A DNA stretch of 64,000 bases from Morinoia aosen (lineage: Eukaryota; Arthropoda; Malacostraca; Amphipoda; Talitridae). The DNA is taken from positions 20,370,484 through 20,434,483 of the forward strand of contig CM059579.1 in assembly GCA_030386875.1 (NCBI GenBank), written 5' to 3'. This document shows, one piece after another, positions 1 to 64,000 of the stretch; positions within the stretch are counted from its first letter, which is position 1, and each line of letters begins with the position of its first letter. Made by a program: the position numbers and the translations under genes. The notes under the pieces are model-generated. The model was not told where the DNA came from. It ran no database searches and saw only the letters and a list, made by a program, of their open reading frames with translations.

Positions 1-252
1 ACGCGGAAGCTATGCATCAGGTGCATAGGAATATCACATTGAAAAATAAGTTATGACACATGATAAAAGTTACAGGGAAAAAGTAGCAGGTGCTGACAAA
101 CAGGGTAGCAGTGAACCGAAAAAAGATGGTCCGTAACAAAATAAAAACAACAAAAGAAAGGCCTACCTAACCGCTAGCTCGTGAGCTCACATATTATCCC
201 AGGGAGCGATAACTCACAAAGAAACAATAGTTGCATCTCCCTGAGGGGAAAT
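1..252 (+). repeat. Interspersed repeat family 1, copy truncated by window start
   Basis: This stretch shares an ordered series of landmarks with copies near 8.9, 28.7, 36.0 and 42.3 kb. They are GTGCTGA(A/C)AAACAGG, then CAGTGAACCGAAAAAAGA, TGGTCCGTAACAAAA, AAGGCCTACCTAACC, a CTGGGAGCG-like block (here CAGGGAGCG) and a final CTCCCTGAGGGG. No coding capacity or terminal inverted repeat is visible, so it could be a short non-autonomous element of unknown class. The orientation given is arbitrary, but consistent across all entries for this family. Confidence 0.7.
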
Positions 253-1164
253 ATGAGAGGAGGTGCAATTCGTACGACGTAGCTGCGTGCAGCATAGGCG
301 CAGAGCTCCCACACACCGACCTCAGCTTCTGTTACTGCGTTGACTGCGGCGTGCTCCACAAATGGTGAATGGCGAGATTATCACAGTGTGGCTGCCCCAC
401 CGGTGATCACAAGTTCACTCTTTATTAATACTAAATCAAATCTAAATGAAAGTACGATCCATTTAACTTTAGTCAATTTCATTATTGAATAGTACCATTG
501 GCTCTAAATTCAGCTGAGCATTAAACTTCAGTTCAACCCGTCGCAGTCAACGCGCACCGCCTCCAAAATTTTTATGCATCCCTTAGACGTGCACCGTATC
601 TACACCAAAGAACTTTTCTTCAATTCCTCTGAAAGCTTGCGAACACTTTTCTGAATCAAATTTTAACGACTGAAATAACTTTCCTCAAAATGTGTCTAGA
701 AAAATGGGTTACATGAGATGCTACAGCCCCACTGGTTTCTCAAGTTAAAAAAATTTTTAAGAAATTATTGAAAGAAAATTAATAGCGCTTATAAGTGATG
801 CATTTCTTCTCAATGTAGACTGTATCAGCAATAAGTGCAATAGCCCTGACGGGCTCCTGTGGCAAATTATTATTGCTGCGACGAACCATTCCAGGAGTGT
901 GCTTCACTTAGCCGCGAATGAGCGAGTCCGCTAAAACATTTCCTCTATACAAGAACAACACACTTTTCGCATCGCTGACATCCCCTGAGATGTTCCGCTT
1001 CAGAAAATACTGCAGGCCTTCGGAAGCGAATCAAGAAGCTGAATTTTTGATGCATCAGAAATTGACGTAAAATATTGAGTCCCATGTGGGACGGGTTCTA
1101 AATTGAACGCGAGGCATAAACAACAGCGGCTCGACAGTAAGGCTCTCAAGACAAGCTGGGTCCT
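253..1164. other. AT-rich unique sequence, no gene seen
   Basis: Stops are frequent in all frames. I recognise no domain, RNA gene or repeat here. Confidence 0.6.
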
Positions 1165-1375
1165 CACGTGAGCGTTAACTGCAAACTGCCATTAGTTACT
1201 TCCAGCTGCAACTGCCGAGTGCAACACCGAACTACAATTCCAAACAGTAGTGTAAAATTACAATTGCTGTTACCACTGCAAAGTGATACTGTCAACTACG
1301 GTTCCCATCAACAACTTCTCTCGTTACAAAGTACAATTGTGAGCTACGATATCAAACTGCAGTTGCGACCCGAAG
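1165..1375. repeat. Degenerate minisatellite-like stretch rich in AACTGCA/TGCAACTG
   Basis: Motifs such as AACTGCAAACTGCC, CTGCAACTGCC, CCACTGCAAAGTG and AAACTGCAGTTGCGA recur every 20-25 bases with many substitutions. Similar wording appears at 6,850-6,960 and 23,785-23,800, and less clearly at 26,300-26,440. It looks like the eroded remains of a short tandem repeat. A short open frame over it is not convincing as coding. Confidence 0.35.
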
Positions 1376-2739
1376 ATAGGAACTTTAGAGTCGTCTAACA
1401 AAGCGTTTAGAGATTTACCGGAATTTTGCCGAAAATCTGACGTTTCTCGAGCGTGACTATCATAATGTAATGAACCGAGTACAACTGAATGACAGTGTAC
1501 AAATTCTTGATGTAGAATAGATCCACCTCTATCCTTATTAGAGCAATAACGCCCATTTCCATCGTGAGACCTCCATCTCAATGTCTGCACCTCGGCGCAA
1601 GAGCATGGGCAAAAAGTCAGCCGTTGTTCCATTTTTTATTTTTATTGCGAGGTGGATTGTTCACGGATCCTGAGAGCAAATCCCTGGCGTGTCTGTGAAA
1701 CGCAGGCCTGATCTCTCATCAGCATTGGAAGACATCCTTTTCGTCGGGTCTAATCTGTGCCGGGCCCTGGGTCTTGTTGTGATCGTGCTAGATCCCTGCC
1801 GCCGGTGATGGGCTCAGGGCAAGTCCTGGCCATACTCATGCTTGACACGAAAGCGTTCACTTTCTAATGGCCCCTTTTGGCTCACGCGCACCTCAAAACC
1901 TTTGAATGCGGCCCGAATGCGAGAGGAAGAAGGTCTTGCGCTCGCTAAAACCGACTGTCGGTCCAATGCCGGTAGGGTGACGGTAGAAATAGAGGCGTTC
2001 GGACAGAAAGATGGAAGCTGTGGATGCGCCAATGCAGGTTCCAATACACAGCAAGGCTCCTACTCTGCATTTAGACGCGCTCTTCAGTCGCCTTGCTTGC
2101 TAGTCTCTATAAAGTCGCCTCTCGGATAGAGAAAGTGTAGTTTTATCATTGTTTTCGCGTGAATTTTTAGAGCGAAATTACTTTCACTCACCATTTCAGA
2201 TCTATAGTATATATTCCAGAGAATAGTGCAGAAATTGTTAACGTCACGTTTCCAGCGTAGAATTTTTTTGGTTCGCTGTAATTTCCTCAACAGAATGCAA
2301 GTAATCGTCGTAAACTCTTTCTTCTTTCATGTGGCATAGGAGAACGGAAGAGAAGCCTGTTACAGCGTTGGCTCAAATGATTTGTTCCGACCAAGAAAAG
2401 AATTGGATTAAATGAGCTGTGATGCCAACAGTTCAATAACGTCGTTTCTCAAGGCTGAAATTTGAAATAATTTGGAGCTATCCGACATTAGATCAACAAA
2501 ATGCAACCGAACTTAGCGTGTTGAAAAAAAATTATCATGAATAATTGTAAGAACACATTCTGAGTTGGTGAAAAAGTTGGATGCCTGTATAAAAATGAAA
2601 TATTTTGATGGGATATAATTTTATTCAGCATTAACCTCTCCTCAAAATTTACTCACCTGTACTGCATCAATGCTGTTTCTTTTCAGCTGCCATAGTAGGA
2701 GTCGTAGTATCATAGTTGAAGGCTCTGTTTCCATTGCAA
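1376..2739. other. Unique sequence, no gene seen
   Basis: The part at 1,640-2,100 is somewhat richer in GC than its surroundings and has short overlapping open frames on both strands (under 105 codons). None resembles a protein family I know. The rest is AT-rich without recognisable features. Confidence 0.55.
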
Positions 2740-3110
2740 AGATCTTTTCACAGAGGAAAGAAGAAACATTTAGTATTGACTAAGGTTAACGTAGAATCTA
2801 TACCCAAGGAATGTTCCCGCAAAGATACACTGCGCATAGAAACGGCAATTTAAGAAGGAAGAGGAAAGAAAGACAAGTAAGAAATAGCGAAGATTTGAAA
2901 TCTGAGAGAAGCTAAGTGAACACAAAGACCAAAGTCCCGTAGGCCTGGCTATAGCTGAGGTAACTTAACAGTACCTCCCCTGGGGACGCCAGTAGCCCAT
3001 GGGGTAGGCAAGCTTAGCTAAATTTTCTAAACTTATTGTCTCTGTCAAAATCTATTGTCTCTACTTTAACGTATTTTCTATATTATGCCCAACAAACTCC
3101 CACTTGGAGT
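2740..3110 (+). repeat. Interspersed repeat family 2 copy
   Basis: The first part resembles family 1: a TTTAGTATTGA block, GAATCTATACCCAAGGAATG and GCGCATAGAAACGGCAA. The 3' part is different: AAAGTCCCGTAGGCCTGGCT, AGCTGAGGTAACT, CAGTACCTCCCCTGGGGACG. The same 3' block occurs at 15,472-15,800 and 33,664-33,985, which defines family 2 as either a chimera with, or a subfamily of, family 1. Confidence 0.6.
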
Positions 3111-3279
3111 GTAATTTCTTCGGCACTTCATAAAAGCTAAAAAAAACTCAGAAGTACGATAAAAAGAAACGACGCACGTGAATAAGAATCTAATTTGCGC
3201 ACAAAACCAATTTTGTTGTATTCGTTTTTTCTCTGCGTATTGTTATAACAGACTTTTCGAAATCAGTTGAAGGCCGTTG

Positions 3280-3600
3280 AAGTTATTATACCTTTCGAAG
3301 CACGAAGTGGTAGAGGAATCTATGAGTAAGGTGTATTCCCTCACCTTGCACATAAAAAATCAAAATTCAAAAAAAAGGCTTATGAAACAAGGTAAATGTC
3401 GAAGAAGAAATCAATAGCTGCTGAAAAAAAGGACCACAGTGAACTGAAAAACGACAGTAAAAAATGTATAAATACATTTCAACATAAGGGAAGCGAACCT
3501 CACCTCCAGCTCATGACCTAACATTTTCAACCTGGAAGCGCCAATTCTCACAGACACATACACAATAGATCCCTTTGTGAGAGAGATTGTGCCGAATAAC
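3280..3600 (+). repeat. Interspersed repeat family 1, degenerate copy
   Basis: The landmarks appear in the usual order but with more divergence: GAATCTATGAGTAAGGTGTA, AGCTGCTGAAAAAAAGGACC, CAGTGAACTGAAAAACGA, CTCCAGCTCATGACCTAACA and CTGGAAGCGCCAATTC. Confidence 0.5.
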
Positions 3601-5307
3601 CTTAGCAACCGCATCAATAAAATCAAACGTGGACATTTGACAATCATAACATCAGAATCAAGCCGTTAACAATGGAGCTATGAGTTTTGCAGTCACATTA
3701 CCATTAGTTCTTAGAAAATCTAAAATTTTACTCACAAAGTCATTAACTTATTGCAAATCTAAAATTTATTAGCTTCCCGCTGTCACATGATTATACTTTT
3801 TGTAATCCTATTATAAAAAATTTCTGATCTAAATTGAAAAACTTTCAAATTCATAAAGGTCATCAATTCCCTGCAGTCGAGAAAGAAAAAACTGCTCAAG
3901 AATAAGAGACACAAGCTGCTCTCACGCCCAGCGATACACTATGTATTTTTTTGGATTCCAGTAGCTTGTAAAATTTAAAGTCCATTCAGTAGGCTCCAAT
4001 TAGCACTAATTTTCTCTAATGAAACTGAGCTCCGTTCTATTCATTCGCGCTCGAGTCCATTGGATGAAGAGCGTTCCTAGAAAAAGCAATAAAAACAATC
4101 TTCATAAATCTGTAAAACTTTCGGACGTATTCTCAGTAGTTGGTCGGGTCATTGGAGTTAATTTCTTTAAGAATCCCACGCCCTGAAAAATGTCCGGGTG
4201 CTGAAGCGGAGGACGCCTTGGTGTTCATGGAGCATCATCAACTGATTATAACTGCAGTTTTCAAAAAAGAGTTCTCTAAAAGACCGTTCCCATTACACTT
4301 GCTACATACGTTGCCCGGCCAAAACTTTCCTAAAGAGATCATAATGCGATATCATTTTTTTTAATGAAATCGCAATGAATGAAAAACTCGATTCACTCCT
4401 CCAACTTTTGCCATTAAAAACTATTTTTTCGCGCGGGATTAAATGACCTGGCAGAAGTAGTAGATTTCCAACTGTTTTTTCATTGAAGTCATTACGGCAA
4501 TGAGGCGCGGCGTCGAGAACAACAGCACGGCGTCGAGAGCTGTAGCTCCCTGCCCAAGGAATAATACAAAGCCATTTACGGCGTCTAATCAGCGCGGAGA
4601 CGGCTAACTTTGTAACAGCATGCTATCGCCAGAGTGACTAATTATTATTGGTTATTCATGTTCTTAGGCTTAGCTTTATGAGCATAATTAATTAATTCAC
4701 AGCAAAATGGGTGAAGTATTTTTACATGTATGTGTTCTACTCATGCTCACATTGTGGGGAGATTTCCATCAAAAGACCTCTTTCTGAAGGCTGCTCAGAG
4801 AAATAGGGGTTTCAATCTAGCTCCCGGTTACTCGTTATGCATCGTAAAATTGTGATGAAAGGTAAAACATACCCGTCCACGAACCCTGCTATTCTGTCAG
4901 AGAATATGCAACAAGTTAGGTGAAAAAAGAAGCCTTGCAACGGATGGCATGTAGAAACGTATATATCTGTGGAAATGTTCAATTTTAATTTCTGATTTTA
5001 ATTAACTCGAACGCGAAAACACCTTAATTATAAACGCGCGAAATCAAAATATTTCAATCGTGATAAGTACGAATACAAAATTCTTCGGTTAAAATTATTA
5101 TTAAACAGCTCGTGACCCTTTGGGTTTGGCCCTCATGCAGAGAGGCACTAAGATGAAGAGCTACGTTACAGTTTAGCGAAAAATAATCTAGTATTCATAC
5201 GCAAAAACTCAATACCACTGTAAAGCTCATTAAACTGAATTTAGATGTACATGATTTGGGTGAAGGGACTATGAAGTTTGCACATCTTTGTGTGGACAGG
5301 AATTGTA
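3601..5307. other. AT-rich unique sequence, no gene seen
   Basis: No open frame above about 75 codons and no recognisable motif. The sequence just before 5,308 could hold the decayed N-terminal part of the transposase that follows, but I cannot read it. Confidence 0.5.
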
Positions 5308-5620
5308 TTCTGCAATGATGAAGACCACTTCCATTTGTCGGGAATGTTTAGTGTACATCCCTCTCAACACTGTTAAGGCACTAACCTTCATGAATTGCGT
5401 CAACAACCACTGCTATCAATGGTTACTCTCTGGCGTAACTTAGGAGATTTCGACAGGTGGTATTTTGCCGAAGAATAAAATGTTCCAATGACTGATCAAC
5501 CCATTACTCTGAAATGCTTGATATATTTCTCTATCTGAATGTCATCGAATTTCTCACTGATCTTGACCCTGACAGTCTACGTTTCCAACAAGATGGTGGA
5601 GCATCGCACATCTCTTTATG
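5308..5620 (+). pseudogene. Tc1/mariner-superfamily transposase relic (DDE domain fragment)
   Basis: The reading frame from 5,308 gives FCNDEDHFHLSG, which matches the first catalytic block (F-S-D-E-x-H-F-H-L-S-G type) of insect Tc1/mariner-like transposases. After one in-frame TAA, the same frame gives NLHELRQQPL and VTLW, the segment that normally follows it. The frame is then broken. From 5,532, in another frame, it reads LDPDSLRFQQDGGASH, the second catalytic block (W/R-F-Q-Q-D-G-A-x-x-H type). The two aspartates at 5,317 and 5,592 are about 92 codons apart, which fits the family. I do not see the third acidic block (S-P-D-L-x-P-x-D). Stops at 5,374-5,376 and 5,476-5,478 plus the frameshift make it non-functional. 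The enzyme normally cuts and pastes its own element between terminal inverted repeats; I cannot locate those here. Confidence 0.78.
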
Positions 5621-5689
5621 TTCACTCGGAATACAGCACGGCATGCTGACAAGTCACGTATCGAAGGTCTAAACACTTTGACTGCGGCA

Positions 5690-5905
5690 GGTAAAATTGA
5701 AGTTCACTATTCAACTAAAATTTAAAATTGTGGTAAATGATGTTGAAGACAGTAAACATTAACTGGATCACGTCATCATTTATTTTTCATTAAGTATTTT
5801 AGAAAATTGAGTTTTTGACTCGTAGTCGATCAGCAACATTACGGAAATTCCGTCCATGCACCCCTGGTGCCTCCCGTCGCAGCCAAAATGTTAAGGCAAC
5901 TCGTG
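5690..5905 (+). repeat. Interspersed repeat family 3, copy 1
   Basis: This aligns by eye with 28,480-28,690. Shared blocks include AAACATTAACTGGATCACGT (AAACATCAACTTGATCATGT in the other copy), AAAATTGAGTTT, a TCAGCAAC/TCACCAGC block before GAAA(A)TTCC/CCCC, and a GTGGCGCA-like end. It lies just downstream of the transposase relic and may be the 3' non-coding part of that element, but the second copy has no transposase beside it that I can read. Confidence 0.5.
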
Positions 5906-7043
5906 AAATCTATGTTTCACGGGAGACTATTCGTATCACAATATGAAGGACTCCCAAAATAAATAACAAATCTACCCCGGTTGCAGCAAAAAGGATAAGA
6001 TTTTTCAAAGCCTCTCGAGATAAAAGTTCATTCATATTGTACTGTGCTATAGGTAGTTGAGCTTTTCCCGGTGTATATATTAGGAACTCCACAAATGTTA
6101 AAAATTTCTGCATATTTGTTCCTTATGTTTGTGTCAGAAATTTGTAAGAATATCCCTTAAGAAATTAACATTTGAAACAGATCGTCTCCTCAATACAACT
6201 GACAAGGAGGCAAAGTTTTGCCCTTCATTAGAACCGAAAGCCAAATGAAGAATTTTCCCACATTTTGTAACTGAGATCAGGGTGTTAAAATTTACCACCT
6301 AAAGTAGAACGGGGACGGTGACATGGGAGCACACTTGCCTACAAAAGACAAGGCTATCAGAGCTTGATAAGTATATGGATAGGGAGAAACACACTCAATA
6401 TCAATCTTTATAAGCACGAACATAATATTTTCAGTTGTAAAAATGGCAACACGGAATATTTAAATCGTACGTGAACGAACACAGAACATTCAAATCGAAT
6501 AGGTAAATCAAAATAATAAATTAAGTACGGTAATACAAAACCGAAATGATCAGGTCAAATGCGCATCACACGAAAATGCTCCAATTTACGCTTTAATGAG
6601 TGCGATCGGGAGTGCTTAGAAAATAATAATACTGGTTAAGCAGATTGAGAGTAAAACGAAAGAGAATGAATAAATGAAGATAGTAAATAGGAAAATAGTA
6701 GTGACCGTACGTTGATCAAACGACAAATTATATCATAAGTGAAATAGTGAGGGGAACTCAAGAATATAGGTATGCTCCTAATGATGTCTCGACAGATAAA
6801 ACTTACAACACAAACCCATAACAACATGTTTTGACTTTTGTGAGAACACTTTTATGTCAATTACCCCCAATGCGAGGTGCAGCTGATAACTGCCACTTTC
6901 ATCTGCAACTTCAACCACTACAAAGTGCAATTGTCAGCAACGGTACCAGGCCGTAGTTGCGAGCATGGCGAGGACTTTTTCCACATCGGCCGAGGGCAAT
7001 CAATGAATATGAGATATGAATCACTAAAAAATTCATTACACAT
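5906..7043. other. AT-rich sequence, no gene seen
   Basis: Short open frames only. At 6,850-6,960 there is a degenerate patch (GGTGCAGCTGATAACTGCCA, CACTACAAAGTGCAATTGTC) resembling the 1,165-1,375 stretch. Confidence 0.5.
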
Positions 7044-7215
7044 TTGAAGAAAATTGGGAATATTTTATTGATTTTTCGCTCGAGCGTCACTAGCATCACT
7101 GCCCAGCTTAAGATACTGGTGAATCATACTGAAGTTGAGATAGAACAACTGTACGAGTTATTAAAGTATTGTAATGTGCAGGAGTTTGATAAAGTTGTAG
7201 CTTTGTCGCCTTGTC
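7044..7215 (+). other. Possible exon fragment, weakly chemoreceptor-like
   Basis: One frame translates to a hydrophobic start (KKIGNILLIFRSS), then SITAQLKILVNHTEVEIEQL and LLKYCNVQEFDKVVALS. The order of a TAQL-x-IL segment, an acidic stretch and an L-x-x-C-x-x-x-Q-x-F segment recalls the loop between membrane helices in insect odorant receptors. This is a resemblance from memory only. There is no intron-exon model, and the fragment is short. It could equally be chance. The fragment at 7,245-7,541 lies on the opposite strand, so the two cannot be neighbouring exons of one gene without an inversion. Confidence 0.18.
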
Positions 7216-7244
7216 CCTTTACCGTTCGAATCCTTTGGCTATTA

Positions 7245-7541
7245 TTATCGTTGTTGGACCGGCACTGACATCAAGTCGTCACCGACAGCACGGTGAAGGA
7301 ACTGCCAAAGAACTCCAAAGATCGCATGAAGATACAAATTCGGCATGAAACAGAGCAAAGCTACGGCGGTGTAAGAGAGAATTCCGAAATCCAGCTCGTC
7401 AAGTGGAGAAACGGTTAATCCACAAGGAATGAGGAATAAAATGGGTAGAATATTTCTTGGACAATTCTTAAAATGAAACTTTCCGACTTCCATATCCAAT
7501 AACACTTCGTGGCCTGTTCTAATGAGAAAGGTTAGCCTCAT
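7245..7541 (-). other. Unassigned 98-codon open frame with two hydrophobic segments
   Basis: Read on the minus strand from an ATG at 7,541, it has hydrophobic stretches at about residues 30-43 (ILPILFLIPCGLTV) and 54-82 (from ILSYTAVALLCF to VLWQFL). They are separated by an acidic SPLDELDFG linker and followed by a basic then acidic tail. This is the layout of a two-helix piece of a membrane protein, but I recognise no family. No flanking exon with clear splice sites was found. It may be a real exon, a decayed one, or chance. Confidence 0.2.
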
Positions 7542-7899
7542 TCGTATGAGCTTAATTGACTAGAAGACACAAATGAAATGAACAAACGGGACTCGCAAAT
7601 TAGGTCTCCTGACGTACGGGGAATGATTGGAGGCCCCAACCGCTTTCAGTGTATTGAAAAAATATTTCTTGATTTCAGAAGTTGAGGAGCCCGGCGAGAC
7701 AAACGACTGCAAAACGTCGACATTACTCGCTAACATTTGCGGTCAATGTAATTTGTATGTGATAAGTTGGCGATGTACAACACCAATTTACCGAAGTTCG
7801 CGATTTGTCTTTTCATTCAGGCAATGCTAGGGTTACTTATCACACTCTTCAATCAGACCATCTAGCCAAGCATGCAGTGTAAGATAACCTCACCAAACA

Positions 7900-8178
7900 G
7901 AGGTTAATCTCACGTAGCAGGCAATTCTACCAATCAGGAAATCCTACCAATCGGAGAATACTCCAATGAGGAACTTCTACCAATCAGGAGATCCTACCAA
8001 TCAGGCAATTCTCCAACGAGGAATTTCTACCAATCGGAAGATCCTACCACTTAGGCCATCTCACCAATCAGGGCACGGTCACAAACCAAGTAATCTCACC
8101 AACCAAGCAATCTCACCAATCAGGGAATCCAACTAATCAGGGAATGGCAGCAATCAGGCTATCGCAGCAGCCAGGGAT
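7900..8178. repeat. Degenerate 17-bp minisatellite, about 16 units
   Basis: The unit is close to CTACCAATCAGGAAATC. It repeats head to tail with 16-18-bp units and many substitutions: CTACCAATCGG, CTCCAATGAGG, CACCAACCAAG, CAGCAATCAGG. Many units carry CCAAT. The divergence implies an old array. No open frame follows the period. Confidence 0.85.
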
Positions 8179-8929
8179 GTTCAAACGAAGCAGCCTCACA
8201 TTCTGCAGGCGTGCAGCACGAGCGCGCCGCACGCTGGCAATCTGCTCACTAACAGGCGACATCAAGCCTGATGCAGTCAGCCTCTGATGGAACTCTATTA
8301 GAAAAATTCAATTTTGCGATCCAATATGGATGAGATAAACACTTTGTTGAGTGTACCTGCCCGCACTTCCCTGCGGCGCTGATTGCTGCGCAAGATTGAG
8401 AGAAAAATTTGCTTCTGTTAATCTACCGGCTGCGCTGTGCAATAATGTGAGCGCTTTCACGTGTGGCAAAAGGCATGCATGGAGCTGAGTGACTCGTATC
8501 ATACAGTGGACCAACAGAACAAGCCGTCACAATCGCAACACGCCTAATGCGGCTCTCGAAGTGCAGTGGGTCTCCTCTATCTCATTTTTACATCCTCAGT
8601 CCGGAAGAAACATCGATGTGCGTCTCTATTTTAATACCTCTCACAACATTGCATTCTTCAAATGTGGCGTAAGATCATACCTCTCCGAAATGTGAAATTA
8701 ATTACTGATGAAAGTAAATTAGCTCATCTGAAGTTAAATTCTGAAATTAGCGCTTTTGATCACTCAAACGCCAAATAGTTCATGAAGAAGATTTTGTACA
8801 TCGTGTTATAGCGCATCTTGTACAGTTTTTTCTGGAGTATCAAATCGTCTCAAAAATTATCCTCAAATTTTTTTGAGTGATTAAATTTTCTATTTGATGG
8901 CAGTTTACGGATTAAATATTTTTATGTTA
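8179..8929. other. Unique sequence, no gene seen
   Basis: Slightly GC-richer at 8,200-8,260. Two short overlapping open frames (68 codons each, one per strand) match nothing I know. Confidence 0.5.
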
Positions 8930-9335
8930 GCTCAGATTAGATTAGACTAGATAAGTTAGTTTAACCCTCGTTAAACGCAAGCGATGTGTTCCAAAGAGAG
9001 GAAATGCAAAAACACCATTTAATATAGAGTTTAGGAAACGGAAAATCTGTGCACAAGGTGTGCTTCCACGCAAGACCTCTCGCGCTAGAAATAGAAAGTT
9101 GGGAAAGCAGTTTGTAAAAAGAAATATAAAAGTTGGAGAAAGTAGCGGGTGCTGTAAAACAGGAGAACAGTGAACGGAAAAAGATGGTCCGCCACTAAAT
9201 AAAAGGCCCATTCTCTTGCAACAAAAGGAAGGCTTACTCAACCTTCACTGGGGTACTTCACATTTTCCCCCTGAGAATACTTATTCCCATAAGCACAGAA
9301 GTTGTATCCATCATGCAGAGGCGATGTAATGGTAT
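8930..9335 (+). repeat. Interspersed repeat family 1, near full-length copy
   Basis: It begins with a GATTAGA-rich segment and GATAAGTTAGTTTAA, also present before the copy at 42,258. It continues through GTGTTCCAAAGAGAGGAAAT, ACCATTTAATATAGAG, CACAAGGTGTGCTTCC, AGATGGTCCG and CAACAAAAGGAAGGC to a degenerate GAGG end. No coding sequence is visible. Confidence 0.75.
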
Positions 9336-12300
9336 TCCATCACCAAGATTTCTAAAACAAGTGATGTTAATCCATCTTCCATTTTTATTTGGCTTTGAAA
9401 AATGTATACCCTAATTCATGGCTACAGTTTTTAAACTTGTGTCTTGCAAAGCCGGCTCGCATTTTTCTATTTAATGTTTATTTTTTCTATCAACGCCATT
9501 GCTGACAAAAATATGCTCGTCTGAAACTGAAGGTAGGCCATCAGCAAAACATAATTCCACCGAACATATGATGCACGATCAGGTGCAAAACGATCAGTAC
9601 ACGTGTTTACAAATAAAGTCGCATTCGCCTTTCATTGAGACATGTTCCATTATTTTCCAGCGATTCTGTCTGAATCAAGTGGGACTGACCACGCATTTTA
9701 GTTCATCGAAGCTTCATACTAAAATGGATTAACTCGTATTCGGCAACCCTCCTCGTATCAAAAACTTTTCTAATCGATATTCAGGAGAAAAAAGTTAACC
9801 CGACGATTGTTTGGGAGCGCACTTTGGTTGCCCAGGTGCGAATGCCTCACGAACTCGCCCGTCAGTTCTTTTCGATTATCATGACTTCGTCCGCACCTTG
9901 TTTATCAAACATTTCCGAGCTCTGATCCTTGAAAATCAGATGCACAAAAAATTTGACTTTTTTTATTCATTTACTACTTAAGAAAATGGAAAGCAGTAAA
10001 ACACACGTTAAACTTACCGACTACCAAGAGATCAATACAGTTTTTGAACAAAATATTTTTCCAATATCCAAACTTCCAGGAGATGCTGAAATGTTTCATT
10101 TCCGAGTCGGATTTGATAGAGTTGTTTTTCATGACCCTTCCAACTCCGCGCCAAATTTTCATGTTCAGGTTGTTCTCGTTCGTTAACACACAGAGTCACA
10201 GAGAGACAATCAAAGGAGAAAGTGCGCAACTTGTACGCTCGTTTTGCATGGTATGGCGTGTAAACACACGGGCTGCTCTCTGGCCGATTTTTTTCCTAAA
10301 TTTTTCAACTATTATTGAGAAATTTTAGAGCAGAAACGCACAAACAAGAGCCAATGGACCGGAACTTCACGTTCAAACTAAATGAAATTTTGAAGTTTTA
10401 CCGGATCCCTTGAAATAAACTGCAGAGTGTTTCAAGTTAAATTGTTTACGTGGATCGTCAAAGATTTAGTCAGAAAAAACGCTCATTTTTCATTTTTGGG
10501 ACAGAACAAAGCCGTAGACTTTGCTGAGTAATTAACGGGCAACGCTGAGAGAAGAGTTTGAGGAACTTCTTTTAAGGAGTAAGCCTATATTTTCAGACGC
10601 GTGTGATACTAAATAGTAAATAGGCCGCACTACGCTCCTCTCAATGAATTTCTGTTCAACACCTGCTGGATAGTGCCATAGCGGCGAAACTTTTAAGCCT
10701 TCATCATATCAAATGAAGCAAACAACCTTCATAAAACTGGAAATTCTTTTTATATCATGAACGAATTTTAAAAATAGACAGCGTAGCTGTCACTGCCACG
10801 TTAAGGAAGGATGATTATCATTTAAAACATTATTTCTAGTACGTCAACAACAACTTATGCAGATCCGTGCAGAGCTTATGAAGAAGTTACGGCGCTTCAG
10901 ACCTATCTTCATTGCATAACCCGCCTCAAAAACAATCGCCTTCAAAAACTCACCATTCGTGCGCGGGAAAGAAGTCATCCTCGTTTGTGGCTAAGTCCAA
11001 AATCCTTGGCGCCCGATCTCGGTAGCGTGGCCTTCCCTAGAGAGCTCGTAGCTCTCCTTATCCTCGAACGTATATTTCATGCTCACACTAATTTATTCTA
11101 ATCAGCCCCGCGGGAGACGTGATACACTGGGTCAGATTCGCGGGTTATGAAGACAGAAGACGCGCTTGAAAACATGGCAGCAGTGGAACAAGAACCTCGC
11201 TTAACAGTGAGATGCAGCGTTTGATGCGTCTTGGTCCAGTTTGCTGCTCTTTTGCGCATTTTGATGCTGGGTTAAATCAGAAAATTTTTAGCACGGGTGC
11301 TGATCAAATTTTAAAAAATATCTTCATTGTTACTGTAGAGTACGAAATAGTGCGAAATTGAAAATTTTGAACCTCTATTTTTGAGGAGTTATACGATCTC
11401 ACTAAATTCGATTAAATTCTGTTTTTATAAGCATTGCTGTTCAAAAGACATGTTGCGACAGCGGAGACAAAATATGCCAGACTGAAGCCATCAAAAACAA
11501 AGCGCGAGATGCTGTTGATGTTGTACGATGCGCCAGCCACCTTCGTTCCAAAATATGCAATAGGAAGAAACAAAAACATTGAGTCAACACCTGAACACAA
11601 ATTCCACAGCAGACTTGTGTCAAAATGGGCTACTGGTTTTTATAGATAGTGGAAATTGGCCGGAATGAATCACGTACGCTTACTATCTATCGTTAATATT
11701 ATCATTATGAGTAGTGTAACGGCTCGTCGAAAATGACTGAATTGGACATTTCCTTGAATAGATTTTCCAGATGTGAATGACAAACCAATTTATTCATCCT
11801 AACAGTAGTCGCAATTAAAATATTTGAGTACTTGTGCACTGGTGAAACTTGCGTCAGAGATACGCTCATTAAGTATCCTTAACACGTTAACATAAGGGTA
11901 TACCACTAGGTAAATTGCGCATTTAAGTACAAGTGTAAATGAACAACATTACAATTATTTCAATACCTTTTTTAGAAAAGATTTAAGCATACGACGTGAA
12001 ATATCGTTTTGTTACATTGTCACACTTCTTAGGAAAGACACAAGATTTTTCGAGCTGTAAAATCGTTTTTTATACTCTGCTACTTACAACCTTATTTGAA
12101 AAGAGACCACATGACGCACATGTGTATCAAGAGGGTTTCCATTAATACGTTTAATTTTTGTAAGCTGGATTTGAAGTCTGAACGTCTATTATTATCACCC
12201 TGCAATAGTCACACAAACTGAAAATTTTCATAGGTCAATTATTTTCCAAATCGATGCATGACAAATCACTCCTCTCAGGCCAAGATAAGAGGCTTTTGAA

Positions 12301-13980
12301 CCCCAATGAATTTGTTTCGTTCAACTGTAGTATATTTTTCAGTGAAAATGATCGAAAGCTAGCGATGGAAGCTCCGGAGTTGAAAAATATTTCCGCATTA
12401 GAGCGTCAGAAATATTCGCATCTTAAATATACAAGAAACTATGTAAACTCATCCGCATTATCATGTTTTCCAATCTGAGGAAATTTTCATAACTTCTTAA
12501 AATCACTGCGCATTAAGGTTACACATTTGTAGCATTAAATAAAAGTGGAATTAGGCGAAATGATTATTGAGCGCTTCAAATATTTTATTTAGAAATGGTC
12601 AAGTAAAGCGCTTGTGTAACTTCGGGCCGTCTGAGCAATATGAAGTCAAATTAAAACTCTCGTAAATACAGTTAGGGAGGTTTAACCAACATCGAAAAGT
12701 GCTTTTGGTATAACTGCAAGCCATAAAGCATTTATCTTGAAGCAATTAAGGTCGAAATGTTACAGGTACGAACTTCGTGCAAATGAGACTCAAAAAATGT
12801 TTTGTAATTCTGGAACTTAAAAAATGCACTCACACCTCTTCCTGATAAAAATTCTGCGCAATTCACTGCAATATAAATTAAATGACCCAGGCCACGAGCT
12901 TGGCATCCAAACTCTAATAAAACTGCCTCAAGAGCGTCTCTTATAAATGTATAGCCATTCGGACGAGATGTAGACTAACATTTCTGAGTGAACAATGCTG
13001 CATGAATAAATAACATGGGCGAGAATGAATAATATAACGAAACCATCCAACATAATTTGTAGTAGTTAATTTCATTCGCTCAACTCGATCAGTATTGGAC
13101 TGCGAGGGAAAAGTAAACGTTAAACAAGCTCAAATTAAGCCTCACTAATGATGTTACATGTTTAATGGAAGCCTAAGAATACAAGAGCTTACGTTGAAAA
13201 AACTCATAGGATATCTACGCTGAGAGTCAGCAGAACAGGACTGAAGAATTTTTGCGCTCGTTAAAACAACCTTTTCTAGTTTGTGGTGCGTCCAGAAAGA
13301 AATCGTAAGCTGGACCAGCTTCGTGGCCAGTGTGAAATCATGAGATGGCGAACATCCAACACTTCGCCCTTAAGAGAACAGGAAGGGTTCATCGTAAAGC
13401 AATGTGGGGCCGCACGACCTCTCCATATCACACGGCCATTGCAATCAGAGATGCGAGAAAACTTACTAACCACGCCAGGACGGACGGCGTTCTCCCTGCA
13501 AAAGATTATATTGCATTTACAATCGATTCCAGATCCATTTCGCGCTCATCAATTGCCGTGGAGTTGCAGTCGAGGCTCTGGCGGTCTCCGTGCAATATCC
13601 GAAACTGCACAAAACCCGAAAAGTTGATTCTCCGTTCCCGCCCAGCATGCCGTTTGTGCATAACCACGGACGGAGATTGCAACGCGCATTATGTAGATTT
13701 ATTTATTCACGAGAAGGAAAGTTCACAAATGCTGGGAGTAAGACCGTAGAATGAAGATGGAAGTTAAGTTCGGTTATCCTACAACCAGAAAGGAGCTACG
13801 TGGAGCTTTTTTAAGAACGAGAAAACGTCTCTCAACAAGAGGTATACAAGTTTAATAAACTATTGATTGAATTAAGCAGTAACGCAATGCGTAGAAGAGC
13901 GAAACCAGTAAAATGACAAGCAGGTGTACTACGGGATTGCGGCATACTAAAAACTGCAGATATTCAATTCTTCTTAATAA
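9336..13980. other. AT-rich unique sequence, no gene recognised
   Basis: This is a long stretch with frequent stops. At 13,270-13,750 the base composition is more balanced and two overlapping + frames of 114 and 134 codons are open. Their translations show no domain, repeat or hydrophobic segment that I recognise, and they disagree in frame over the same DNA. Exons of an unknown gene cannot be ruled out here. Confidence 0.45.
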
Positions 13981-13999
13981 TATATATATATATATATAT
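13981..13999. repeat. (TA)n microsatellite
   Basis: A perfect TA run of about ten repeats, preceded by TTAATAA. Confidence 0.95.
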
Positions 14000-14108
14000 G
14001 TCTAGTAAGAACACCAAAGCGAGAGACTAAAAAACAAAAGTTGATCGTCAAATGATATTCCTATGTTAATGTAATACTCGTCGACTATAGTTTAGTTTTT
14101 AATTTTTA

Positions 14109-14172
14109 TGACTGACCATATTTTGAACCAGCGACTCTCCCATCACCAGCCGAGTAGTTGAGCAAGTCAAAC
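14109..14172 (-). other. tRNA-like fragment, possible SINE head
   Basis: On the minus strand the order TTGCTCAACTACTCGG, TGATGGGAGAGTC, GCTGGTTCAAAATA resembles a degraded internal Pol III promoter. The first block is A-box-like and GGTTCAAAA is B-box-like (GGTTCRANNC). The A box is poor, no acceptor stem pairs, and no second copy was noticed. It is a weak call. Confidence 0.2.
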
Positions 14173-14179
14173 AAAACAT

Positions 14180-15471
14180 GATCTAAAGAACAGCTACTAA
14201 GACGTTTCAACAAGCAGGAGTATCGGGAGCAGCACAGCTTAGCTCTGAGATGATATATAGTTGTGCTACTTTTGAAAGCTGTGAAGCATTCAAAGCATCG
14301 TATATAAAATTTAATTCAGTGAATTGTTTGTTAAAAACATCGTGTACTTGGTTAAGAAATTGCCTGGCGAAGCCACTTCAACAATTTCAACCCTGTCTGT
14401 GCAGCATGAAGTCAAGCTAGGTCTCCTCACTGTCGGGTTCCCTTTTGGTGACATCGCGGTCAGTCGAGCGTGGCGCTAGATGTCAGGAATGGACATTGCT
14501 GTCCTGGATACCCCTCGCTTCTCCGCAGCTACCGCACTCACACTCGCCGTAAGGTGTTTTAGATCAGTATTTTCTGCGGAGACAAGGCAACGGAATACGG
14601 AATAATTACAACTAAAAATGCTTACATGGGAGTCCACACTATCCACACGATCAACAGTTTTCCTAAAACAGCGTCCGAGTCTCGAAGATCGGCTCTGATG
14701 CCTTGTCAGGTAGATCGAAGCCAACAAATTCCGTTATTCTCATGCCACAAACTGAAGTAGCAGGTAAGCTCGCGCCTTTTACAACACAGTTTAAAGTCTT
14801 AACATTCGTAAAGGAACTAACATGAGCTGCTTTAATTTACCGTAAGATACACGTGGGAAAAAAAATCAATGAAACTAATACAATGAGCTCACTTTGATTT
14901 TATTTTATTTTATCAGCTGATGAAACCCAATTAATTAGTGTGTTTGTAATAACTCACAGCTCTAACACAATAGATCAATTGAAAACAGATTTGGCGTTCC
15001 GTCTCCTTTTGATTGCAAGAATTAGATAGAGATCAGGAGCTCTATAGTGATGATGCAGCTACGTAGCGTTGAAAGAGCAAATCTAGAGCTTCTACCGTAA
15101 AAACCTCGCGCAAAACAGTTATTGTGTCCGATCAAAATAGACTTGAAAGTTTCGTATCATATAAACAAGATCACTATCTGTGTGGATGCAAAAATGATCA
15201 GTGTTTATAAATGCTGCTCGGAATATTTTCGAGGTTCAGTATGTGTACTGCTTAACGTAAGAAATAAGAAATACATGGTATCTGTACACTTCACATTCAT
15301 CTGGAATCCTAAGACTTCACTTATTTCCTCCATACAATCCTGAGTCAAAAGTTTCGTTCATTACCATTTTAGAGCAATGGATATCGAAAATGTGCCAAAA
15401 TAATTTACATGCTTTCAAATTGTTAGCATTAAAATATTATTTTAGGACTCCTTAGCCTCAAAAATAGGGAT
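14180..15471. other. AT-rich unique sequence, no gene seen
   Basis: Short open frames only (83 codons or fewer). Nothing recognisable. Confidence 0.5.
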
Positions 15472-15800
15472 TTCAAGCGAACCAAGAGAATGGAACATTC
15501 AATTTGGCTAGTAGAAAACGAGGAATGTCAAGAAAAAGTGTTCTCGTCACAGGTAACCCAGCACAAAAAAACAGCAAGTTAAAAAGAAAGAGTAGGAAAA
15601 GATAGGAAAGAGATGGCGAAGAAGGCATGAGAACTGAAAGATGCAAGATAAGTACGAAGGATAGAAATTCCGAAAGCCCATCTATAGCCAAAGTAACTAG
15701 CAGTATCCCTCCTTGAGGCGTCATACTCCTTAGCGTGGGATAGACAAACGTAACACACCTAAACCTACTGCTTATTCTTTACTTCCTGAGGGATGAACTC
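15472..15800 (+). repeat. Interspersed repeat family 2 copy
   Basis: It starts with GCGAACCAAGAGAATGGA, as does 33,664 (GCGAAGAGAATGGACC). It carries AACAGCAAGTTAAAAAGAAA and GAAAGCCCATCTATAGCC, then GTAACTAGCAGTATCCCTCC, and ends in a CCTAAACCTACTGC block shared with 33,940. Confidence 0.65.
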
Positions 15801-16735
15801 CCATTTCAGTTTTAAAATAAATGTAAGGTAAATATTTTTCATCGAGCCTTTGAGTATTTTTTTCAAGAAATGAATGCGAATGATCCCGAAGAAATGCAAT
15901 GCATGCTTGTACTCGCCTTTTTGATGCGTTATTTCAAATAAATTTGTAAAATTCTTTTAATCGGCTCCTATTGGACTGAACATGCTCGCCTAGAACGCAA
16001 CCTATTCAGGAATGAGATATTTTCAGATTTACCATTGAAAACATGCGAGGTGCACAGGTATGGTTTCTATGCACTGGTTATGTTTAAAGCTATATTGGAG
16101 TGCCTTTAGATACTGCCAAGAGAAATTCATGCAATACGAAATAGAAGTATTCAAGACAGTAAATTTTCCTTTCCCTACTAAGGTTGGTCCTTATCTGCTC
16201 TCCACAGCAGAGCATCTTTGTGCGTAGGTGCATCTTATGACTGAAATAGACAGCGAACTGAAGAGCATGTAGAGACCGGGGTGCACATGAAGAAGAGCTC
16301 GCTTAAAGGCAGAGTGTATGTCACAGAGATCGAAACCGATACGTCAACGTGATGGAGCGCCACCAAAGATCTGAACGCAGTTCAACAGCACTTAGACTCT
16401 TCTACCTGATAAATCTACGTGCGATATCTCGAAGACATCGCAGAAAAGTGATCTATGGCCCTTCAAAAAATTTGTTTTAAAATTTTAATGTTTCCTTAAT
16501 TCAGAGATCTCCCTCAGACTTTATTTCATTTTGGGTAGAGAATCCACTGACAAGAGTTGTACAATTCTCTAACGTATACTGAGTGTAGAGAGTACTTTAA
16601 AAGAATATTTAACGAAACTTAGAAATTATTTGCATATCTCGATGAGATTCAAGTCCCTGAAAACACGTTTAACCTGTTAACCGTCACTGTAGTGTGGCAG
16701 CAGCGCATCCACTCTGTAACTTCAGTGACAGCCTG
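15801..16735. other. AT-rich unique sequence, no gene seen
   Basis: No supported gene. The last 50 bases (CACTGTAGTGTGGCAGCAG, CTTCAGTGACAGCCTGCAG) resemble broken units of the array that follows. Confidence 0.5.
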
Positions 16736-17671
16736 CAGTTGTCAGTTGTTTTACAGAACTGATATGTGGGCAGTGACCATCATAGATATAAAAACATGCA
16801 GTTGTTAGTTGTTTTACAGAACTGATATGTGGGCAGTGACCATCATAGATATAAAAACATGCAGTTGTTAGTTGTTTTACAGAACTGTTATGTGGGCAGT
16901 GACCATCATAGATATAAAAACATGCAGTTGTTAGTTGTTTCACAGAACTGATATGTGGGCAGTGACCATCATAGATATAAAAACATGCAGTTGTTAGTTG
17001 TTTTACAGAACTGATATGTGGGCAGTGACCATCATAGATATAAAAACATGCAGTTGTTAGTTGTTTTACAGAACTGATATGTGGGCAGTGACCATCATAG
17101 ATATAAAACATGCAGTTGTTAGTTGTTTTACAGAACTGATATGTGGGAGTGACCATCATAGATATAAAAACATGCAGTTGTTGTTTTACAGAACTGATAT
17201 GTGGGCAGTGACCATCATAGATATAAAAACATGCAGTTGTTAGTTGTTTTACAGAACTGATATGTGGGCAGTGACCATCATAGATATAAAAACATGCAGT
17301 TGTTAGTTGTTTTACAGAACTGATATGTGGGCAGTGACCATCATAGATATAAAAACATGCAGTTGTTGTTTTACAGAACTGATATGTGGGCAGTGACCAT
17401 CATAGATATAAAAACATGCAGTTGTTAGTTGTTTTACAGAACTGATATGTGGGCAGTGACCATCATAGATATAAAAACATGCAGTTGTTAGTTGTTTCAC
17501 AGAACTGATATGTGGGCAGTGACCATCATAGATATAAAAACATGCAGTTGTCAGTTGTTTTACAGAACTGTTATGTGGACAGTGACCATCATAGATATAA
17601 AAACATGCAGTTGTTAGTTGTTTTACAGAACTGATATGTGGACAGTGACCATCATAGATATAAAAACATGC
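16736..17671. repeat. 63-bp minisatellite, about 15 units
   Basis: A representative unit is 16,799-16,861. It runs from CAGTTGTTAGTTGTTTTACA through GAACTGATATGTGGGCAGTG to ATATAAAAACATG. Units are nearly identical. Two (near 17,175 and 17,361) lack 7 bases of the TTAGTTG stretch, one lacks an A in the A run and one lacks a C. Because 63 is a multiple of three, a 145-codon frame stays open on the minus strand (unit read as HISSVKQLTTACFYIYDG and so on), but single-base losses break it. I read the array as non-coding. Each unit carries a TATAAAAA motif. Confidence 0.97.
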
Positions 17672-18600
17672 GTCTACTTATATGGACAGATGCAATTAGG
17701 AAACACCATGCGTGAGCTGTGCGCAGACAGTGACAGTGGAAATGCAACCTACCAGGGACTGATAACTGGGCAATGACAGAGAACAGGTCGAGTAAAACCA
17801 AATTCAGAGCAACTCCTCAGTTCAGGCGAGAGGGAAAGATGGATCTCTTTTCTGAAACAAGTTGATACGCATCATTTCATACATTGTTTTCATGAATATC
17901 GTATAAACAATGCCCCGACGCTACGATGGCGTCTCCCGGTCGAGCCAGTATACCCACTCCTTACACTTCGTACTTTTCCCAACGTGAAGAAACCCTTGAC
18001 ACGCCAAGGTCTACAGCGCACGTATTTTCAATGTCATGGCTTAGTGCCATGAGGTGAAGAAGAATATGGAAGAATATTAATGTATTTTGACGAAAACGAT
18101 AAAGTTTCCCGCGTTTGTAACTCAGCCTCACTACCACCACAATTGCCCGCTTTTTGACTTCCATTCAGGTCATCCACGCATTAGAGACATCTCCACACGG
18201 AAATAAAGTCAGCAAAATTCCATCATCCCTTTCGAATGTTCCAACAGTCGTGGAAGCAGATATTTCAGGAATTTTAGAGCGTGCAAGTAAAGTGGAATTT
18301 CAGTCTCTAGCCTACAGGTTCTGTTGGTCGCCGACAAAACAAACAATTCAGAACTTGGAGCGCAGACACTTGGAGCAATTTCAACATCCCTCGCACGGGT
18401 GCCATCGGTCTTGCCACTGCGGTAGAAACGCCACCGAATGAGCTGCTAAAAGTGCTGAGCTTTCCAGCTTTTGCGTTCGTGCCAAAAGCGCGAAAAAACA
18501 AAGGAGATGAAGCAAAAAACGCGCGGAAGGCAGGCCGAGGCAGTCTGCCGAGACACTGCCTCATTTATCATGGCCGTAATTACTCAGATCTTCAGGGGCG
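17672..18600. other. Mixed sequence, no gene recognised
   Basis: Short open frames up to about 95 codons on either strand at 17,960-18,560, with no recognisable domain. The first 100 bases past the array contain partial motifs (GACAGTGACAGTGG, GGGACTGATAACTGGGCA) like decayed 63-bp units. Confidence 0.45.
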
Positions 18601-20521
18601 CTTCCCTCGGTGTTATCAGGGCCCCTGTATTCCTAAGTTATTTCCATATTCCTTCACTTATTGTTCTCGAAGGAGGACACATTAGGTCTTCCCTCGGTGT
18701 TATCAGGGCCCCTGTATTCCTAAGTTATTTCCATATTCCTTCACTTATTGTTCTCGAAGGAGGACACATTAGGTCTTCCCTCGGTGTTATCAGGGCCCCT
18801 GTATTCCTAAGTTGTTTCTATATTCCTTCACTAATTGTTCTCGAAGGAGGACACATTAGGTCTTCCCTCGGTGTTATCAGGGCCCCTGTATTCCTAAGTT
18901 GTTTCCATATTCCTTCACTTATTGTTCTCGAAGGAGGACACATTAGGTCTTCCCTCGGTGTTATCAGGGCCCCTGTATTCCTAAGTTATTTCCATATTCC
19001 TTCACTTATTGTTCTCGATGGAGGACACATTAGGTCTTCCCTCGATGTTATCAGGGCCCCTGTATTCCTAAGTTATTTCCATATTCCTTCACTTATTGTT
19101 CTCGAAGGAGGACACATTAGGTCTTCCCTCGGTGTTATCAGGGCCCCTGTATTCCTAAGTTGTTTCCATATTCCTTCACTTATTGTTCTCGAAGGAGGAC
19201 ACATTAGGTCTTCCCTCGGTGTTATCAGAGCCCCTGTATTCCTAAGTTATTTCCATATTCCTTCACTTATTGTTCTCGAAGGAGGATACATTAGGTCTTC
19301 CCTCGGTGTTATCTGGGCCCCTGTATTCCTAAGTTATTTCCATATTCCTTCACTTATTGTTCTCGAAGGAGGACACATTAGGTCTTCCCTCGGTGTTATC
19401 AGGGCCCCTGTATTCCTAAGTTGTTTCCATATTCCTTCACTTATTGTTCTCGAAGGAGGACACATTAGGTCTTCCCTCGGTGTTATCAGAGCCCCTGTAT
19501 TCCTAAGTTATTTCCATATTCCTTCACTTATTGTTCTCGAAGGAGGATACATTAGGTCTTCCCTCGGTGTTATCAGGGCTCCTGTATTCCTAAGTTATTT
19601 CCATATTCCTTCACTTATTGTTCTCGAAGGAGGACACATTAGGTCTTCCCTCGGTGTTATCAGGGCCCCTGTATTCCTAAGTTATTTCCATATTCCTTCA
19701 CTTATTGTTCTCGAAGGAGGACACATTAGGTCTTTCCTCGGTGTTATCAGGGCCCCTGTATTCCTAAGTTATTTCCATATTCCTTCACTTATTGTTCTCG
19801 AAGGAGGACACATTAGGTCTTTCCTCGGTGTTATCATGGGGCCCCTGTATTCCTAAGTTATTTCCATATTCCTTCACTTATTGTTCTCGAAGGAGGACAC
19901 ATTAGGTCTTTCCTCGGTGTTATCAGGGCCCCTGTATTCCTAAGTTATTTCCATATTCCTTCACTTATTGTTCTCGAAGGAGGACACATTAGGTCTTCCC
20001 TCGGTGTTATCAGGGCCCCTGTATTCCTAAGTTATTTCCATATTCCTTCACTTATTGTTCTCGAAGGAGGACACATTAGGTCTTTCCTCGGTGTTATCAG
20101 GGCCCCTGTATTCCTAAGTTATTTCCATATTCCTTCACTTATTGTTCTCGAAGGAGGACACATTAGGTCTTTCCTCGGTGTTATCAGGGCCCCTGTATTC
20201 CTAAGTTATTTCCATATTCCTTCACTTATTGTTCTCGAAGGAGGACACATTAGGTCTTTCCTCGGTGTTATCAGGGCCCCTGTATTCCTAAGTTATTTCC
20301 ATATTCCTTCACTTATTGTTCTCGAAGGAGGACACATTAGGTCTTTCCTCGGTGTTATCAGGGCCCCTGTATTCCTAAGTTATTTCCATATTCCTTCACT
20401 TATTGTTCTCGATGGAGGGCACATTAGGTCTTCTCTCAGTGGTATCAGGGCTTCCGTATTCCTCAGTTGTTTCCAAATTCCTGCTGTAATTGTTCCTGAT
20501 AAAAGATGGAGGATACGTTAA
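18601..20521. repeat. 87-bp minisatellite, about 21 units plus one degenerate unit
   Basis: A representative unit is 18,601-18,687, from CTTCCCTCGGTGTTATCAGG through CTAAGTTATTTCCATATTCC to GGAGGACACATTAGGT. Twenty-one units fill 18,601-20,429 with one 2-base insertion near 19,834. A strongly diverged unit follows to about 20,521. The period is a multiple of three, so a + frame of 461 codons crosses the array until the insertion breaks it. Most differences between units would change the amino acid (Y/C, S/F, H/Y, G/D), which argues against a selected protein. Confidence 0.97.
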
Positions 20522-20798
20522 GTCTTCCGTCTCTGTTGTTAGGGCCTAGTTATAGCAAATGGAAACGAATATTCATTCATCAAGAAATTCTACATTAGGC
20601 AAATTTCTGACTCTAAAATGATGCGTACTGACAACTTATTCAGATTAAAAAACAGAACGCGCAAGAAACACCAATAAAATTCAACTCTAGAGGAAATTAT
20701 TTACCTTTTTTAATATTGAAGGATCTAAAAAGTACTCGTGCGAGATATGTAGGCTTCTGCTTTTAAAAGGCCAAATTGACTTTTTGCCGATAGCTCAC

Positions 20799-21127
20799 TC
20801 CCCAGTCGGAGCATCACACCCACCAGTCGGAGCATCACACCCACCAGTCGGAGCATCACACCCACCAGTCGGAGCATCACACCCACCAGTCGGAGCATCA
20901 CACCCACCAGTCGGAGCATCACACCCACCAGTCGGAGCATCACATCCACCAGTCGGAGCATCACACCCACCAGTCGGAGCATCACACCCACCAGTCGGAG
21001 CATCACACCCACCAGTCGGAGCATCACACCCACCAGTCGGAGCATCACACCCACCAGTTGGAGCATCACACCCACAAGTCGGAGCATCACACTCACCAGT
21101 AGGAGCATCACACCCACCAGTCGCCCA
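20799..21127. repeat. 21-bp minisatellite, about 15 units
   Basis: The unit starts CAGTCGGAGCATCACACCC and is nearly perfect, with sporadic changes (TCACATCC, CAGTTGGAG, CACAAGTCGG, CAGTAGGAG) that cluster toward the right end. Frames are open on both strands through the array simply because 21 is a multiple of three. It begins 278 bp after the 87-bp array. Confidence 0.97.
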
Positions 21128-24100
21128 CACCCGCAACCGGCCATGGAAATAACCACAACCGAGCCAATACATTGGCCAGGCTTACTTTATCTCCGGGGCA
21201 ATCAGGCCTCCCGTTTATATTTTGAGCAGTTTGTTTCGAGCCTAAAATAGGAGAAGGTCTCTAAGCTGCGTCCAGCATCATTCCCCAATTTCGCAGGGAA
21301 TTTATGATTGCGTACACTGAGCTGAAGCAGTATTGCTCGCACCATTGTGTTTCCCATAGGACCGAAAACATCAAAACCATAAATAGCGTCGAACGTTCAA
21401 GTTCAATCCTTATTTGACAGTATCGTGGAGTCTGGGCAGGTGCTTTCTCGGGTGGAAAACCGCGTTGCCAGAATTTGTGGACTATAAATCGAGTGGTGGC
21501 AATTGGCGCAATTCTGAGACGAAGGGCTCCCTCTGCCGCGCCACTTCGACTGCGCCGAATTAAGGGCCCGCCTGAGCGACTGCCAATGGTGACACAAACC
21601 GCAACTTGGCTGCCGTGCAAATGGCATAAAAGTGCGCCAAATCGTGAGGTAAATAAACTGAAACTCCTGCTGCACCAGCGGTGGCGAACCAAGCCAAACT
21701 TGCTGGAGGTTCGCCATCGAAAATAGGACGTGAGAGATCAAATCGCCGGATTCACGGAGCATGGAAGAGAGTCAAAGTTTAAAGTTTCCTGCGGAGATCT
21801 GGCGGACCTCAGCGACGTGCTTCACAGGTTCATCAAACTGAAACAAAACTCCCTTGTTCTCTGTCGTTCGCTCGATACGCTCGCCTGCTTTCACTGGAAG
21901 TGTATTTTAAGTGAGCTTGAGATAAAAACTAAGCTACGTCAAGGTTCCTATTGCATGCAGGCTCAAAAAACAATTGTGTCATTAAAGCTCAAGTAATTCT
22001 TGCCGCAATCTAACCTCTATAAAATGCTTGGATTCTTTCTCCGGATGAAATAAATCGCACACTTTCAATTCACTCGCCTCCTACCCTTGATCGAAAGAAT
22101 GATTCTTCGATTTTTTCGCACTTCTGTGTTAAAAGGATTGAGGGCCGACTCTTGCCGTATTTTAGGCAAGTCCTAAGCGGCGGGGAGAACGGCCGGTTGA
22201 GTTCAGAGAATCGTCTAAAAAAGAAAATTATTCGATATTGGAATTTGATTGGATATGCAATTGGAATCTCGCCCCCTATGGATGACTGGCATTCCAGACA
22301 GGCGAGGTGTTTGCTTCGCTTGATTCCCAGTCCAGGAATACAACGTCTCCAATTCCCGGCGAGCTTGGTGGGCCGGATCCGAGCAAGTTTGAACGGCCAG
22401 GCAAGAGATCGAACACTTCAGGCACTGCCTTCAATTCTCTCCCTGAGTGCCTTCAAAATCTTCAAGGTTTTAGGATCGCTGGAATAGTGGAGATGTAGTG
22501 GAGACCCAATAAAAACTTGCCGCTTTCAAGGTCGCCAGAATAGTGGAGAAAGAGGGGACACAGACTAAAAATGTGCCTCTGAATTGTGGAGACATTGTTC
22601 CGGAGAAAATTGGCGCATCGTTGAGGGGTTGCACGGGTTGTGTGAAAGTGAAATTGTCAAGAGCGCAGATGAATTTGAACAGTTGATGAAAATCGAAAAT
22701 AAATGAATAGTTGACATTTTAAGTGTTAGAACCGTTAAGACAAAAAATAAGTAAAATTACAATCAAAAATTTTTATTCACGATCATAGGTTGTAGTATCT
22801 TATTTGATATAAAAGCTATTTCAACACTTTCATCGTATTATGTACAAACAGAAACTCAAGACAGACATGTCAAAAACGCAATAACGAAGGTCATGCAACT
22901 TGGTTCGTGCGTTCATGAGTCAGAAAAAATGTTTACCTATATTTATTCCGAATTTCTCGTAGTCATAACAAAGAAAAACAATTCTGGTAAGAACAAGAAG
23001 CCCTCGGAGACCAGAAGAAGCTTTTGAAAAATTAAGCATGAACCCAACGAAGTTTTATTTTTAAGCAACATTAATACTGGTTCATCGTTAAAATTTGCAA
23101 TGTGCTCTTCAGCTGGAAAGCCAGTAATAAATTGATTCACTTGAACAATATCGAAAAGTATTTCACAAAGTTGACGTATATAAGTTGACAGTTCGATGTG
23201 TTCCACTTCCTCGAACTTACCCCTTGAAATTTGTGAACTAATAAAACAGTCGTATTCGTCAACTGAATATTGCTATATAATCCCAATACCCTTCTTATCC
23301 CACGTGAACATAACGATTACACTAATATCTGCGCTGCAAAGTGTCAAGGCTATACAGAGACCAATAATACACGGTCCCGTTCTCTGCGATGCATCATTGG
23401 CAGCAAATTGTTAGAGAGTGGTGATCACAAGTGCAACCAACGCGCAGAACGCACTTGGCTGCTAATCAACCCACGCGGAATGAACATCCGAAAGCACCGT
23501 CGCAAGACTTAATTAAGTCTTGCAAGTTGCAACTGTTGAAGCTGCATGCAGAGCACGAGTAACCTGCGCAAGTTGGGCGCTTGTGCCACTCCCAACAACA
23601 AATGTGGCAACATATGAGCGGCATATACATAGATGCAGCAGCGCAGCAGCGTCAGACTCGCAGCAGGAAGCGTGTATTGTCTCTCGTGCTCCAAGCAAAG
23701 GATCAGGTTACATTAAGGCCGTGTTACCAAGCCCGATATGAAAGCATTTCATTTGCGGTGGTGTGCGCGTTTCAAACTGCAGTTGCGATACTTCTATAAC
23801 TCCGTGAGGGAGTGTGAAGTATGCTGATGTTGTGGTTCATTGAGCCATGTGATTTCAGAACCCGTACTCCATCACACACAACCTCATACATCTGACTTAC
23901 ATCAGAGCTACCTACACATGAAACGTTGCAAATATAGAGCAAATATTCTAGGAAATGACGCAATCTAGGATGAAGCCCTATATGGACAACGAAGTCAAAT
24001 GCGGGACAGTACAAAACTCAAAAGGGAGGAGACGCCTGAGCGGCGTGAAAAACGGCACTCAATACATCCACGAAAGAACAAAGATGACCGAGTGGTAGGA

Positions 24101-24185
24101 GATGATGGTGCTGGATCTCCCTCCGAGTGGATTAATTTTACAGCGCAGTATTCGAAGGAAGAAAGCTGCCAGTAGGGCTTAGGGT
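21128..24185. other. Mixed sequence with GC-richer islands, no gene recognised
   Basis: The parts at 21,260-22,000 and 22,140-22,560 are GC-richer than the background. They have several overlapping open frames of 80-143 codons on both strands, none with a domain I recognise. A perfect 6-bp hairpin (CTTGCC/GGCAAG) sits at 22,151-22,170. At 22,560-23,500 the sequence is AT-rich and featureless. The islands are the most plausible places in this stretch for unrecognised exons or conserved non-coding DNA. Confidence 0.4.
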
Positions 24186-24220
24186 GAGTCTCGCTGGCTG
24201 CGGGCAGGGCTTGTGTCATG
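24186..24220. repeat. Isolated relative of the 33-bp minisatellite unit
   Basis: GAGTCTCGCTGGCTGCGGGC followed by AGGGCTTGTGT matches the unit of the 24,553-25,580 array except for two substitutions and one missing base. It stands alone, about 330 bp upstream of the array. It lies inside a 96-codon minus-strand open frame (23,995-24,285) of unknown meaning. Confidence 0.8.
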
Positions 24221-24552
24221 GTTTTAACCACGACGTATAAGAAACGATCATTTATGGGGGACGCTCCACTATTTGATTTGTTCAATTCAGCCCTGAGGAG
24301 TGTCGTAAGCCGCGCTGACGGTTATCCATGTTCTGCTTCACACCAACATCACACCGACTTCGAGAAGGCGAAGGAAAAGTCATCGTCCGACTGAAGAAAT
24401 TGCCTAACGTCGACACAAAGAAAGGTTCTGCTATAAGTGTAATTGTATCATTATTTAATAGCTAACGTTAATTAGATCATCAGTACAATTATCGAGAATT
24501 GATGCCTCCCATTTCGAATATAATTATAATACAACACCATAACACTTGGGTT
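24221..24552. other. Unique spacer between isolated unit and array
   Basis: No gene or repeat seen. Confidence 0.55.
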
Positions 24553-25580
24553 GAGCCTCCGCTGGCTGCCGGCAGGGCTTGTGGTGAGCCTCCGCTAGCT
24601 GGCGGCAAGGCTTGTGTTGAGCCTCCGCTGGCTGCCGGCAGGGCTTGTGTAGAGCCTCCGCTGGCTGCCGGCTGGGCTTGTGTAGAGCCTCAGCTGGCTG
24701 CCGGCAGGGCTTGTGTTGAGCCTCCGCTGGCTGCCATCAGGGCTTGTGTTGAGCCTCCGCTGGCTGCCGGCAGGGCTTGTGTTGAGCCTCCGCTGGCTGC
24801 CATCAGGGCTTGTGTTGAGCCTCCGCTAGCTGCCGGCAGGGCTTGTGTTGAGCCTCCGCTGGCTCCCGGCAGGGCTTGTGTAGAGCCTCCGCTGGCTGCC
24901 GGCAGGGCTTGTGTAGAGCCTCCGCTGGCTGCCGGCAGGGCTTGTGTAGAGCCTCAGCTGGCTGCCGGCAGGGCTTGTGTTGAGCCTCCGCTGGCTGCCA
25001 TCAGGGCTTGTGTTGAGCCTCCGCTGGCTGCCGGCAGGGCTTGTGTTGAGCCTCCGCTGGCTGCCGGCAGGGCTTGTGTTGAGCTTCCGCTGGCTGCCGG
25101 CAGGGCTTGTGTTGAGCCTCCGCTGGCTGCCGGCAGGGCTTGTGTAGAGCCTCCGCTGGCTGCCGGCAGGGCTTGTGTTGAGCCTCCGCTGGCTGCCGGC
25201 AGGGCTTGTGTTGAGCCTCAGCTGGCTGCCGGCAGGGCTTGTGTTGAGCCTCCGCTGGCTGCCGGCAGGGCTTGTATTGAGCCTCCGCTGGCTGCCGGCA
25301 GGGCTTGTGTTGAGCCTCAGCTGGCTGCCGGCAGGGCTTGTGTTGAGCCTCCGCTGGCTGCCGGCAGGGCTTGTGTTGAGCCTCCGCTGGCTGCCGGCAG
25401 GGCTTGTGTTGAGCCTCCGCTGGCTGCCGGCAGGGCTTGTGTTGAGCCTCAGCTGGCTGCCGGCAGGGCTTGTGTTGAGCCTCCGCTGGCTGCCGGCAGG
25501 GCTTGTGTTGAGCCTCAGCTGGCTGCCGGCAGGGCTTGTGTTGAGCCTCCGCTAGCTGGCGGCAAGGATTGTGTTGAACA
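24553..25580. repeat. 33-bp minisatellite, about 31 units
   Basis: The first unit is 24,553-24,585, from GAGCCTCCGCTGGCTGCCGG to AGGGCTTGTG. GC content is far above the surroundings. Each typical unit contains the perfect 10-bp palindrome CTGCCGGCAG. Variant units (CCTCAGCTG for CCTCCGCTG, GCCATCAGG for GCCGGCAGG, TGTA for TGTT) are interspersed in groups. A 386-codon + frame with an 11-residue period (EPPLAAGRACV) runs through because 33 is a multiple of three. All other frames that avoid stops are equally repetitive, so coding is not supported. Confidence 0.97.
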
Positions 25581-28479
25581 CAGCTGGGAAGCAGGTCACT
25601 GGAACGAGTCACCAGCACGGCCGGCACTGCCCTCGCCAACATTGCAACGAGCTAAATAAATAGCTGGAGTGCTGGCCGAGGACCATGATGTACCTGAGTC
25701 TATGAATACATTGGAACTCAGCCAATCAACAGGTATTAAAAACATATTATGCGAAATTCATTCGCGAGGATTTAAAATTATGAACCTTAATTAATTATGA
25801 GCACTTCAATATAATTCTCTGGATTTACCACTCTGTGTAAACAAATCTGCTAGAAATTACGCGTGCGTTCCAAAATCTGATTTTCCTAGCCCAACTTTCT
25901 TCAAAATCATACCAGTTTACTATTGCTAAGAAAATTGTTCGCCGGTTAAAGAGCAGCGCAGTGGTAAAACTGTGACGCCTTATCGTTGTATAAACAAAGC
26001 TTCTTGCGAAGGAAAGTATCAGTTTGACTCAACGACAGCCAAAAACATCCATCACAAAAGTTACATTTTTAATAACAAGGGAGCATTATAAGGCAGAATT
26101 TTGTACTCAAGTTCAACTTTGAGAACTTCAAACTGAATGCTATAGTACAAAAGCATATTTACCATAAAAACATTACAAAATGAGCGTTTTCTTTAGCCAG
26201 CGGATAGGTGTTTCCAAATTGATGACCTGGCAAATGACACCGGACAAGTTCATTGGCAGTGAAAACCTTGAAAATCCTGCGAAAAATTACACCGGTTTTC
26301 GTTTAATGTTCACGGTAAGTGCCCTGGATACCAAGTCCACTTTAATGGCACTCATCGCTACAACTGCCGTAACTAACTGATGACAAGCAACGGCACTAGC
26401 TGACAATACACGAACCACCGCAGAAGTGCCGGTTACCAGGATAGTTTGAAGTACAAATAATAATTATGAGGGGTGTTGATACAATCAACATTAAAGCACG
26501 GACACGGGTCCTTTACTGCGTGAAGTGCAAAAAAGACGAAAAAGTCGTACGCACAAATGTGACAGTCGAATTTCGTGCAAAAAACGAACGATCGAGGGGG
26601 TGTAATTAGGATTTCTATCTATTGCAGCGCAGGGAAATTCAAGAAGAAATCAGCACATGAACAAAGTTAAGAACACTCGCAGTTAGAGCAGGCGAGTCAT
26701 GCCAGTCCAAGATGCAGATGAGCCGACAGCCAGTAAATGAGCGGAACACAAGTGAAATAGAGTAACAGGACTCCGCAAACTTCTCCGAACTGTAAAGGAG
26801 CATCACGGCGGCCGTTGCTCTATCTCCATTTGGATGGCAGTTGGGGCAAAGGAAATTACCATTCAGGTGTCACAGCGGAGATCAGAGAGCCTCGCCCCCT
26901 GCATCGATTGGGCCCTAGTTCGATTTGTTCTCGGAAATTGAACGGCGTCTCGGTTCGCAAATTAAGCTTTGCTTCTGCAGGCGGTCTTACGCTGTCTCTG
27001 GCAGACGCGAACCTCCGTAGAGACCTTAACGTCACTCATGAGTTCTTTAAATGCTTTTTCAGGCTGGTAATATGCCTCGTTTTTCTCACCGATCTTTTGG
27101 GATGGACGTGCTAAGCGATAATCATGTGAGCTGTCTACGAGACGCATTCCAGATCGGCTCTGTGACACGATGACAGAACGTTGCAACCTGGGTGAAAAGA
27201 TCCCCGATTTCATCTTGCATTCGTTTTGATGTAGAAGTATGTAAGCTCCTTCGGTAATGCTTAAAATAGAACGCGTAATATAGGTTGTGAGGAAAGCCGG
27301 GCTCCGACTCAACAACTGGAAATATTCCCTTTTTAACTCACTGTGCTACGACTCATTCCAAAGAGTTGTATTTCACTCTACTTACTGTGGTTAGGGCTGG
27401 AAACCACAGTAATTGCAACTAAGCGCGATTGAAAAATAGAGTAATCAATAAAGGAAGAAGTTTCATTTAGTCTCTCTTCCTAGGTATGAACATAACTGAG
27501 TGCCAGCGGAGCTCTGTTATAACCCTGATGTGAGTGGAGAGGAGTTGTAGCAGTCAAGCAGGCTGGAACCTCACAAGGATATGATCGGGCCAATACATTC
27601 TCGCACCCTGAACAATGTTCCCTTCCAAGGTGACATTTCTTGAGGAAAAACATATTTTCTACCACAACATGATTGCATGACACGCATTAATAGGGATAAA
27701 TCTCATTAAATCAAATAGGAGTAAAATATTTCTGATATACTTTCCTAAAAACCTTCCTCACGCGCTCTACAGAGCAGCGAAAAGCATGCCAATGATGCAT
27801 TGTGGCTACTTATAAATTCAAGGAATGATTCAGTGTTTTCCTAATAAAATTTCTTTGAATCAAAGATGGTAGAAAACAACAGTTTTTTCACCCATCTTTC
27901 AAGTGCAATTTTAAGGCATTTGAAGCTTTATTGTTTTTCAAGTGATTATTCTATTTTTAACAAGAACATTGCTCTCCAATTGCGGTAATGAAAGAAAACT
28001 TGGTGTATTTTTCATGGACGCCGGTGATAATTGGTTTTTCCCTAATTTTCTTCCCAATTAAGCTAAAGAGAATTCAGACTCGGGATGTTCTTTTTTGGCA
28101 GTTTTCTCAATTATTTTTGAAGAGGGAAATCTTGGAAAGCAATTAGCGCTTCGAGCGACACGTAGCATTCCCGTTTTCTTGAAGCCCGACCGACAATGGT
28201 GTTCAAAACAGTCGTGGTAAAAAACATAATGAGAGGAGCATTCGGCCATGGAAAAACAAAATGTATCTTGAGAATATCTATTGAAAAATAGAGCAAAGGG
28301 ATATCGTATGAGCGCGAAATTGAAAATGTTTATTTAGTGAAGTCTTAATCCTATGCATTTGTTGAACATCCTCACAATTCATCAGGGTTTTGAGGTCATT
28401 AATTTGACACTCGTGCTGACTAGTAACATGAACATCCTCCAACGTTCCAATGCTGGCGTTACAAGATCAGATTACTAGT
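25581..28479. other. Mostly AT-rich unique sequence, no gene recognised
   Basis: Within it, 26,800-27,120 is more balanced in composition, with overlapping open frames of 99 codons (+) and 117 codons (-) that match nothing I know. The part at 26,300-26,440 has weak internal repetition (GGTAAGTGCC, GGCACTAGCTGACAA, AGTGCCGGTTACC). Confidence 0.45.
27382..27412. other. Perfect 11-bp inverted repeat with 9-base loop
   Basis: TTACTGTGGTT at 27,382-27,392 pairs exactly with AACCACAGTAA at 27,402-27,412. No T run follows and no gene is adjacent, so its role is unknown. Confidence 0.85.
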
Positions 28480-28690
28480 TAGTTGTGACAGCGGTTGGTA
28501 AAACTCAAGCTCAAAGTTCATTGTAGTAAGCAATTTTGAAACAGCAAACATCAACTTGATCATGTCTTCATTAAGCTTTGATCAAGTATTTATGAAAATT
28601 GAGTTTGTGACAACTGGTCAGTCACCAGCGTTATGAAAATCCCCTTCACGGCTACCAGTGGCGCATGTTGCGAAGTGTTAAGCTTCAGTC
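28480..28690 (+). repeat. Interspersed repeat family 3, copy 2
   Basis: It resembles 5,690-5,905 by eye over most of its length: AACATCAACTTGATCATGTC, AAAATTGAGTTTGTGAC, GGCTACCAGTGGCGCATG. It runs directly into the family 1 copy that follows. Confidence 0.5.
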
Positions 28691-29060
28691 ACCACAACAA
28701 AGGTGTTCCGAAGAGAAGAAGGATGCAGATATCATTTAGCATGAAGTTAATAGAACGGGGAACGTAGGTACAAGGTGTGTTTTCGCACAAGATAGATAGC
28801 GCATAGAAACAGCAAGTTAGGAGGGAAGTTCTTGAAGCAAGATAAAAATTAAAAAAAAAACATTGTAGTAAGTGCTGAAAAACAGAAAACAGTGAACAAA
28901 AAAAAATATGGTCCGTAGCAAAACAAAAAGCCTATTATATTTCAACCACCGAAGGCTTTCCTAGCCTTCAGCTCTGTACCTTAACTTCCCCCTGGGATCG
29001 TAAAGCCTCCACAAATACAATAGGTATATCCTCCTGAGGGGTGAATTCAGCAATAAGGAA
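28670..29060 (+). repeat. Interspersed repeat family 1 copy
   Basis: Landmarks in order: GGTGTTCCGAAGAG, ATCATTTAGCATGAAG, ACAAGGTGTGTTTTCGCAC, GCGCATAGAAACAGCAAG, GTGCTGAAAAACAGA, ATGGTCCGTAGCAAAACAAA, CCTAGCCTTCAGCTC, TTCCCCCTGGGATCG and CTCCTGAGGGGTGAA. Confidence 0.8.
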
Positions 29061-29227
29061 AATGCAAATCATGGGAACATGAACGTAATGAACAAAATTA
29101 ATTAAACTCTGATGTAGAACAATCTTTAATTACAATATGAAATTATCTATAACTCTACCAAAGAGAATTTTTATTCATTAACTAAATTTCCGAACTTTTT
29201 TCAGGTGGCAATTCTTAGAGTGTTGCT

Positions 29228-29230
<3 letters not shown>

Positions 29231-29266
<36 letters not shown>
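29231..29266. repeat. (GT)18 microsatellite
   Basis: An uninterrupted GT run of 36 bases. Confidence 0.98.
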
Positions 29267-29268
<2 letters not shown>

Positions 29269-32200
29269 CGGTTGATCTTCACGAAATTATTTCTGCGTTT
29301 TGTTATCGTCTCGTAGTTAAGAACTTTACTACATCCCTCCGGAAAAATTAGTTGCTCGCTCCTTAACTTTACTTACATTCTTCACAAGATCTGAGCTTTC
29401 ATTTTGCAAAAACTTCTAAATATTGGTGTTTGCCAAAATTATAGAGCAGCCTTTCCTATAATAATTTTCTGATGCAATTCTTGGTAGTCAGAATTCCTTG
29501 TTGGTTTGAAACAGGTTATCAAGTGCATCTTTTTTCCAGGGAAAATACTGAATTTTTTCATGATTCGTCCCTCGTCGTGTGATATGATAAAATATGCACT
29601 TTCAATACATTTAATAAGCTCATTATCACCAAAAGAATTATGCGGAGGGTGCCGTATAATTATGGGGTCTTTACCACTCGATAGTTCAAAAAAGTTCTAT
29701 AAACCGATCGATGCAACCGCGTTGTCTTCCTACTTCCATCATATGATCGTCTTAGGATGGTCTTCGTCGTGTCGAATCAGACCAAGTCGTCACACTGATC
29801 ATAAAGATTATTTCGATATCATTTTTCTTTCGATATCTTATCGTTATTTGCTTGCCTGCCTAAATAGTCTGAAATTTTAGGGATGCTTTTCATGAAATAT
29901 AATCATACACATTTTAGGTATGACAGCAAAGTAGAGCGTCAAGGATAGATCGTTTCTCGTATGAAGGCCGTCACGTTTACCGATTTCTCGACGGCTTCAA
30001 GATATTCGGATACCGAATACCGAATATCTTTCTACCATAGCTCTTCTAGAGGCCAGTTACCGATCTCCATGCAATTTTTTAATATTTCATTTTCTTGGAG
30101 AATGAATTATTTGGATTGTTTTAGCGAAGTTAACATTAAAATCAGCTAGAAGAATATAAAGATACGAAGCAATTCGTACATACTAACATCTTTACCCCAG
30201 CAAAGAGGGCTTGCACACAACGTTGCATCGACTGGAACAGTCTCATGACTGCAACAATCGAGGTAGGCAGGCTGCTCGTTATCGCTTAATTAAATTTTTG
30301 TGTAATTTTGCTAGCAAGGGAATGTTTCGAAATGACCAAATGCTTTGCAACCATGATGAGGATATGAGTTACAATGAAAGTTAAATTGGCAGTTTATACT
30401 TCATCCCCAAATAAACCAAGCGTGAGCTCGTTGCACAACACGGCTACGCTTCGTTGACACAAGCCACAAATGACGTGAAACTACTTCCCATCAAATTCCA
30501 GGTTTTGGTCGTCGCACTCATTCCAAAATGCAAAGCCATAACAATGTTTCACATGCAGCACGCCTTCTGAGTGTTTATTCCTTCGTAGAAATAACTGTGG
30601 CAAAAAAATCAGATAATCCAAAGGCGACGCGTTTGAAACTACACGGTGCCGCGAAAGAACTACGGCGCTCGCTTCGCAGAGCAAGAAATTCTAGAGCGCT
30701 TCCTCATTTTCCCGCTCTTAGGATGGAAAGCATCACTTTTCATTTATTCTGTGATCGAGAAAAACATTCCACGACGCTGTAACTTAGCTCTGGCTGGAGG
30801 CTACTGCAGGCCATGCAGCGTCATCCAGGTATCACTTATAACTGAAGTTTCAAGAAGTCATTTTCCTCTCTGACAAGCGATACAATGTTTATGGGAGATT
30901 TAATTGGCTTGAGGAATTTGAGCCACTCGTAAAACTGTAAATTGAAATGAAAGTTAACATGCTTTTTTAGATTCGATTACGATAAAGTAGTAATAGTAGC
31001 AGTAGATAATCAGCTTATAAAATACCTTGCAAACAGTTTTTGTTCGTCACCTACAACGGATAAAACAAAGAGTGTTGTATGAAAGACACTTGAAAGATGG
31101 TGTGAACAAAAGGAAAATACACCAAGCCTAAAGTAAAAATTTCCCCTGATGAGCCAAGCCTGGTTTTTAAGAACCAGTACCCGGATTTAAGGGAGTTGCG
31201 TTCACAACCAACATTGTGTACACAACACAGAAGAAGCAAGAGAAAATGAAGGTAACGTGAATCTGCGGTGTCTGGATAGAATTTTCCGCCCGGCAGCCAC
31301 ACGATCCGCTGTCAAACATTGATGTTAAGGAAAGTAGCTCGGCGGCTAGAAAGGTGTGAAGGGAAAAAAGAGTGTATGCTCACTTCTACCTCGGTGAACT
31401 AACGAGGTAAGTCGCTCGCCCGGGCCGAGCTCAACATCTAAGCCTCTTGAAAACTGTAAAAACATCACCGAGGGCTCTTGAGCGTCCGAGTCCGCTTCTC
31501 TGCCACTCAAGTGCGCCTCTTTTGACTAGGCTGAAAAATACTGCGTGGACCTCAAGCGCCTTCAATTGGTTCAAGGAAAAGATGATTGAAACGTTTATCA
31601 TGAGAGAATTGGCGAGCTTCTTAGGAGCTGTGAGCGAAATAATTGAAATCAAAACTTCCACCAAAGAGAATTAGTAGGCTTCTTGAGAGAGGGGCAGCAA
31701 ATCATTTTCTACAAACGATTGCCATGACAAAAATGGCACACATTTTGAAAGTTTCAATCGAAATACAACGACTAAGCTCTCACTGATATCACTTGCCAGG
31801 GAAAGAAATTTAAGGTTAGGCTATGACGCTACGGGAAAGGTCGAATCGAAACTTGATATTTTTGCAACGTAGGATAACTAAAAACTGTTTCAATTCTAAT
31901 AATTTACCGAACAGTGATGGTCGGCTTCTCTCATATTCTCGTTCAGGTCTAGGATTCCAGAGGTGATTTCTCGGCAATGTCCAAACTATGATGTTTAAGA
32001 TACTCCTATGGCAAGAAGAGGAAGTCTAGGCAGCTTTTATAACTATCTTACAAGAAGCGTAGATGACAGCGGAACAGCGAAGGGGTTACTTAACAACAGT
32101 AAAGTTTACAATGCTTTTGTTGCAACAAAAACTTTCAGGGTAACTACGTTCGGCCTCACGGCCTCCTAGATTAACTAGCGTGGACCTGACTACCGCAACA

Positions 32201-33663
32201 TCACTTGGTGTGAGGGTCACATTTAACTGACTGTCGTGGAAGTTTCCTGAAGAAAGAACAAGCATATAGTACGCTCGAGAGACAATCGCGCGTTATGTTT
32301 GCTTGGAAACTTTCAGACCAGAGCGGAAGTGAGTAAGAAAAAAAATTTAACAGTTAACAGATTTTCAAGAAAAGGACAAATAGTCATCACATTTTTCGAT
32401 GTATTTGTTACACCCCGAGACAAAATGCAGCAACAAAATACTGATTGCAACCGTGAAATGAACATCATTGAGGGACATAATGTACTAACTCCCTGGCAAT
32501 GCTCCTGACCAACGCTTGAATTCACCCCCAAGCTTTGAATTAGGACTGAGGGGAAGTGAAAGTGACATTTCGGTAGGTCATTTGTCACATCCAGAGGTCT
32601 GGGAGTCTTCATAAACAGGCAGCGTAATTCAACATTGGTACATTAGTATAATATGAAAAAATTTTGTTTTTCAGAGAGAGAGACATATATAGCAACGAAA
32701 ATACAATATGCACTGCGCACAGTGAAGAAATGTAGCAAAACTGTCATCAAAACAAGCGAAATGTAAACAGAGAAACCAGGCTAGATGAAGTATATATAGA
32801 TCAGGAAACTAAATGAGTCTAAGCTAAGAAAACATGGGAACAGAAAACTCAAGTAATCAGGAATAAATGCATACATGTAAAATTTGGAACACATAGGAAG
32901 GCACCTTGGAGTAAACTATAAGCTCAAGGAACAAATCAAAGAGCAAATTGAGGACAAATCTTAATTGAGGACCCATCATAAGATCACCATGAGCCGGGTA
33001 GAAGTAGGGAAGTTTCGAGAGAATACTAGGAATAAAGCTATAAAACCTGAATGGATATTACAATACACACAGATAGAAGGAAAGTAACTTCGTCACACAG
33101 TGTGACTAACTAATAGCTTGATAACGAGAAGCCAGGAAAAGGCCTGAAACAGAAACCGATTGGCAAGAAACACACTACGCAGACTCGTGGCCACCAGTAA
33201 ATGGTCAAACGGGAAAATTATTATGATACTGAAAAAAGATGAATAAACGAAGCCACCGTAGCCCTGTTTGTGAAACAATATCAAAGAAGAAAGTAAAGCC
33301 GCCGTTCTTTGCACCAGATCATGTCTTTTCTTCCATTAATGTTACACTTTTAAATTACAACGAGCTTTGAGCCTGAAAAAGCCTTCGGTTTTATCAGAAA
33401 TAAAGACTAATTAATCGGTCGTCTGACATAATTTGCGGGTTCGCTATTTACTTTGAAGGCTCTTCAGAGTTGTGTTGATCTACCAGTTTTGTAGGTTGGC
33501 ATTGTTTAAGACACAAGTAATTGATGATACAATAACGAGTAAATCTGAAATTAATCGTGAGTGAATCAGACGCAAATTACAAGTCAATCAGGGGTGATTC
33601 ATAAGTGAATAAAATTATGATTATTTTTTCAATGGTCTGAGACTCTCTGGTACAAACGAAGGT
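29267..33663. other. AT-rich unique sequence, no gene recognised
   Basis: The longest open frame (29,506-29,880, +, 124 codons) contains no recognisable domain and has the A/T-rich codon make-up of the surrounding DNA. The part at 31,380-31,680 is GC-richer, with small overlapping frames on both strands. Nothing else is supported. Confidence 0.45.
29999..30030. other. Perfect 11-bp inverted repeat with nested palindrome
   Basis: AAGATATTCGG (29,999-30,009) pairs exactly with CCGAATATCTT (30,020-30,030). The loop contains a further CCGAATA, so TATTCGG can also pair with the nearer copy across three bases. It could be a dimer-binding site or chance. Confidence 0.8.
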
Positions 33664-33985
33664 AATTTCAAGAGAGCGAAGAGAATGGACCAATTCAGCT
33701 TACACTGTAGAGAATAGAGAATCTATGTACAAGGTGTGTTCCCACGTTTGTCAGGAACAGCAAGTTGAAAAAGAAAGAAAATAATAAATGAAAAATAGAT
33801 TGCGCAACAGGCGCAAAAAATGACAGAAGGGAAGCGAACACGGAAGACGGAAGTCCCGAAAGCCTATCTACAGCTGATGTAACCTCACAGTATCTTCCTG
33901 GAGTCGCCGTCCCCTTAAAATAGAAAGACACACCTATAACCTAAGCCTATTGCCTGCTCTGTACAGCCTAAAGGGATGTAAATCA
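33664..33985 (+). repeat. Interspersed repeat family 2 copy
   Basis: Contains GAATCTATGTACAAGGTGTG, TTCCCACG, GGAACAGCAAGTTGAAAAAG, GAAGTCCCGAAAGCCTATCT, GATGTAACCTCACAGTATCT and AACCTAAGCCTATTGCCTGC. Confidence 0.7.
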
Positions 33986-35105
33986 AAAGTGATTCAACAG
34001 TACATTATCAGCACATCAATAACAAATGAAGAATACATAAAGAGTAAAACAGTTTTGAAATTTTAAATGAACTTTTGAGATTCACAACTTCCTAACCGAG
34101 GAGCTTAACTAGTTATTTGTAGCTTCCTAATCACAGTTTCAACAAATGTATGCCAGTTTTTATCTTGCAAGTCCCCCTCGTAAGTCCCACCGAGTGGTCT
34201 GTAATACCGGTTGTTCATCCGTGTCCAGCGATGGCGTGTTGACGATTATTTCATTCTGATAAGCTAATTTTCATCATTGAGGACTCAATTTACTTTCTAC
34301 AAACGGATATCCCTTGCAGTTTGATTTATCAGTATTTCAAATTTGCTTAGAGAGTTGAAGAACGTCCGAGGTAACATGCTCGCATGAAGCTTCGCTTATC
34401 TTAATCTGCCCTCAGTTACGTTCTGTCACAGTATCACGCACTGAACTGCTTACGTATTTGAACTTATATCTTACTCTGAATGTTGGAAATAAGTTTTCTA
34501 AAGCTCTTCTCAGTGAGAACAAGCGAAAAAATTTTCAAATGTTATGCGAAATGAAACAGGAAATAAGATTTCCTAATTAAAATAAAATTTACCTTATATA
34601 GACTTTCTGACCACAGTCAGGGTAGTTGCTCGAAATATTGAGCTAGCATCATAAATGAACTTGATATAAAATAAAGGAATCCACTTAGAATGCTCATAGT
34701 AGCAATCCACGTCTGCGGTAAATACAAGCCTGTATGGTAACTAAAAGATGAGAATAAAACAGCGCACAATGTCAGACATTTTCGTCCTTTGGACACACTA
34801 AGCAGAACATCAAGCCTAGAATGCCTATTACTATTGCTGAACAGAATTAAGCGCACTTTCCTAATGAGCGAGTACACGTGAAGGGCACCCTCCATCTAAT
34901 GAGTTGCTTAATTACGACCAATGTGACGGTCACTGAGTTCTAATCAGATATTCTAAATGAGGTCCTCTCACTGTGTTTGATGTAACTCTACTTCACTGAT
35001 GGATCATTCGTATCCTTGTACGCTGCATAGCGGAACGTTGCAGCTCAGGATCATTTCAAGATGATTGTCATGCGAGCAACCAGTGATATCTTAAAATGTT
35101 AATAT
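33986..35105. other. AT-rich unique sequence, no gene seen
   Basis: The longest open frame is 92 codons on the minus strand (34,617-34,895), with hydrophobic patches but no recognisable family. No other feature. Confidence 0.45.
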
Positions 35106-35325
35106 CACAGTATAAGTTAAATAGAAACTTTAGGTTTTGCTGGAAGTTCCTCAAATAGAATAGAAACTCTGGAAACAGACTACAACGCAAGTGCTGCAGT
35201 TTAAGTTCAGGCAGAGCCCAATTTTGATAGTACTGTATAAGCTAACGAGAAACTTTAGGTTTCGCTGGAAGCTCCTCTAACCATACCCAGGAAACAGGCT
35301 GCAACGCAAATGCTGCAGAACAGCA
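35106..35325. repeat. Diverged two-copy tandem duplication of about 120 bp
   Basis: Copy one (35,106-35,205) and copy two (35,231-35,325) share GAAACTTTAGGTTT, GCTGGAAG(T/C)TCCTC, GGAAACAG(A/G)CT and CAACGCAA(G/A)TGCTGCAG, with an offset of 119-125 bp. Confidence 0.8.
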
Positions 35326-35953
35326 GAGTTCCCACTCGCAACGCACGAGGTCTAGCGCCCAATGTTAGAAAACTCAAGACTTCAGCGGTGTCACATTTCG
35401 CCTCGATATTCTTAGTATAGACCATAAATGCTCTGCTCTTAAGCGATACATCTGTATTCATTTCTCTCGCTATAACTGGAATGCTTGAACAGATAACTGC
35501 ATAAATCCTCTGAAATTGAGGATATTTGTGTGGTTTCTCCTGATATTAAATATTTCCGCTCAACTCGAACACATAATAAGTCGCCATCTAATCACTGTAA
35601 CTCGCACAACATAAGCAGGATTTATCATGTGATATAATCAAGCAAATAAGGTAATTAGCATAATTCCTTGAGGACTCTCTGCCTCCACTAGATAATTAAA
35701 AAAATCCCTGAAGGATTTATGAACCGTGACGCTCTCAAACCTAGACAGTATTCCCTTGCACAATTTGCACAGCGAAATTCGCTGATTGCTCAGTCGGAGC
35801 GCACCGCCTTCACTAAGAAAGAAGTTAGGAAATAAAATAAGAAGACCGTATCCATCTCTCGTGTAATGCGAGGCGCAGCGATGTGCTCAAGGTGAGGCGT
35901 TACTGGAGGCATGGGACCGGCGAGGGTGGAAACTTGAACTATTGAGAAAGCTG
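35326..35953. other. Unique sequence, no gene seen
   Basis: No open frame, motif or RNA recognised. Confidence 0.5.

Positions 35954-35985
<32 letters not shown>
35954..35985. repeat. (ATT)n microsatellite
   Basis: About ten ATT repeats, directly left of a family 1 copy. Confidence 0.95.
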
Positions 35986-35987
<2 letters not shown>

Positions 35988-35989
35988 AG

Positions 35990-36336
35990 CAAGTTTTAGC
36001 CTCCCTTAACCACGACAAAGATGTTCCAAGAGAGGAAAGAGGAAGGCACCATTTAGTATGGACTTGAGGGAACGCGGAATCTATGCACAGATGCACAGAA
36101 ACAGTAAGCTAGGAAAGAAGTTCATGAAACAAGAAAAAAGTTGAAGAAGAAAGTAGTAGGTGCTGAAAAACAGGACAGCAGTGGACCGAAAAAAGATGGT
36201 CCGTAACAAAACAAAAACCGATTTTATTACAACAAAAGGAAGCCTACCTAACCTTTAGCTCAGGCCCTCACATAGTCCCCCTGGGAGCGCTAATTCCCAT
36301 AGATACTACAATACCTGTATCCCCCTGAGGGGTGAG
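35990..36336 (+). repeat. Interspersed repeat family 1, well-preserved copy
   Basis: The clearest copy of the family. Landmarks: TTAACCACGACAAAGATGTT, CCAAGAGAGGAA, CACCATTTAGTATGGACTTG, CGGAATCTATGCACAG, GTAGTAGGTGCTGAAAAACA, GACCGAAAAAAGATGGTCCG, AAGGAAGCCTACCTAACCTT, CCCCCTGGGAGCGCTAATTC and ATCCCCCTGAGGGGTGAG. Confidence 0.85.
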
Positions 36337-36839
36337 AAAGCTGTTACAACTGCCGAGGTTTGATGGATACAATGGGGTTTATTAGAGCTTCCGTGCCCTG
36401 GTTGGTGTCCATGCCACGAGTCAGCTCGGTGGTTGCCTCCTGTCTTGGCTTAGTCCTCCGTGCAGACAGCGGGAAAACTCACGAATTTCACACCGGTGTA
36501 TGATAAAATATGTAGCCCCGCTTGACTAAAGATAATGGCGAGACCATAGTAACAACTTAGTTATCCAAAGAAAATAAATCAATCGAAGTTGAAACTTTAG
36601 TTTTTCTCAGTTCTCACCATCTTTCAGTCACTGTACTGTGTGTTATTGTCATATTTGGCCAACAATAATGGTTATTGGCCTAAGCTGCTCGCGTCGCTTC
36701 AAATGACCTCTATACGTATAATTTATCTAACAACCAAATTTTACGACAACATAAAAACATAGCTCGCATTGATTCGCATATCTTCGCGCTCCCGGTACAT
36801 TTTGGCATCATTTATGAACTTTCACCTTATTTCTGAAAC
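36337..36839. other. Unique sequence, no gene seen
   Basis: Nothing recognised. Confidence 0.5.
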
Positions 36840-37040
36840 ACGCACCGCGTTTTTGCGACGATACCGTGGAGTCAAGAAACTCTCACGGTGCACGGAGGGC
36901 ACGCGGTGCCGCCGGTGCGGGGCTGAGGCCCGAAATGAATATTCAAATTTAAGGCATCACAGCTACGCGGAGATCGTTAGCGCGCATCGCTTACTGGGAC
37001 GGCGTCGCCTCGCGCCCTCACGGCGTAGGAATTAGCTCAC
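36840..37040. other. GC- and CpG-rich island next to the 20-bp array
   Basis: About 200 bases with many CG dinucleotides (CGCACCGCGTTTTTGCGACG, GGTGCCGCCGGTGCGGGGC, GCGTCGCCTCGCG) in otherwise AT-rich DNA. An 88-codon + frame (36,769-37,035) covers it but ends in Arg-rich sequence of no known family. It could be a promoter-like island or an exon; I cannot tell which. Confidence 0.4.
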
Positions 37041-37440
37041 GGCTGCTGCAGGCACAGACGGCTGTGTGCAGGCACAAACAGCTGTGTGCAGACACGGACG
37101 GCTTCTGCAGGCACGGACGGCTGCTGCAGGCACGGACGGCTGCACGCAGGCACGGACGGCTGTGTGCAGGCACGGACGGCTGCACGCAGGCACGGACGGC
37201 TGCACGCAGGCACGGACGGCTGTGTGCAGGCACGGACAGCTGTGTGCAGGCACGGACAGCTGCTGCAGGCACGGACGGCTGGTGCAGGTACGGACGGCTG
37301 CTGCAGGCACGAACAGCTGTGTGCAGGCACGGACGACTGTGTGCAGGCACGGACGACTGTGTGCAGGCACGGACGGCTGAGTGCAGGCACGGACGGCTGT
37401 GTGCAGGCACGGACGGCTGCACGCAGGCATGGACAGCAGC
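37041..37440. repeat. 20-bp minisatellite, about 20 units
   Basis: The unit is close to GGCACGGACGGCTGTGTGCA. The six bases after the central GGCTG differ between units (TGTGCA, CTGCA, CACGCA), so GCTGCTGCAGG, GCTGCACGCAGG and GCTGTGTGCAGG forms alternate. Twenty is not a multiple of three, yet several frames on both strands remain open for more than 100 codons, which shows how low-complexity DNA produces spurious frames. Confidence 0.96.
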
Positions 37441-40200
37441 ACGAGTCGATCAAGCGACTGAAGACCGTTAACAAGTAAAGGTTGTTTGCCGTCATTTTAA
37501 TGCTCTCCCGCTTGCTTGCCACGTACATGTCCGCTGAAGCAGCTGTGCGATGCGCTCATGCAACTCAGAATCTCTCAGGACTCTTGGTCTGTACGATTTC
37601 TCACTTGTGTATCCAAATTAAGAAATTTCGAGTCAGTTTGCTTAATTTCACAGACAGTTTTGTTTAGTAGTGTAGGGCTTTGATTGCTAATCGCACAAAA
37701 ATAAAAGTTTTCATAGACTAGCGTGAGAGACCCAAATGAATTTCGAGAAGTGTTTGGGCAGCAAATTCCAGTCATAAAATTTGTCGTTTGAGAAGCCCAA
37801 GTTTAACTCCATGCTGCTTTTCCAGTGATGAGGGTATGCTAAGGATGGAGTATTTGAAACGTTTCTAACACCATTAAGTACATAACATCTACTTGTGGTA
37901 AAATATTGCGGGAATTGAATAACGAGAAGAATAGTTCAAGTTACTATAGAGAGACCTACGGCAGGTTTGTTTTGGAATAAACTGCAATTGTGTTGAGGGA
38001 TGTTCAAACTGTGATTATGAATTAAATGAAATTGTTTCATTGCTAGAGCTGTGTTGTATTATTTAAAATATGAGAAATGCGTCGTTGAAAAATCAACGTT
38101 ATTTCAATAAAACCTCGTCGCAAATCAACCTCCAGCCCCGTTCATGTAACTTGGTAGTAAGCACTGGTAGTACAAACGATATAAGCAAAAATGAACCAAA
38201 ATACTGTATCTAGTGAAGTAAAATAGGCTGAAACTAGCTTTATTTTAACTCAAGGTGTGAAGAATATTAACAGGGGACGCACAAGTGAAACGCGTTGTGT
38301 GTCTTCCTGCAGTCACGCTGGACTGTGCAATCACTTTCAGAAAAATTATGCAGTGAAATCTCGCAATTTTAAATAATATTCGTAACCAAATTTAGGGGAA
38401 AAGTTAATCGTAATTATTACAACAAAATGTTTCCCAAAGGTAGTAAATATATGATTTAAATTTTTGTTTATGTAGCTTCATCTTTTATAAACGCATCAAG
38501 GTTATGAAATCAATTTCGCTCATATAGCATTGTTCCCTCATTGAATTGGTCAAATTTTGTGTTATACAGAACTGAAGCTAGAGCCGGCCTACATAACATT
38601 GTTCTACCAGACATGTCAAAGCACTTCTACTGAAGTTTTTTATTTTGAAATTCTAAATGAATGAGTTGTGTGGAAGTGAAGTAATTGTCTTTTAATTTCA
38701 TGAATGACGAATCGTTATCCGCATCTTAATTCCTAAACCGCAGGATGAAAGTTCTGAATCCTGCCATAATTGAACGAACAAAACCCTTCTCAGGGAAGCC
38801 GCCAATTCAAATTCGACGAATTTCTCATTTTTTTCTCCGATGGGCCGGCATTTCACATTCAACCTTATTGCTTTAATCAAAAAGAAGTTGGCTTGTTTGC
38901 TTAAGACTCATTAGTTGCGCATTTCTTAACGACCGCTCTTCACGGACCGGTCTCGCCTCCAACCGACCATCTCGTTAAAGCCTTTTGGGAACTCGACAAC
39001 TTCTCAGACTTAATTAAATGAACTGCTCCGACATGATAGTAATCTCGAATAATGGCCGGTTTTCCTTGCAAACCAGACTGCCATTAATTGCACGGATCAA
39101 ACGTACGTTTCACGGGCCCGGACTTGAGTGTTTGTCTGTATCCTGGACCCGGCAAAATGCTGCGAGCGCTCCATGGACCAGCCAGACTGGTCCGATAATT
39201 GAGCACCGCCGCTGGGATGCGAGAACAATTTTCAGTCAGCTTTGAGAACTGCTCCACCAGTCACTCGAAGAGCACCGTTTATCAGATTTTTTTACGCTTA
39301 AAATCTTGTATTTGCCTTCCTTCAATCCAGATTTGTTTTTCAAAAAATGGTCGTCTGACAATCATTCAGTGCTGCAAGATGCTAAGTGGTCTTGATAATT
39401 AAATTGCGTTTGAAAAATAGCTACAGTTTAAGATTTAGTCCGAAACAAGTGACAGTCTTGCAACACTCCCCCCACCCTTCCTTCTCGGTTGTGACACCAA
39501 AGCAGGCATTTGAGCCCCAAAAGCTCTAGAAGCTACATCACAGACGCTTTTTACGGTGAACAGTAAAACAATAACTCAAAAAAGAATTCAAAAAGGTGAA
39601 CATCTCTTACAACGTCATACAACTTCAACACCTGTAAGCAACACAAAATTATTATACCGACAGACAACATCTGAAATAATAATAAATCGAATGCAGAGTA
39701 AAGTAACAGATTATGATGATCGTCCGGGCTAGAAATCGGAGGCATTTACATAAGTTAAAGAAGTATAGGATCTTATACTCACGTGGTGATATTTTGTGCA
39801 GCTGCTGTATCTTGTCCTCTGCTAGGCACCGATCGGACGAAGATTGTTCAAGTCTCGTCGATGCATTTGAATTTCGCTCGTAATGGAGTAAAAATAACAT
39901 TCTTGGTGCATTCTAAACAAAACACAGACACAGAGCTATAATTCCAGGAAAATGTCCTAGTGTGGAACTAATTAGATCCCTATTCTGCAAGAGGCAGGAA
40001 ACGGAGAGGGAGTTAGCCAAAGCGAAAAAAACGTGACCCGTCATGGAGCTCACTTCTCATTTCCTGCACGCGAATAAATGAAAGGTGTGAGCTAGCAATA
40101 ATACATGTAGCGTCACACATAATTCTCGGCAGAGAAATGGTAGTTTTCGCACCCTAAACAATGGTTTTACAGTCGCAAAGGGTTGTACAGATTAAGTACT
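37441..40200. other. AT-rich sequence with one GC-richer island, no gene recognised
   Basis: The part at 38,920-39,250 is GC-richer and holds TTAATTAAATG, CCATTAATTGCAC and GATAATTGAGCACC among longer unique text. TAATT cores of this kind are homeodomain-compatible, so it is a candidate regulatory or conserved non-coding element. A 75-codon frame there is unremarkable. The rest is AT-rich with no feature. Confidence 0.4.
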
Positions 40201-40380
40201 ATCTTTGAGTCAAAAATAGTAGATTTGAATGAAAAATGGCAATTTTTGAGTGAAATTAGAAGCTTTCGAGTCAGAAATGGCAGCATTTGAATCAAAAGAT
40301 ACAGTTTCAGTTAGAAATGGAAGTTTCCTATTCAAAAATAAGACTTTGGAATCAAAAATGGCAATTTACGAGTACGAGGA
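40201..40380. repeat. Degenerate 21-bp tandem repeat, 8-9 units
   Basis: Units such as TTTGAGTCAAAAATAG, ATTTGAATGAAAAATGGCAA, TTTCGAGTCAGAAATGGCAG and TTTGGAATCAAAAATGGCAA follow each other with 19-22-bp spacing and heavy divergence. Confidence 0.8.
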
Positions 40381-40668
40381 ATAAGTCGCATACAATATAG
40401 CATTTGCAAAATCACTTCCAGTCCAGGCGAGTCGAGTGAACGACTTCCATTAGGAAATGAACAGTTCAGAAATCATCGACTGCATGGCCTCAACACTTCG
40501 TCTTCATTTCGTGATTTAGATCCCGCAAACTGCTGCTGAAGTCCGTAGCTCTGCAATGTCCGTGCCAACTGTGGCGTTTCCTCATATGCCATTGGTGCCT
40601 GCTCGATCATGGTATTCTCGTGGTAGAACCAAATGAGCTGTAGAGTTGAAATACTTTATTAATATTAA

Positions 40669-41000
40669 AAATCCCTCAGTAGGGTAGAACACTGCATCTA
40701 TGAGAAGTAGGGGTTCCAGTAGGAAAACATGAAGTCCCGAGCTGAAGGTTAGGTAGGCCTTCTTCTTGTTTGAATTAAATAGGGTTTTATTGTGTTCCGG
40801 ATGGATTCTTTTTCGATTCAATTTTTTTTTTTGTAATTAACCCTATTTCACAAATTTTGTTGTGCGTTATGAACCTCTGTTAGCCTTGCTGTTTCAAGGC
40901 AGAAGATGCAGGGACGCTTTTTGTGCATAGATTCTCTATTCCATTATTTCTATAACCAAACGGTGTCTTCCTCCCTTCTCTTTTGAGAATACTTGCGTCG
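40669..41000 (-). repeat. Interspersed repeat family 1, inverted copy
   Basis: On the minus strand the blocks occur in family order: a CTTTGGAACG-type start here degraded to AAAGAGAAGGGAGGAAG, then AATAGAGAATCTATGCACAA, GGCCTACCTAACCTTCAGCT and CTACTGAGGGAT. It is the only inverted copy I noticed. Confidence 0.6.
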
Positions 41001-41044
41001 AGTATAAAGCCGCTTTTGGAAATTTATAATCACATGCTCAATTT

Positions 41045-41300
41045 TACATTGTTACCTGATGTGACACTGCAACCTAATTTGATGCAGTTGCCTAATATGG
41101 CATACAAATCTAATTTGATGCAGTTACCTAATTTGGCATTGAGATCTAATTAGATGCAGTTACTTACCAAGACATTGCTGCCTAATTAGGCTTTGATGCC
41201 TAATTTGATGCGGTAACTAATTTGGTATTGATGTCTAATATGACGCAGTTATTTCATTTGACATTACTGCCCAATTTAAATCAAAGACACTAATTTAACA
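41045..41300. repeat. Degenerate dimeric repeat, 19+17 bp, about 7 dimers
   Basis: Half-units alternate between AGTTACCTAATTTGGCATT and GAGATCTAATTAGATGC types, giving a period near 36 bp. Every half-unit is built on a CTAATTTG core. Divergence is high. Confidence 0.8.
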
Positions 41301-42134
41301 CCGGGTACTTGTGGGCTATCTATCGCCACTTTTTTGGATTTACTTTAAGGTTACTTGAAAACTTTACTCGAGTAAATCTATCGCATTTTGTTGGTTGTAA
41401 ATGAATACAAATGCTGAGTAATAAAATATGAAGTAATAATGTAGCTAAAATTAGGTTTCGTCAATCATTAATAAAAGCAGGAATTGACTACCCAGAATAT
41501 GTACAAACAAAGGCCCATAATACACTTGTTAAGGGACAATTTATGGTTTGCAAAAATTGGAAACTTCTGTTTTACATAAAGAATAATCGGCAGAGATTAA
41601 AATTAATAAAGATTATTAAGAATTCAATTAAGCTAACCTACCTTTAACTTGACCTTAACATCAAAAGGAAGCCATAAATTAAAAGTGGTGACAGATAACC
41701 CAGAAGTACATGACACTTATTTAAAATATAACATTGTATCTTACCTTATGCAAAATTCTAAAACTTTTGCTGTACTTTCTCAAAATTAATATTTAAATAA
41801 GGTAAAAATCCTATCCAACGCACGGCCCTACCACAATTCAAGATAGTTGGTGTTTCTTTCCAAGTAGAAATTATGTCTAACGAGAAGAACTTTTTCTTCA
41901 AATGCGTCCGCTGCGAAATGGAAAATGCATGCGCTAGTCGAATGCACACAAAATTACTGATCAAATGATTCATGTGGGACAGGTAGAATCGAGTCTCTTT
42001 CAAAGCTTTGAGCTTCTGCAATCGCATAAAACCAATAACAACTGCCGAGAGCACTCAGCAACTCACGTACTCATAGAACAGTTCCAAAACACCTCCGCTC
42101 GAAGCTCATGATGTGCATGGAAGGTGAGATTAGA
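41301..42134. other. AT-rich unique sequence, no gene seen
   Basis: A 98-codon minus frame (41,758-42,054) has no recognisable domain. Confidence 0.5.
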
Positions 42135-42190
42135 TGATAATTTAAGCCTTCCTAACCGCAACCAAGCGTTCCAAACAGAGGATAATGCGC
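42135..42190 (+). repeat. Interspersed repeat family 1, 5' fragment
   Basis: TTTAAGCCTTCCTAACCGCA, AAGCGTTCCAAACAGAGG and ATAATGCGCTC match the start of the longer copy 120 bp downstream, then similarity ends. Confidence 0.55.
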
Positions 42191-42257
42191 TCAGAAATAT
42201 GACCAGCCAACTATTGTTTACCCCCCGCTGCATCGTGCACAAATGAGTTAGGCACAT

Positions 42258-42560
42258 TTACTTCAGATTAGGTTAGATAAGTTAGTTTAAGCGACCCTAA
42301 CGGCAACAAAAGCGTTCCAAAGAGAGAAATGATTAGGGCGCCACTTAGTATGGAGTTAAGAAAACTAGCATTTTAAGCACGAGGTATGTTCCCTCACACA
42401 AGATCCTCTGCGTATAGAAACAGGAAGTTTGGAAGGAAGGCTATGAAGCAAGAAAAAAGTTAAAGAAGAAGGCTAGAGGTGTAGAAATATAAGACAGTAG
42501 TGAACCAAAAAACATGGTCTTTAACAAATCCAAATCATATTTTAATTCAACAAAAAGAAA
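42258..42560 (+). repeat. Interspersed repeat family 1 copy
   Basis: Begins TTCAGATTAGGTTAGATAAG and includes AAAGCGTTCCAAAGAGAG, CCACTTAGTATGGAGTTAAG, GAGGTATGTTCCCTC, GCGTATAGAAACAGGAAG and CAGTAGTGAACCAAAAAACA. It lacks the terminal GAGGGG block. Confidence 0.75.
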
Positions 42561-43221
42561 TATTTACATGTGCATTTACTTCAAATAACCGCGAACACAA
42601 CGGCCACAGTGACTGGCGTAAAGACTGTCATTTACGAAAACACTCAGTAGCTGCTGCGTTTAGCCAGGCGCCTGCGAGTAGAACTGGAAGTCATAAGAAA
42701 ACTGAGGGGTTGCATGACGACGCCGCCACTTGTACAGACGGACGAAACTGGGAGCAATAAGCGCCCCTCGTGGTGGCCTCCTAAACTTTGCAAGCGTTCG
42801 ACGAACTCCGGTTGTCAGCTATAGAATTATTAGCTCTAATTTCACAAGAAGCGAGTTAATTAAAAGCGTATTTTGAGGATGCAATAACTTCATTGATCTC
42901 ATAAGGCGACGCGACTTGCGGGCGGCCGTGATTCCTCAGATCTGATTCACTCGGCGGCAGCGCAGCATGACTTGATTGGGAGCGCGGCGACGGGATTATT
43001 TCTCGGTCACCTCTCACCAGTCGAAACTAATTTCAGGCGCAGCGCACTCCAAAGCAACTTATCCTGTTGCTGACGCTCCTCATGAAGTTATTGATAAATT
43101 GATATCAGGCTTGGCATCTTTACCTGGACTTTATTTGGGCTGTGTGACTTAACAGGCTGGGGGAAGAGAAAAGGGAGCTTGAAATTCAGGTAGAATTAAG
43201 GTTGAACAAATACGGCTGAGA
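42561..43221. other. Unique flank left of the giant array
   Basis: Moderately GC-rich around 42,620-43,030 (GGCGACGCGACTTGCGGGCG, CTCGGCGGCAGCGCAGC). An 86-codon + frame (42,500-42,760) has no known domain. This is the only unique anchor for the array in the window. Confidence 0.5.
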
Positions 43222-43230
43222 GGGGGGGGG
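43222..43230. repeat. G9 tract at the left edge of the array
   Basis: Nine consecutive G on the + strand separate unique DNA from the first 32-bp unit. No comparable run occurs inside the array. Confidence 0.9.
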
Positions 43231-44456
43231 CTCAACACAACCAGCAGTGAGGCAGAGAGAGGCACAACACAACCAGCAGTGAGGCACAGAAAGGCACAAC
43301 ACAACCAGCAGTGAGGCAGAGGGAGGCACAACACAACCAGCAGTGAGGCAGAGGGAGGCACAACACAACCAGCAGTGAGGCAGAGGAAGGCACAACACAA
43401 CCAGCAGTGAGGCAGAGGGAGGCACAACACAACCAGCAGTGAGGCAGAGAGAGACACAACACAACCAGCAGTGAGGCAGAGAGAGGCACAACACAACCAG
43501 CAGTGAGGCAGAGAGAGACACAACACAACCAGCAGTGAGGCAGAGAGAGGCACAACACAACCAGCAGTGAGGCAGAGGAAGGCACAACACAACCAGCAGT
43601 GAGGCAGAAAGAGGCACAACACAACCAGCAGTGAGGCAGAGAGAGACACAACACAACCAGCAGTGAGGCACAGAAAGGCACAACACAACCAGCAGTGAGG
43701 CAGAGAGAGGCACAACACAACCAGCAGTGAGGCAGAGGAAGGCACAACACAACCAGCAGTGAGGCAGAGGGAGGCACAACACAACCAGCAGTGAGGCAGA
43801 GAGAGACACAACACAACCAGCAGTGAGGCAGAGAGAGACACAACACAACCAGCAGTGAGGCAGAGGAAGGCACAACACAACCAGCAGTGAGGCAGAGGGA
43901 GGCACAACACAACCAGCAGTGAGGCAGAGAGAGGCACAACACAACCAGCAGTGAGGCAGAGGAAGGCACAACACAACCAGCAGTGAGGCAGAGGGAGGCA
44001 CAACACAACCAGCAGTGAGGCAGAGAGAGACACAACACAACCAGCAGTGAGGCAGAGAGAGACACAACACAACCAGCAGTGAGGCAGAGAGAGACACAAC
44101 ACAGCCAGCAGTGAGGCAGAGAGAGACACAACACAACCAGCAGTGAGGCAGAGGGAGACACAACACAACCAGCAGTGAGGCAGAGAGAGACACAACACAA
44201 CCAGCAGTGAGGCAGAGAGAGACAACACAACCAGCAGTGAGGCAGAGGAAGGCACAACACAACCAGCAGTGAGGCAGAAGGAGGCACAACACAACCAGCA
44301 GTGAGGCAGAGAGAGGCACAACACAACCAGCAGTGAGGCAGAGAAAGGCACAACACAACCAGCAGTGAGGCAGAGGGAGGCAAAGCACAACCAGCAGTGA
44401 GGCAGAGAAAGGCACAACACAACCAGCAGTGAGGCACAGAAAGGTACAACACAATT

Positions 44457-47400
44457 AGCAGTGAGGCAGAGAGAGACACAACACAACCAGCAGTGAGGCA
44501 CAGAAAGGCACAACACAACCAGCAGTGAGGAACAGAAAGGTACAACACAATTAGCAGTGAGGCAGAGGGAGGCACAACACAACCAGCAGTGAGGCAGAGA
44601 GAGGCACAACACAACCAGCAGTGAGGCAGAGAAAGGCACAACACAACCAGCAGTGAGGCAGAGGGAGGCAAAACACAACCAGCAGTGAGGCAGAGAAAGG
44701 CACAACACAACCAGCAGTGAGGCAGAGAGAGACACAACACAGCCAGCAGTGAGGCAGAGAGAGACACAACACAACCAGCAGTGAGGCAGAGGGAGACACA
44801 ACACAACCAGCAGTGAGGCAGAGAGAGACACAACACAACCAGCAGTGAGGCAGAGAGAGACAACACAACCAGCAGTGAGGCAGAGGGAGGCACAACACAA
44901 CCAGCAGTGAGGCAGAGGGAGGCACAACACAACCAGCAGTGGGGCAGAGGGAGGCACAACACAACCAGCAGTGAGGCAGAGGGAGGCACAACACAACCAG
45001 CAGTGAGGCAGAGAGAGACACAACACAACCAGCAGTGAGGCAGAGGGAGGCACAACACAACCAGCAGTGAGGCAGAGGGAGGCACAACACAACCAGCAGT
45101 GAGGCAGAGAGAGACACAACACAACCAGCAGTGAGGCAGAGGGAGGCACAACACAACCAGCAGTGAGGCAGAGAGAGGCACAACACAACCAGCAGTGGGG
45201 CAGAGGGAGGCACAACACAACCAGCAGTGAGGCAGAGGGAGGCACAACACAACCAGCAGTGGGGCAGAGGGAGGCACAACACAACCAGCAGTGAGGCAGA
45301 GGGAGGCACAACACAACCAGCAGTGAGGCAGAGAGAGGCACAACACAACCAGCAGTGAGGCAGAGAGAGACACAACACAACCAGCAGTGAGGCAGAGAGA
45401 GGCACAACACAACCAGCAGTGGAGCAGAGGGAGGCACAAAACAACCAGCAGTGAGGCTGAGAGAGGCACAACACAACCAGCAGTGAGGCAGAGAGAGGCA
45501 CAACACAACCAGCAGTGAGGCAGAGAGAGACACAACACAACCAGCAGTGAGGCAGAGAGAGGCACAACACAACCAGCAGTGGGGCAGAGGTAGGCACAAA
45601 ACAACCAGCAGTGAGGCAGAGAGAGACACAACACAACCAGCAGTGAGGCAGAGAGAGACACAACACAACCAGCAGTGAGGCAGAGAGAGGCACAACACAA
45701 CCAGCAGTGAGGCAGAGAGAGGCACAACACAACCAGCAGTGAGGCAGAGAGAGGCACAACACAACCAGCAGTGGGGCAGAGGGAGGCACAAAACAACCAG
45801 CAGTGAGGCAGAGAGAGGCACAACACAACCAGCAGTGAGGCAGAGAGAGACACAACAAAACCAGCAGTGAGGCAGAGAGAGACACAACACAACCAGCAGT
45901 GAGGCAGAGAGAGACACAACACAACCAGCAGTGAGGCAGAGAGAGACACAACACAACCAGCAGTGAGGCAGAGAGAGGCACAACACAACCAGCAGTGGGG
46001 CAGAGGGAGGCACAAAACAACCAGCAGTGAGGCAGAGAGAGACACAACACAACCAGCAGTGAGGCAGAGAGAGGCACAACACAACCAGCAGTGAGGCAGA
46101 GAGAGGCACAACACAACCAGCAGTGAGGCAGAGGGAGGCACAACACAACCAGCAGTGAGGCAGAGGGAGGCACAACACAACCAGCAGTGGGGCAGAGGGA
46201 GGCACAACACAACCAGCAGTGGGGCAGAGGGAGGCACAACACAACCAGCAGTGAGGCAGAGAGAGGCACAACACAACCAGCAGTGGGGCAGAGGGAGGCA
46301 CAAAACAACCAGCAGTGAGGCAGAGAGAGGCACAACACAACCCGCAGTGAGGCAGAGAGAGGCACAACACAACCAGCAGTGAGGCAGAGAGAGGCACAAC
46401 ACAACCAGCAGTGAGGCAGAGGGAGGCACAACACAACCAGCAGTGAGGCAGAGGGAGGCACAACACAACCAGCAGTGAGGCAGAGGGAGGCACAACACAA
46501 CCAGCAGTGAGGCAGAGGGAGGCACAACACAACCAGCAGTGGGGCAGAGGGATGCACAACACAACCAGCAGTGGGGCAGAGGGAGGCACAACACAACCAG
46601 CAGTGAGGCAGCGAGAGACACAACACAACCAGCAGTGAGGCAGAGAGAGGCACAACACAACCAGCAGTGAGGCAGAGAGAGACACAACAAAACCAGCAGT
46701 GAGGCAGAGAGAGACACAACACAACCAGCAGTGAGGCAGAGAGAGACACAACACAACCAGCAGTGAGGCAGAGAGAGACACAACACAACCAGCAGTGAGG
46801 CAGAGAGAGGCACAACACAACCAGCAGTGGGGCAGAGGGAGGCACAAAACAACCAGCAGTGAGGCAGAGAGAGACACAACACAACCAGCAGTGAGGCAGA
46901 GAGAGGCACAACACAACCAGCAGTGAGGCAGAGAGAGGCACAACACAACCAGCAGTGAGGCAGAGGGAGGCACAACACAACCAGCAGTGAGGCAGAGGGA
47001 GGCACAACACAACCAGCAGTGGGGCAGAGGGAGGCACAACACAACCAGCAGTGGGGCAGAGGGAGGCACAACACAACCAGCAGTGAGGCAGAGAGAGGCA
47101 CAACACAACCAGCAGTGGGGCAGAGGGAGGCACAAAACAACCAGCAGTGAGGCAGAGAGAGGCACAACACAACCCGCAGTGAGGCAGAGAGAGGCACAAC
47201 ACAACCAGCAGTGAGGCAGAGAGAGGCACAACACAACCAGCAGTGAGGCAGAGGGAGGCACAACACAACCAGCAGTGAGGCAGAGGGAGGCACAACACAA
47301 CCAGCAGTGAGGCAGAGGGAGGCACAACACAACCAGCAGTGAGGCAGAGAGAGGCACAACACAACCAGCAGTGAGGCAGAGAGAGACACAACACAACCAG

Positions 47401-47612
47401 CAGTGAGGCAGCGAGAGACACAACACAACCAGCAGTGAGGCACAACACAACCAGCAGTGGGGCAGAGGGAGGCACAACACAACCAGCAGTGGGGCAGAGG
47501 GAGGCACAACACAACCAGCAGTGGGGCAGAGGGAGGCACAACACAACCAGCAGTGAGGCAGAGGGAGGCACAACACAACCAGCAGTGAGGCAGAGAGAGG
47601 CACAACACAACC
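44457..47612. repeat. 3,156-bp higher-order block, copy 1
   Basis: This block repeats immediately at 47,613-50,768. Its length equals 97 units of 32 bp plus one 30-bp and one 22-bp unit, and both odd units recur at the same place in copy 2. Marker variants shared at +3,156 include ACAATTAGCA (44,547/47,703), GGAGCAGAGG (45,421/48,577) and AACCCGCAG (46,339/49,495). Similarity stops at the edges given. Confidence 0.9.
45794..46515. repeat. About 720-bp sub-block repeated at 832-bp spacing
   Basis: It matches 46,626-47,347 at an offset of exactly 26 units (832 bp). Markers are the CAACAAAACC unit (45,853/46,685) and the two successive GGGGCAGAGGGAGG units followed by an AACCCGCAG unit. Because it lies inside the 3,156-bp block, the pair also recurs in copy 2. 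Confidence 0.85.
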
Positions 47613-50600
47613 AGCAGTGAGGCAGAGAGAGACACAACACAACCAGCAGTGAGGCACAGAAAGGCACAACACAACCAGCAGTGAGGAACAGAAAGGTACA
47701 ACACAATTAGCAGTGAGGCAGAGGGAGGCACAACACAACCAGCAGTGAGGCAGAGAGAGGCACAACACAACCAGCAGTGAGGCAGAGAAAGGCACAACAC
47801 AACCAGCAGTGAGGCAGAGGGAGGCAAAACACAACCAGCAGTGAGGCAGAGAAAGGCACAACACAACCAGCAGTGAGGCAGAGAGAGACACAACACAGCC
47901 AGCAGTGAGGCAGAGAGAGACACAACACAACCAGCAGTGAGGCAGAGGGAGACACAACACAACCAGCAGTGAGGCAGAGAGAGACACAACACAACCAGCA
48001 GTGAGGCAGAGAGAGACAACACAACCAGCAGTGAGGCAGAGGGAGGCACAACACAACCAGCAGTGAGGCAGAGGGAGGCACAACACAACCAGCAGTGGGG
48101 CAGAGGGAGGCACAACACAACCAGCAGTGAGGCAGAGGGAGGCACAACACAACCAGCAGTGAGGCAGAGAGAGACACAACACAACCAGCAGTGAGGCAGA
48201 GGGAGGCACAACACAACCAGCAGTGAGGCAGAGGGAGGCACAACACAACCAGCAGTGAGGCAGAGAGAGACACAACACAACCAGCAGTGAGGCAGAGGGA
48301 GGCACAACACAACCAGCAGTGAGGCAGAGAGAGGCACAACACAACCAGCAGTGGGGCAGAGGGAGGCACAACACAACCAGCAGTGAGGCAGAGGGAGGCA
48401 CAACACAACCAGCAGTGGGGCAGAGGGAGGCACAACACAACCAGCAGTGAGGCAGAGGGAGGCACAACACAACCAGCAGTGAGGCAGAGAGAGGCACAAC
48501 ACAACCAGCAGTGAGGCAGAGAGAGACACAACACAACCAGCAGTGAGGCAGAGAGAGGCACAACACAACCAGCAGTGGAGCAGAGGGAGGCACAAAACAA
48601 CCAGCAGTGAGGCTGAGAGAGGCACAACACAACCAGCAGTGAGGCAGAGAGAGGCACAACACAACCAGCAGTGAGGCAGAGAGAGACACAACACAACCAG
48701 CAGTGAGGCAGAGAGAGGCACAACACAACCAGCAGTGGGGCAGAGGTAGGCACAAAACAACCAGCAGTGAGGCAGAGAGAGACACAACACAACCAGCAGT
48801 GAGGCAGAGAGAGACACAACACAACCAGCAGTGAGGCAGAGAGAGGCACAACACAACCAGCAGTGAGGCAGAGAGAGGCACAACACAACCAGCAGTGAGG
48901 CAGAGAGAGGCACAACACAACCAGCAGTGGGGCAGAGGGAGGCACAAAACAACCAGCAGTGAGGCAGAGAGAGGCACAACACAACCAGCAGTGAGGCAGA
49001 GAGAGACACAACAAAACCAGCAGTGAGGCAGAGAGAGACACAACACAACCAGCAGTGAGGCAGAGAGAGACACAACACAACCAGCAGTGAGGCAGAGAGA
49101 GACACAACACAACCAGCAGTGAGGCAGAGAGAGGCACAACACAACCAGCAGTGGGGCAGAGGGAGGCACAAAACAACCAGCAGTGAGGCAGAGAGAGACA
49201 CAACACAACCAGCAGTGAGGCAGAGAGAGGCACAACACAACCAGCAGTGAGGCAGAGAGAGGCACAACACAACCAGCAGTGAGGCAGAGGGAGGCACAAC
49301 ACAACCAGCAGTGAGGCAGAGGGAGGCACAACACAACCAGCAGTGGGGCAGAGGGAGGCACAACACAACCAGCAGTGGGGCAGAGGGAGGCACAACACAA
49401 CCAGCAGTGAGGCAGAGAGAGGCACAACACAACCAGCAGTGGGGCAGAGGGAGGCACAAAACAACCAGCAGTGAGGCAGAGAGAGGCACAACACAACCCG
49501 CAGTGAGGCAGAGAGAGGCACAACACAACCAGCAGTGAGGCAGAGAGAGGCACAACACAACCAGCAGTGAGGCAGAGGGAGGCACAACACAACCAGCAGT
49601 GAGGCAGAGGGAGGCACAACACAACCAGCAGTGAGGCAGAGGGAGGCACAACACAACCAGCAGTGAGGCAGAGGGAGGCACAACACAACCAGCAGTGGGG
49701 CAGAGGGATGCACAACACAACCAGCAGTGGGGCAGAGGGAGGCACAACACAACCAGCAGTGAGGCAGCGAGAGACACAACACAACCAGCAGTGAGGCAGA
49801 GAGAGGCACAACACAACCAGCAGTGAGGCAGAGAGAGACACAACAAAACCAGCAGTGAGGCAGAGAGAGACACAACACAACCAGCAGTGAGGCAGAGAGA
49901 GACACAACACAACCAGCAGTGAGGCAGAGAGAGACACAACACAACCAGCAGTGAGGCAGAGAGAGGCACAACACAACCAGCAGTGGGGCAGAGGGAGGCA
50001 CAAAACAACCAGCAGTGAGGCAGAGAGAGACACAACACAACCAGCAGTGAGGCAGAGAGAGGCACAACACAACCAGCAGTGAGGCAGAGAGAGGCACAAC
50101 ACAACCAGCAGTGAGGCAGAGGGAGGCACAACACAACCAGCAGTGAGGCAGAGGGAGGCACAACACAACCAGCAGTGGGGCAGAGGGAGGCACAACACAA
50201 CCAGCAGTGGGGCAGAGGGAGGCACAACACAACCAGCAGTGAGGCAGAGAGAGGCACAACACAACCAGCAGTGGGGCAGAGGGAGGCACAAAACAACCAG
50301 CAGTGAGGCAGAGAGAGGCACAACACAACCCGCAGTGAGGCAGAGAGAGGCACAACACAACCAGCAGTGAGGCAGAGAGAGGCACAACACAACCAGCAGT
50401 GAGGCAGAGGGAGGCACAACACAACCAGCAGTGAGGCAGAGGGAGGCACAACACAACCAGCAGTGAGGCAGAGGGAGGCACAACACAACCAGCAGTGAGG
50501 CAGAGAGAGGCACAACACAACCAGCAGTGAGGCAGAGAGAGACACAACACAACCAGCAGTGAGGCAGCGAGAGACACAACACAACCAGCAGTGAGGCACA

Positions 50601-50768
50601 ACACAACCAGCAGTGGGGCAGAGGGAGGCACAACACAACCAGCAGTGGGGCAGAGGGAGGCACAACACAACCAGCAGTGGGGCAGAGGGAGGCACAACAC
50701 AACCAGCAGTGAGGCAGAGGGAGGCACAACACAACCAGCAGTGAGGCAGAGAGAGGCACAACACAACC
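47613..50768. repeat. 3,156-bp higher-order block, copy 2
   Basis: Tandem partner of 44,457-47,612. In the segments compared I saw no difference between the two, which suggests very recent duplication or an assembly duplication. Confidence 0.9.
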
Positions 50769-53700
50769 AGCAGTGGGGCAGAGGGAGGCACAACACAACC
50801 AGCAGTGAGGCAGAGGGAGGCACAACACAACCAGCAGTGGGGCAGAGGGAGGCACAACACAACCAGCAGTGAGGCAGAGGGAGGCACAACACAATTAGCA
50901 GTGAGGCAGAGAGAGGCACAACACAACCAGCAGTGAGGCAGAGAGAGACACAACACAACCAGCAGTGAGGCAGAGAGAGGCACAACACAACCAGTAGTGG
51001 GGCAGAGAGAGGCACAACACAACCAGCAGTGGGGCAGAGGGAGGCACAAAACAACCAGCAGTGAGGCAGAGAGAGGCACAACACAACCAGCAGTGAGGCA
51101 GAGAGAGGCACAACACAACCAGCAGTGAGGCAGAGAGAGACACAACACAACCAGCAGTGAGGCAGAGAGAGGCACAACACAACCAGCAGTAGGGCAGAGG
51201 GAGGCACAAAACAACCAGCAGTGAGGCAGAGAGAGACACAACACAACCAGCAGTGAGGCAGAGAGAGACACAACACAACCAGCAGTGAGGCAGAGAGAGG
51301 CACAACACAACCAGCAGTGAGGCAGAGAGAGGCACAACACAACCAGCAGTGAGGCAGAGAGAGGCACAACACAACCAGCAGTGGGGCAGAGGGAGGCACG
51401 AAACAACCAGCAGTGAGGCAGAGAGAGACACAACACAACCAGCAGTGAGGCAGAGAGAGACACAACACAACCAGCAGTGAGGCAGAGAGAGGCACAACAC
51501 AACCAGCAGTGGGGCAGAGAGAGGCACAACACACCCAGCAGTGGGGCAGAGGGAGGCACAACACAACCAGCAGTGAGGCAGAGGGAGACACAACACAACC
51601 AGCAGTGAGGCAGAGGGAGACACAACACAACCAGCAGTGAGGCAGAGGGAGGCACAACACAACCAGCAGTGAGGCAGAGGGAGGCACAACACAACCAGCA
51701 GTGAGGCAGAATGAGACACAACACAACCAGCAGTGATGCAGAGGGAGACACAACACAACCAGCAGTGAGGCAGAGGGAGGCACAACACAACCATCAGTGA
51801 GGCAGAGAGAGACACAACGCAACCAGCAGTGGGGCAGAGAGAGACACAACACAACCAGCAGTGAGGCAGAGGGAGGCACAACACAACCAGCAGTGAGGCA
51901 GAGAGAGACACAACGCAACCAGCAGTGGGGCAGAGAGAGACACAACACAACCAGCAGTGAGGCAGAGAGAGACACAACACAACCAGCAGTGAGGCAGAGG
52001 GAGGCACAACACAACCAGCAGTGAGGCAGAGAGAGACACAACGCAACCAGCAGTGGGGCAGAGAGAGACACAACACAACCAGCAGTGAGGCAGAGGGAGA
52101 CACAACACAACCAGCAGTGAGGCAGAATGAGACACAACACAACCAGCAGTGAGGCAGAGGGAGGCACAACACAACCAGCAGTGAGGCAGAGGGAGGCACA
52201 ACACAACCAGCAGTGAGGCAGAGAGAGACACAACACAACCAGCAGTGAGGCAGAGAGAGACACAACACAACCAGCAGTGGGGCAGAGAGAGGCACAACAC
52301 AACCAGCAGTGAGGCAGAGGGAGGCACAACACAACCAGCAGTGAGGCAGAGAGAGACACAACACAACCAGCAGTGAGGCAGAGAGAGACACAACACAACC
52401 AGCAGTGGGGCAGAGAGAGGCACAACACAACCAGCAGTGAGGCAGAGGGAGGCACAACACAACCAGCAGTGGGGCAGAGGGAGGCACAACACAACCAGCA
52501 GTGAGGCAGAGGGAGGCACAACACAACCAGCAGTGGGGCAGAGAGAGGCACAACACAACCAGCAGTGAGGCAGAGGGAGGCACAACACAACCAGCAGTGA
52601 GGCAGAGGGAGGCACAACACAACCAGCAGTGAGGCAGAATGAGACACAACACAACCAGCAGTGAGGCAGAGGGAGACGCAACACAACCAGCAGTGGGGCA
52701 GAGAGAGACACAACACAACCAGCAGTGAGGCAGAGAGAGACACAACACAACCAGCAGTGAGGCAGAGAGAGACACAACGCAACCAGCAGTGGGGCAGAGA
52801 GAGACACAACACAACCAGCAGTGAGGCAGAGAGAGACACAACACAACCAGCAGTGAGGCAGAGAGAGACACAACACAACCAGCAGTGAGGCAGAGGGAGG
52901 CACAACACAACCAGCAGTGAGGCAGAGGGAGGCACAACACAACCAGCAGTGAGGCAGAGGGAGGCACAACACAACCAGCAGTGAGGCAGAGAGAGACACA
53001 ACACAACCAGCAGTGAGGCAGAGGGAGGCACAACACAACCAGCAGTGAGGCAGAGAGAGACACAACACAACCAGCAGTGAGGCAGAGGGAGGCACAACAC
53101 AACCAGCAGTGAGGCAGAGAGAGACACAACACAACCAGCAGTGAGGCAGAGAGAGACACAACACAACCAGCAGTGAGGCAGAGAGAGACACAACACAACC
53201 AGCAGTGAGGCAGAGAGAGACACAACACAACCAGCAGTGGGGCAGAGGGAGGCACAACACAACCAGCAGTGAGGCAGAGGGAGACACAACACAACCAGCA
53301 GTGAGGCAGAGAGAGACACAACACAACCAGCAGTGAGGCAGAGAGAGACACAACACAACCAGCAGTGAGGCAGAGAGAGACACAACACAACCAGCAGTGG
53401 GGCAGAGGGAGGCACAACACAACCAGCAGTGAGGCAGAGGGAGACACAACACAACCAGCAGTGGGGCAGAGGGAGGCACAACACAACCAGCAGTGAGGCA
53501 GAGGGAGGCACAACACAACCAGCAGTGAGGCAGAGAGAGACACAACACAACCAGCAGTGAGGCAGAGAGAGACACAACACAACCAGCAGTGGGGCAGAGG
53601 GAGACACAACACAACCAGCAGTGGGGCAGAGAGAGACACAACACAACCAGCAGTGAGGCAGAGAGAGACACAACACAACCAGCAGTGAGGCAGAGAGAGA

Positions 53701-55532
53701 CACAACACAACCAGCAGTGGGGCAGAGGGAGACACAACACAACCAGCAGTGAGGCAGAGAGAGACACAACACAACCAGCAGTGGGGCAGAGGGAGGCACA
53801 ACACAACCAGCAGTGAGGCAGAGGGAGGCACAACACAACCAGCAGTGAGGCAGAGAGAGACACAACACAACCAGCAGTGAGGCAGAGAGAGACACAACAC
53901 AACCAGCAGTGAGGCAGAGAGAGACACAACACAACCAGCAGTGGGGCAGAGGGAGGCACAACACAACCAGCAGTGAGGCAGAGGGAGACACAACACAACC
54001 AGCAGTGAGGCAGAGAGAGACACAACACAACCATCAGTGAGGCAGAGAGAGACACAACACAACCAGCAGTGAGGCAGAGGGAGGCACAACACAACCAGCA
54101 GTGAGGCAGAGAGAGACACAACACAACCAGCAGTGGGGCAGAGGGAGGCACAACACAACCAGCAGTGAGGCAGAGGGAGGCACAACACAACCAGCAGTGG
54201 GGCAGAGAGAGACACAACACAACCAGCAGTGAGGCAGAGGGAGGCACAACACAACCAGCAGTGAGGCAGAGAGAGACACAACACAACCAGCAGTGGGGCA
54301 GAGGGAGGCACAACACAACCAGCAGTGAGGCAGAGGGAGGCACAACACAACCAGCAGTGAGGCAGAGAGAGACACAACACAACCAGCAGTGAGGCAGAGA
54401 GAGACACAACACAACCAGCAGTGAGGCAGAGGGAGGCACAACACAACCAGCAGTGGGGCAGAGAGAGACACAACACAACCAGCAGTGAGGCAGAGAGAGA
54501 CACAACACAACCAGCAGTGAGGCAGAGGGAGGCACAACACAACCAGCAGTGAGGCAGAGAGAGACACAACACAACCAGCAGTGAGGCAGAGAGAGACACA
54601 ACACAACCAGCAGTGAGGCAGAGAGAGACACAACACAACCAGCAGTGGGGCAGAGGGAGGCACAACACAACCAGCAGTGAGGCAGAGGGAGACACAACAC
54701 AACCAGCAGTGAGGCAGAGGGAGGCACAACACAACCAGCAGTGAGGCAGAGAGAGACACAACACAACCAGCAGTGAGGCAGAGAGAGACACAACACAACC
54801 AGCAGTGAGGCAGAGAGAGACACAGCACAACCAGCAGTGGGGCAGAGGGAGGCACAACACAACCAGCAGTGAGGCAGAGGGAGACACAACACAACCAGCA
54901 GTGGGGCAGAGGGAGGCACAACACAACCAGCAGTGAGGCAGAGGGAGACACAACACAACCAGCAGTGAGGCAGAGGGAGGCACAACACAACCAGCAGTGA
55001 GGCAGAGGGAGACACAACACAACCAGCAGTGAGGCAGAGAGAGACACAACACAACCATCAGTGAGGCAGAGAGAGACACAACACAACCAGCAGTGAGGCA
55101 GAGGGAGGCACAACACAACCAGCAGTGAGGCAGAGAGAGACACAACACAACCAGCAGTGAGGCAGAGGGAGGCACAACACAACCAGCAGTGAGGCAGAGA
55201 GAGACACAACACAACCAGCAGTGAGGCAGAGAGAGACACAACACAACCAGCAGTGAGGCAGAGAGAGACACAACACAACCAGCAGTGTGGCAGAGAGAGA
55301 CACAACACAACCAGCAGTGAGGCAGAGGGAGACACAACACAACCAGCAGTGAGGCAGAGGGAGGCACAACACAACCAGCAGTGAGGCAGAGAGAGACACA
55401 ACACAACCAGCAGTGAGGCAGAGAGAGACACAACACAACCAGCAGTGAGGCAGAGAGAGACACAGCACAACCAGCAGTGGGGCAGAGGGAGGCACAACAC
55501 AACCAGCAGTGAGGCAGAGGGAGACACAACAC
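48911..55532. repeat. 6.6-kb block duplicated at 8,470-bp spacing, copy 1
   Basis: It matches 57,381-64,000. The spacing equals 264 units plus the one 22-bp unit. Seven differences were noticed by eye: 50,880/59,350, 50,995/59,465, 51,534/60,004, 49,925/58,395, 50,507/58,977, 52,934/61,404, and a 2-base loss near 62,581 that changes the offset to 8,468. Confidence 0.9.
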
Positions 55533-56657
55533 AACCAGCAGTGGGGCAGAGGGAGGCACAACACAACCAGCAGTGAGGCAGAGGGAGACACAACACAACC
55601 AGCAGTGAGGCAGAGGGAGGCACAACACAACCAGCAGTGAGGCAGAGGGAGACACAACACAACCAGCAGTGAGGCAGAGAGAGACACAACACAACCATCA
55701 GTGAGGCAGAGAGAGACACAACACAACCAGCAGTGAGGCAGAGGGAGGCACAACACAACCAGCAGTGAGGCAGAGAGAGACACAACACAACCAGCAGTGG
55801 GGCAGAGGGAGGCACAACACAACCAGCAGTGAGGCAGAGGGAGGCACAACACAACCAGCAGTGGGGCAGAGAGAGACACAACACAACCAGCAGTGAGGCA
55901 GAGGGAGGCACAACACAACCAGCAGTGAGGCAGAGGGAGGCACAACACAACCAGCAGTGAGGCAGAGAGAGACACAACACAACCAGCAGTGAGGCAGAGA
56001 GAGACACAACACAACCAGCAGTGAGGCAGAGGGAGGCACAACACAACCAGCAGTGGGGCAGAGAGAGACACAACACAACCAGCAGTGAGGCAGAGAGAGA
56101 CACAACACAACCAGCAGTGAGGCAGAGGGAGGCACAACACAACCAGCAGTGAGGCAGAGAGAGACACAACACAACCAGCAGTGAGGCAGAGAGAGACACA
56201 ACACAACCAGCAGTGAGGCAGAGAGAGACACAACACAACCAGCAGTGGGGCAGAGGGAGGCACAACACAACCAGCAGTGAGGCAGAGGGAGACACAACAC
56301 AACCAGCAGTGAGGCAGAGGGAGGCACAACACAACCAGCAGTGAGGCAGAGAGAGACACAACACAACCAGCAGTGAGGCAGAGAGAGACACAACACAACC
56401 AGCAGTGAGGCAGAGAGAGACACAACACAACCAGCAGTGGGGCAGAGGGAGGCACAACACAACCAGCAGTGAGGCAGAGGGAGACACAACACAACCAGCA
56501 GTGGGGCAGAGGGAGGCACAACACAACCAGCAGTGAGGCAGAGGGAGACACAACACAACCAGCAGTGAGGCAGAGGGAGGCACAACACAACCAGCAGTGA
56601 GGCAGAGGGAGACACAACACAACCAGCAGTGAGGCAGAGAGAGACACAACACAACCA
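55058..56657. repeat. Tandem sub-blocks of 640 and 960 bp marked by CCATCAG units
   Basis: The rare unit variant CCATCAG (consensus CCAGCAG) occurs at 51,791, 54,031, 55,055, 55,695, 56,655, 60,261, 62,501 and 63,523. Spacings of 1,024, 640 and 960 bp are exact multiples of 32. The sequence left of each marker is similar, and the block ending at 56,655 looks like an expanded version of the one ending at 55,695. Confidence 0.8.
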
Positions 56658-57380
56658 TCAGTGAGGCAGAGAGAGACACAACACAACCAGCAGTGAGGCA
56701 GAGGGAGGCACAACACAACCAGCAGTGAGGCAGAGAGAGACACAACACAACCAGCAGTGGGGCAGAGGGAGGCACAACACAACCAGCAGTGAGGCAGAGG
56801 GAGGCACAACACAACCAGCAGTGGGGCAGAGAGAGACACAACACAACCAGCAGTGAGGCAGAGGGAGGCACAACACAACCAGCAGTGAGGCAGAGAGAGA
56901 CACAACACAACCAGCAGTGGGGCAGAGGGAGGCACAACACAACCAGCAGTGAGGCAGAGGGAGGCACAACACAACCAGCAGTGAGGCAGAGAGAGACACA
57001 ACACAACCAGCAGTGAGGCAGAGGGAGGCACAACACAACCAGCAGTGAGGCAGAGGGAGGCACAACACAACCAGCAGTGAGGCAGAGAGAGACACAACAC
57101 AACCAGCAGTGAGGCAGAGGGAGGCACAACACAACCAGCAGTGAGGCAGAGAGAGACACAACACAACCAGCAGTGAGGCAGAGGGAGGCACAACACAACC
57201 AGCAGTGAGGCAGAGGGAGGCACAACACAACCAGCAGTGGGGCAGAGAGAGACACAACACAACCAGCAGTGGGGCAGAGAGAGACACAACACAACCAGCA
57301 GTGGGGCAGAGAGAGACACAACACAACCAGCAGTGGGGCAGAGAGAGACACAACACAACCAGCAGTGGGGCAGAGAGAGA

Positions 57381-60300
57381 CACAACACAACCAGCAGTGG
57401 GGCAGAGGGAGGCACAAAACAACCAGCAGTGAGGCAGAGAGAGGCACAACACAACCAGCAGTGAGGCAGAGAGAGACACAACAAAACCAGCAGTGAGGCA
57501 GAGAGAGACACAACACAACCAGCAGTGAGGCAGAGAGAGACACAACACAACCAGCAGTGAGGCAGAGAGAGACACAACACAACCAGCAGTGAGGCAGAGA
57601 GAGGCACAACACAACCAGCAGTGGGGCAGAGGGAGGCACAAAACAACCAGCAGTGAGGCAGAGAGAGACACAACACAACCAGCAGTGAGGCAGAGAGAGG
57701 CACAACACAACCAGCAGTGAGGCAGAGAGAGGCACAACACAACCAGCAGTGAGGCAGAGGGAGGCACAACACAACCAGCAGTGAGGCAGAGGGAGGCACA
57801 ACACAACCAGCAGTGGGGCAGAGGGAGGCACAACACAACCAGCAGTGGGGCAGAGGGAGGCACAACACAACCAGCAGTGAGGCAGAGAGAGGCACAACAC
57901 AACCAGCAGTGGGGCAGAGGGAGGCACAAAACAACCAGCAGTGAGGCAGAGAGAGGCACAACACAACCCGCAGTGAGGCAGAGAGAGGCACAACACAACC
58001 AGCAGTGAGGCAGAGAGAGGCACAACACAACCAGCAGTGAGGCAGAGGGAGGCACAACACAACCAGCAGTGAGGCAGAGGGAGGCACAACACAACCAGCA
58101 GTGAGGCAGAGGGAGGCACAACACAACCAGCAGTGAGGCAGAGGGAGGCACAACACAACCAGCAGTGGGGCAGAGGGATGCACAACACAACCAGCAGTGG
58201 GGCAGAGGGAGGCACAACACAACCAGCAGTGAGGCAGCGAGAGACACAACACAACCAGCAGTGAGGCAGAGAGAGGCACAACACAACCAGCAGTGAGGCA
58301 GAGAGAGACACAACAAAACCAGCAGTGAGGCAGAGAGAGACACAACACAACCAGCAGTGAGGCAGAGAGAGACACAACACAACCAGCAGTGAGGTAGAGA
58401 GAGACACAACACAACCAGCAGTGAGGCAGAGAGAGGCACAACACAACCAGCAGTGGGGCAGAGGGAGGCACAAAACAACCAGCAGTGAGGCAGAGAGAGA
58501 CACAACACAACCAGCAGTGAGGCAGAGAGAGGCACAACACAACCAGCAGTGAGGCAGAGAGAGGCACAACACAACCAGCAGTGAGGCAGAGGGAGGCACA
58601 ACACAACCAGCAGTGAGGCAGAGGGAGGCACAACACAACCAGCAGTGGGGCAGAGGGAGGCACAACACAACCAGCAGTGGGGCAGAGGGAGGCACAACAC
58701 AACCAGCAGTGAGGCAGAGAGAGGCACAACACAACCAGCAGTGGGGCAGAGGGAGGCACAAAACAACCAGCAGTGAGGCAGAGAGAGGCACAACACAACC
58801 CGCAGTGAGGCAGAGAGAGGCACAACACAACCAGCAGTGAGGCAGAGAGAGGCACAACACAACCAGCAGTGAGGCAGAGGGAGGCACAACACAACCAGCA
58901 GTGAGGCAGAGGGAGGCACAACACAACCAGCAGTGAGGCAGAGGGAGGCACAACACAACCAGCAGTGAGGCAGAGAAAGGCACAACACAACCAGCAGTGA
59001 GGCAGAGAGAGACACAACACAACCAGCAGTGAGGCAGCGAGAGACACAACACAACCAGCAGTGAGGCACAACACAACCAGCAGTGGGGCAGAGGGAGGCA
59101 CAACACAACCAGCAGTGGGGCAGAGGGAGGCACAACACAACCAGCAGTGGGGCAGAGGGAGGCACAACACAACCAGCAGTGAGGCAGAGGGAGGCACAAC
59201 ACAACCAGCAGTGAGGCAGAGAGAGGCACAACACAACCAGCAGTGGGGCAGAGGGAGGCACAACACAACCAGCAGTGAGGCAGAGGGAGGCACAACACAA
59301 CCAGCAGTGGGGCAGAGGGAGGCACAACACAACCAGCAGTGAGGCAGAGAGAGGCACAACACAATTAGCAGTGAGGCAGAGAGAGGCACAACACAACCAG
59401 CAGTGAGGCAGAGAGAGACACAACACAACCAGCAGTGAGGCAGAGAGAGGCACAACACAACCAGCAGTGGGGCAGAGAGAGGCACAACACAACCAGCAGT
59501 GGGGCAGAGGGAGGCACAAAACAACCAGCAGTGAGGCAGAGAGAGGCACAACACAACCAGCAGTGAGGCAGAGAGAGGCACAACACAACCAGCAGTGAGG
59601 CAGAGAGAGACACAACACAACCAGCAGTGAGGCAGAGAGAGGCACAACACAACCAGCAGTAGGGCAGAGGGAGGCACAAAACAACCAGCAGTGAGGCAGA
59701 GAGAGACACAACACAACCAGCAGTGAGGCAGAGAGAGACACAACACAACCAGCAGTGAGGCAGAGAGAGGCACAACACAACCAGCAGTGAGGCAGAGAGA
59801 GGCACAACACAACCAGCAGTGAGGCAGAGAGAGGCACAACACAACCAGCAGTGGGGCAGAGGGAGGCACGAAACAACCAGCAGTGAGGCAGAGAGAGACA
59901 CAACACAACCAGCAGTGAGGCAGAGAGAGACACAACACAACCAGCAGTGAGGCAGAGAGAGGCACAACACAACCAGCAGTGGGGCAGAGAGAGGCACAAC
60001 ACAACCAGCAGTGGGGCAGAGGGAGGCACAACACAACCAGCAGTGAGGCAGAGGGAGACACAACACAACCAGCAGTGAGGCAGAGGGAGACACAACACAA
60101 CCAGCAGTGAGGCAGAGGGAGGCACAACACAACCAGCAGTGAGGCAGAGGGAGGCACAACACAACCAGCAGTGAGGCAGAATGAGACACAACACAACCAG
60201 CAGTGATGCAGAGGGAGACACAACACAACCAGCAGTGAGGCAGAGGGAGGCACAACACAACCATCAGTGAGGCAGAGAGAGACACAACGCAACCAGCAGT

Positions 60301-63300
60301 GGGGCAGAGAGAGACACAACACAACCAGCAGTGAGGCAGAGGGAGGCACAACACAACCAGCAGTGAGGCAGAGAGAGACACAACGCAACCAGCAGTGGGG
60401 CAGAGAGAGACACAACACAACCAGCAGTGAGGCAGAGAGAGACACAACACAACCAGCAGTGAGGCAGAGGGAGGCACAACACAACCAGCAGTGAGGCAGA
60501 GAGAGACACAACGCAACCAGCAGTGGGGCAGAGAGAGACACAACACAACCAGCAGTGAGGCAGAGGGAGACACAACACAACCAGCAGTGAGGCAGAATGA
60601 GACACAACACAACCAGCAGTGAGGCAGAGGGAGGCACAACACAACCAGCAGTGAGGCAGAGGGAGGCACAACACAACCAGCAGTGAGGCAGAGAGAGACA
60701 CAACACAACCAGCAGTGAGGCAGAGAGAGACACAACACAACCAGCAGTGGGGCAGAGAGAGGCACAACACAACCAGCAGTGAGGCAGAGGGAGGCACAAC
60801 ACAACCAGCAGTGAGGCAGAGAGAGACACAACACAACCAGCAGTGAGGCAGAGAGAGACACAACACAACCAGCAGTGGGGCAGAGAGAGGCACAACACAA
60901 CCAGCAGTGAGGCAGAGGGAGGCACAACACAACCAGCAGTGGGGCAGAGGGAGGCACAACACAACCAGCAGTGAGGCAGAGGGAGGCACAACACAACCAG
61001 CAGTGGGGCAGAGAGAGGCACAACACAACCAGCAGTGAGGCAGAGGGAGGCACAACACAACCAGCAGTGAGGCAGAGGGAGGCACAACACAACCAGCAGT
61101 GAGGCAGAATGAGACACAACACAACCAGCAGTGAGGCAGAGGGAGACGCAACACAACCAGCAGTGGGGCAGAGAGAGACACAACACAACCAGCAGTGAGG
61201 CAGAGAGAGACACAACACAACCAGCAGTGAGGCAGAGAGAGACACAACGCAACCAGCAGTGGGGCAGAGAGAGACACAACACAACCAGCAGTGAGGCAGA
61301 GAGAGACACAACACAACCAGCAGTGAGGCAGAGAGAGACACAACACAACCAGCAGTGAGGCAGAGGGAGGCACAACACAACCAGCAGTGAGGCAGAGGGA
61401 GGCCCAACACAACCAGCAGTGAGGCAGAGGGAGGCACAACACAACCAGCAGTGAGGCAGAGAGAGACACAACACAACCAGCAGTGAGGCAGAGGGAGGCA
61501 CAACACAACCAGCAGTGAGGCAGAGAGAGACACAACACAACCAGCAGTGAGGCAGAGGGAGGCACAACACAACCAGCAGTGAGGCAGAGAGAGACACAAC
61601 ACAACCAGCAGTGAGGCAGAGAGAGACACAACACAACCAGCAGTGAGGCAGAGAGAGACACAACACAACCAGCAGTGAGGCAGAGAGAGACACAACACAA
61701 CCAGCAGTGGGGCAGAGGGAGGCACAACACAACCAGCAGTGAGGCAGAGGGAGACACAACACAACCAGCAGTGAGGCAGAGAGAGACACAACACAACCAG
61801 CAGTGAGGCAGAGAGAGACACAACACAACCAGCAGTGAGGCAGAGAGAGACACAACACAACCAGCAGTGGGGCAGAGGGAGGCACAACACAACCAGCAGT
61901 GAGGCAGAGGGAGACACAACACAACCAGCAGTGGGGCAGAGGGAGGCACAACACAACCAGCAGTGAGGCAGAGGGAGGCACAACACAACCAGCAGTGAGG
62001 CAGAGAGAGACACAACACAACCAGCAGTGAGGCAGAGAGAGACACAACACAACCAGCAGTGGGGCAGAGGGAGACACAACACAACCAGCAGTGGGGCAGA
62101 GAGAGACACAACACAACCAGCAGTGAGGCAGAGAGAGACACAACACAACCAGCAGTGAGGCAGAGAGAGACACAACACAACCAGCAGTGGGGCAGAGGGA
62201 GACACAACACAACCAGCAGTGAGGCAGAGAGAGACACAACACAACCAGCAGTGGGGCAGAGGGAGGCACAACACAACCAGCAGTGAGGCAGAGGGAGGCA
62301 CAACACAACCAGCAGTGAGGCAGAGAGAGACACAACACAACCAGCAGTGAGGCAGAGAGAGACACAACACAACCAGCAGTGAGGCAGAGAGAGACACAAC
62401 ACAACCAGCAGTGGGGCAGAGGGAGGCACAACACAACCAGCAGTGAGGCAGAGGGAGACACAACACAACCAGCAGTGAGGCAGAGAGAGACACAACACAA
62501 CCATCAGTGAGGCAGAGAGAGACACAACACAACCAGCAGTGAGGCAGAGGGAGGCACAACACAACCAGCAGTGAGGCAGAGAGACACAACACAACCAGCA
62601 GTGGGGCAGAGGGAGGCACAACACAACCAGCAGTGAGGCAGAGGGAGGCACAACACAACCAGCAGTGGGGCAGAGAGAGACACAACACAACCAGCAGTGA
62701 GGCAGAGGGAGGCACAACACAACCAGCAGTGAGGCAGAGAGAGACACAACACAACCAGCAGTGGGGCAGAGGGAGGCACAACACAACCAGCAGTGAGGCA
62801 GAGGGAGGCACAACACAACCAGCAGTGAGGCAGAGAGAGACACAACACAACCAGCAGTGAGGCAGAGAGAGACACAACACAACCAGCAGTGAGGCAGAGG
62901 GAGGCACAACACAACCAGCAGTGGGGCAGAGAGAGACACAACACAACCAGCAGTGAGGCAGAGAGAGACACAACACAACCAGCAGTGAGGCAGAGGGAGG
63001 CACAACACAACCAGCAGTGAGGCAGAGAGAGACACAACACAACCAGCAGTGAGGCAGAGAGAGACACAACACAACCAGCAGTGAGGCAGAGAGAGACACA
63101 ACACAACCAGCAGTGGGGCAGAGGGAGGCACAACACAACCAGCAGTGAGGCAGAGGGAGACACAACACAACCAGCAGTGAGGCAGAGGGAGGCACAACAC
63201 AACCAGCAGTGAGGCAGAGAGAGACACAACACAACCAGCAGTGAGGCAGAGAGAGACACAACACAACCAGCAGTGAGGCAGAGAGAGACACAGCACAACC

Positions 63301-64000
63301 AGCAGTGGGGCAGAGGGAGGCACAACACAACCAGCAGTGAGGCAGAGGGAGACACAACACAACCAGCAGTGGGGCAGAGGGAGGCACAACACAACCAGCA
63401 GTGAGGCAGAGGGAGACACAACACAACCAGCAGTGAGGCAGAGGGAGGCACAACACAACCAGCAGTGAGGCAGAGGGAGACACAACACAACCAGCAGTGA
63501 GGCAGAGAGAGACACAACACAACCATCAGTGAGGCAGAGAGAGACACAACACAACCAGCAGTGAGGCAGAGGGAGGCACAACACAACCAGCAGTGAGGCA
63601 GAGAGAGACACAACACAACCAGCAGTGAGGCAGAGGGAGGCACAACACAACCAGCAGTGAGGCAGAGAGAGACACAACACAACCAGCAGTGAGGCAGAGA
63701 GAGACACAACACAACCAGCAGTGAGGCAGAGAGAGACACAACACAACCAGCAGTGTGGCAGAGAGAGACACAACACAACCAGCAGTGAGGCAGAGGGAGA
63801 CACAACACAACCAGCAGTGAGGCAGAGGGAGGCACAACACAACCAGCAGTGAGGCAGAGAGAGACACAACACAACCAGCAGTGAGGCAGAGAGAGACACA
63901 ACACAACCAGCAGTGAGGCAGAGAGAGACACAGCACAACCAGCAGTGGGGCAGAGGGAGGCACAACACAACCAGCAGTGAGGCAGAGGGAGACACAACAC
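57381..64000. repeat. 6.6-kb block, copy 2, continues past the window
   Basis: The left junction lies immediately after a run of five identical GGGGCAGAGAGAGACAC units (57,239-57,390), a run not seen elsewhere in the array. The block is still matching copy 1 at position 64,000, so its true length is unknown. Confidence 0.9.

Follow-up and report, generated by a model that had tools for sequence, protein, structure and literature searches.

The window analysed here is a stretch of 64,000 nucleotides (C24:20370484-20434483) on a 93.96-Mb contig of the 1.99-Gb, 29-contig assembly of Morinoia aosen. Its right-hand part is occupied by a tandem array of 32-bp units. TRF finds it as a single array at window positions 43229-64000, with 650.3 copies, 94% matches and 0% indels, and gives the consensus unit as GGCACAACACAACCAGCAGTGAGGCAGAGAGA. 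An earlier note on this DNA had described about 650 units that start at 43232 and run off the window. The count agrees and the array is real; only its start shifts, by 3 bp to the left. It does run off the window, yet by only 1,015 bp: the right end was located by TRF on the downstream stretch L009, which begins at the window end. The next 160 kb were fetched and joined to the window. Taken from the TRF ends with the pieces analysed separately, the length of the array is 21,787 bp; in the joined stretch it is 21,789 bp, too great for chance to be an issue. Coordinates are collected in Table 1.

The units follow one another without interruption. Of 649 unit spacings in the window, 642 are 32 bp, four are 30 bp and three are 22 bp. 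Because no unit-to-unit gap is longer than 32 bp, nothing is inserted in the array, and the earlier description of head-to-tail 32-bp units free of foreign DNA is confirmed. The whole array contains 682 units (674 of 32 bp, four of 30 bp, three of 22 bp and a last, partial unit of 29 bp), which fall into 47 types, 11 of them single-copy. The average divergence of full-length units from the consensus is 4.1%, and the mean difference in a random sample of unit pairs is 5.5%. The plus strand of the array contains 3.3% T, and no inverted repeat of at least 14 bp was found in window positions 43000-64000.

Table 1. Features of the 32-bp array and its surroundings. Positions without prefix are those of the window; L009 is numbered from its own first base.
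Feature	Position	Strand	Remarks
Whole 32-bp minisatellite array	C24:20413712-20435498		21,787 bp, 682 units; TRF ends and unit parsing
32-bp array, portion in window	43229..64000	+	TRF, unit parsing; extends to L009:1015
Left head of array	43229..44456	+	Not part of an exact internal repeat 320 bp long or longer
3,156-bp tandem duplication (99 units), first copy	44457..47619	+	3,163 bp identical to the stretch 3,156 bp downstream
3,156-bp duplication, second copy	47613..50775	+	
725-bp exact repeat, lag 832 bp (26 units)	45793..46517	+	Nested within the 3,156-bp block
22-bp truncated unit (10 bp short)	47421..47442	+	Further copies at 50577 and 59047; spacing equals both block lags
8,470-bp block (265 units), first copy	48913..57382	+	
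8,470-bp block, second copy	57383..64000	+	Carries on beyond the window until the array ends
piggyBac-type transposase, DDE_Tnp_1_7	L009:2335-3405	-	E 7e-84, profile 1-348 of 349; some 1.3 kb past the right end of the array
Second giant array, 66 bp x 202, 13.3 kb	87722-101046 from window start (L011-L012, start of L013)		98% matches (TRF)
Minisatellite, 63-bp unit	16734-17671		TRF
Minisatellite, 87-bp unit	18601-20482		TRF
Minisatellite, 21-bp unit	20802-21123		TRF
Minisatellite, 20-bp unit	37039-37437		TRF

The surroundings are rich in tandem repeats. In the joined 224 kb, TRF reports 69 arrays of period at least 10, which cover 51.9 kb (23%). By simple arithmetic the coverage falls to about 9% once two giants are removed: the 32-bp array and a 66-bp array that starts 22.7 kb after it and whose unit is a dimer of about 33 bp. 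Thirteen arrays, at 6.9% coverage, occur in nine 4-kb samples scattered over other contigs. Minisatellites are thus generally common in this genome, the 36 kb of scattered samples being too small for the frequency of giants. Among the 99 arrays scanned in all (290 kb) the median length is 128 bp, and the two giants stand out.

Several other observations were made in passing. Periods that are a multiple of 3 are over-represented, accounting for 18 of the 26 arrays with at least eight copies (p 2e-4 if one third is expected), 26 of the 41 with at least 3.5 copies (p 8e-5) and 44 of all 99 (p 0.014), in a post hoc test on a small sample (window, L009-L027, L034-L042) of arrays that are partly non-independent. 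Two 21-bp units look by eye like reverse complements of each other. A dispersed repeat family, about 61-82% like its reference copies and marked by a word like AAAAAGATGGTCCGTAACAAAA, occurs at window positions 27-225, 3355-3557, 9086-9204, 36097-36306 and 42416-42534; it is perhaps a SINE or MITE. The ratio of observed to expected CpG ranges from 0.59 to 1.01 in 4-kb bins before window position 44000.

Is the array confined to this place? A 25-bp core of the unit, allowed at most one mismatch, has 649 forward and no reverse matches in the 1.99-Gb assembly, a search that is blind to units more than one mismatch away from the core. The same core counted locally on the window, L009 and L010 also gives 649 matches, 453 of them exact, spanning 43233 to 64987. 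Since the two counts are equal, the array accounts for all matches in the assembly. The 400 bp of left flank likewise match only themselves. Some 20.4 Mb separate the array from the nearer end of its contig, and no run of telomere repeats occurs in the first 20 kb of that contig, so that the true chromosome end can only lie further off. In the assembly the array is therefore a single-locus minisatellite, neither subtelomeric nor a member of a dispersed satellite family: the distance to the contig end rules out the former and the genome-wide core count the latter. (A telomere-like run is visible elsewhere: the first 10 kb of contig C2 carry 499 copies of CCTAA after 7,500 N, and the abstract of PMC8977481 names TTAGG as the arthropod telomere motif.)

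These results bear on what the earlier note had proposed for the array, namely a heterochromatic, subtelomeric or sex-linked satellite block or else a very large variable-number locus. The subtelomeric placement falls with the 20.4 Mb. A heterochromatic block would find no support in the sequence, given an array of 21.8 kb, 649 core matches that are all its own, and a left flank present once. It might still be asked whether the array is the visible piece of such a block, most of whose copies were collapsed or are missing in the assembly. It is long, uninterrupted and highly homogeneous (a mean pairwise unit difference of 5.5%), as a satellite piece might be, and copies left unassembled would escape searches of the assembly. 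This reading is nonetheless very unlikely: both array ends lie within one contig, 21.8 kb apart, far from the contig end; the core matches number the same in assembly and array; and the next best arrays, on contigs C5, C21 and C25, have other units. The single-locus part of the variable-number proposal stands, and in that part it is the best fit of the four alternatives.

Those next best arrays came from a similarity search with the start of the array, which returned 47 weaker matches of 71-77% identity on C5, C21 and C25. The search passed over the array itself, so very common words had been left out by it. The units of the three arrays differ, at 31, 10 and 25 bp respectively. That of C5 aligns with the 32-bp unit at a score of 37, which was reached by one of 2,000 shuffles, and that of C25 has the same score of 37; both had been picked as the best in a minisatellite-rich genome. 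Common descent of these units with the 32-bp unit is neither claimed nor excluded.

Another candidate lies within the window. A 33-bp array of 31 copies at 24545-25577 runs on the opposite strand and has GGAGGC(T/A)CAACACAA in common with the 32-bp unit. Among 68 arrays it gave the best alignment with that unit, at a score that one of 400 mononucleotide and none of 400 dinucleotide shuffles reached; in an earlier run one of 100 shuffles did. To judge from sequence likeness, the two arrays possibly share a local seed. Their shared 15-mer has 21 genomic occurrences, of which 17 fall in the 33-bp array; this rules out a dispersed seed motif for this word.

Each minus-strand frame of the array holds a long open run (at most 2,555, 2,853 and 2,108 codons), as would be expected if the array were part of a repetitive protein-coding exon on that strand. 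The plus strand is T-poor, however, which makes minus-strand stops rare by composition and accounts for the long open frames. Even so, 15 such stops are present (five, four and six by frame); the unit length of 32 bp is not divisible by 3, and the length changes of 2 and 10 bp shift the frame. The only domain found in the flanks outside minisatellites (window 28201-43202 and L009:1016-9999) is the downstream piggyBac-type transposase. An exon here is hardly credible. A protein-coding repeat across the array was rejected, since stops occur in all six frames (on the plus strand they number 189, 186 and 181) and no frame is continuous from end to end.

A six-frame Pfam scan of window positions 1-43202, with X at stops and E up to 0.05, gave two matches, both within other minisatellites: HV_Gp350_C-term in the 21-bp array (E 0.003, below its cut-off) and Mucin-like in the 33-bp array (E 1.4e-7, above its cut-off). 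In our reading both are composition effects of the repeats. In L009:1016-9999 the PT disordered repeat matches two frames of a 12-bp array. No RNA family reached its gathering score in window positions 1-44000, and there is no tRNA or tmRNA in the window. Nor does the array's own folding stand out. As single strands, four of four stretches of the unit folded no better than shuffles (z +1.3 to +3.1, with +2.5 and +3.1 on the plus strand), and hairpins therefore do not explain instability; the idea that hairpins drive it is unsupported.

How, then, did a 32-bp unit come to be repeated 682 times? We labelled the units by type and compared the order of types along the array with that in 20 shuffles of unit order. 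Eighteen segments in the window score at least 12, the best of them 178; the best score in each shuffle lies between 5 and 8. Exact repeats 320 bp long or longer make up 93.1% of the array's length, leaving the left 1.2 kb and short patches uncovered, and the longest exact repeat in the shuffles is 191-279 bp. An A-to-G variant at unit position 18 (read from CAACAC) is missing from the first 50 units, to about 44830, and present in every later block of 50 units. This nested block structure, absent from the earlier note, shows that the array grew mainly by tandem duplication of large blocks. Such duplication readily yields the observed block pattern, which slippage of single units does not readily produce by itself.

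Two events can be ordered. At a lag of 99 units (3,156 bp), none of 98 units differs. At a lag of 265 units (8,470 bp), seven of 211 aligned units differ; at base level there are six substitutions in the first 5,174 bp and then a 2-bp length difference. After the 211 units the lag shifts from 265 to 237 units, and the match then reaches almost to the right end of the array. The 8,470-bp copies thus differ by 28 units, either through loss in the second or through gain in the first. The two 3,156-bp copies each depart from the second 8,470-bp copy at two units, and these are the same in both. Because they share these differences, the 3,156-bp duplication is the younger and the 8,470-bp event preceded it, unless later conversion or homogenisation erased differences. 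If about 3e-9 mutations arise per site and generation, as in insects, the 8,470-bp event would be roughly 150,000-200,000 generations old.

Blocks this similar invite the suspicion that they are artefacts of assembly and that the true array is shorter, for instance about 10-12 kb, which would still be compatible with a minisatellite locus. The 3,156-bp copies show no difference over 3,163 bp, near-identical blocks are open to mis-counting, the full 21.8-kb array exceeds many long reads, and 500 N occur in the stretch 59-69 kb downstream. But the 8,470-bp copies are distinct sequences, since they differ in seven of 211 units and by 28 units in length, and the nested 832-bp blocks repeat the same habit at a scale that reads can span. 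We consider an artefact quite unlikely.

Duplication of large blocks usually proceeds by unequal sister exchange or mispaired repair synthesis, and one or the other is probably the mechanism here. In outline, a short local seed would have given rise to the array. Blocks of tens to hundreds of units would then have duplicated in tandem, with lags of 26, 99 and 265 units, until about 21.8 kb was reached, smaller length changes and point changes being overlaid on these duplications. Exchange between sister chromatids out of register, or mispaired repair synthesis, may have driven the block events.

A bolder reading takes the whole stretch as a hotspot of runaway block amplification. Two giant arrays of unrelated units (21.8 and 13.3 kb) lie 22.7 kb apart in it, and the larger would have copied large parts of itself twice, some 100 to 265 units per event, through break-induced or rolling-circle re-copying, for instance, instead of single-unit slippage, with a copy divergence of about 0.1% or less. 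This seems unlikely. The neighbouring 66-bp array is giant, interstitial and homogeneous like the 32-bp array. Its AT-rich unit is a different one, and because its longest exact internal repeat is 659 bp it has no block duplication of comparable size.

We favour a plainer account, to which we give a probability of about 0.88: the array is a non-coding, single-locus minisatellite of the VNTR type, interstitial in a large chromosome, that has grown mainly by tandem block duplication. Its unit size and its confinement to one locus make it a minisatellite. Human hypervariable minisatellites such as MS32 reach a size similar to that of the 21.8-kb array. Against the few hundred bp that are usual according to the relevant part of one review (PMC12692304), the earlier statement that it is much longer than an ordinary minisatellite does hold, though that length is typical of minisatellites and does not define them. 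The same part gives units of 11-60 bp, and a section of another review gives 10-100 bp (PMC7767330); here the unit is 32 bp, exactly so in 674 of 682 cases, and the 682 units are head to tail, of 47 types, with no core match on the reverse strand. Classical satellite DNA, described in an excerpt of PMC10048060 as megabase-long heterochromatic arrays, is abundant in the genome, whereas all 649 core matches in this assembly lie in the array. From what these portions of the three reviews say, the boundaries between minisatellites and satellites are loose (PMC12692304, PMC7767330, PMC10048060).

Like the human VNTR loci MS32, CEB1 and MSY1, which in the pertinent passages of PMC2599865 have tandem units of 9-100 bp, the array contains variant units. 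Those passages report that MS32 and CEB1 mutants in blood are mostly simple deletions or duplications and that sperm mutants are more often complex (PMC2599865). Simple duplication is the type of event seen in the 32-bp array, known from one assembly, which in this resembles the blood mutants and not the sperm mutants. MSY1 has a predicted hairpin, as far as that account goes, whereas the 32-bp unit shows no folding advantage over shuffles. Satellite DNA with higher-order repeats is also tandem and homogeneous and duplicates many units block-wise, but such satellites extend over megabases, whereas this array occupies 21.8 kb at one locus and has its large blocks in two copies each instead of in regular higher-order arrays of many copies.

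The earlier observation was real and correctly described, and the array is ordinary in kind and exceptional in length. It shows no sign of a new function or system and probably has no function. Judged from one assembly, it is a candidate for length variation between individuals. Its interest lies in its growth: a few large and recent block duplications can bring a single-locus minisatellite to the length of a small satellite block without its spreading in the assembly. The array is thus a readable record of how a tandem repeat grows, as well as a candidate marker of high variability.
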